From Glutinoglossum americanum (lineage: Eukaryota; Ascomycota; Geoglossomycetes; Geoglossales; Geoglossaceae), in contig JAGHQL010000108.1 in the NCBI GenBank assembly GCA_020080175.1, positions 27,296 to 91,295 of the forward strand: a stretch of 64,000 bases of DNA. The letters are read 5' to 3'. This document shows positions 1 through 64,000 of the stretch, piece after piece. The notes below the pieces were generated by a model that was given only the letters and a program-made list of their open reading frames with translations, did not search any database and was not told the DNA's origin. The position numbers and the translations under genes are program-made. Position 1 is the stretch's first letter, and each line of letters opens with the position of its first letter.

Positions 1-320
1 GCGGGCAGGAATATGCGGGAATACGTGGGGTGTACTCTTTGTTCTATTTCGCGATCCTATGTTCCCCATCGATTACGCTAACGGCTATCCTTCAGACAAC
101 CTCCTTGATTTATCAACCCTAGACATATGGAGAGAGAGAGAGAGTGGAGGCTAGTCGTGGTATTTTCGATATGGAGTCACATGACGCAAAAATAAATGTA
201 AAAAAGGAATCGAAGAGGGGAAGGGGAAAGAACTAAGTCCAATATGCCGAGGCTGGGAGACTAGCTCAACCTGAAGGCGAAACAAGATAGAAGAAAGAGC
301 CTTTCTCGCTACCCGACCAA
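1..320. other. Non-coding stretch downstream of the DUF7703-like gene
   Basis: No convincing coding potential on either strand. A short GA microsatellite lies near 130-147. The region is presumably 3' flank of the minus-strand gene that ends at 321. Confidence 0.5.
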
Positions 321-1799
321 CTAGTATCCCCGCTTTGCGAACTCAACCTCCGATGATGTATGAGAGCTCTTATCGTTATCCATAGGCTTTCGACCGCGAC
401 TTTCCTCGCCGGGCCAAGCGTCACTGATGTCGTCTCCTTCGTAACGCGAGCGTGGGGTTTGAGTGGCGTTACGGTCAGTGGTGCTGACAACCACCTCCGT
501 GGTCTTGACCACCTGGCTATTGTTACGGCCTAGTTTAAATTGAGAAGGCTTGGTTGTCCCTGCGGAGAAGCTATAGCCTAGTCCGTTCTCGTTCGTGCTG
601 TCGGGGGCCTCCCTGCCGTTGCGGGAACCTGTACCGTCGAAGCTCTTGAGGCCGATTTCGCCGCCACCCGTACGTTTAGTCTCGTTCGCACCGTGTGAAA
701 GCCAATACACGTCTTTGGAGTTCTTGGCAGTCTGACCGTCGCCGCCAGCGAGTTTAATAAGCTCATTTAGGATAGCAAATTCAATAGTTAGTTTGATACT
801 GTACACGGCGCCCTTGAAGGTGACCTGGATATCGAAGAGATTGGCATATGCGGTGATTAACACAACGATGTCCAGTACGATAATGAGGAGGTTGATATAG
901 ATTAAGTGTCTCATGACACGCCGGATTTTTTCTTTTCGAAATGACCCGGCCGGTCCGAGGAGCTTACGGGTCTCAAATATGTAGAGGCCAGAGATGATGA
1001 CTTCTTGAAGGAAAAAGCCAGAAACTTGGATTTTCTCCATGATGTTGAACTCTGTTATGTATCTGCTCGGGTTGGTGGTAACCTGCCCCACAAGCAAAAG
1101 GCATTGGTAAGTAAAAGCTCTTTTCCGTTGCTCTAAGGGCAGGGAGGGGCCTTACGAGGTAGTCAAGTATCGTGTTTGGGACATGAAAAAGAAAAAAGTC
1201 AATGATAATCATGTAGAGAACCCATCTGATCTTCCGGTGGTCCCTGACGACAAGGTGAAGTCTGGAATAGAGCACGAGGGATTGACCTGTCACCTGTCGT
1301 ATGTGGACTAAATGTCAGAACTGCGGAACATCGAGTGATGTTGGTGGGAATCATAAAAAGTCGCGATTGTGATTCTGTACCAAGTCCGAGACTTAAGGGG
1401 GAGTAGGATTTACCATGAAATACCACCCAAGATTGACAACAGCCTCCGAAATATAGTCATTCTTCCAGATCTCAAAGAACCTCATTATGTATCCGAGTTG
1501 GTGGAAGACGATTCCCCATGACGCACCAAGCAAGCTGTAAAAGTACAGCCCCCGACGATTTTTAAAGGTCAACCAGATAATAACATTCAGCTGCAGGACG
1601 TTGTACCAAGAAACCGCCGTGAAGGCGCTGATGGACGTCGTCACCGATAACTTTCTGTGTAGCGCTGCGCATTGCGGGGTACAAGATCAGCATTTCTTCA
1701 AGACACCGGGAAGAAGGAAGGGACATGATAGCAAAGCTAATTGAGACACCTACCACCGCCAGTGACGCCATTAGTCGAAGTGCCGTTGCTCTGGGACAT
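321..1799 (-). CDS. DUF7703-like seven-helix integral membrane protein
   Basis: I assembled four exons with in-phase GT-AG introns: 1799-1754, 1664-1414, 1293-1156 and 1082-321, giving 398 aa. The start is an ATG opening MSQSNGTSTNG, followed by a GTAGGT donor. Hydrophobic segments follow: a helix around SWYNVLQLNVIIWLTF, then YFYSLLGASWGIVFHQLGY, a segment beginning GQSLVLYSRLHLVV, then WVLYMIIIDFFLFHVP, QVSGFFLQEVIISGLYIFE and a LIYINLLIIVLDIVVL helix. The C-terminal tail of about 150 aa is polar, rich in Ser, Thr and Asn, and probably cytosolic. This order matches the fungal DUF7703 family of predicted plasma-membrane proteins; its function is unknown. The family call rests on recognition of these segments, not a search. 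The first intron acceptor is the least certain junction, but all phases close without a stop. Confidence 0.75.
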
Positions 1800-4700
1800 C
1801 ACAAATTCAGCCTGCGCGAATCACCACGCCGAGTACCGCCCAACGGGTATTGATTGAGAACAGCAGTTTAATTTTGTCGATCTGGAAGAGGAGGAGTCGT
1901 TACGGTAGAGGGTAATGATGGGCGATGGACAACGAACGATCCGGTAGCGCGTGCGTAATCCGGGTGTTTGGAATAAACAAGGGATCTGGATGTCAGGCTG
2001 GTCGTCTGCGGGTTGTGCAAGGAGGGATATGGGGACCACCCATGCCTTTAAGATGAGCATGATCATGGAGGCCATAGGGGGGACTAAGGAGGAGGGATCG
2101 GTGAGCTACCCCTACAGCCGGTGGATCAGCGGGGGAGGGGATGAGTGGATCTCGACCGTTCGGTAAGCGTGTCTGCGTTTCTAATAAGTTGGAAATGCAT
2201 CGCATGGGGCCATCGAGATCGTGGCTGCCGAAGGGGTCCGGGGGTGTCAGCGACTTTTATTGGCTAAACGCGCGCTGGGACCGGGCGGTATTTGGCATGA
2301 GCGCAACGACAGCGACATCGATTTTCCATGTCATTTCCATGCCATCTTTTATTCCCATGGAAGCTTACACTCACCAAAACCGCATTTAAGAACCCCGATC
2401 CCCTCGCCGGTTGGACCAGCTCTTTCAGCTTGTCCGGTTGGTGGCGACATAATTACCTTCCACCTCCGACGTCGCAAGGCGTGTTGTCCTATTTCCGAAT
2501 AGTCCCCACGGGTGTATTTATATCTACCTGCGCACGTACGTGCATGGGTTTTGAATTAGGAGAATCATCGCTTCGTTTCTACGCCTGTCAACCAGCACAT
2601 GCATTAATACCTCGGTAGGGGCTATGACCTGACCGTTCTGAAACCCATGTAATGTACACAAGCGCAACAGGGAATGTTTTTGTCGGCGAGTGGTTACAGC
2701 CAGCCTCGCGAAATACCAACGGCTGAACCAACCCATTTTCGATTTTTCTAGCGAAAAGCGGGAAGGTGTTAGAGATGATTTCCATTATACGCCCGTGGAC
2801 TTTTGGGAATATCTGATGTGTTGTGGCTGGGCGGTGCTGTGTGGGTGCGATCTCGGAAGTTTCCGACATGCCGGGGAAAACCTTTCCCTTGTTGTAACAA
2901 GTACATGGAATACGGAGTATCTCAAGGGCTCCCCAGGTCAAGATCCCCGAACACGCCTTGATGAGAATCTATATTTCGAAAACATGTTTCCTGCACCATG
3001 TCACTAGGAGCAATAGTGTGGGTAAAGGTCAACCCCAAATCGTCACACTACGGCCTGCATTTCAAGTGCCTACACATAAACATATCCTCGCGATTACGTT
3101 CGCGACCTACGATTACTTCAATTGGTTCAAACCGCTGCCTTACTCCGCGATCCCTCATTCGTGCACCGATCAACATATGCCACCATCAGACCCGATCCCC
3201 CGCCAAAGCGCATGAGGGCCATAATTCTGGAGGCCATGCGGTTCGGTGGAAAGGGTTATTGCTCATAGAACGTGTTAATGATGTTTTAAAAGAACTACAT
3301 TAAAGGGGATTTTTGGGGGCCGCCTTATAGTCCTCGAATATGAAATCCACATATAGAAAGCGGATTGATTGTAGAATCGAGCTCAGGGCTGCGCCCGAGC
3401 TACAGCAGAAAGGAGTAAACAAACGAAAAGTATGGCGATGGTGTGCCGGTTATTGGTGATCCGTAAGATTAGCGGGTCAGCATATAAGCCGTCAAATCAA
3501 AACTCCGCGGATTCCCGCGTTGACATATGTGTTGGAAGTCTAGCATCCCTGCTAGCTCGTAGGGCTTGCCATAGCATAGACCGGCGGAGCGGAATAGCCA
3601 ACATGGCAAGATGACTAATTCTTATTAGCTAGAGCGGCTTTTTTCAAGCCTTCGTGCTTGCCTCAAGGACATAGGCCATGGCCGAGAACACCTCCACTAG
3701 GGGGCCCAATCCATCCAATCTCCCAGCTATGGCAGATATCTCTTCTCGGTTAGGGAGGTGGTCAGCAACCCTTTACCTCGGCACCTTGCACGCATTGGCA
3801 GCATCTCTGCTCTTGAGGTAGGGCATGTACTCGACGCTATTCCAACTAACGCCTTTGTCAGGTGGGCTGGCTTCTGCCCATAGACCCGGATAATGTTTCT
3901 CTAAGTTATTGTCAATGCGTTAGGCGGATAGGCCTTTCGACTTACGATTGGTCATGCTCTCTGAATACTGTGGAGGCAATTCTAAGCCTGCTTATTAGTA
4001 ATAGCCTTGGCAGGGGGAGACTCATTCACAGCTCCGCCGCTTATTAGAATCGATCATCCTTCTGCCCACCGGTTGAACTTTTGCCTCCACGATACTCCCA
4101 CCTCGCAGCACCATTCCAAGCATCTGGCCATGTAGCATATCCTCGGTATCCCGCAACATCATCACACCCATGCTTTTGAACCGCTTTCTTGATTGCGACG
4201 AGATGTTTCCGAAGGTGATGAAAAGTAATGAGGATGGTTGAAACTGGTGATTATACCGAATTAGGAATTAATCGGAGGTTGTTGAAAGCAAGCCGATACA
4301 ACTTCGGCATTCATGATGTTATAGGGTTGACACGCTGGTCTTGCTCCGGTGTCACTTAGCTTCCTCTCTCTTCCTTTTGTAATCTTGAAAGTGACGGCCG
4401 TGGCGGTTATGCTTGTGATACAAGCCTACGGGACGTCGGCGCATCTAACCTTCAGTTGTATTCTATGCGTTACGGCCGATAGAGAGATCTAGGGTTCGGA
4501 ATGGCTGAGCTTCTCCACTCTTGAGACGAGGCTGTATGCATCGAGGTGGCGACCATAGCCTGTTGTGTCGTGCACGGGTGCATCCAGCGAATAAAACAAA
4601 GTGACGAGAAGTGGAGCCGCCTCTCCTGAAACGGGCTTAGGTGGCTAGATAAGCCGTATCATTGACTTTCGAGCAAAAAACAAAAACAATGCGCATTAGC

Positions 4701-5395
4701 GAAGGGCCCCTAAAACCTGAGGGTTTTGGTGCCTCTTTCCGGATGTCCTTTCCATGGTGAACGATTCCCGCTTACCACACCTCGCCTACTGCGGAGCAGG
4801 AACTGATCGCCTTGCCATCTGCCAGTATTAGTGGTGAATGCAGTAGGCAGGACACGGCGTCCGAAGGAAGAGAACCAGTGTCTCAGTGCGGAAGGCTGTG
4901 AATAGCCGTGTGCGCGTGGGACTCGTTTCGAATCCGGTCCGGCTCGAGGATCCATGAATCGGACTTGGTAAATCCTGAAGGGAGTCACTAACAAAAGGGA
5001 TACAGATGCGACTGACTAGTAATAATTAGACGTTGGAGAGTATTGTATGTACTCTGCCTCACTCAAAGGCCACTTGCCGCCTCGTCGCTAACGAAGCCAC
5101 ACAGGGATTTGGAGATCCAGCAATAACTAGCGATTACTATTAGAGGGCGGATGAAATGTACGCGTATGAAGGCGCAGATATGTGGGGCAGCTCGTGCGGC
5201 GGCTAGCCATCCAACCAAATACTCGAAACGGATAACTACACCCCAGCGTGATGAGCGGTCGGGACACCAATCGCCAGTCCAACAACTCCTAACCGCTGCT
5301 TAATAAGCACCCGCCACAGCCACCGCCGCGAACCCCGCTCAAGCTATGTACTCTCCCCCACCTCTCCCGCTCCAACGCTGATGCAATAACCAGCG
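1800..5395. other. Long intergenic region, no supported gene
   Basis: About 3.6 kb in which only short open stretches occur on both strands. None has recognisable motifs, splice-linked partners or biased composition. No tRNA, rRNA or intact transposon was recognised. It may hold very old, decayed sequence, but I see nothing specific. Confidence 0.45.
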
Positions 5396-6372
5396 ATGCC
5401 TCGCACGCGGGCAAGAGCACCTTCGTCCTCCGCACGCCAGGCAGCGGTGGTGCATCGCAAGGTCCAAACCGGGTGTATCCTATGGCTGCCCGCTAAGGAA
5501 GACTGCCTTGGCGGCGGAGCGCGGGATCTGGACGAGGGATGCTACGCCCACCCGGTGGTGGTGCTGTGGGCCGACGCGAAGGAGGCAATCATATTGATAG
5601 TGAGGGCCCCTTAATTATTCCTAAAAAAAAAAAATAATCACGCAGCTAACCCCTCCCGCAGATAACGTCCTTCGACTCCCGCGACCTCGCTGACCGCCAC
5701 CCCTCCAACCGCCAAGTCCGCGCCCTCCACCTCCCCATCCGCCCCAGCGCGCCGCACCCCGACACCGGCCACCAGCTCGCGCTGCGCGCCGGCGCCGTGC
5801 TGCGCAAGAACTCGTACGTCAAAACCAAGCGCCAGTTTCGCGTACGGCTAGAGATGCTCTGCCCATACGAGAGGGACAGCGCGCGGGAGTACAGGCTCCG
5901 CCAGAAGTCGTGGGACGTGCTTGTGGAGTATATTAAGTTCACGCCTCCGGCCCCAACGACGGCGATGATGGCGGCGCCGGGACATGCGGGCGTGCGGCGG
6001 GGTGCCACGGTGGGGCACCCGCCTAGGCCAGCGTTGTTCCCGCCTGCGCCTGCTCCGGGGCCTGCTTGGGTGCCGCCGCCGCCGCCACCGCGTCGCACGC
6101 GTGCGTATCCTGAGTACGCCACGACGCCCGCTTCGCTCCTCTTGCCGGCGCCTTATGGTGCGGGTGAAGAGCGGAGGGCTCAGGATCGGGGGATGTGGAA
6201 TGGTTTTCCGCGTGATGAGCGGAGGCCACTACTCCCTAACAATGTCCCGGAGCCAGAGGATAGTCCGCCTCCCACTACTTGCGAGGCACTCGTGGTTTTG
6301 GTGGTTGGTATTCTAGGCGTCACGCTACTCGGTGCTGGCCTTTTCTATGTTAGGAAGACACTTGGTGCTTAG
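5396..6372 (+). CDS. Conserved fungal hypothetical protein, proline-rich, tail-anchored
   Basis: Two exons, 5396-5599 and 5662-6372, are joined by a 62-nt intron with GTGAGG donor and CCCGCAG acceptor in phase 0, giving 304 aa. The N-terminal half reads like a globular domain: a CILWLPAKE strand, HPVVVL, then after the junction ITSF, LHLPIRPSAPHPDTG and LRKNSYVKTKRQFRV. A similar arrangement occurs in an uncharacterised fungal family I recognise but cannot name. The middle (about residues 165-250) is low-complexity Pro/Ala with a run of eight prolines. The last 30 residues contain one helix (ALVVLVVGILGVTLLGAGLF) followed by a short basic tail, as in tail-anchored ER or outer-membrane proteins. 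It is not visibly linked to its neighbours. Function unknown. Confidence 0.7.
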
Positions 6373-7722
6373 CTTTTCCAGGTTGGGAAGATGGCTTGGG
6401 AGGCGGTGAAAGGGTGGTGGAATGGTTTGTTTGGAGCCGTTAGCCGAATCGTGCCTAAGATGGGAGAGTGGATGTTTTGGCGTTTTTTGGCAGCTTGCTA
6501 TGTTACGTTTGGTTGGACAGAGAGCATTTTAGCCGAAAGCTGGGGGTTCTTTCTCTTGCGTTTCTGGATTTTCATGGTTATTTTAGGATGCGACAGTCTG
6601 CAGGTTGTTCTTCCCTTTTGGTATTATCTGGAGCAGAACCGGTTGATCAGCTGCAGTTGGGTAAATTAATAGAAATACTTTTACACTTGGGATTTGCTAC
6701 TCGATTATGCAATAGCGGCGGTGGCGTTTTGATCAGGGAGTCAGACTTGATAATGAGTGTTTGAGGGTATAGCTTGGCCTCGGTTTCGAAGGAGGTGCTC
6801 AGATCTCTGAGAGGTTGGCTTTCAGCCTTGAACTCTCTCCTATAGTCGCTGGCTTCTACCGAATAGCGAAAACTAAGCTAATTGCTTTTAGAGGTCGATC
6901 AGATGCCTTTAATCTGACTTTGAATGTGGACACGTGCATCTTTCTGGACAAGCAATCTATAAATTTGTGCCGGTAGAGGAGATCGGCAGTATAGTCAAAT
7001 CCTTTGATAGTGATATTGCCCTATGCAGATGTTCCTAGAAGCGGAAAAATCATTAGAACATCACCTCCACTGCGAAGTAGCCATGCAATGAAGATCTCAG
7101 GGAGCCGCAGTTACTGCACCTCCGCTAACAGGGTGCGTTGAGGCTCCACGCGTCCATATTCAGAAGGTTTGAGATATCATCTACCACTCCCCTTCGAACC
7201 CGATCTTACGTTGATGGGGCAGCGACGTTCTACGGACGGATTTGGTGAGCAATCGATCACAGGAGGGAGTATCCACCTCCCCTTTGCTATGGGTTAGGAA
7301 AACTTAGGAAAAACCACGGTTATTCGGAAAAATGCCCTTGGGAGCGTAAAACCGGACTTCTGCTTTACAGAGGTGACAGGCTGTTCATCTATACTGCGCT
7401 ATGTCGATCTATCCAAAATCGCCGGCCCGGCCTCGTCGGTGGTCTCGCTCTTGTTTTTGGGAGGCAGTTTCTTCATTGGCCTAAAGCTCTTTGTTAGATG
7501 CTGTATGCTAGGTGGGACTGGTCGTAGTAAGAGCCTTGGAGTCTGTGCTTGCGGTGAGTTGGGTCGGTGGGCCTACGTCGAGAGAACATAGTCGTCAATT
7601 TGTTTCATTCATCATGGCTAGAGTGGATAAAACAAGCTAAATACAGAAGAGACGCATGATTGACAAATCGTGAATATCCCTCCCTCCCTCCCTTCCTCCC
7701 CACTGGGACCAAAACCAAAATC
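6373..7722. other. Intergenic region
   Basis: There is no supported gene. A 92-aa open stretch starting at 6391 is Trp- and Phe-rich and somewhat hydrophobic, but has no recognisable motif and lies just after the preceding stop. The region is probably 3' flank shared by two convergent genes. Confidence 0.4.
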
Positions 7723-10700
7723 TCAAGCCATCACCACCCCCAACCTCGGGGCCTCCAAGTAAAAATCATCAAACCCCTCCATCAACCCCCCAGGACACCC
7801 CGCCTCCAGCCTCTCTCCCTCCCCAAGATCCCACCCAGCCCCCCACGTCTTCTGCCACAAATCCACCGCCTTCTGCGCGACACCCGCCCCCATCAGCGGA
7901 TTCTGCCACCTCTCGACGACTTCCTCGAACCTATTCCCCTCGTTACCCATAATAGGCGCCCAAGCCGGATCGCTCGCTTTCGGGACGGTGGTGGGGAAGG
8001 GAGGAGCCGGGGAGAGCGCGTCGGCGGCCATGGCGGCGCGGACGTTGAAGGATTCGATGAGATCTGGGGATTCGAGGGGTACCGGGGAGTAGATCGTTAG
8101 GCCCATCATCAGGTTTGTGGTGTTGTCGGAGGTGCCGTTTAGGGCGGAGGAGTTTTTGTTGGCGGAAGGGGAGAGGGTGGGGTCTTCGGATGGTTTGTCT
8201 GCGCGGGTCGGGTGTTAGTACGTGTCTTATACCCTGGGAAAGGGGGGTGGTGCTTACAAAGCCCCCAAAGCGCGTTTGGCACAGCCTTTATAATTGACTC
8301 CGCCTGGTTCCAAACCGGCACGTTAGGTTTCTCCTCGATCTCCACCCCATTCAACATCAACTTCTTCGGCTCTGGCGGCAAATCCTGCGTGATCGTCACC
8401 GTCACCGCCGACGTCAGTGGTGTCGTTAGCCGCATCGGCTTCGCGTAGATCGAGCCGCCCGTGCCGGGGACCACCGTCGGCGGTGGCGGATCATCTCCAT
8501 GCACACCCGTCACCAATGTTGCCTGGTTGATCGCGAACTTGGTGGCTAGCGAGAACGAAAATACCGCGCCGCGCACGTTCCATGGCTGCCCGCTAGGCGT
8601 GGACTCCTGTTTTCCATTGGGTATAAGCCCGCTCTGCACCGTAAACACATGTGGCGACGTGGTCGCGGGTTCCCCCTCCGTCGTCGCCTCCTCACTACCC
8701 GACGCCAACAACAACGCTAGCTTCCCTGGCTTGTCCGAATCCTGCATAACCATCTTGAAGAAATCCCCCAGCGACACCGCGGCTATCGGCCCCGCGGAAG
8801 CGCCGAAGTTGATGTCGAACCCGAACACCCAGAAATCGACGTGCACCGTCCCGCCGAAAGGCGGGCCCTGGATGTACAGCGTCGCGCCAATTTCGACGCT
8901 AATGCGGATGGTCACAATCCAGAGGTCAAGCGTGAAGGCCACACCTACGGACAGCCCTCCCTCCGCCTGGAAGAAGAATGGCTTGTAGTTGATCAAAAAG
9001 TCCGCATAGGCGTTGAACCACGCGCTCAGCGGACCTAACGCTAGCGAGACATCGAGCCTGCCACCGCCCATACACATCTTCGGCGTGATGGCAAAGTACG
9101 CCTGTCCCGTGATGCTGATATTCCCGTTGAAGTTCCAGCTGATGGCTAGTCTCGGCGGGTTCGGGTACTGTGGCGGCGGCCTAAACGCCGAATGGTAGCC
9201 CCCGATCGTGAAGACCCACTGCCCCTGCAACTCCGGGTCCCGGCTGCCGAACCAGGAGTACAGAGCGAACCCACCCGTGAGATGGCAGTTCCGATCTATA
9301 ATGTACGACGCGGGGGTCAGCTGCCCTTCGATCTTCATGATGCCCGCCGCGAAGTCCACCGTCGCCACGACGCCGAGCTGCACATGCGCGAACTTAGGGA
9401 CGCCCTTGCCTGGAGGGATGTCCGCCGTTGCGACGCCAAAGAGGCCGAGTTTGACCTTGGGGTCCCACTCGATGACTACGACAGCCTGCACGGTGAGGAT
9501 CTCCATCGCGTCGACTGTCAGCCCCGCGGCGAGCCAAAAAGAGCCGTTCTTGGGCGCGAACCAACCCCCGCGCAGGAGGTTCGCCAGAGTGTCCTTGGCC
9601 GTCGCGCCATCGGGCCCCGGGGTGGATCCGCCCATCGGGATGAGGAACGGGAATTTAAGCACGTTCTCCACAGTCGGGAACGCCAAGCTCGTATTATACC
9701 CAAACCCGCCCGTGATCCCTGAGATCTGCGCAAACTCCAGAGTGATCAGCGGGCCATTCAGTCGCGCGAACGCGAAGAAGCTCTTGAACGCCTCCTGGTC
9801 CGGCGGGGTCGTCTCTCCATAATACCCCGCTGCCTGGAACAGCCACGGCATGTAGCTCACGATCAACGCGCCTTGGTAATACTCGGTATCCTTTGAGAAG
9901 CCGTGCTCGAAGAGGCCGGCAAGAAGGATTGGGGGCCTGTCAAAGGCGGCGCTCATGCCTGAGAGGGCGAATTTAGGCTCAGGTAAGTTCTGGAGCGAGT
10001 TCTTGGAGGTGAACGGGAGGGTGATAGAGAAGCCGAGGAGGGAGAAGGTGATCGGGCCGAGGGTTATGGAAGCGTCGAGGAGAATGCCGATGGAGGACTC
10101 GTCGCCATTGGTACTGAACTTGAGGCCCATATTTTGGATGGAGAGCGGGCCGATGGTCTTGGAGTAGCTGCCCATGGCAGAGCCCGAGTCTGTGGTGTCA
10201 TCGTCTGTGCGAATATCGATAACGTCGCTATCTTCCACGACTTCCGTAACAGCTGTCCTCGCGGCGATTGCCTTGGGCGGTTTCGTCTTCTTCTTAGACG
10301 CAAATTGATAATCCAGCGCTACCTTCGCCACTCCCTTTGCATCATTTAGCACAAGCATGAAATGGCTCCCAGCCTGCACTAGCACATCCCCGTCGCCCTG
10401 CTTGTCTTTCGCCTTCGTGAACTTGAATGGTAGAGGCTTTTGTTCCAGGTCTTCCAGCTTCGCATTGATGTATTTTAGGTCCGCGTAAGTTAGCCCCAAT
10501 ACTGGGGGATCATCGGTATTGCTCTTGCCGTCACTACCTTTCTGTTTAGGCGCCGGCTGCACCCACATGTAGAGCATCTCGTCGAACGGTTGCGTAACAT
10601 CTCCTACGAGCGGAATTACTACGCTTGGTAGCTGGTGTATGCTTGCCACGAAAACCCTTCTCACGGGGCCAAGCGTAGGCTTGTCCCCAATGTTAATCCG

Positions 10701-13700
10701 ACTTTGAATAAACTGGAACTTGAAACCCTCGATGTCAACATATGCTGTGAAGAACGTGTTCCGCTGCTTCTGACCTTCCTCCAGCGAGTCCGCAACGATC
10801 TCCAGGCCGATATCGTTCTTCGCTTTGGGCGGCTTGACGCTGATATTGGCTACGAAAGGCGGAAGTGGTGTATCTAGCTCCCCAAGAATACTCTCGACGA
10901 TCTTGCCGACAGTCGTAGAGGGGATATCCGGAATGTCTGGAATAGCCTTTGCATTGAAGGTCCAACCCTTGTCTTTATACTTGAACGTCAGATCTAGCTC
11001 ATGTGTGCCCAGCATAAGGATACCATTGAAAGTGAAGCCTGGTGAGCCGCCCTTGCTGGCATAAGTATACTCGATATCCAATTTCTTGATAAACAGACTT
11101 TCAATGACGCTCAGCACGCCGTCTCGAGATGAGGCCCCAAAATAATCAATAATCGTCGACCCAAACAAGTTCTCAACCCCTGCCTTGAGCACCCAGCCAT
11201 CTTTGTCCTTGACTATAGAACCGGACACCTCGATCGGGGACCCGTACTTGGAGTTCGCGGGCGGCATGAATATCGCTGTCATCGCCAAGGACACTTCGAA
11301 CTTCGTCTCAGCTCCCCAGGCGTACGACGCCGCCAATTCGATCTTGCCCAGCGGGATCTCGGGAGCTTTGTCATCGGTTTTCTCTGGCTCCTTGCAGAGC
11401 ATATTGCCCGAGAAGGAGATCCCATCAGACCCGATCTTGATGCCCGCCTGCGCGATCTGGGTGGGGATCTGCTCGGGGAGACCTTCCCAGCCGGCGAGGG
11501 CGGTGAGGTCAAGGGTCGGACCTAGATCGCTGGGAAGGATCGTGACGGGGCTGAGCTCCATGTAACTTTCGTACCCGGGGAGCAGGGGCATAATGGTGGT
11601 CTTGGCGTCTCCAATGGGCGGTGCTGTTGGGGTCGCGTTAATACAGATTAAGGCTTTGGAAAGGGGGAAAGAAGTATAAGGAATGAAGGAACTCACCTGT
11701 CCAAAGATCGGCACTCAAGGCACCCCCAGTTCCCCCAGCCCAATTGAACGACACCAAAAATAGTGCCGTCTTCGTGCCCCCAAAATTTAATTTAACTTCC
11801 ATTTCTACACCAAACTCCTCCAGCGTTCCGTTCGCTTTATTACCTGGCGCATCCTCTAGGCCAAACACCATCACTACCCTCCTCAGACACACCTGTGCGA
11901 AATTCACCTTACCCGCAGCCTTCTTCAACCAGCCCTGGAAATCAAACTGGCCCGCGAGTCCGACCTTACTGGCGAGCCACTCAAGGATGGTCTCGAGCGC
12001 GCCGCTGATGTCGGATTTGAGGGTGAGCTGGAGCCTTATGGCGGAGGGGAGCGGCTCGATTATGGCTTCAAAAGGGATTTTGGAGAGAACCGTCATCTCG
12101 AGGCCGAAGGCTATGGAGCCATCTTGCACGACCGCGACGGATTTGGCAGAGGTACTCCACATCGCCGTCCGGCGTCCGATCACGAAGCCCTTGTCCAGCT
12201 TGATATCAGCGCCGATCTGCGAGAGTAAACCCGAAGTGATGAAAAGCGTCGTGTTGTCGATGTCGTACTGCAACCTCAGCGTCGTCTTGTACCCATTAGA
12301 CGGCTCAAACCACACCGCATTGCGGTTCCCCTTCACCGCCGCCGGGCCACTGAGTTTGAGCTTCAGATCACCGAGCGCCGCCATGGTGAGTGAGCCCACT
12401 TGCTCTTGTAGGCCGAGGTAGTCTACTAGGTCCGAGAGCACAATGTCAGGTGGTGGGGGGGGTCTGGTGTCAAGGCCAAAGACGATGGTGTCGCTATCTT
12501 CAAGGTAGCCCATGTCCGGCACGTCCACGGTGAATGCATCCGAGGCGGCAGCGGTGGAGAAGATGAGGACTTGCCCCTCGCTGCCCTCCTTGATCTCCAC
12601 ACCAAACTCGAACCCGCTAACCGCCCCCGCACCGGAATTCGTGACAGCAACGTCCCTAGCGCCGATCGCGTCCATCAGCCAAGCACCCATCTCATCGCTC
12701 TCAAGGAGCAGGGTGGTGGCCGGATCGGTGCCGGAAGGGGGAGCCGCAGCCAGGCAGACGACGCCATAGTGCAGGGCGCCAACGAAGCCATCGAGCGGAG
12801 TCCCTTCTTTAACCTTAACATAGGAGTCGGTTCCAACCCCGATCTTTTTCGTGGGAATCCGATTGGAGTACAGAAAGAACCCCTTCTCAGGAACTGGGGC
12901 TTTTCTCGGGGATAACGTTGGTGGAGCTAGGGCTGGGGGCATGGTAACAGCACGGGCTCTCGATTTTCCCCCTTTCCCCAAATTGTCCCTTTCATTTGGG
13001 TCTGTGCCGGGGGGCGAAGAAAAAGAAGAATTGACAATCACCCCAGACGTCCTCCTTCCCAACCCCACCTTCGCACGAGGACCTTTCCCTCCAACAAGTG
13101 CCAATTTGTCATCAGGTTTTTTGGGTTTGCCGCCCAGGGGCGGGCCGGTCAAGGGGAAGCCACCGGCCGCGGAGTGAGCCACCGTGGGGTTTTCTACGCA
13201 CTTGGTCGAATTTTCAGCGACCTTGGCGCCAGGGCGTGCAAAGCGGTGGAGGGTGCTGAGACCCAGGTGTTTGTAGGCAACACCGCCATCTGTAGCATCA
13301 TCGTCCCTGCTTTCGATCAGAAGGCAGTCGACTGCGTTGTTGGCATCGACCTGGGCTTGGCTAGGCATGACGTGACCAGCGCCGGTGGAGGGGTGGGCTT
13401 CCTCTCCAGGGAAACCTAAGCATTTCTGTGTATCTATTAGCAAGCCCAGTAGAACAACCATAATAGCGAAGAGATTGCGCTGTGGATTCTGCGTACCCAG
13501 CGAGCATCGACCTGATCTAGAAGCCATTCGGTCTTATCTTGATTTTTTAGTTCGGTATATGCCGTATACTCCGTGATTAGTTTCTGGGAGGGGTCTCGGA
13601 TTTTGTTTATCTTCGCGTAGAAGTCGTCCATGGCCTTGCGGAAGGGCTTGTCTGCCTCGGGATCGTCGAAGCTGCTCGTGTCGATCTCCCCACTGAATGT

Positions 13701-14946
13701 GTAGCCACCCTCCTTGCTAAGGGCCAGGTACCACGGGAACTTCAATGCGAAGATCCGGGTTTTGTAGTCGTTGGAGATGGCCCAGCCATGGAGGCAGAGC
13801 ATGATTTCCCAGGCTAGGGAAATTTGAATTGCCTCACGTTAGCTTGTGTATCCGCGTGTTGGACGTTCGTATTCTCTTGCTATAACTCAAGCTGGCGGTG
13901 CCATGGAAGACAGGTCGAAACTTACAAGGATGCACATAGCTCCCATCTGGGTTCGAGATAAACACATTCAATGGCCTAAACGCATCCAACATACTCGGCT
14001 CCAGCGGCGTCGAGTTCTTCGACCCATGGTGGCTCAGCTTCATGCTTGTCACCTTTCCATCCCCGGGTTTCTTGCTTAGCCACCCCACTACAAGTTGCTC
14101 TGTGGCCTGATCTGCGTCCCCCCCAAAGTAATGGGATATTCGCCCACTCTCCCATTGTATGATCGCCACGATAGAGTACTGGGACGTCTTCGCTACGGAC
14201 TCACTCGCGGTTTTCGCCGGCTTACCCATAATTTCTCCCATGCAGGCTATGCAAGACATAGTTGGAAGGTCGCTGTTGGAGTTGCTAGCACGAAGCTCAG
14301 CGGGGGAGCCCGAAAGGTGGGCTGTAGTGGGTTTGGTGGCTGGCTCGAAGAAGTTGGCACCGAGGACGTCTGAGAGTTTCCCACCAATATTCTCGTCGGC
14401 AGTTTTGAGGAGACCAAAGGCAATCCAGTCTTTATCGTCTTTAGGAGCTGTCGACTCTGCACTAGACCACAGGCGATTGATGAACGCCTTTCCCGCATCC
14501 TGTTTCAGTAAATTCGTAGGTGCGCCATCTAAAACCCATTTATTCTCCTCCTTCTTCCCGTCCCAATTCGGGCAGAACATCACCGTCTCTGGGTCTCCTC
14601 CGCTGCTGTACTTCAACCACGGGACCTCCTTCCTATCCTTCGCATATTTAAGAATTGCGTCGAACACACCGCCATAGTGATCTTTGTTCCAGTGCGTGAT
14701 GACGATGGTATCGAACTGGATCAGCTTATTCTGCGTCTTTATCTCGTATCGTTTCGAGAGCCATTCCACCAAGCGAATGATGGGGTTCTCGTCGCTTGAT
14801 CCGCGCGGGGAGGGCCCGCCATCAACTAGGACGGCGCGGAGAACCTCACTCTTCTTGTTGGGATTTAGCTGGACGAGGAGGTGAATGGCACAGTCGCCGA
14901 CTTTGACGTTGACGTGGTAGGAATCGACGCCAGTGTTGTTGGGCAT
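7723..14946 (-). CDS. Giant metallo-beta-lactamase-fold / DUF6603 protein
   Basis: My preferred model has five exons: 14946-13926, 13813-13497, 13425-11697, 11623-8258 and 8198-7723. All introns are short (60-112 nt), GT-AG and phase-consistent, giving 2,302 aa. Residues 1-446 form a ComEC-like metallo-beta-lactamase module. The metal motif is H85-W-N87-K-D89-H90, so the second His of HxHxDH is Asn. Downstream are FGGDAD near 270 and LSHHGSKN at 304-311. Residues 450-1000 are a low-complexity linker followed by beta-rich sequence. Residues about 1480-1960 carry a DUF6603-like region, with FFAFARLNG near 1637 and GGFGYNTS near 1661. No signal peptide is visible on the fused form. An alternative is two genes: an MBL protein ending at 13437 (465 aa) and a DUF6603 protein starting at 13527 (1,890 aa). 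DUF6603 has no known function; the MBL half may hydrolyse a phosphoester or nucleotide, which is inference. Confidence 0.75.
13437..14946 (-). other. MBL module; alternative separate gene model
   Basis: If the third intron of the fused model (13496-13426) is not removed, this frame runs to a stop at 13437 and gives a free-standing 465-aa MBL protein. The last 20 or so codons would then be the intron sequence. That stretch starts GTACGC, contains TTGCTAATAG and ends ATACACAG. It has all the features of a fungal intron, and the separate DUF6603 start at 13527 would lie inside the MBL reading region. I therefore favour fusion. Confidence 0.45.
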
Positions 14947-17166
14947 TGTGAGGGTATTTGGAGGGACGAGATGCACAGAGGTTGATGCTAGCTAGCTTCA
15001 AGAACGCAAGTGCCTAGAGATTAAAACTCTCTTGGGATCTCATCCTCCTTAGGGTATCCGCCTTGAAGTCAATAGTTTCACCAAGGCAATAGCAAGAGCC
15101 AAGAGTCCTCCTCCACGATGGGGGTTGGGCTTGTTCAACCGAAGCAATGCAGAAAACAACCAGAGTACACAAAAGCCCTTACCCGATCTTCGACTCTGGT
15201 AGAGAAGAGTTGTCCTCCAAAGCTGGTAATGCTTTCTTCGTCACCCGCAAGCAAACAAGGTAGCAGTTGGAGGATCGAGGGGACGGGCTTATCCCCCTCA
15301 CCGACAGCCATGAATTTCCGCCAGAGCCCCCCCGCGGCGGCCGGAAGACTCAAATGCATGCAGTCGATGTTCTTGATCTAGGCCCGAGTGGAAGCCCATC
15401 TCCTTCTTCCGCAGGACACTATAGACGCAGTGCTTCACCACGAATGGCATTGAGTACGCATAGGCCATGCAGGCCGTGCAAGTTGGCATCTTCTTCGCAG
15501 AAACTCCATCCCAGTAGCGACATCGGAGCCCCACATGGATCGACGAGGCGTGCGTGTTTCGCTGGCCTTCGCGTGCAGTTGCCAGAATGTGAAGTGGGGA
15601 TTCCGGTGCGTGAGATGCAGTTCGAGAGTCACCTTTCACAGCTCGCCGTAGTGTTTCGGCGAGCAGATGTGAGTTCCAAGAATGTACGTGCGATGTGCGA
15701 TGTGCGATGTGCGATGTGCGATGTGTGATGGTGATGGTGGTGGTGATGGTATGTGGTGGATGTGGTGGGTTCGGGCCAAAAGTCAGCGAAGTGGATAAGC
15801 GAATTCCCCGTGAGGCTTCTGAACGGATCTGTTTTACTATTTGAAAAGACCAATGAATGTGTCTGTAATGTGTCACGCCGGCCTTGGTAATCCTCCGGCC
15901 CGGCCCGACCCTTTCTTCAGCCAGCCGCAGCGCCCAGGACGGGAAGCAGGCACTGCTCCCCGACTTTGACAGGACGTGATGCACAGCCCAACTAGTGATG
16001 TGTGATGTGGCGTTGTGCGTTGCATCTGAAACTGATCCCGACCCTGAATCGCCGCTGGTCAGTCTACGCGCGTAGTGTTTAAAGTTTGTTTCCTGCGGGT
16101 GACTTGACGTGCAGTTAAGCCGCAGTTAAATAAGTATCCTGATAGGGATATGCCCCGCTTTTGGTACGAATACGGAACGGGTGCTCCTCATAACTATAGT
16201 TAGTCGCTGTTACCTAGTGTCGTGTGCACCACAAAGATTTTTCAAACCATTCGTAATTGAGATTTTCGTGCGTGAATCTTTGGAATTCGGTACAAGTGCC
16301 CAGGCACTGACAACACCAAGGGCCTAGTACTGTACGGAGGATCGCGCCACGGTCGTCTCTCCCAGCTGAAATGCAGTGAACACGGCTTTGGCCGTGTGTC
16401 ACACGTCCATGTAGAGTACAGCACTGGGTCAAAAGTGTTAGAGCACTTTACGCATTGGCTCGGCGCTGCCAGATCCACCACTAGAATGGTGATCGAAGGT
16501 CCCACCGTGTGGGCATAGCCGAATCTATTGGGCTTTGAGTACATTTCTGTTTGTGCGGAAAATTGAGTTTGTATGCTAGTGCGAAGCAGTTGTGAGGCTA
16601 TCGTTGCGTTTTCGCTACGCATTCTAGTTGTCTGTTGTGCTTGGCTGCGGGTCTCATTGCCTCATTGTGCGTGGAGACTTAGCTGCTACCATGGGTCATG
16701 CTGACCCCGCCAGATCTTGCGAGCGCGCACGCCAGAGATACGGTAGAGGTGGGCATGGCCCGGCAAGAGGTTGATGCTAGGCGGCCTTAGGTTGTGTTAG
16801 GCTGGGCGTTACTTCTGCTCGCGAACCTCTGGGTCCCCGGCAAGTCCCTTGAGGCCGGGGCAGTCGCTAACTAGTCCCTAGTTAAACATCCTGTCAACTT
16901 AGGGCCCCGCTTTAACTAGAATCTAGTTGACTATCATGAAGCTATAGTTAGGTGACTAATGTGTCCTGATGTCTATGTCCTAGCGCTGTAGAACAGCTAA
17001 TGGTGGATATCCGCATGCTCCACGCCTCACTCGTGCGTAAATCGCAATTCTATGGGCAGCTTGAGCAGGAAATTTGACATTGGACTTGCATTCACGATAC
17101 GGAAATCATCGAATAGGCATAACTAGGCTGGCCAACTTCAGGGAACCTAGCACCCCTTTCCCCATC
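14947..17166. other. Intergenic region with a short tandem repeat
   Basis: About 2.2 kb between two minus-strand genes. The part next to 14946 is the presumed promoter of the MBL/DUF6603 gene. Long open stretches near 15298-15984 on the minus strand come partly from a tandem repeat and show no motif. No RNA gene was recognised. Confidence 0.45.
15688..15728. repeat. 7-bp tandem repeat (GATGTGC)n
   Basis: About five direct copies of a 7-bp unit, followed by imperfect GATGGTG copies up to about 15765. It is a simple minisatellite in non-coding DNA. Confidence 0.85.
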
Positions 17167-20100
17167 TCAAGACTTTGGTCCATCCCCAGTGATCGCAGTC
17201 TTCATCTGTAAATACCCCTCTAGAGCTGTGTACGGCCCCTTCTCAAACTTCGGCCTATTATCCACCTTCCCCAGCCCCAGCGCCATAAACGCCGATCCCC
17301 CTTTCCCACCTTCCTCCTCCGCTCCCCTATTATCGCCCTCCTTCTCACCCTCCCCGCCCACCCAGTAGGGCTGCAGCCAGCACCAGTCCGCCACCGGCAA
17401 CGCCGGCATCCCGACCTCTGATCCCTCGACCGTTTGATCCTTTGCTGGCGGTACGAATCCGTAGTTTGATTTTAGCCTATTCTTCTCCTCGAACCTGGGA
17501 ACGTCGGTGGGTACGATGAGTGGGCCCATGTGGAAAAAGGCTGTCATTCGGTTGAGCGCGCTCTCCCAGGTCCAGCTGGGTAAAGAGAGGGACTTAATCG
17601 GCAGGATACCTGAGTAGGCGCTCAGCGGCAGGAAGGGGTCCATGATCGTACCAAAAACTGACCACTGAGAGTTGCGGATTAGGGCGTAGTTGGCCGGATC
17701 TTTGTCATCGGGGGGGGTGTAGAAGGGCCAGAGGATGGGATAAGGGGGCTTATCGATGAGGTGAATGGGGTTTTTGGGGCCAGGCGGGGGGCCGCTGGGC
17801 GTATGGAAATAAGTGTAGAGGGTATCGAGGTTAAGTTCGTTCCCCGGAGCCGGACTGGGGAGCGCGTCGAAGTAGCCAACGAGCCCGTCACTAGTGCGCT
17901 GTTCGTCGCCCAGCTTGACGGAGAAGAAGTACTGCTTGTCCCTATCCTTCGGGTTGGTCGGTTCGGGGCCATTGTAGAGAATGCTCCGATCGGGATCCCT
18001 GCCCTTCTGGCCCTCTTGGGATGATTGGTTGACCTTGGCGTCCGCCGCCAACTCTAACGAGAATCCTGCGTTAACTAGTGCCAGCGGCTTCCCGACAAGT
18101 GAACTGACGAACTTCGAGTATGCGCTGGGCGCAGATGGCGCGCGATCCAGAGCGTTGATGATCATATCAAGGAAAGCTAGGAGGTATGTCTCATCCTCCT
18201 TGTTCGTCAACTTTTCGAGCAGGCGATCCAGTTGGCCCGTATTGGTCGGACCCTTAGGCGGACCAAACGGTAACCAATTCGGCGAAGCAGCCACATGAGC
18301 TGAAGAGTTCGGTGCGGCGAGACGGACCTCACGGTAGAACGTCCCATCGGGCAGGAAGATCTGGATACCATAATCCACGTAATTGACCACAAGCCAACCC
18401 CAGATTGGGTTCTCCCATTCCGTCGCAGGCCTCCAGTAGACAGCGCTAGTAGACTCCTCATTGCGTACCACGAATGCCGAGTTCAAGCGTGTGGGCTGGT
18501 TAATCTGTGGTGGCACCTGCATGAACTCACAGAATCCATCAGCTTCTCGAGGGCCCACAATTTTCGGCTGACCAGCATCACGATGGCCAGGTGGGTACAC
18601 CTGGGGCTCGTAGTATTCGCTGATGCATGGGTAGACTGCCTGGGGGCCTGTGGGATGGTATGATGGATCAATAGCATGAACGGCTTGACCGAATTTGTCG
18701 ATGATGTTGAGCTTTGTGAATCGAAATTGACCGTGCGTTACGGGTTTAAAAGCAGAGTAATCCTCGCCGAGGAAGCTAACCATGAACCCGTAGGGGGTTA
18801 GATCAGATTCTTTATCAATCCACTGTAGCTGATCTTCTTTCATCCCACCTTCGCTTGAGGCCTTAACTGCGTCGGGTATGGGTTGCAGAGCCTGCTTGCG
18901 CATTCTCGCATTTGGCTTGATGTGGCTGCCATGAGAGACCGTCAAAAGGTGGTCTGTAAATCCATCAAGGGGAGATGAGAGGAAGTGGAGCGTATGGAGA
19001 TCAGCTAACAGCTCCTTCTGCTTTTCAGGCGGAAGAGCGCTATTAAGGAGGTCCTCTGGAGTGGTGCTAAATAGTCTTGTGATCTGCGCCTGCAAATCGA
19101 AGATGGGCTGAGGAAGGATGAGAATCCTCCCTGAGGCGATACGAATATCTTTAATGGTCACTGGAGGGGGACCTGGATCGTAGATGGTTTTATCTTCGAG
19201 TATCCCATATCTGTACTTGGGGTGTTCAAATAGACGAGCTGTGTGCTGATTAACATCCCAATAATCGAAAGGAATATGGGTATATTCGGCTTCCCACTCC
19301 AAAAACAGCGGGAACCAGGGTTGTGTACTCTCCCACCGGTCTCTCCAGGGGTCCTCAGGCTTCGGGTTATTGGCTGGATCTCCTTGGTCGTGGTACAATG
19401 GATAAAATTGCGTCGGCTGAATTTCCAGAGACGTTCCCGGCCTGAGAGCCATAAACTCCCCCACGAGCGAGGCGCCAGCATCTCGCAACGCTGCAGGAAG
19501 GCAGCCGACACCAAATAACGGGTCGGTGCTAGTAGTCTTAGAGATGATCTGCGAGTCCAGTCGGACCTTGAGTAGCTCCAAGAAGTCCCAGGGCCATCCG
19601 GCATTAACCCCTGCAACAAGCAAGGTGGGATCTCGTTGCTGGAAGAACTCCGGCCGGACGGCCTGAGTGGGGGTTCTCCTGAAGCTTCCACCCTCTTTGA
19701 GGGCCTTGATTTTGTCCCATTGATTAGTAGCTAAACTATTTAGCTTCTGTAGGCGGGTTGTTAGAGCGCTCGAGTCAATGTTGGAGATTGCATTTGAGTG
19801 GTTCACGTCACTGACATACTTCCACCACAATGAGAACATATTCCACCGAAGCTGTTGTAGCATGCGCATTGTGCCATCCAGAAGATCCTGAGCCTGATTA
19901 AGATTCTTTAGAGCCAGAGCTTCAGCTTCTGAAGGAGGCACTATATTCTTATCACCTGGATCGGCCGGGATATGCCAGTAAGTACCACCGCTAGCTCTAG
20001 AGAAATTCCAATTTTGCACCTCATCGGCGGCGGCCCGTTGTGCTTCAACGCCATCATCTTGGGCGCGTAAGAGTACACGGAGTTTGTATAAGTCTTCCTC

Positions 20101-21303
20101 AAGTTCACTGCCGCCCTGACGGTGAGCTTCGATATATGCTAATAGAGAGTCCATTGATGTTGTACCGACTGCGACTGGCATCCCCTTGTTCAACATGTGC
20201 GAGCATTCGTCGGCCGGCATCTTCTTCGGTTTTTGTTCGGCGTTCCACTCGACGTTATACATTGCTCCGTGACAAAGGGCCTGCGTAGATTCGGATGCGT
20301 TGAGCCAGGCAGTGACATCAGGAGGCGGCTCCTTCTGAGCGTTCAATGTCATATTTAGATCTTTGAGCCGTTGTTCATGTGTCGTGCCGTCCCCGGTGAA
20401 AAACGGGTCGTCATTAGCATCCGAGTGCCATCCAATTACATAATAGCTTGCGACAGCAGCTGTCAGATGGTTTTCTTCGTTTAGGCCATAGCCGAACGTA
20501 TCAAGGGTAGAAAAGACATTGCCGCAATGGGGTTGGAAGTCGGCAAACAGCTGATTAGAACTGTTCAAGAGACTGAGATCCGCTCTTTTAGCTCCAGGGA
20601 TTTCGTCCCCGACTTTGCCCTCCTTCCATGTCCTCGCATCTTCTCTATACCCAATGAAGATCTCTGCTTGCTGTTCGATACTAATACCATCACTGCCAGT
20701 GACACCCTGAGAGGTGAGGAACGGCGATACGTCCACCTGAAGATCAACGGAGACATCAAGGTCATCAATACTGCGCATTAAATCACTTTCAATAACCCAA
20801 GCTTTAATACTTTCGATCCCAGATTGGGCAGGTTTAGTGGTAGGCGCATTGGGGTCGAGAATCCGGATTACCAACCACCTATTGGGAACCCTTCTGAATC
20901 GAGGTGCCGTAAGGTCTTCTTTCCCGGGATCCAGATTCTTGCCGGGGGGCTGCGTTGCCGAAGGACTATCGGCCACTCCGCTTCTATAAAATCGAGGAAT
21001 CATCCAGTGGAGATAGACTCCCAGGCGGTTGATTCGGGTGGTTGCCTTTCCAAGGTCTCTAAGACGTGGGTTGTTCTCCGCCGGTGCAGCATTATGGAGA
21101 TCAATGTGTTCCTGAATATCGTTCTGCACGAGGAAGTCTTTAAGCCGGAGGAAGGTGTAGTTCGGTTGAGTTATGGGAGCGATTTTGGCGTCTGGTAGGA
21201 CGGTTTCCAAGGTTTGAGCATCGGGGGTTTCGCCGCATACCGCCGGGTTGAAAACGAAGGCGTCTAGCTTGAGCGGAACTGAGACTTTGCTTGATGTCGG
21301 CAT
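17167..21303 (-). CDS. Giant uncharacterised protein (1,378 aa), island partner
   Basis: A single uninterrupted exon of 4.1 kb. I chose the ATG at 21303 (MPTSSKVSVPLKLDAFVF) because the open frame upstream has no ATG and differs in composition. No enzyme motif, signal peptide or membrane helix is evident. Distinct phrases are YLHWMIP at 97-103, PNRWLVIR at 140-147, AWVIESD at 168-174 and SYYVIGWHSD at 286-295. A helical, possibly coiled segment (LKNLNQAQDLLDGTMRML) lies around residue 460. The second half is mixed with many Pro and Trp. From memory, the HLHW, PNRWLVxR and AWVxESD pattern resembles large bacterial proteins of unknown function; I cannot verify that here. It is co-oriented with the MBL/DUF6603 gene and shares with it large size and few introns. 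Function unknown. Confidence 0.85.
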   Translation of the reverse strand: MPTSSKVSVPLKLDAFVFNPAVCGETPDAQTLETVLPDAKIAPITQPNYTFLRLKDFLVQNDIQEHIDLHNAAPAENNPRLRDLGKATTRINRLGVYLHWMIPRFYRSGVADSPSATQPPGKNLDPGKEDLTAPRFRRVPNRWLVIRILDPNAPTTKPAQSGIESIKAWVIESDLMRSIDDLDVSVDLQVDVSPFLTSQGVTGSDGISIEQQAEIFIGYREDARTWKEGKVGDEIPGAKRADLSLLNSSNQLFADFQPHCGNVFSTLDTFGYGLNEENHLTAAVASYYVIGWHSDANDDPFFTGDGTTHEQRLKDLNMTLNAQKEPPPDVTAWLNASESTQALCHGAMYNVEWNAEQKPKKMPADECSHMLNKGMPVAVGTTSMDSLLAYIEAHRQGGSELEEDLYKLRVLLRAQDDGVEAQRAAADEVQNWNFSRASGGTYWHIPADPGDKNIVPPSEAEALALKNLNQAQDLLDGTMRMLQQLRWNMFSLWWKYVSDVNHSNAISNIDSSALTTRLQKLNSLATNQWDKIKALKEGGSFRRTPTQAVRPEFFQQRDPTLLVAGVNAGWPWDFLELLKVRLDSQIISKTTSTDPLFGVGCLPAALRDAGASLVGEFMALRPGTSLEIQPTQFYPLYHDQGDPANNPKPEDPWRDRWESTQPWFPLFLEWEAEYTHIPFDYWDVNQHTARLFEHPKYRYGILEDKTIYDPGPPPVTIKDIRIASGRILILPQPIFDLQAQITRLFSTTPEDLLNSALPPEKQKELLADLHTLHFLSSPLDGFTDHLLTVSHGSHIKPNARMRKQALQPIPDAVKASSEGGMKEDQLQWIDKESDLTPYGFMVSFLGEDYSAFKPVTHGQFRFTKLNIIDKFGQAVHAIDPSYHPTGPQAVYPCISEYYEPQVYPPGHRDAGQPKIVGPREADGFCEFMQVPPQINQPTRLNSAFVVRNEESTSAVYWRPATEWENPIWGWLVVNYVDYGIQIFLPDGTFYREVRLAAPNSSAHVAASPNWLPFGPPKGPTNTGQLDRLLEKLTNKEDETYLLAFLDMIINALDRAPSAPSAYSKFVSSLVGKPLALVNAGFSLELAADAKVNQSSQEGQKGRDPDRSILYNGPEPTNPKDRDKQYFFSVKLGDEQRTSDGLVGYFDALPSPAPGNELNLDTLYTYFHTPSGPPPGPKNPIHLIDKPPYPILWPFYTPPDDKDPANYALIRNSQWSVFGTIMDPFLPLSAYSGILPIKSLSLPSWTWESALNRMTAFFHMGPLIVPTDVPRFEEKNRLKSNYGFVPPAKDQTVEGSEVGMPALPVADWCWLQPYWVGGEGEKEGDNRGAEEEGGKGGSAFMALGLGKVDNRPKFEKGPYTALEGYLQMKTAITGDGPKS

Positions 21304-22404
21304 TTCTATTGTCTGTGCCTGTAGAGTCTTCAGATGCTGGAAAAATGGCAAAGGATGTAAGCTTACTGATGGAAGTCGGAGTAGAGATTTTCCTACGGAG
21401 ATTTGGCGAGAGGGCACCCTCAGTCTCAGTGAAAAACCAGTCAGTCGCAGTTAGTAAGGCTACGCCATCGTGCAAGATAGAAGATTATGGGAGATCCTCC
21501 GGTCCAAGCATCAAGGCGAACAGGTGCAACCTGAGCCCCGAACCTCACACCAGAGGGCAGCTATGCTCTGTCTACAAACAGCAAGTCTGCGGGTGAACAT
21601 CCCGTCGATCGCTCTAGACGTCGCTCTGGACGTCGTTCTGGGCGTCCTTGCAGCTGCTGAAGCTGCAAAGCATAGGATGCAGTCGGTCAGTCCGCATGAA
21701 GATTTGACTACCCGCATTACAGCGTGGAGGATCTTACAGCGCTGGATGCGGCATTCCAAGTCGCATTGATGCGGAGGGTCACGTCGTGAGATGGTGATAG
21801 CTCTGAGTCAAGATGATGTCGTGGTCAACTTAAAGCTGCACCGGCTCGGCAACTTTTACCGAAGCCAACCCTAAAATGGCCCCGACGCACCCAATAAAGC
21901 GATGCGCTATACGACACTGCACATGTATTATAAGTGATTCCAAAAGTGACCATGCAAGAACGAGCGGGGCGCTCGAGGAGCTGCAATGGTCATAGCGCCG
22001 GAGCTGAAAATCTCAGTGACCCGCACAACATGCAGTAGGGCCCTGAAAAGCACAATAATTAATTAGGCCTAGCTTAGTGGTTGCGTCTATGTCTCTGCAG
22101 CGCGCGAAGTGTGCAGGAACCGTAGCAAGGCTCGATACTGCCTCGCGTCCTGCCTTCCCCGAACCATTTTGGGGTGCCAGCATGTTTGCGTAACATACTG
22201 AGACGCTAGCTTCTATGCTTTTGGTTCTTGTTTTGGTTTACAACATAATCACAGCCACGGGCGGGACAAAATAATCCGCAATTAATTGCCCAAAATAATT
22301 GACCAAGTTACATCATCAGATTCTCAATTTGGTAGTGCTTGTTTACTAACTACTTCCCGACCCTAGCTACATGTCAGAACATAGGTGGGTCACTATTTCG
22401 CCTC
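21304..22404. other. Intergenic region upstream of the 1,378-aa gene
   Basis: The presumed promoter of the minus-strand giant gene occupies the part next to 21303. The rest is AT-richer and non-coding, with no RNA gene or mobile element recognised. A short direct repeat of GACGTCG-like units occurs near 21617-21645. Confidence 0.4.
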
Positions 22405-23439
22405 TTACGGCTCTCTCGTGTCGAGGGTATCCTCGACTATGTTGAACCCATCGCCACCATCTTGCTGGTAGACCACGTAGTTTATGGTCCCAGAGTTCGT
22501 AACTGAGAGACATGTACCCTGCGCAAGGTGGATTGAGCCTGGAACCTGGAACGGTTTTTGCCACCCATCCTTCGTCAATGCTACCTTTGTGAGATAGCGA
22601 CCGGAGGATCCGTAGTAGAGGTAAATGTTCTCCAGTACAGCCACCATGGCAAGTGGTGTTCCAGGGGGAAGACCATCAGTATTTTGGATCCTCGTTGCTG
22701 GACGAATTAGTCAAAGCCCTCAGCTAAACTGCATCTCTGGGTCTTACAAGCTTCTTGGTCTGTGTCGTATGAGAAAAGGGAATTGTTGGATTCCAATGCT
22801 TGATAGGCGATGAGCCGAGATTGGGCCCTGTTACAAGCTGCAATGCTAGTGTTGGGATGCGGAAAGGTCTGCGGGAGTACAGAGAGGTTGCCGGCGTCAT
22901 TGTTGGTCAACGAATATTCAACTATCTTCGGTGCTGCGAGGTCGCCCCTAGACGCAGTTATTGAATGTTTCCATCCGAGTTTGGAGTAATCAGGCCAGCA
23001 TACTGCAGATAGTAGACGCGAGACCTGTTTGCCTGCTCGTTTGTGGTAGCGAGGCCAGGGAACATTGTAAAGCTGGGTTTGCCGATGGCAATAGGGTTGT
23101 AAATAGGGCTCAGTTGGGAGATCACGTTAGGACTGCCCGCAGGTGCGCCCTTCTGTGCAGTAATGCCATATACGGTGACCTAGCAAACCCCATGAGCGAA
23201 GCCGTACAACCTACGGGTTAAGCAGTTGTCGGCAACATTACCATGTTGGCACGAAGACAGACTGCCATGGACCCAGGGTTCTTGATGACACCCTGCACAG
23301 TGCCTTTGTCAACATAGGCAGGCCCGGAGCCGCTCAGAAGCTTGCGCTCGAGGCCGAGCTGGGCCGATTGCGTCAAGAAAAATATCAAGATCTGATCCGC
23401 CTTGAGGGGATTCAATAGAGTAGCGACGGGGCTGGCCAT
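22405..23439 (-). pseudogene. Beta-propeller / fungal-lectin-like protein with one internal frameshift
   Basis: Exons read 23439-23242, 23179-22748 and 22697-22405, with good GT-AG introns (GTAATG...GCTAG and GTAAGA...GTCCAG, the latter with a GACTAAT branch). The product would be about 306 aa: MASPVATLLNPLK..., then VTVYGITAQKG..., then TRIQNTDGLPPG... ending NIVEDTLDTREP. Within exon 2, near 22955-22965, the frame shifts by one base: SDGNI is followed by SITASRGDLAAPKIVEYSL in another frame. Exon 2 is 432 nt where 433 would fit both junction phases, so one base appears to be missing. The repeated pattern of short strands (IYLYYGSSGRYLTKVAL, GWQKPFQVPGS, INYVVYQQ) suggests a six-bladed beta-propeller like fungal fucose-binding lectins. 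That assignment is tentative. It could be a recent pseudogene or a sequencing error. Confidence 0.6.
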
Positions 23440-24104
23440 AGTTACTAAGTCTTAGGATCTGCTGTTTGCAAGTTTATGCTCGAGGTAGGGAATATTTTGT
23501 GATGTCTAGGATTTCTGGGATGGGCGGGGCAATATATCTCCCACCCAGGTCGGAGAAAACCGACCCGGGTCCCAAAAAGAGGCAAGAGAGTGCGTGGCTC
23601 GCACCACCAAGGTAAGCAAGCTAAGACTCGTCGTCAGCCAGCCACGTACATAAGAGACATGTCGTAGTTAGACACAAAGAGAGTATCGGCGTGGGGCCTT
23701 GATTACACGTCGACTAGGTGACAGTCGGCAGGGCGGAGGAGAGTTAGCGGCATGGGGTCGACGTCCGAGTTCGCAGCTGTTACCCTGTCGGCTGTGTGCT
23801 CTCGGTAAAAAGACGTGCAGCCAGCCACCAAGGTGACGGCCGAGTACATGATACATTAACTTCCGATCAGTCACCCTCACCTGTAATATCTGTTCTACAC
23901 TAGAGTCGAGACCATCCACGAGCGGGGTCAACCAACAAAAGCAATATAGGCAGGATGACCTGGATGCGCTCGGGGTGCGCTCGCCGCAACCCACGTAAGG
24001 AATTCGCCCATTTCACTAGCCCCCCTCTCGAAAATTGTTGCTGTTAAAGTGCATCCTCCATTTCCCTCGAAAGACCAAGTCAGTACTCTGCACTGATAGT
24101 CGTC
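23440..24104. promoter_or_regulatory. Shared divergent promoter region
   Basis: About 665 bp separate the start of the minus-strand propeller gene (23439) from the start of the plus-strand 1,122-aa gene (24105). The head-to-head arrangement implies a common upstream region. No specific operator was identified. Confidence 0.4.
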
Positions 24105-27100
24105 ATGCCCTCGCACCGCAATCGTCCTTCCAAGTTCATCGACTCGCCGCGTCATCTTGTTCTCCGCCATGGCCACCGTCTGATACAGCGCATAAACAAA
24201 TTGGACGAAGGTGGCCCCACACTGCCTCCGGGGTACGAAAAGTTACACTCGTTCTTTGTACCTGGTCTGGAGGCCGGATTACATACAATCGGCGTTGAGC
24301 AAGTGATCACTGTCCCTGGCGACCCTTCGTCCCCCTTGAAGAAACAGAATTTCCAGAAATTCAACGTTGTTGCACCCCGTTTCACCCTGCCAGACAATAC
24401 AGTCTACTCTGTCTATCCACCTCAAGGACATGCAGATAGAGCAGAAGTACTGCCGCACGTCGTCTTAACTGACCCAACTTTGCCTTGGGAAAGAATCGGG
24501 AGCTGGGAGGCAGAGAGAAAAAAGCATCCTCCCGAGGATATAGATTATAGAAAGAATCGTGTGCCATGGCTTGCGGTCTTATCATTCACCGAGGAAGAGC
24601 TTCGACTTGCTCCCTCAGATCTTGCTGGAGATACAAGCCTCTTCAAGGGGACGGTCAATTTCAAGGATAAAGCTCAACAGAGCACGACATTGTCCATCAA
24701 CATGCCGGTGACAGATCTGCGCCTGGTCGACACCAGTAGGGTAGCCACGCCCGTAACCTATGACCCGAATGTGGACGCAAATCCGGACGGGTCGACTCCT
24801 TCAACTGACGCGATATTCGTGCCAACCAAGCTATTCAGGAGCTTCTTCGCCTCCCACAATGCAAACGGGGTACCCGAGCCAGCATCTCTAGACGTTTCCC
24901 GCTACAGATTTCTTGCACACCTCCGTAACCTCAATCCGACAGGAATGGCGGAGGCGGATACGACAGATGGTGACCGCGCTTTCTCAATCGTGGTCGGACA
25001 TCGGGCAGGACCACTTGATATCACGAAGCCGACGACCGTTGTTGTCCACCTCGTCTCAATTGAGGGCGTGGAACGAATGGATCCCAATGCCGTGCCACAG
25101 TTTGTTTCTCTATCCTCTCTATATAGCTGGACTTATTCTTGTCTTCCGCCAAACTCGCTCAACGTCAGCGATGCATTCGCTGGGCTGGGAAAGACCCTCA
25201 AGATGCTTAGACCTAGCCTCACCGACAAACAAATTGCGAGTATTGAGGCTGAGGAGCCAGCGGGTGGCCGAGTCGCCCGAAGGATGCTAGATGGCTACTC
25301 GATAACTCGATACCGCGCGCAGACTGGCGAACCTACCGCTGCTTTCATCAGAGGCCCATTCACGCCTACAGAAGTTCCATCTCCTCTTACCGAGACTTGG
25401 ACAGCCCTCTCGACTTCTGGCGCCGACCTACAAATCTTAGACCAGGAGCTCGGTATCATGGACCTAACGTATTCCGCCGCCTGGCAATTGGGAAAGACGC
25501 TCGCCTTAGCCGACCCCGCGTTTACAACCGCTCTCACGAGTGTCCGAAAGCAGATCTTTGACCTTGCAACAAGCGAGGCGCAGGCAGAGGCTCTACGGAA
25601 GAATGGGGCCCACAAGTCCCGCGTGGAGATCCTCAAGTCAATTGGCCAATCAGTAAAGCAACTTCGAGATCTCCCAACGAGTCCGCAATCGCAAGGGGTG
25701 GGAATCATGTCGCATCGCTGGCGACGAATGGCAGTTCTCCCTCTCGATTTATCTTACCATAGTGATTCGGTCGACCCCGATATTGAAAAGCATCTAAACG
25801 AAGCGGCGATGATCATCTCCAGTAGTGTGGACGACGATGGTAAACCGACCGAACACCCGTACGACGAACACAATACCCCATATTCGACTGACTGGATGGT
25901 TGTTCTGCGTTGGATCCTAGACAGGGCCTTTCTCGTCAATGTACCCGCACATTACTTCATCACTGACCCAATACATCTCCCCATGGAAAGTCTCCGGTTC
26001 TTCCACATTGATGCCAATTGGACCGAGGCGTTCATCGACGGTGGTCTCAGTCTCGCCAATCATCTCGATCGTGAAGACGACAAGATTCGTTTAGCAATCA
26101 AGAATGCCTACAACCGCTACATTCACACTCCCAACTCCCAGCTCGGTTATGCTCCCCCTATCCCTCGTTATGGGTTCCTTCTTCGCTCGGTGCTTGTTAC
26201 CCAGTTCCCCGATCTAGTGGTGAAGACCTTCCCGGAATTGAATTCGACGAGCCCTCCAGTTATCTTGCGCCACGAGAACATCGACAAAGGTGTCATGCTC
26301 TGTTTGTTCGCCGAGGCTCCTTCCGCGAATACCTTCGAGTCCCTCACCCTCGCACAGCCGCCCCACCAGCAGTTTTTTACTATTGCTGACGAGTTAACCG
26401 TAAAATATATTGAAATGACTTACAAGAAAATATATACCGTCAAAGAACCCAACGACCCAAAGCGAAGAGAGGGACTAGAACGGCCTAAATGGAAAAGGGG
26501 TGAAGTGACGCCTCGTAAACCAGTGTTCCTCTGGGGCGACAACGAGGATGCGCCGGAAATCCGAACATTGCTTTTCGACAACTTCGCGAACGACCTCTTC
26601 AACTCATTGGTGGATGGGATGAATACCAAAGAGCACTGGTTTGACGAGAAGTGCGCAACCGCAGCGATGGTTGGGATCCAGCTCAACGACCCCAATTGGC
26701 AGCTCACAATCGATCTCAAGGACCCCGCAGCAGTCGCAGATCTCTCCATACCAGCAACGGGACCAAAACCACGAGCGCTAACGATCAAAAAGCGGAAGGT
26801 GCGCCCAAAAATGCCTATTAAGACACTTCAGCAAGTCGAAACCCGGAGCGCACCTCATCCCACCTTCCAAGAACGGACCCGCGTCCACCCCCTCATTCTC
26901 GCCCACCCGCCACCACACTTCCGCATCCCCGCATCACGCTCCGTCGTCGAAATCCAACGCGGCAGCGACGACCCAGCCGGCGCCCCCAAATACATCTATT
27001 CCGCCTACCCGTCCGACCAGCTCCAATCCCCCACAATCCCCATGGCCAAGATCCAAGACCTCGTCTTCTCCATCGTTTACAAGGAAGGCGCGCAGGACTT

Positions 27101-27473
27101 CAAGATCGTGAAGGTTACGCTGGCGATCAGGCTAGGCAATCCGGCGGGGCCGGGCGACGTTAGAGGGCCCATGATGTCTACCTATGCGGGGTCGGGCGCG
27201 ACGATGCTGTCGAATCTCAGGCTGAACGTGATACCATTGTTCGAGACGAGGAGTGATAGGAGCAACTGGCTGGTGCTGACGCTGATGCCGAGGAGTACGA
27301 GGGGGTGGATCGAGGCGGAGCTGGTGAAGGAGATGAGTTTTCTGTTGAGCGGGGTCAGCGTGAACGTCTCGCCGGACGCTGTGAAGTCCACGGTGATCAT
27401 CAGGGAGTATTACCAATTCGGTCAAGTTTTTGAATATTCGTTCGAGGTTAATCTCGCACCGTTGCCGTCATGA
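24105..27473 (+). CDS. Giant uncharacterised protein (1,122 aa), island partner
   Basis: A single exon from ATG at 24105 to TGA at 27473. No signal peptide, membrane helix or recognised catalytic motif is visible. Distinct phrases are FNVVAPRFTLP at 86-96, VYSVYPP at 100-106, LPHVVLTDPTLPWER at 116-130 and PWLAVLSF at 154-161. Further on, around residues 614-650, are PAHYFITDP, LPMESLRFFHID and a WTEAFIDGGLSLANHLDR segment. The C-terminal part has a basic linker near 890-920, then beta-rich sequence. From memory, this order (RFxLP, SVxPP, LPHVVLxxxTLPWER, PWLALLxF) resembles large bacterial proteins of unknown role. That is recollection, not a search result. It is transcribed away from the other three island genes. 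Confidence 0.85.
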   Translation: MPSHRNRPSKFIDSPRHLVLRHGHRLIQRINKLDEGGPTLPPGYEKLHSFFVPGLEAGLHTIGVEQVITVPGDPSSPLKKQNFQKFNVVAPRFTLPDNTVYSVYPPQGHADRAEVLPHVVLTDPTLPWERIGSWEAERKKHPPEDIDYRKNRVPWLAVLSFTEEELRLAPSDLAGDTSLFKGTVNFKDKAQQSTTLSINMPVTDLRLVDTSRVATPVTYDPNVDANPDGSTPSTDAIFVPTKLFRSFFASHNANGVPEPASLDVSRYRFLAHLRNLNPTGMAEADTTDGDRAFSIVVGHRAGPLDITKPTTVVVHLVSIEGVERMDPNAVPQFVSLSSLYSWTYSCLPPNSLNVSDAFAGLGKTLKMLRPSLTDKQIASIEAEEPAGGRVARRMLDGYSITRYRAQTGEPTAAFIRGPFTPTEVPSPLTETWTALSTSGADLQILDQELGIMDLTYSAAWQLGKTLALADPAFTTALTSVRKQIFDLATSEAQAEALRKNGAHKSRVEILKSIGQSVKQLRDLPTSPQSQGVGIMSHRWRRMAVLPLDLSYHSDSVDPDIEKHLNEAAMIISSSVDDDGKPTEHPYDEHNTPYSTDWMVVLRWILDRAFLVNVPAHYFITDPIHLPMESLRFFHIDANWTEAFIDGGLSLANHLDREDDKIRLAIKNAYNRYIHTPNSQLGYAPPIPRYGFLLRSVLVTQFPDLVVKTFPELNSTSPPVILRHENIDKGVMLCLFAEAPSANTFESLTLAQPPHQQFFTIADELTVKYIEMTYKKIYTVKEPNDPKRREGLERPKWKRGEVTPRKPVFLWGDNEDAPEIRTLLFDNFANDLFNSLVDGMNTKEHWFDEKCATAAMVGIQLNDPNWQLTIDLKDPAAVADLSIPATGPKPRALTIKKRKVRPKMPIKTLQQVETRSAPHPTFQERTRVHPLILAHPPPHFRIPASRSVVEIQRGSDDPAGAPKYIYSAYPSDQLQSPTIPMAKIQDLVFSIVYKEGAQDFKIVKVTLAIRLGNPAGPGDVRGPMMSTYAGSGATMLSNLRLNVIPLFETRSDRSNWLVLTLMPRSTRGWIEAELVKEMSFLLSGVSVNVSPDAVKSTVIIREYYQFGQVFEYSFEVNLAPLPS

Positions 27474-28944
27474 TTCAGGTGTAGGTCCGGTGATGGATTT
27501 TAGGAAGGGGGATTTTCGGGTTTTTCATCTTCACGTATCTAGCAGAACTGTCCAAAGAGTTTATCTTAGGGAATAAACGTCGTAGCATCGCAGAAACGTA
27601 TAACTCGCAAGTGGAACCAGTAAGCTTTCTAGCTCGTTAATAGCCTCGTCATCTTCCATATACACGTCCTCTTCTTGGTCCCAAGCCTAGACTTTCACTA
27701 CATCGTCCTCCTTCCCCTCCTCTATCTATGATGGATTGAAGCCTTAAAGATCACCACCAAGATAGACAGAATGCGAAGTCCCAAAACAGCCATTCTCCTC
27801 CCCGTCCATCTTTAAGGGAGTCAAGTAAGCCTCTGCAAAATCCAGGACGAATCTCTACCGGTAGCGCTTCACGAGGTAGTCGGTTCCAGCCGATGTGGAT
27901 CTGTCGAGCAACTGCTTGCTATTGTTAAACCAGCTCCCCACACCTCCTAAGGACATAGTGCACGGTAGACCTGTAATTAATGGCTGATAGGGATCCCGAG
28001 GGTGTTCTTCCATAATTGACGTAGTTCGTGTTTAGATCAGGCGAGCTCGCTGCTTAGTCGCACAAAATTGTGCGGATTGGTGACTAAGCGACCTAGTCAT
28101 TGATTCGCCGTTGCACTCGACTCAACAGCACCCGTCCAAAAACAACCCCCGCCCCCATTGACCGCACCCCTGTACCGAATTCACCGTTTTACACAAGCGA
28201 TAACCAGATATGGGTGGTATGTATCCTGTGATTGCCGCGTCTAACGTTCTGGGAGGAACAGCTCCGGAGTGAAATTGCCACGATCGAGTAAGTTACTGAA
28301 CTCCCACAAATCAACCTGCCAAAACTCTTCTACCTCTATTAGTCAACACTTTTTGTATATAGATACCACATACACTTATCACTACACGCCTCCCCTAGTC
28401 CGTCCTAGCTTGCTAATAGCTTACACCCCCAGCACGCCTCCAATCGTACCGTGACACGCTTATCCCATCCATACGCGAAACCCCGTACCACTCAAAATTC
28501 CCTCGAGCGCCCCCGACCTACCCTACATCCCCACACAAACCTAGTGATAGGATAGCGAGAGCCAATTGCGGGCTGAGGCTGAAGATTTTCGGCGGGGCCC
28601 ATCGGAAGGGGTGCGGTTGGGTCGGAATATGTGGATATCTGAACATGCCCGATTAAAAAGAAATATTAGTTACCAGGGTGGATATTCCAGAAATTGCCCG
28701 ATTTCAGAGCCTCTGCGAGTTTAGCTAGCCGTCTACTAGTCGTCACCGAGGAGGCAAAAGTTCAACCCGATGGGTAGAAGGATGCTGAATTAAAACGGGG
28801 CAAACCCCGTTTATAAGGCTACCTCTGCCAAGCTAATGACTAATAATCGGCCAGTATTAATATTACACAATAGTGTAAATGTGGTAACAAAACTATCCTC
28901 CACAGCAGAGCGAATAAATCCGCTAACATCGATACAAGAACCAC
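27474..28944. other. Intergenic region between convergent genes
   Basis: No gene was recognised. A short imperfect inverted pair, CTTAGTCGCACAAAATTGTGCGGATTGGTGACTAAG-like, lies around 28050-28090. Otherwise the region is unremarkable. Confidence 0.4.
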
Positions 28945-29898
28945 TCAGCTCTCACTGGTGACCATAGCAGTATCTACAGCAACCTCCCAACCCGTCCTCT
29001 CCCTTAAAAACTCCACCAAATCCCTCAACATTTCCCTCGAATACCAGTGGCCCAGCCCCTCATACTCCCTCCAGTGTACATCCACGCCTAGGGCACTGAG
29101 ACAGCTCGACGCCCCCCGCCCGAGTTGCACAGAGACCCTCTCGTCCTCAACGCCATGACCTAGGAAGAGCGCGGTAGACCGGGGCGGTAATAGCTGCGCC
29201 GGAGGCGCCATTTCCAGCTCCTCGCGCAGGAATGAAATTGCTTGCGTTGGTAGGTCAGGCGTCGGCTCTGCATGCTCACTCTCATTGGACAAGCCTTCTC
29301 CGGCCTCATCGAGCCTTATGAATAGATCGTCGCCGTCGTCTCCCGCCCCTATATTCCGCACAATATCTTCCATATGCGCACGATAGGGCAACCACCCGCA
29401 CATCCCCACAGCCGCAGCCAGCGGCTCCCCATCCCACATCAGCAATCCCACCAGACTCGCGGCGCACCCCTGACTCAGTCCTCCAAGAACGACGTTTCGC
29501 CCACCAACAAGCTCGGTCTCTCGCCTCAACAAGCCGTGGATAAATGCGCTGCTCTCTCTCAAGCCTTCGATCTGCAACTCCTCTCTCTCGTTAGGAGAGC
29601 TGAGATCCCAGCTGTCGAACCACTGGTTTATATAGATGCGCTTGTACATCGTCGCACGGCGTTTGGATGCGGTGGGGAATACAAATTTCGCATGCGGGAA
29701 GGCGGTGGCAAGATTAGTAAACTCCGGAATTTCCGCCTCAAGTAGAGCTGGGCCAAACCTTTCGGCGGACGATCCCCGACCGTGTAAGATAATTATCGTG
29801 TGTTTGTGCTCGAGAGTGGGGGGCATCACGAGGGGTTCGGGGTACTCGCTTGAGTCGAACCGCTTGTGCGGGTTCGAAGTGGTCGATGCAGATGACAT
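28945..29898 (-). CDS. Phospholipase/carboxylesterase-family serine hydrolase
   Basis: A single exon of 317 aa with an alpha/beta-hydrolase fold of the acyl-protein thioesterase/carboxylesterase (Abhydrolase_2) type. The oxyanion-hole motif IIILHGRGSS is at 35-44. The nucleophile elbow GGLSQG carries S142. The acid is probably D252 in GHGVEDERV and the histidine H284 in EGLGHWYS, so the triad is complete. The protein is longer than classical thioesterases (about 230 aa) because of an N-terminal extension and an acidic insertion around 185-215 (GAGDDGDD, NESEHAEP). No signal peptide is seen, so it is probably cytosolic. It may cleave short acyl esters or thioesters. The substrate cannot be told from sequence, and nothing links it to the adjacent island. 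Confidence 0.88.
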   Translation of the reverse strand: MSSASTTSNPHKRFDSSEYPEPLVMPPTLEHKHTIIILHGRGSSAERFGPALLEAEIPEFTNLATAFPHAKFVFPTASKRRATMYKRIYINQWFDSWDLSSPNEREELQIEGLRESSAFIHGLLRRETELVGGRNVVLGGLSQGCAASLVGLLMWDGEPLAAAVGMCGWLPYRAHMEDIVRNIGAGDDGDDLFIRLDEAGEGLSNESEHAEPTPDLPTQAISFLREELEMAPPAQLLPPRSTALFLGHGVEDERVSVQLGRGASSCLSALGVDVHWREYEGLGHWYSREMLRDLVEFLRERTGWEVAVDTAMVTSES

Positions 29899-31006
29899 AC
29901 GGAGGACTCGTGAATATTCGGACGATGCCGATGGTGATATGGTGATTCAATAGTGTTCAGCGGGCGCCGGCGATGCTGTTCTTCAGAAACGGGCCCTCCT
30001 AAACTTATAGTCGCCTCAGAATCGCTTGTGTTAGAACGCGAGGCTGAGCTTCCTATTCATCTCCGGTATTTCTCCTGATGCCCGTATATGGAGGCCCTCG
30101 AATTTCTAGGCGGTGCCATTTGTAGAGCCGATATCTTCACGCATACAGATAATGTCTACCCTACCACTCATACCCCCCCGTTCGTTTGGCTCGCATGATT
30201 TTGGCGCCTGGTTTTTCGCAAACTCCACTATTCATTCCGAGGTACCCGCAGGTCCATCGAGAGAACTGCGGAGTAGGTTCGGTGGTTTAGTAAGCACCAC
30301 ACGCCGGCCTTGCCTCGAACAGATGTACCCGACCCCGTCGTAAGTCACGCGGTGGCAGGGCGAGGCTGCATTGCCCAGCCTTGGAATTTCGCCGCTTTTA
30401 TGAGTCAACCTGGGCTCAAAGCCTCGATACCAGGGACGCTTGCTAACCCAATCTAGGCAATTAGTGATAATTTCACGCCCATCATGGTTTAGTCTGGAAG
30501 TTTGAACAGCCTCAGCGAAAATTCTCACGCCAGCAACCCACCAAACCTTTGGAACCTAGCACTTCGGCGCGCGGTCTCGCCGAAGAAACGAGGCGCTCAG
30601 CCTCGCATGTTGGGCAAGCCCACCACCCCACTCCCCCTCCAGTCTATTACCTATGGAATGAATGTGAGCAGATACTCTTATTCGATAGGTCTCTCTACGG
30701 TGTAGCCTCATATAGAGGCCCTCATTCCGTGTGGTAGCCTCGGGATTTAACGAACAGACTATTCGTGCAACCAGGTATATAGGATCGCCGAGCAGGAAAC
30801 CATGGTCTCCTTTCAGCAGACCGAGAGAGCAAGCCTTGGGTTTATTAACGAGGACAGAGTAACCGAGCCCTGACTACTATCCTTAACCCATACGGCTAGC
30901 ATATTTGCCGATAAGACAGAAGCTGAAGCCGGACCCGGTGCCCTTAGTGATCGCAAATGCCTAGTATTCACAAAAGTCCCCGCAGTTGAAGGGTTAGCAA
31001 TGCTGA
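29899..31006. other. Intergenic region
   Basis: No supported gene. Short open stretches at 30113-30343 and 30502-30737 have no motif. Two AGGCCCTC-containing segments (near 30092 and 30715) are the only repetition I noticed. Confidence 0.4.
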
Positions 31007-32478
31007 TTGGCGTCTTTAGTCACTGGCATTAGAGAAGGCAAACAGGGGGTCTTACTTGACAACGCCACGAACTGGTCGGACGTGGCCAAAGCCTATAGGG
31101 AATCACGCGAGCTATTGCAGAACATTTTGACTCGCTGCGCAATCAAAGAGATGATCGCAGAGACGCAAAAGGTTTCGTCCATTACGAGTAGCCTATATGA
31201 CGGCATCGTATCACGACTCTAGAAATGTTCTATCCAGATAAACACATATAAGATCCGGGTCGAGGAACCTGGCTGAATTGGATGTGAAAAAGGCATGCCT
31301 ATATCAGGCTTAGTATTTGTGACTTGTAGTGTATGATACGGCTAATTGCTAGGCTAATACCACATAAAACAGGTGGACCTGAATAAGAGAAATAGGAGCT
31401 TGGAGGCATTCCTTGCTGCTTTCAGCGCCAAGGTTAGCCCGCGAAACTCAACTCCAACCGTGTCCAGCCTCGCTACGCATCCGACGTACTTAACCGCTAG
31501 ATCAACGTTGACTAATGAAAGCTTTGACACAGCAGTTGGTGATAGTCTCAAAAGAAGAGACCGAGTTGGAATGGCCTAGACGTTTACAAGCCGAAAGCTC
31601 CCTTTGCCTCCTCCTGAAGAGATTAACTGGTCGGGAAAGGGACAACACGTAGGGTATGAAAGACGACACAGAGGTTCACTGCCTGTCGAGCGGATACTAG
31701 AGACCTCAGGAAATGCCCCAGTTGAAAGTTTCGTGTATCGAAGAGTCCGCCTGGCTCGAAAGCGCACTATTTGTCGTTGTAAAATGAACAAGGAAGACTT
31801 TCTGCTGGAAGCAAAGCGCGTTAACCGACTGCGACACCCACACATTATACAACCCGTTAGCACGTACGTATTAGAACGGCCTATAAATATTCTCTTCTAT
31901 CCAGCTATGGATCATGCGTTCAGACATGTTTATAGGGAGCTGTAGTCTTAAACTTATAACAGCCCAAACCAGCAACACTGTGGGATCCGGCTTAGAGGAT
32001 TTCCCGAGGTGCTTAGCGCGCGCCGTGAAATACATTCATGGCTTCAACGCCATGCATATGGATATCAAACCAAAGAATATTCTTGTCCGGCATCGCATGC
32101 GGAGAGGGAGCCACTACGGGGTGTACTCTGTATTTAGCAGACTTTGGTATCGTACGCAGCTACTCAGATCCGTCCGCCATAGATACAAACAGGCCGACAT
32201 CATTCACCCGCACATACTACGCACCCGAAGTTGCAAACCAGGACCGTCGCGATATATCAGCAGTCTGGTCGGGCTTACGAGCCTCGCGATGCGCGCCCTA
32301 CGAGCGCGTCATGCCTGCGCCCATCTCGCAAATGCTCGCAGTTGATCCGGAGAAGCGTGCAAATCATAACTATCTAGAGTTGCGGTTCATGGAGATACAG
32401 GGAGGCCCATTGGCTTGTTGTTTGGAGCCACCGGAGAAGTATGAGTGTGCGGAGAAGCGGTTTGATGAGGGTATATAA
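31007..32478 (+). pseudogene. Decayed protein kinase gene
   Basis: Kinase landmarks occur in order but in different frames. An N-lobe piece, FLLEAKRVNRLRHPHIIQP, lies near 31798-31860. The catalytic loop HMDIKPKNIL is near 32055-32085 in a second frame. LADFGI, then SFTRTYYAPEV, lie near 32131-32230 in a third frame. The middle of the C-lobe, where the helix after APE and the DxWSxG segment should be, is shortened to DISAVWSG. The frame then continues to a plausible C-terminus (LAVDPEKRANHNYLEL) ending at 32478. Upstream pieces at 31007-31222 and 31373-31579 look like a helical N-terminal region of the same gene. Several shifts cannot be explained by GT-AG introns I could find. The intact ancestor was probably a fungal Ser/Thr kinase with HMDIKPKN and DFG motifs. 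Confidence 0.65.
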
Positions 32479-33243
32479 GTGGCGTCTGAAAAATGAAGCC
32501 ACGTGGTGGATCCTCAGGGTGCTAAACCTTGATTCGAGCGAATAGGTCCAGGAGACCCTCGCTATTTAAAGCTCGCGAACTGTGAGGCGAAAGATTAGTT
32601 GTTGGTAGCGGCGTATGTCTTATTAACAACACCACATACTGATCCCCGAGCAATCCTTTCTTTGCGGCTGCTCTCCATCTTCATGTTTCCGTTGGTCTGT
32701 CCTCTCGAATCCAGAGGCGTCTGGTGTTCCACCAAGTAATGATTCTCTCCTCCTAAACCCATACCATCCCCCCGAATGTGCCTTTAGAAATGGAAGGGCG
32801 TCGAATATTTATTGAATGTGAGCAGTCTGTCTAACAGCAAATATTCTTGTAGTGTCCATGTTGACCCCATAGAGACCCTGCGGTCGAAAGTAGCCCTTGG
32901 CGTCGGGCGAGTCGGCCTTGCTTCACTTAACCAGCGATGACTATGAGTGGCCAGTTAAGCGAACATCTAAACCAAATATGGAGCGGGGCTGTCGCTAATT
33001 GCGCAAGTGGTTAAATACTTTTGAATTTGGCGCGTACCTCCTTTTAGAGTTACCCCGCACAAGGCTGAATAGGGGCTAACTTGACGAGACCAGTCGCCCG
33101 CTTGATGACCCTCCGTAGCCTACAAACAAATTCCGTTGTCAGAAGTTATTTTTTACAGATACCCTCCTTAGCAGGGACCGGAACATTCTAGGGTAACCAC
33201 GGCTCTTGGAATTCACCGCCGGAACAAACTATAATCAAGAGGT
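32479..33243. other. Intergenic region upstream of the HET gene
   Basis: About 765 bp, AT-rich in parts. It is the presumed promoter and 5' leader of the pseudokinase-ankyrin-HET gene. No other feature was recognised. Confidence 0.4.
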
Positions 33244-36200
33244 ATGTCACCAAACAAGGAACCCGATCTATCCTCATCAGCTCCATCCAGCAATCAACCG
33301 GATGGCCTCTTTGTTGCCGCTACAGCCCTGCCACGCTTCATCAACTTCCTCGCCCATCTTCCCGGCAATTTCATCAACCCACATCTCGAAGCCGTGCAGC
33401 ATCTTCCAGTTCTAGGCGATGGATCATTGTTTTCCGTGCGGGACCACATTCGCGCAGACGCCCTGGGCCAAAAGAGGGTCCTCAAAGTGTTCAAGAAAAG
33501 TCTTTCCCCCGGAACCCCGAATCCGGTTAGCGCGGCAGAGTTTCGGTCCCTGCTACAGGAAATCAACATTCTAGGCTTCAGACCTCTCCTTATGCACGAA
33601 AACATCGTCACCCTGGAGAGCGTTGTGTGGGGCGTGCACTCCCTCGATCCTTCTCTGCAGGTAAGTCCAGCTTTGACCTTGGAACAAGCACCGTTCGGCG
33701 ACCTGGACGCATTTCAAGCATCAACCGCCGATGCAGACTGGGCTGCGCGGAAAGCGCTCTGCTATGATGTTGCCAGTGGATTGGACGCGCTACATTCATA
33801 TGGCATTCTACACGGGGATCTGACAGCCCCCCATATCCTCATTTTTGGCCACCCTAAGCGAAAATTCTTGGCTAAAATCTGTGGATTTAGCGGGTCCTCT
33901 ATTGCCCCGCCCGGCTGTGAAATACCCATAATTCCACGTGGCAGAATCCCTTGGAGTGCACCAGAGATGGAGTCCGGGTCATTCCGACAAGACCAGGTGC
34001 TCAAGACCGATGTATTTACTTTTGGTCTTTTGATGTGGAAGATTTTCGTGCATCAGAATCCGTTTTTGACCTTCGATCTGCCACTCGATGAGGCTACCCA
34101 GAACGAGGACATCAAGGATATTCTCCTCCTACCCTATCTCTTCCGATTCATCCCGCTTCTGATTGAACACGAAGTAGGCCTTCTTGGAAATGATGATTTT
34201 GATCTCCTCAACGCCCTCTTTTCCTGTACCGTGCGCCTAGCACCAAGACAGAGAAATCTACGCCAGGCTCTAGAGCTGCTACTTCCTCACAATGGCCGCG
34301 AGGATGAGTAAGTATTCATATATCATCAACAGAGAGGCAGGGTCTTAGTCAAGCTTTTAGGCCATTACAAACAGCGGCTTCGTCGGCTTTAGCGAGAATC
34401 TTAGACATACCCATGGACTTCGAGCTAGTCAGTCAGACTGTCCCGACACCCTCGTTTTGTGCTCAGCTGAATACCTTTCCAGATTCGGGCGTCGAGTAAC
34501 GATCTTAGAGAGTTGCCTTTCCTCGTCCAAAAGCAGTTGCTCAACTCCCTTCAACACATCTGCAGCTATGGCGATGCCCAACAAACTAGTGAGCCGAATA
34601 AGGAAGCCATATTTGGTCCACGCCTCCTCGACAACGCTGTATGGATAGTGTTTCTTTGTCACCTTCAAGGGTTTAGTATAGCTTCCGATCCGGTGACAGC
34701 AATAGAGACCCTTCGCCGCTCCGGATTGGCCGAGTTCTTGACTCCCACTCTTTGCCAGGCATTCGAGATTGATATCCCAGAAGAACTAGCTGTGGAAACA
34801 ACAACCATGCTCCTCAAGCGCATTAACTCTAGCCGAATGGGTCCATGGATGAAACCTGGATGGGAACCGTCACTGCAAAACCCAGAAGCACATGGGATAG
34901 ACAAAGACAAACAGTATGTCTTGGAGATGTGTGCTGGTCAAACTGCCGACGGAGCCGAACCATTGCGACAGAATTCGGAGCTGGCTCAAATTAGGCTTGG
35001 AGCCAATAACACGTTGCTGCACGCAGCTACCTTCTTTGGACTATCGAAAGAGGTTGAATTCCTCATCGATCGAGTACAGTTCGACATGAACGCAGTCAAC
35101 GACAAGCACGAGACTGCGTTGCTTCTCGCATGCCAAACAGGGCAGTGTGACATTGTGGACTTCTTGCTTTCCCGTGGCGCAGATGCGTCAATTGTAAATG
35201 AAAGGGGCGAGAATGGGCTTCACTGGCTATGTTCGTTTCCGGAAGGGTCTGCTGCTTCTCTTGCGCATAGATTGGGACTCCAAGGCGCAAGTCTTGGTTT
35301 GACATCCCCAGAAGAGGACGGAGGCTTAGAATGGGTTGCAACAACACCGGATATAGATTTCCTCCAAGACGGGAGGCTGGGTGGAAATCCAGGTTTACGA
35401 GCTGTTGGGAATCGAGATCTACCGTCACTGCGCATCCTCTGCGGAATGTACAGAACGATCATTCCGAACTTAAAGCCTGACGCTAAGCTCTTTGTTCTGA
35501 TACACTTCATGTTCTCTCCCCTCTTACGCCGCGCTTGCGAATTGCACCTCCACGACATCCTAGCATATCTTTGTGACGAATTCTCCACGATGCTAGCTGA
35601 GTTGCCTTCGGAGAGCCTCCCAGAGTCATGGCTCCCTATTGTGGCAGACCTGAAGCAAGACCCGCAGCCGTTTGGATCAATGCTCTTCGCATTGACTAAG
35701 TCAACAACCCTCACCCAAGTTGCCATTGATACGAATTTCCACATCATGCGGCTCTGCTATCACGAGAACACATGGGCTACCGCTTCGCGCAGGACTTTGG
35801 AAGTTCTCACCCAATACGGCATCCTTACGAAGCTAGTGCGTACTAGTAAAGGTCCTCTGCGCACTTTAGCTTATGCAATATGTTGTGGAAATCAAGAGGC
35901 TGTAGCATTCCTGCTCGAACAGGAGACTTTCCGCAACCAAATTGATTTCGCCGACGAACATGGATTTACTCCAGTTCACCACGCCCTTAATAGTCAGCAG
36001 TTTAGAATATTAACCCTTCTGGTCAAGAGCGGGGCCATTATTGACTTGCGCAAGCAGCGAGATCCACGGCATTGCCTGAGCGGAGTTGAAGCGAGCTACA
36101 TGCATGTCATAGCCTCCTTGCGAACTGATAACCTCGCATATGCTCATCTATTGATGGACCATGGTGTCCCAGCTACAATTAAAGACGGACGGGGTCTATC

Positions 36201-49100: not shown

Positions 49101-50369
49101 ACTCTGACGACAATGGACGACCTCGCAGCCAGCTACGGAATTCTCGGCCGAGGGCAGGAAGCCATGGAGCTAGGGGAGAAGGTTCTAGAGGCGAGGGAGA
49201 GGACACTCGGCAAGGAACACCCGGATACTCTGATGTCGATGAACAACCTCGCAATCAGCTATGGAGACCTCGGCCGCAGGCAGGAAGCCATGGAGCTGAG
49301 GGAGAAGGTTCTAGAGGCAAGGAAGAGGATACTGGGCAAGAAACACCCGGACACTCTGACGTCGATGAGCGACCTCGCAGCCAGCTACGGAGATCTCGGC
49401 CGAGTGCAGGAGGCCATAGAGCTGAGGGAGAAGATTCTAGAGGCGAGGGAAAAGATACTAGGCGAGAAACACCCAGACACTCTATGGTCGATGAACGCCC
49501 TCGCAGCCAGCTACAGAGATCTCGGCCGAGGGCAGAAAGCCATGGAGCTGAGGGAGAAGGTTCTAGAGGCGAGGAAGAGGACACTAGGCGAGGAACACCC
49601 AGACACTCTATGGTCGATGAACGCCCTCGCAGCCAGCTACAGAGATCTCGGCCGAGGGCAGAAAGCCATGGAGCTGAGGGAGAAGGTTCTAGAGGCGAGG
49701 AAGAGGACACTAGGCGAGGAACACCCAGACACTCTATGGTCGATGAACGCCCTCGCAGCCAGCTACAGAGATCTCGGCCGAGGGCAGAAAGCCATGGAGC
49801 TGAGGGAGAAGGTTCTAGAGGCGAGGAAGAGGACACTAGGCGAGGAACACCCAGACACTCTATGGTCGATGAACGCCCTCGCAGCCAGCTACGGAGATCT
49901 CGGCCGAAGGCAGGAGGCCGTGGACCTAGGGGAGGAGGTTCTGGAGGCAAGAAAGAAGATACTGGGCGAGAAACACCCAGACACTCTGGCGTCGATGAAC
50001 AACCTTGCAATCAGCTACAGAGATCTTGGCCGAAGGCAGGAGGCCGTGGATTTAAGGGAGAAGGTTCTAGAGGCGATGAAGGGGACTCTAGGCGATGAAC
50101 ACCCGACCACCTTGAGGGCGATAGACAGCCTCGCAACCAGAGATCTTAGCCCGAGGCAGGAGTTCGCGAAACTGGGAGAGGCAAGGGACACCCAGCACCC
50201 TGACGTCGAGAGCAGCCCGGTCATTTCACCCGGCCAAGCCCCCTCAGTAGAGCATCTAGCCCGCACGCCAGTTCTGGGAATAGCCCCTAACAGGCCACCC
50301 GACACAAAACCCAAGAACCGATGGAACCCAACGAGTCGGGTAAGAAAACGCCGTCGACAGCCAGAATGA
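46102..50369 (+). CDS. NLR: nucleoside phosphorylase / NB-ARC / TPR protein
   Basis: Three exons, 46102-47062, 47157-47355 and 47408-50369, with GTATGT and GTACGC donors and phase-consistent acceptors, give 1,373 aa. Residues 1-320 are a PNP_UDP domain: YTVGWICALPKEM, then VGIGGGVPS, IRLGDVVVG, FEMEAAGL and an IRGICDYADSHKN segment. The NB-ARC follows, with P-loop GLGGSGKT near 366, FWGIFWIDASS near 389, Walker B WLLIIDNAD near 431 and ILLTTR near 455. Residues about 755-1300 hold 13 kinesin-light-chain-type TPR units of 42 aa with a recurring HPDTL motif. This is the classic fungal NLR layout: effector domain, nucleotide switch, repeat sensor. Such proteins are implicated in non-self recognition and programmed cell death. 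The PNP effector may act on nucleotides, which is inference from the fold. The TPR DNA is almost identical between units. Confidence 0.92.
48540..50130 (+). repeat. 126-bp tandem repeat array encoding the NLR TPR units
   Basis: About 13 units of 126 bp (42 codons). Units starting at 49555, 49681 and 49807 appear identical. A two-unit block of 252 bp, starting near 48921, recurs at 49173. The high DNA identity implies recent duplication or gene conversion. It also creates long meaningless open frames on the opposite strand. Confidence 0.93.
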
Positions 50370-50922
50370 TTGCGATCCCGAGGATAAGAGATCGGTTCAT
50401 TTGCGTGGTTAGGATTAAAGCCCGCGAGGTATCGCTGTGCGTTAGAAATTTAGTGTTCGGGGGACAGGTTGAAATGCGTTTGCAGTCGACAGGAGGTTGG
50501 GAATTTTTCTTACTTTGTTTAATGCTTGGATTTGGCGTGAAGGCTATTATTTATCGGCGGGTGGATGGCGCTGTAATAGGCGGCTAGGAATGAGCATGGG
50601 TTGGGTGGGGTGCTTGCTCGTTCTGCTCAATCTAGTCTCTTAATTGGCCTTGCGATCTCTATCTATTATGTGGCCTTATATCTCTTTTTTATGTGATTTA
50701 TCTTCCTTTTGAGCCCTAGGCGATATTGGAATTATGATAAATTTGATGTGTTCGCTCTCTAGCTTATATATCATCCCGGCCGGCTTTGATTTGAGATCTG
50801 GTGGGAAGGCTTATCGGGTTGGGAGTTCTAAAATTGGGTAGATAATCGAGAGACTAGTTAGCTAAAGGAAAGGGGACTGTGGTGATGTGTGGCATCGCAA
50901 GTAAATTTCAAAAAAAAAAAAA
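50370..50922. other. Intergenic region between NLR and 5S rRNA
   Basis: NLR 3' flank, AT-rich. Apart from the T-run terminator at its right edge, no feature was recognised. Confidence 0.4.
50910..50922 (-). terminator. RNA polymerase III T-run terminator of the 5S gene
   Basis: A run of about 13 A on the plus strand equals T on the minus strand, directly after the 3' end of the 5S sequence. This is the expected Pol III termination signal. Confidence 0.75.
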
Positions 50923-51041
50923 ACATACGACAGAGGGTATTCCCAGCTCGTCACCGACGCCAGTACTAATCCTCCGATCTGTAGCTTATGTAAGGCAGAG
51001 CGGACGGGATGCCCAGTATTCTACAGTCTATGGTCGTATGT
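50923..51041 (-). rRNA. 5S ribosomal RNA gene (diverged copy)
   Basis: The reverse complement starts ACATACGACCATAG and ends CTCTGTCGTATGT, which pair as the closing helix I of 5S rRNA. Inside it are GGGCATCCCGTCCGCTC (loop B-C region), TTAGTACTGGCGTCGGTGAC (loop E/helix IV-V region) and GGGAATACC. The length of 119 nt is normal. The middle is atypical: CTGTAGAATACT stands where fungal 5S has a GTGGAAAAC-like sequence, and CATAAGC stands for GATAAGC in the internal promoter. It may be a variant 5S gene or a 5S pseudogene. A T-run follows at once. Dispersed single 5S genes are usual in filamentous ascomycetes. Confidence 0.88.
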
Positions 51042-52993
51042 AGCAGGTGAACGGGTTTGCGCTGTATATGTTAGACGGCATCCAGAGGTTGGTCAAGAAC
51101 CCAGATATCAGCCAAATATGTACGTAGAAGAGGCGCGTTAAGAAAGGACACAGAAGTGGGAGTAGTTAGAGTAAATGTTTAGCGAGAACACCTGGCCAAT
51201 AACCAGGTGGCGACGTCTAAAACTATAAAGGAGCCTGAGGAGCTATTTGCGGTGGTGATATATGACGTCATGGCAATTTAGTCTCAACAAAACGCTCCGC
51301 ATACCACTACCATCGAAGTTAGGGGCAATCATTACGAACCACGACCCATCATTACCAACTAGAATACCACGTCCCGGTTTTTAATCTGCTTTTTCCTGCC
51401 TTAAAAGTTGTATTTTCTTCCTACAATTCTCTTTGCATTCCGGGAAACTATACCAAAGGGCTATAAGAGGCACTTCTCAATATATGCGCCGTGGTACATA
51501 GCCCTCATCAACATGCGCAAAAGTCATGGCATTTGAATGGGCAATTATCCCTAGGTATTCCCATGGATCTAGTGGCGTACTCCCACAAATGTGGAACAGG
51601 TCCTCCCCTAGATCTCCTATTACTCCCATTATCATACACTAGACGTTCCTTATCTGGCGGATCCTCATTCAACTACTACTTGTAATGTCGAAATTAACAA
51701 GATGGAGGACATCACGAATGACAATAATGAAATTGCCTATGAAAAAATTCCGAGCGCCGATGACAACATTGCATCCCTCAAGGCGCTGCCGACACGCTGG
51801 CCGTCGTGCCGTAGTGGCTGTCGCCAAGGAAACACCACTGCACAACTGAAGCTACCAGTCGAGCAGCTGAGAGATTTCTTGCTAGGCTATTGGAGCCCGG
51901 ATGAAGCTGAAGGCGTTACGTGAACCGGCGGCCAGAGTCATAAACACGGATTCGGGGTCACAGACTTGTGTACATCTATGCTTCCGGGACAACAACTTCT
52001 ATTCATTCCACCAGTCTCACTCCTTTACACTAAAATGCCAACATAAGACTGACTGCAATCGCCATAACACCCACTCGGGATAATAGTCCACGCGGCAGTC
52101 ATGTTGCTCGAAAATCTTGGTTTAGTCTCATCCTTGAAACCGGCGTTGTTTATGACGCGGCCCCATCCACCCCCCGCGGACAATCTAAAGTAACCCACAT
52201 TGCCGGGCTCGGCCCCAGCGAAGCGAAGGCGAAAAGACCTGCGGCCGACGGCTGAATCAGAGACTGGAATCACACGGAATTGAGAGTCTAGGATAAATAG
52301 AATGTCCTTGAGGTGCAGAAGAGTCTCTGGCCCCCACTTTTTTTGGCGGATGGGCACGGACACTGCAGGGGCGTTTTGGCAGGCGAAAAATAGGTCTCTA
52401 GCCCCCAAGGCAGACTCACCCCGGCCCCCAAGTGCTTACAAATACATAAAGCGGCAAGACCAGAACCCGAGGTGCGGGGCAGCGCTCCATCACTCTTATC
52501 AGAATGACGACCAGCTCATCTTCCTTCCAAGAAAGGGTTCCCGAAAGCTTTACAAGAAGTTTTGTTTCTTGTTGATCCTGGCTATATTTGGTACATGGCA
52601 CAGCATACCATAGCCCCGCTCTCTAGTGCTGCGAAGAGTGTAGCCCGCATATTGGGGGCCGGCCTTCACAGCGCCCTTCACCCTACAGGTTATTTCTATA
52701 TGGCGAACGAAACGAGAGGTGCGAACTACTTCCTGATTGAACTGACTGAGAAATGACAGAAGTTCGACTTATGAAGCATGTGGTTTTCTAGGTATATGCG
52801 CCATGCAGGCATGTACTGTGACGGTTTTAGGGCTAACCCCCACTGTTATTGCTGGATATGGAGGTTTGGGGGGATCAGAAGACTATTGAAAGTGCGTGCT
52901 GGGAAAGGTCAGACAATCAAAAGTATTAAAAATTACACCCCATCGCCATTAACCCTCATAAATATCGTAACCCCTAAAGACGTCTCGTCTAAT
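51042..52993. other. Intergenic region
   Basis: About 2 kb with scattered short open stretches (51702-51923 plus, 52025-52408 minus, 52302-52613 plus). None has motifs or splice-linked partners. Nothing was recognised with confidence. Confidence 0.4.
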
Positions 52994-54524
52994 TTAGAAC
53001 ACAGACACAAGAAACACCACGACGAAAGACGCCACAGCGACAGCCAGACGATTTCCTGGTACTGTCACCGAGCCGGCGCCCGTGAAAGCCGCGACCGGCG
53101 AAAGGACCTATATTGTATTCCCTTATTAGCCTACTAGCCCAAACAGGATGCGATAACATATATTCAAACACCCAGGCCGACAGTCCAAGAGCGAAAATGA
53201 AATAGAACTCACAGCGTCGATAACGTGCGCAACTCCGTTATCTAATATCAAGTTGCTCTTCACAATCTTTGCCCCCCCGACGAAGAAGTCCTCGCCCTGC
53301 ACCGTGATATCAACCCCCTGGCCTGACAGCGTGGTGAAAGTACCGCCACCCGCCAAAGACGGCAGATACCCCACGAATCCTGGTATGATGTGGTGGTTTA
53401 CCAATTGGGCCGATACTGGTTTGTCCGAAGCAGCGAAAGCGGCGTCGTTGGGGATGAACGCTGTGATGCCCGTGGTGGTGTCGAGTTGGTGGGTGAGGTT
53501 TGTAGAGTCTAGGGCGGAGGCGAAGGCGGAGTTGTTTGTGAGCGACGCAGTAACGGAGAGGAATTTAGGGATGGTGAGAACGCTGTTTCCATAGATATAT
53601 GTTTAGCATACGAGTTTATGTATTATCATCTGCTCCTTGGGGGAGAAGGAGAGGGTTTGGTTACCCGTCGACAGTATGTATAAAACCCCCGTCGTAAGGG
53701 ATATCCCCCTTGATGATGTTGACGCTGTTGCCCAGCCCGGAAAAGACCTGTATCGGCAACAGTGTCGGAGTCGGTGCCGGTGGGGGAGGCGGCGGTGGAG
53801 GAGGGGGCGGCGGCAGAGGAGCGGCAGTCGTTGTGTGAATGATGGGCGGCGGGATGGGTGTGGGGCATGGCGTGCTGACGCTCTCGATGTGAGGAGGGTA
53901 GCTCTTAATGATGGACGGATACGGAGCGCTCTCGACGTGTGATGGGTAAGAGATGCTCTCAACAATTGACGGATGCGGGACAGTCTCGACGTGCGGGGGG
54001 TAGGAGATAATGGAGCTCTCTGGCTGAGGATAGGATTTGGCTCCGTCGGGTGACGTCCAAACGCTATGCCCCGAGAGATCCGACACCCAGCGCTTGGTCT
54101 TCTTCTTGCTACTACTCGGATTGGTCACCACCTTCGTCTTGTTCCCTGGGACATTCGAGCCGCCGATCTTGCTGGAATCGAATTCCGTTCCGGGCACGCT
54201 GCGCTCTTTATTCGTGTCCGTCTGGCTGTCTGACGCAGACATGGAGATCGCGATCTGGTCATCCGTGCTGTCCCGCCGGAATCGGCGCGAGGTGTTTGAT
54301 GACAGCCATGCCGCGATTGCGTCGTCGGAGGGGGCAAAAACGGTTTTTATGGAAGGGTTGAAGAAGATGGCGGAGAGGGTAGGGTCATTCTCTATGATGG
54401 AGGCGAAGGAAGACGCGGAGGCGGAATCGCGTAAGGCATCTAGGAGGGCTTGTGCCTGAGTGGAAGACGGGTAGGTGGTTATGAATGAGAGGAGAAGGAA
54501 GAGAAAGGTTGTTGGGATGCGCAT
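52994..54524 (-). CDS. Secreted fasciclin (FAS1) domain protein, probably GPI-anchored
   Basis: Three exons, 54524-53665, 53582-53213 and 53107-52994, have GTAACC and GTGAGT donors and clean phases, giving 447 aa. A signal peptide, MRIPTTFLFLLLSFITTYPS, is followed by the start of a first FAS1 domain (ALLDALRDS, then FFNPSIKTVFAPSDDAIAAWL). That domain is split by an insert of about 170 aa. The insert is basic-acidic, then has imperfect repeats around SYPPHVES and YPSIIKS, then a run of about 12 prolines. The domain resumes with GDIPYDGGFIHTVDG. A second FAS1 domain (LTIPKFLSVTASL to GVAHVIDAVLSP) is complete. The C-terminus is hydrophobic (LAVAVASFVVVFLVSVF) after small residues, as for GPI attachment. 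FAS1 proteins act in cell adhesion at the wall; that role here is by family. Confidence 0.85.
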
Positions 54525-55972
54525 CGTGAGCGCGAATATTTGTTTGTAACGAGAGTTGCGTGTTCTGGCAGTGAGAGCGAGTGTTGGTATGAATACCTAC
54601 AGCCAGCGCAACTAGGCTTCCAGTCAAGCAGACGGTAGGGATCCCAGGTGCAGTAAAACCTAGCCATTACAGACAACTTTATATGAGAGAACCGGGCTCG
54701 CGTCTTGACTTCCATCATCCGCGCTGTTCAAGCAGGACTTCCGCCTGGGGAACCGAAACAACCGGTTGGGTGATGTGGCAGGCCATGACCCCGCATGCTA
54801 TCTTTTATCAGCCGGTGTTCATTGGTGGATTTGAGTGAGACAAGTACCTAGCGGTCACTAGTAGCACAGTACATGAGGAGGGGGCCACAGTGCATCAAGA
54901 AAGGGCGTCCAAACAAAAAGAGTAATAATATTCGTGTCCAGCTCAGTCGGGGTGCAGATGTGGCGTTTGGCTTGTACAGGGGTATTTTCCAGCGCCGCGT
55001 AGGCAGCTACTCTATAAGCACAAGCACAAGTACCGAGCATTCTAACCCGAGTGCCTTATGAGCTTTTCAACCCAAAAAACCGAGAGAATCTTCACCGAGA
55101 TATCCAGTCGAGGATTGCTTTGGTGGTAAGGCCGAAACGAGACATGTGGAGGAATCAAAAGAGAAAAAGCGGGTTTTTCAAATAAGCATAAACGGGTTTT
55201 CGTGGTGTGAGGGAATTAGCGTTTGGCCTAAACTGAAATAAAAACCCCGAACCACTCGCAGCTCGAGCCAGTAGAATCCTTCATCGCCTTTCTTTTTTAT
55301 GCCGTCGTGAACGGCCCCCACTGGTTTATACCGAACTGGGGACCCTGGTCGACAGAACTCGTGCCATTTTACGCGGCTCTCGAGAGCTCTGGTTCCGAAG
55401 TCTCCGAGTCCACTTTAACCACGACCAACCACCATCGATCACGACTTATCAGCCCACACCATACACCACCATACACCACCATGGCAGCATGGCGGCCAGA
55501 ACTACCTGCATATGCGCAGCATCGAGCAGTTCGCAATCCTTCGACCGTATTGGGCCAGCCTCCAATGGAGAAGGTGCTGGATTTCGGGCGCCCTTTTTCA
55601 TGTTGACTTCAGAGTTTCCAGGGTACGACGTGAGTTCAGGAATGGGGGATGCCGTGTGACTTGGCTGGCGTTGCTGTCGGAAGAGGTGGAGCACTCGGCC
55701 CCCTCACTTGGAGCTTCCCTCCTCAGCCGCATACATTACACGGGCTACGAGAGACGATGTTTGAATGGTGTGGTGTGGAGGCGGCGGAGCTTGTTCTCTT
55801 ATAAACTTCTGAAGCGTCGTGGAAATAGAGGTGCGCCAACAAAAACTCCTCAAAAAACCGCAAATCTCGTCCCATAGAACTGACGTCTTTCCCGACTAGA
55901 GAGGTATTCCCTGGATAGAGGGACTCGGGTCGCATCGAAACCGACGTCCACGGTAATACGACCACCGAAACC
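54525..55972. other. Divergent intergenic region
   Basis: It separates the start of the fasciclin gene (minus) from the start of the membrane-protein gene (plus), so it holds both promoters. A CATACACCAC unit is duplicated near 55460-55480. Open stretches such as 55512-55877 show no motif. Confidence 0.4.
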
Positions 55973-57894
55973 ATGGTTTTCTCGACCCCGAGCCGTCTAC
56001 CTACAGCCGCCGACGCGGAGAGGCATACCTACGACCTCTGGCAACGATTCAAATTTCCTACTGAGCATGGCAATCGCGACGCCGTCGCCGTTCCCGAAAA
56101 AGCCGGTCACCAGCTTGTTGGCGCCTACACATTCTTGCTGAACATCACCTTCTTCCACATATGGGTCGCCCTCGTCCTCCTCGCGGTCTACCTCTCGGTC
56201 CGCAAGGATAACCACAGCGATCACGTTGCCGAAGTCTCGGGCGTCGTCTGGATAAATCATGGCTCCCCGAGTGAGGTCCTGATCAAAACATCCGCTCATA
56301 CCTGGAAAATGAAGCAGCGCAAGAAGCGCCTCCGGATCGCGATAATATGGATATTTGCATCCCTGACGGGGGTCATCATCAACTACGCTATCCCCATCGT
56401 CCTCGTCCCCAATCTTGTCATCGGCTTCGGCGCCCCGGTCCGCCCTGGCGCCATTTACATCCCTTCCAACGCCAACAAGACCAACCGCTATCAGCTCGAG
56501 ATCGCGAACCTTGACATCCCGTCGGCGCTCCGAGCCGCCGGTAGCATCCCAGTCGTAAACGACACCGACCCGAGCGTCATTACCGTCGACAAACCTGTCG
56601 TACTCGGAACCTGGGATAACGGCATTGACATCCCCACTGATATCCTCCAATTCAACTACCATTACAATATCACATCCTTAGGCTTCGGACTACAGCACTA
56701 CCACGACCTGGCTCTCTACGTCACCGGATCGTGCTTCACAGAAAACAACTGGTTGTCCGACCAGCAAGAGGTGAACGGCACGGTGATCGACATCTACCGC
56801 CTATGGAACGAGTCACGCCACGAATACAGCGTCTCGCTATTCGACGGCGCCTCCCCTCACGTCTACTTCTTCTCCGGAAACGCCACCGTCGTCCCAAATG
56901 GGTTGAACACCACCTACGCAGCCGTCATCTCCTCCACCAGCCGGAAATCTTACACCCCGGGCAGAGACCCCTGGTACCTCACCGACCCCGACCCCATCCT
57001 CGACACCGCCTCGGATTCGGGTGAGGTTTACCGAGTCGCAACCGCCAGGCCCGTGCTGTCGTGCTGGCAGCTGGACAGCTGGTCCTCCGGCGGGAAAAAC
57101 GCTTCCGGCTACGACATATCGTCTTTACCAGGTCTATCTACCTTCCCGAAGGAGATGGAGACCGTTTTCAAGCGCTACCTGATCCCGCCGAAGATCGTGC
57201 TCACCGCGACGTATCTAGGCGCCGGAGCCCTCGCTAGCGGGACATCCGCGCTCGGCGAATACTTCTCCGCCAACACGTCAACCATCTACGCCGACTTCTC
57301 GCGACTGTTGCTAGCGTCCTACATCTCCTCGGTCAACACGCTCACGGACACCACCCTCTACGCCCAGAAATTCCCCGACATCGCCCAGCTCATACCCAAA
57401 GAAAAAATAGACAAGGTCGGGGGATTCGTGCTGTACAGCAGCCACATCTCGACGCTGGCGGTGCTGGACCTAATCATCATACCTGTGGTGGCGCTGGGGC
57501 TGTGGGTCCTAGTGCTAGTCCTGGTGACGTGGGAAAAGCCCCGGGAGAAGATCCGGAAGCTAGAAGAGAGGCACAGGAGGAACAGCGAGCAGGAGGAGAA
57601 GAGCGGCGGTGGAAGAGACCTAGAGAACGGGACCGGAGCGAAGCACGACTCGTAAGTTACCACTCTCTCCCGTTTTCTTCTTTTTTTTTTTTTTTCCACA
57701 AGCACGCCCGGATGGGAACGGGGCTGACGGCTAGCTACTCGTCCAGGACGGCCAGCAAGGACGCCTCTTCGTCCATAGCCTCGCCGCCGATATCGCCGAG
57801 GGAGGAAAAAGGCCCTATAGAAATCGACGACACCAACAAACCAAAGGCCGAGCTTGGCGACCAAATCATAGAAGCCATAACGGGTTCTTCCTAA
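55973..57894 (+). CDS. Multi-pass membrane protein of unknown function
   Basis: The main exon starts at ATG 55973. Its frame meets a stop at 57655, inside a GTAAGT donor at 57652. Splicing to CTAG|C at 57735 keeps the phase and adds a 53-residue Ser- and acid-rich tail, giving 612 aa; without splicing it is 560 aa. Hydrophobic segments are FLLNITFFHIWVALVLLAVY near 54-74, IAIIWIFASLTGVIINYAIP with VLVPNLVIGFG near 122-152, and LAVLDLIIIPVVALGLWVLV near 500-525. The large stretch between (about 155-480) has many NxS/T sites (NKTN, NITS, NGTV, NESR, NATV, NTT, NAS, NTS), as expected of a glycosylated extracellular domain. The C-terminal tail is charged (EKPREKIRKLEERHRR) and cytosolic. I do not recognise the family. 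The final acceptor is uncertain. Confidence 0.75.
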
Positions 57895-58684
57895 CCCAAT
57901 CCTCTCCACAAACCCCCCCTCCCTTTGCGAAGCTCTCCCCTCCACACCGCGTTGTCTTTTCTTTTTTTATTTTATTTTTGGATCTCACCACGAGCACCAC
58001 CGGGCCAAAAAAAAACCCAAAGGCCCCCAAATTTTTTATTTTATGGTTTTTTTTTTTCTTTCCACCTTCTATAATTAGGATTAGGATTAGGATTTCCGGT
58101 CGCAACGTTTTGGGGGCGGGGCGGGGGGCGGGGGAGGGCATACAGCTGCGACGTGGTGGAACCTTTTACACGCACACACGGACACTTTTTTCCCCACGTA
58201 GACTCTACCGACCAGTCCCCGTTGGAATTTGAAAAAAAATAAAAATTTGGATCACACGAAAGAAAATTGGGTGGTTGGATAGGCCCACGGAAAGGGGATT
58301 ATTATTAAAAAAAATAAAATAAAATGAAATAACGGAGATGCAAAAAGTGGGAAAAACGATAGTAGGAACAAATAATGTCACCCGAACGCTGGGGATTTCT
58401 CGGCCCGGACCAATCAGGCCCCGCCCCAGGGGAACCACAAGGCCTCGCGTGCACACCCAAAAAACCCGGTTTTTTTTTCTTTTCTTTCTTTCCGGACGCA
58501 AAATCCCGGGATGAGAGTTTCTTTTTTCCCTTGTTTTTTTTCTTTTCTTTTCTTTTTATTTTTCTTTTTATTTTTTTTTTTCGTCCCAAGTCGACGTAAG
58601 GCACGCAACGCACGCACGCACGCACGCATGGCCGTCACCGAGCGAGATTCTTTTTTTGCGAAAGAGAGAGTGCAGGAAGCGGGG

Positions 58685-58687
<3 letters not shown>

Positions 58688-58717
<30 letters not shown>
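58688..58717 (+). repeat. Poly-T tract (30 T)
   Basis: A homopolymer of 30 T on the plus strand, within a larger T-rich block from about 58470 to 58745. It is long for a non-telomeric fungal tract. Confidence 0.9.
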
Positions 58718-59312
58718 CTCGTAATTTTTATTATTTTATTTTATTTTTTGTTGGGGATCGCATTTTCTCCCGCTTTGCTTGGGGATGGGGACGGGCTGGA
58801 GAGACACGGGATGCGGGGGGAGGTTGTTTGTCGTCTGTCTGCTCGCGCTGCTGACGGGGTGTCGCTCCAGCCCCGCACGAGACGGGAACTTCCTCCAAGA
58901 CAGACGGGCAGACAGACGGCTGGATAGATGGATATATGGCCAGAAGGGCCCTATCGCCCCCAAAAAAACAAAGTAGAGATGAAAAAGAACGCGTGGCACC
59001 CTCTCCCCGCTCGCATGGCCCTGTCGAATCTCCACATCCGCGTCCGCATCCCTCCAGAACCCTCAGCGCATTCATTGCGTCCGCGTAGGAATCCTCCCCC
59101 ACATTTTTGTTTATTTCTATTCGTGTGTTCGTCTGGCTTGTTCCCCTTTCCGCTCCCCGTTCGCGGTCGAGACGGAGGGCCAGCCTGCGCTAGTGGTCGA
59201 TCTGGGAGAAAGTATAAAAGAGCCAAGGGGGTGGGAGGGGCCATGCAAGGGCGGCACAAACGAGCGAGCACAACAGGTCTGGGTGTTGGTGGCGTGACTC
59301 TCTCTCCCTCGC

Positions 59313-59337
59313 CCTCTCTCTCTCTCTCTCTCTCTCG
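59313..59337 (+). repeat. CT microsatellite
   Basis: About a dozen CT dinucleotides in a row, in the pyrimidine-rich upstream region. Confidence 0.9.
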
Positions 59338-59659
59338 CGAAATGCGTCGGCTTTCTATTTCGTTTTTCCCGTCTGAGGCCGCCCCCAATCCTCCGTCTCT
59401 CCCTCTTCCTTCTCCCTCTCTGCTGCCTGCGTTGGAAGGAGAGCGCGAAAGCGGGGTAGACGTAGCAAGTAGAGTACAAATTCATGTCCGCAAGAGGGAA
59501 AAGGCGAGACACGCCTGCCGTCGTTCGGACCGCGCGCTGATTCGCCGGCTCCTGCGCACATGAGCTGGTTACACGGCATCGCTTACGAATTCCCAGTTTC
59601 TTTTTCTCTTTTTCCCATTTTCTCACTTTTCCCACGTTTTTTCTATGGGTGTGGTGCCG

Positions 59660-59705
59660 TCTGGTGCAGTGTGGTGCCGTGTGGTGCCGTGTGGTGTGCG
59701 TGCCG
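59660..59705 (+). repeat. GTGTGGTGCC tandem repeat
   Basis: Three to four imperfect direct copies of a 10-bp unit (GTGTGGTGCC), ending in GTGTGGTGTGCGTGCC. Confidence 0.75.
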
Positions 59706-60080
59706 TGCACGCTCCCCTTTTCCTTTTTCTTTTTTTTTTTTTTTTTAATAATTGGTTATCGTCTTTTCTGGACTGGGGACGGAGACGGAGAGTGTGTGAG
59801 AGAGTTTGCCGGGCCGAACGGGGTGGGCGAATCGTGCGCGAATCGTTGCTCTGCCCCAGTGTGGACTCCCCCCCCAATGTGGGCTCCCCCCCAATGGTTG
59901 CCTTCGCTTCGCCTCTCCTCTCCTTCTCTCTTGTTCGCTCGCTCGTTCTTGTTCTAGTGGCAACTTAACCTGCGCCCACGCGCTCAACGCCCCGATCTTT
60001 TTGTCGCTGTTCGTTTTCGTCCAGTCGCTAAGCATTCGGACGACAGATACATCGCGCGTACTCTTGTATTCTTGCTGGCG

Positions 60081-61352
60081 ATGCCCATGGCAATGGTGAT
60101 GCTTAGTCGGTTTGCGGCCGCGGTCACGGTGCTGTTCGTCGCGACCATGTTTGGGGGGATAGGGGAGGGATTGGTGATAAAGCTTCCGGCGGATGGGGGA
60201 GTGAAGGCGAGGGCTTATCACGGGGGCGGCGGTGCGGAGATTCCTCTTGCTGGGAAAGTGAGCTATGTGATTGTGATCTTGGTTGCGTTGCCGGGGTTGA
60301 TATGGTGTCTTGGTGAGTCTTTCGAGAGGGTGTGACTTTTGGCGTGGTGATGCGGTGGACGAAAGGCAGAGTTTGGGCTCGCTGACTCTTTTCTCAGGTC
60401 GGCGCATCGTGATAATCCGTCGGAAAGACCTCCACGACACCCCCTTCATCCGCTGGCTCGTGATAATAATCTACGTTGTCGGCATACTCTTTGTCCTCTC
60501 CTCCACGCTCCTCCAGTACGGCTTCGGCTTGAACGTCGTCAAGAATTGCAGGGCGGCCATCATCCTCTGCCTCGTATTCTACCTCGGGGCGAAGGTCCTC
60601 ATGTATATATTCTTCGTGGAACGCGCGCGGCTCATGTGTCTCCCCGTGGTGCAGCGGAAATACGACAAGGTCTGGTGGGGCAATATGATCATGGTGGTCG
60701 CGGGCTTCGGGGTCATTGCCGTGCTGTCGTTTGTGTATCTGGTCACGGAGGTCTCGCCTGTGGATGGGCAGTGTAGGATTGGGCTGAGGTTGGGCGTTAC
60801 GGTTGCGTTGTTGGCTTACGACATGATCATCAACGTGTGGCTCACGGGTCTGTTCATCAAGCTTGCGGCGCAGTATATGAAAAAGTTCTTCCCGGATCGG
60901 GTCTCAAAGTGGTGGGAGATCTTCAATCGGAAGTTGAGGCCGAGGGAGGACGACATTTCGATGGATAAGGACGATGCGGCTGTTTTGCCTGTTGATGCGA
61001 CGGGTGGCCTGGCGAAGCTTGCGAGGAAGACCATGATCGGATGCACCGTCATGCTGTCGTCGACGATCGTCAACCTGGCGGTGCTTCTGCGGTTTCACGG
61101 CCACGAGGCAGGCTGGGTGTGCTTTCTTGTCTGCACGATCGACGGTAAGGATGCTGCCATCTACGCGTTCCTCGAATCTTAATGCTAATTATGAACGTCA
61201 AAGTAACCGTTGGCGTGTTTATGATCCACTGGATCACACAATATCCAGATCACCAAAATTCAAACCGCCAAAATTCAAATTCAAGCTCAAACCGCTTGCC
61301 AACCGCACCCTCCGGAGCATCCCGATTCAACAACAATTGGACTCCGACCTAG
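60081..61352 (+). CDS. Seven-helix-type integral membrane protein (receptor-like)
   Basis: Three exons, 60081-60312, 60398-61144 and 61204-61352, with GTGAGT and GTAAGG donors and consistent phases, give 375 aa. I chose the ATG at 60081 (MPMAMVMLSRF). Predicted helices include FAAAVTVLFVATMFG, VSYVIVILVALPGLIWCL, WLVIIIYVVGILFVLSSTLL, AAIILCLVFYLGAKVLMYIF, MIMVVAGFGVIAVLSFVYLV, VTVALLAYDMIINVWLTGLF and TVMLSSTIVNLAVLLRF. Exon 3 adds TVGVFMIHWITQ and a Ser/Asn-rich tail. The order resembles a widespread fungal family of uncharacterised 7TM-like proteins. Motifs such as RRKDLHDTPFIRWLV and LSSTLLQYGFGLN are typical of it, from memory. A G-protein-coupled role is possible, and a G-alpha gene lies 1.5 kb downstream in the same direction. 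The coupling is inference. Confidence 0.8.
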
Positions 61353-62897
61353 TGGTTCCTATAGATGTTTCGGTTCGCAGCCATACAAACTCTTTTCTTT
61401 TCTATTTCTAGATCGCTCTTGGACGGACGAAGTCACGCTTGTAGATGGTTCAGGGATTTTTCATCGGAAGGATCACACACATAGGCTTTCATTCATTTGG
61501 CGGATTTTCATACCCCAGGTCTTGGATCTCTTGTTTCAACATGTCTCGGATGTAAGCTTTGCTTTCGCACAGAGCCGAGGGTACAGCGTTTGGGATCACG
61601 CTTCTCTACTGTTTTGGAGTTTCTTTTCCCGGGTTTTTTTTCTCCCCCTTGGGCGGCGTTTTGGCTATGGCTTTCGAACCTAGAGTGATCAGGCATCATG
61701 TGTCTCGACAGCGGTGGTTGAAACGGTTCTCGAGTGTCTTCTGTATATAAGGGTGCGAATTATTTATCTTCTGGCGTTTTCCAACCCACAACAGACTTGC
61801 TCGTTGTCCGTAATCGGCGCAGAGAGGACTGTCAACCAGGGTAGTCTGGGCGATATTTCCGCTTTCCCCGATGTTCGGTAGGCAATTCATCTATCGAACC
61901 AAGAAGAGAACCTCATCCTAGATTCATCCTAGATTCATCCTAGATTCCCGAGCGCTATGGGCGACGCTCAATATAGACAAGATTCCCGATCCGATCAAAG
62001 CACACTGAAAAACCCCTTCAGGTGCATCACCCAATATTCCCGGGGAAGCAGCTGGATCGAGACCCCGGCCTCGCCCACCGTATCTGCTCACAGGGCCAAA
62101 TTTGTCAAGCCCCCATGCGAGATAAGCTGCTCGTCTCTTCTTTTGTGTGCCAAGAAGGAGCGAAGAGGGTGGACAACTAGCGCTCACCCATGCACGCTCA
62201 GGCATTTTATCGGCGATCGAGAAAACGCTCTCCGTAGCGATCTCCGGACGTTGGCAATTCCACGCTACCTGAGCGAGCGCTCTGAGACAGAAACAAAACT
62301 CCAACGCAGGTTTTCGGCATGGGAGAGCGCAACGGAAAGCGGCGTACAGAGTTCTCTGCGGAGCAAGGGTTCGGTCGAGATTGATCTGCAGCTAGTTCGT
62401 GCAGGGCATTTGATTTGTCCAGCGCCGCACAAACCCCGCCCCGTTGGCCGGCGGTAAGTTTCTATTACACAGCCAAAGCCCTTGTCTCCGTCCAAGAACG
62501 GCAAGAATTCAACCTTGTTCAATGGGCTAACCTGGACGACGGGAACTGCAGCAGCAGCGATGCGGTCGCACGAGCCAGGCACATTTGCCCCGGCGATGGC
62601 CCGAATGCCTGCCAATTCGGTTTGCCTTAGCCGTCACTGTCACTGACCTCTCGCTGCTGCCTCCACCCGGTGCACGCGCAGCGGCAGATCTTCAAAACGA
62701 ACGGACGATCGCCGAAAAAACGAATCCCTTTAGACCCTTTTAGATCGGCGAACGAGTACCCTCCCCCAATACGTACACGCCTCAGTAAAACTTGAGAATA
62801 ACCTCCTGCTTCGGAGCCTGTCTTACCATTTAACGTTATCAATCGTACCTGGCGTTGCGAGAACGCCATAGCAGCCATCATTTCTCTACTTCGGCAG
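61353..62897. other. Intergenic region and probable 5' part of the G-alpha gene
   Basis: No independent gene is supported. Plus-strand openness at 61957-62457 lacks motifs. The first exon and promoter of the G-alpha gene probably lie in the right part, but I could not find a convincing ATG exon. Confidence 0.4.
61913..61947 (+). repeat. 11-bp tandem repeat (TCATCCTAGAT)x3
   Basis: Three direct copies of an 11-bp unit in non-coding DNA. Confidence 0.85.
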
Positions 62898-63918
62898 CTG
62901 TGCTCTGGGGGATGCAGCGAGGATGCTGCGAGAAGTCGGGAGATCGATAAGGATATCAAGGCGGATGAGAGGAAAGCTGCTAGAGAAGTGAAATTATTAC
63001 TGTTGGGTCAGTATCTTCCGTTGCGTTCTTGAGGCTTGCGGGTGTCGAGTTCCTGGGTGGAATCTCTTGCTCGGATGTTGCTGGCATGTTGCTCGTATGC
63101 TTTCCTTTACTGACTAGGCTCGCTGTGGACGTGAAGGTGCCGGCGAGAGCGGTAAATCCACGGTCTTGAAGCAGATGAAGCTCATCTACGCGTCCGGGTT
63201 CTCGATAGCGGATAGGGATAATTTCCGCTGCATCATCTTCTCCAATGCCATCAGTTCGCTGAGGATGATCTTCGTAGCCATGGAGGCCCATGGTATGGCT
63301 TTCGAGCTTGAGGAAAACGAGGTACGCATCCTTTCCTGTCTCTCTCTCTCTCTGCTATCGTCGTTTCTCCCCGCGACTTAGGTCGGGAGTGTGCGCTAGT
63401 GGAAAGGACAGCATCCGCTGATATGATGGACTCTAAACAGCATAACCGGAGCTTAATATCCTTGGATCGGACAATTACTCCTGGGCAGCCGTTTCCTGCA
63501 GAGTACCTCGCGCCGTTCAAGTCCTTATGGGCGGACAAGGCAATCCAGAAAACCGCTCTGCGCGGCAACGAGTTTGCACTCCACGACAATCTCTCCTAGT
63601 AAGCTACACCCTAGCGCTCTTTCCCCCTCAAACCCAGCACTCCCACTAACCCGCACCAGTTTCTTCCAAGACCTCGACCGCATCTTCTCGCCCACCTACG
63701 TCCCCTCCAACCAAGACATCCTCCGCTCGCGACTGAAAACCACCGGAATCTCCGAAACGATCTTCGACCTCGGGAAACTCACGTACCGGATGTTCGATGT
63801 CGGGGGCCAGAGGTCCGAGAGGAAGAAATGGATACATTGCTTCGAGAACGTGCACTGTGTGCTTTTCCTCGTGGCCATCAGCGGATACGACCAGTGTCTT
63901 GTGGAGGAAATGGATGGG
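62898..63918 (+). CDS. G-protein alpha subunit, partial (runs off the window)
   Basis: Exons visible: about 62898-63006, 63137-63321, about 63390-63598 and 63660-63918. The gene continues after a GTACGT donor beyond the window end. The start is unresolved; an upstream exon should hold the ATG and an N-terminal Gly. The first visible exon has the charged N-terminal helix ([25 protein letters not shown]). The P-loop GAGESGKST spans the first junction and is followed by [14 protein letters not shown]. The helical-domain piece [16 protein letters not shown] is next, then [20 protein letters not shown]. Switch I has RLKTTGI, with the usual Arg three residues before TGI, and switch II is [20 protein letters not shown]-alpha subunits relay receptor signals at the plasma membrane. 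The helical domain looks divergent. The acceptor before 63390 (GGGAG) is weak. Confidence 0.88.
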
Positions 63919-64000
63919 GTACGTGGAGCATATATCCTACCGCCTCCCCTCCCATCCCAACCCTCCCTCCGTCCCTCCCTCCCCTCCACCTCCTCCTCAC

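What the first reader, a model, noticed from the sequence alone, without database searches (positions are those of the whole stretch)
7723..27473. Island of giant, intron-poor proteins (MBL-DUF6603, 1,378 aa, 1,122 aa, propeller): candidate inter-kingdom system
Four consecutive genes over 20 kb encode very large proteins without standard fungal domains. Both the 1,378-aa and 1,122-aa genes are single exons. Their phrases (YLHWMIP with PNRWLVIR and AWVIESD; VYSVYPP with LPHVVLTDPTLPWER and PWLAVLSF) resemble, from memory, large bacterial proteins of unknown function, and DUF6603 is known in bacteria and fungi. Seen: sizes, order, motifs. Inferred: that they form one functional module, possibly acquired from bacteria, perhaps building a large extracellular or particle-like assembly with a lectin-like partner.
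Basis: partly seen in the sequence, partly recalled or inferred. Interest (0 to 1): 0.9.

Follow-up and report, generated by a model that had tools for sequence, protein, structure and literature searches.

The report
Giant-protein module of bacteria and fungi
A fungus carries a cluster of giant proteins of unknown function whose relatives also sit side by side in scattered bacteria, near exchangeable binding and enzyme genes, which points to an undescribed molecular machine shared by bacteria and fungi.

Summary
The island encodes an MBL-fold exon leading into a DUF6603 protein, a single-exon 1,378-aa protein, a 288-aa four-exon gene (weakly like a fucose-lectin propeller) and a single-exon 1,122-aa protein. 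In fungi the 1,378 and 1,122 genes stay linked: of 16 same-contig pairs with one tag series, 13 are one or two tags apart. In prokaryotes DUF6603, the 1,122 family and the 1,378 family are contiguous, same order and strand, in 15 of 18 loci examined. In 398 Pseudomonadota genomes each family matches 9, the same 9. An MBL gene is upstream in at least 5 of the 15. Downstream proteins in two actinobacterial loci end in binding domains (F5/8C, PLAT). The fungal 1,378 proteins form one group, split from bacteria by a long branch; transfer from bacteria is likely, the root is not fixed. Best guess: a soluble body-tip-hydrolase assembly used against other cells. The inter-kingdom module is well supported; its mechanism is inferred.

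The parts
13926..14946 (-). MBL-fold exon (THWNKDH, HHGS), probable 5' exon of an MBL-DUF6603 gene
7726..13813 (-). remaining exons of the DUF6603 gene (13813-13497, 13425-11697, 11623-8258, 8198-7726 in the model); splice sites inferred, no RNA evidence
8550..10163 (-). DUF6603 domain (PF20248)
17167..21303 (-). 1,378-aa protein, single exon, body family with bacterial relatives
22405..23439 (-). 288-aa four-exon gene, weakly like a fucose-lectin propeller
24105..27473 (+). 1,122-aa protein, single exon, body family with bacterial relatives

Best explanation
It is a conserved multi-gene module found in prokaryotes and in ascomycete fungi: three large body proteins (DUF6603, the 1,122 family, the 1,378 family), a varying target-binding protein and a varying hydrolase. 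Most likely mechanism: the body proteins assemble into a soluble complex; the binding protein fixes it to glycans or lipids of another cell (in some actinobacteria a fibre-like protein ending in F5/8C or PLAT, in the window a possible fucose-lectin propeller); DUF6603, whose sequence is amphipathic in beta periodicity and rich in aromatics, contacts or enters the membrane; and the hydrolase (MBL here; elsewhere perhaps the PLD-like or DUF6765 and Hint-like neighbours) does the damage. In the fungus the proteins tested show no clear signal peptide, so the complex would wait in the cytoplasm and act when hyphae are broken or eaten. Shown: gene content, linkage, joint presence, co-variation, binding domains in some loci. 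Inferred: assembly, target, membrane action and antagonistic role.
For: Same order and strand in 15 of 18 prokaryote loci; identical set of 9 of 398 genomes for the three families, G001 being ascertained; distances of the three families correlate (Spearman 0.67-0.69 over 10 non-redundant loci, p 0.0015-0.0065); fungal linkage with mostly one gene between. MBL upstream in L002, L023, L024, L025, L049. Binding ends F5/8C 9.8e-13 and PLAT 8.6e-16 on downstream proteins with related N-parts; RicinB, TIG, FG-GAP over cut-off on distant relatives of the 1,378 protein. Beta-type hydrophobic moment of DUF6603, z 2.7-5.4 in the four domain-bearing sequences tested; no such signal in the 1,378, 1,122 or MBL proteins. 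Hydropathy of N-termini. Fungal cytoplasmic defence lectins without signal sequence as precedent (PMC6272156, passages).
Against: No structure. No assembly, toxicity or release has been shown. No lysis or secretion gene was identified. The MBL is absent or unseen in most loci, and MBL and PLD proteins resemble intracellular defence enzymes LmuA and DrmC. PHROGs finds no tail-fibre family for nine downstream proteins (one virion-protein match, 2.4e-4). The fibre look is by eye. The propeller match is under the cut-off. Co-variation and linkage do not by themselves show joint function.
Confidence: 0.38

Rival explanations
1. Intracellular immune or conflict device: the body proteins are a sensor or scaffold, and the MBL or PLD enzyme is a nuclease-type effector switched on inside the cell.
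For: The MBL proteins match LmuA (2.8e-10 window, 1.2e-11 S. clavuligerus) and the P. polymyxa PLD protein matches DrmC (4.4e-5). No clear signal peptides. Rare and patchy (9 of 398 Pseudomonadota; 1 of 299 Bacillota, the centre itself) and on plasmids. HET and NLR-like genes lie 9-23 kb away in the window.
Against: Binding domains F5/8C, PLAT, RicinB suit work outside the cell. No defence model matches the three body proteins. No NTPase or sensor domain was found in them.
Confidence: 0.22
2. Surface, spore-coat or lipid-handling complex: DUF6603 forms a hydrophobic beta groove or sheet and the other proteins build an adhesive or lipid-carrying structure.
For: Amphipathic beta signal and length up to about 3,500 aa of DUF6603 proteins; PLAT domain; W, P, G and R dominate the columns shared by fungi and bacteria.
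Against: Linked hydrolases; variety of binding ends; no signal peptide or membrane helix to bring it to the surface; rarity in Pseudomonadota.
Confidence: 0.2
3. Bacterial-origin block kept for metabolic or housekeeping reasons: the hydrolase acts on a small molecule and the giants only organise it.
For: MBL enzymes have many substrates (general knowledge); the giants have no recognisable catalytic domain.
Against: The hydrolase gene is the part that varies while the giants are constant.
Confidence: 0.08
4. Chance neighbourhood of unrelated large genes.
For: In the fungus order and strand differ from bacteria, and the 1,122 gene is on the other strand.
Against: All the linkage evidence.
Confidence: 0.01

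Closest known systems
Pfam PF20248 DUF6603 (family of unknown function)
   Same: The window protein and its bacterial counterparts score far over the cut-off.
   Different: The family has no function; the module around it is not described in any paper that or 99 could find.
Phage-tail-like injection systems and tail fibres (general knowledge)
   Same: Downstream proteins look like fibres with exchangeable tips, by eye; one virion-protein match (2.4e-4).
   Different: No sheath, tube or baseplate family among the 15 ORFs of L002 and L003 that were scanned; P. polymyxa has baseplate-V-like genes about 9 kb upstream, with other genes between.
Large bacterial toxin complexes and polymorphic toxins (general knowledge)
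   Same: Constant body with varied enzymes and binding ends; a Hint-like gene in Desulfosporosinus, slightly under its cut-off.
   Different: No Pfam domain in the 1,378 and 1,122 proteins at E 0.1; no relation to any such complex was tested by structure.
Lamassu LmuA and AVAST Avs1a MBL enzymes
   Same: MBL exon matches LmuA 2.8e-10 and Avs1a 0.0022.
   Different: The body proteins match no defence model.
Fungal fucose lectins (PF07938, Aleuria type)
   Same: The 288-aa gene aligns over residues 130-273 to profile 124-274 of 299.
   Different: E 0.093, under the cut-off; no PDB lectin match; sits between two giant genes.

Membership tests
DUF6603 (PF20248) | score over the curated cut-off along the domain | tested here: met
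   523.9 bits, cut-off 27, profile 2-499 of 502
Metallo-beta-lactamase superfamily | score over the Lactamase_B cut-off | tested here: not met
   16 bits against 22.7 for the first exon
Metallo-beta-lactamase superfamily | metal-binding motif and downstream HHGS of the ComEC-like branch | tested here: met
   THWNKDH and HHGS; ComEC/Rec2 model 3.1e-7, under its cut-off; LmuA model 2.8e-10
Fungal fucose-specific lectin (PF07938) | score over the curated cut-off | tested here: not met
   12.6 bits against 25.3
Fungal fucose-specific lectin (PF07938) | six-bladed propeller and fucose binding | not testable with these tools
   structure prediction off
Contractile injection system or phage tail | sheath, tube and baseplate genes in the same cluster | tested here: not met
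   none among 10 ORFs of L003 and 5 of L002 by Pfam; other loci only partly scanned
Toxin complex or polymorphic toxin | recognisable toxin-complex or repeat domains in the large proteins | tested here: not met
   no Pfam match at E 0.1 for the 1,378 and 1,122 proteins
Toxin complex or polymorphic toxin | fold and assembly of a translocating complex | not testable with these tools
Lamassu or AVAST defence system | MBL effector together with an SMC-like or STAND partner (general knowledge) | tested here: not met
   no defence model in the window 1,378, 1,122 and DUF6603 proteins; no such partner among the ORFs scanned in L002 and L003. An NLR-like gene lies about 20 kb away in the window

The most novel reading that the evidence does not exclude
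An undescribed class of cell-targeting nanomachine, neither phage-tail-like nor a known toxin complex, passed from bacteria into an ancestor of many ascomycete fungi and kept its three-protein body, while its binding tip was replaced by a fungal lectin and its hydrolase was fused to the DUF6603 body protein.
Probability: 0.25. Interest if true: 0.95.

Novelty: categorically new. Interest (0 to 1): 0.8.

Why it matters
Three large protein families without known function or solved relative are shown to belong together in bacteria and, for two of them widely and for the third in this window, in fungi. That turns several 'hypothetical' genes into one testable system. Multi-gene blocks that stay linked on both sides of a bacteria-fungus divide are rarely reported as far as I recall. 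If the assembly binds and harms other cells, it is a new type of weapon or defence with exchangeable tips in a large group of fungi. The label 'categorically new' rests on sequence: a fold comparison could still tie it to a known kind.

Tried and rejected
PDB sequence searches gave no convincing relative: profiles of both fungal families at E 1, none; mixed profiles and pieces at E 10, only coiled-coil proteins for the 1,378 family (best 0.034), thrombospondin 0.42, kinesin light chain 0.07 for a piece of the propeller-like protein and 0.55 for the whole, nucleophosmin 1.7 for DUF6603; the MBL exon, none at 0.01. All taken as chance or simple coiled coil. Viruses: the 1,378 profile found nothing in viral contigs (25 pattern matches, none confirmed), the P. 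polymyxa DUF6603 nothing in phages. Internal repeats in four DUF6603 proteins: one marginal hit. A frame break suspected in the propeller-like gene is a normal 56-nt intron. Papers: DUF6603 in 0, DUF6765 in 0; broader searches listed nothing on this module; only listings were seen, apart from passages of PMC6272156. No protein search was left for DUF6603, so its linkage in fungi rests on the window alone. I recounted the tag pairs (13 of 16, not all) and tested the propeller-like N-terminus.

Full report
OBSERVATION. The window lies in an assembly of 25.8 Mb in 317 contigs; its gene content and introns are fungal. Between 7.7 and 27.5 kb are an MBL exon and DUF6603 exons (minus strand), a 1,378-aa ORF (minus), a small spliced gene (minus) and a 1,122-aa ORF (plus). 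DUF6603 scores 523.9 bits; the two giants match nothing in Pfam or NCBIfam. Splice enumeration gives a five-exon MBL-DUF6603 gene; one intron has a weak donor and the last has two equally scored acceptors. The small gene has three GT-AG introns and 288 codons and a sub-threshold Fungal_lectin match, E 0.093. The own genome shows one match each for DUF6603, the 1,378 and the 1,122 protein.

FUNGAL LINKAGE. Searches gave 450 relatives of the 1,378 protein and 593 of the 1,122 protein; only the best 120 of each were listed. Hits that carry an organism name are Ascomycota by recalled taxonomy, apart from one labelled Carpinus fangiana, taken as contamination; many rows have no name. The two lists (119 rows each without the window) share 44 contig lengths; one, 5,482 bases, is too short for both genes, so at most 43 count. 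Counted by hand, 28 of the shared contigs carry the same organism name in both lists. Sixteen of the 28 have tags of one numbering: 9 differ by 2, 4 by 1, 2 by 9 and 1 by 30. The other 12 have numbers that do not seem to follow position. A step of 2 means one gene between, as in the window. Whether that gene is the propeller-like one was not tested.

BACTERIAL RELATIVES. A scan of prokaryote species genomes with the fungal 1,378 profile, which relies on two short peptide patterns, confirmed 2 of 31 pattern matches: a Rhodobacteraceae MAG (L002) and a Desulfosporosinus MAG (L003). Both genomes hold DUF6603 and the 1,122 family beside it. A search with the Desulfosporosinus protein found 50 proteins including itself; the named ones are from Desulfosporosinus, Dehalobacterium, a deltaproteobacterium, Nonomuraea, Nodularia, Neptunomonas, Chryseobacterium and Spirillospora. 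On plasmids DUF6603 hit 9 records and the 1,378 family 8; 7 have both, 10 have either. I fetched 8 of the 10; the two left out are further S. clavuligerus records.

CO-OCCURRENCE. In 398 Pseudomonadota genomes DUF6603, the 1,378 family and the 1,122 family each match 9, the same 9. G001 was found through the 1,378 family; the other eight were not. Several of the nine look closely related by protein length and score, so they are fewer than nine independent cases. In 299 Bacillota genomes DUF6603 matches only the centre genome. Of 18 prokaryote loci read with profiles, 15 have DUF6603, 1,122 and 1,378 in that order on one strand. The other three: P. sonchi has the two giants without DUF6603; the archaeon Halalkalicoccus has a weak DUF6603 only; S. 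europaeiscabiei has a weak DUF6603 and a marginal 1,122 match (E 0.0011). In 8 of the 15 the 1,122 family is two genes. Distances of the three families correlate over 15 loci (Spearman 0.68-0.74, 2,000 permutations) and over 10 after dropping five similar ones (0.67-0.69, p 0.0015-0.0065). This does not separate joint function from common descent of a linked block.

PARTNERS. An MBL gene is upstream of DUF6603 in L002, L023, L024 (in two frames), L025 and L049, 5 of 15; the motif scan did not cover L049 and L050, and not every upstream ORF was scanned with Pfam. The window MBL aligns with L024 and L025 (about 31% over 120 residues) and marginally with L002 (E 0.004). P. polymyxa has a PLD-like gene downstream (PF13091, 27.3 bits, cut-off 27). 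Desulfosporosinus has, between the 1,122 and 1,378 genes, a Hint-like gene (30.9 bits, cut-off 32.1) and a DUF6765 gene (78.5 bits). Downstream proteins in Streptomyces, S. clavuligerus and Embleya share an N-part and end differently: F5/8C in L049, PLAT in L023; the two of L021 show no domain over cut-off. Their middles look like a fibre shaft by eye only; PHROGs gives no tail-fibre family for nine downstream proteins, and one virion structural match of 2.4e-4 in L003. Distant relatives of the 1,378 protein carry RicinB_lectin_2, N_BRCA1_IG, TIG and FG-GAP_2 over cut-off and a LamG match just under it (5 scanned).

SEQUENCE CHARACTER. Sequences with the DUF6603 domain show a beta-type hydrophobic moment above shuffles (z 4.9 window domain, 5.4 L002, 4.6 L027, 2.7 L003); the 1,378, 1,122 and MBL proteins do not. 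By hydropathy no tested protein has a clear signal peptide or membrane helix, though DUF6603 stretches reach 1.8; the propeller-like N-terminus reaches 1.26. This is a crude measure. Columns shared by fungi and bacteria are mostly W, P, G, R and D. PADLOC finds LmuA-like and DrmC-like enzymes and nothing in the three window body proteins.

ORIGIN. In a 36-row tree of the 1,378 family, thinned from 65 rows, the 13 fungi are one side of a branch (SH-aLRT 100, stem 1.7), next to the Paenibacillus plasmid pair (88) under midpoint rooting. A FastTree of the 65 rows gives the same split. Diversity is deeper among bacteria and both giant fungal genes lack introns, so transfer from bacteria is the simpler reading. 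The long stem, the quick method, uneven composition and the missing outgroup leave direction and donor open.

INTERPRETATION. The module is real and inter-kingdom. A constant body with varied binding ends and varied hydrolases is what an antagonistic assembly would look like, but an intracellular defence role or a surface or lipid role remains possible. Cytoplasmic storage until the hypha is eaten is borrowed from fungal lectins (PMC6272156, passages read). No step of the mechanism has been shown by experiment here.

Noticed in passing
window 33244-50369: Kinase, ankyrin, HET-domain, PNP_UDP_1 and TPR-array (13 TPR_10 stretches, weak DUF7779) genes: a fungal incompatibility or NLR-like neighbourhood.
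   Followed up: no
L003:6153-9790: Hint-like and DUF6765 genes inside the Desulfosporosinus cluster, between the 1,122 and 1,378 families.
   Followed up: partly
L003, L024, L025, L027-L031: The 1,122 family is encoded by two genes, an N-part and a C-part, where others and fungi have one.
   Followed up: partly
L052:1-26353: On a Streptomyces europaeiscabiei plasmid a divergent DUF6603 gene with large unknown neighbours is flanked by several integrase genes.
   Followed up: no
L051:8491-18659: An archaeal (Halalkalicoccus) plasmid has a divergent DUF6603 gene between two large unknown genes.
   Followed up: partly
L027-L031: DUF6603 proteins of about 3,250-3,520 aa in five Pseudomonadota genomes.
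   Followed up: partly
P0036: A close relative of the fungal 1,378 protein is labelled Carpinus fangiana, a tree; probably fungal contamination of that assembly.
   Followed up: no
L020:1-3607: Baseplate-V-like and DUF4280 genes lie about 9 kb upstream of DUF6603 on the P. polymyxa plasmid.
   Followed up: no
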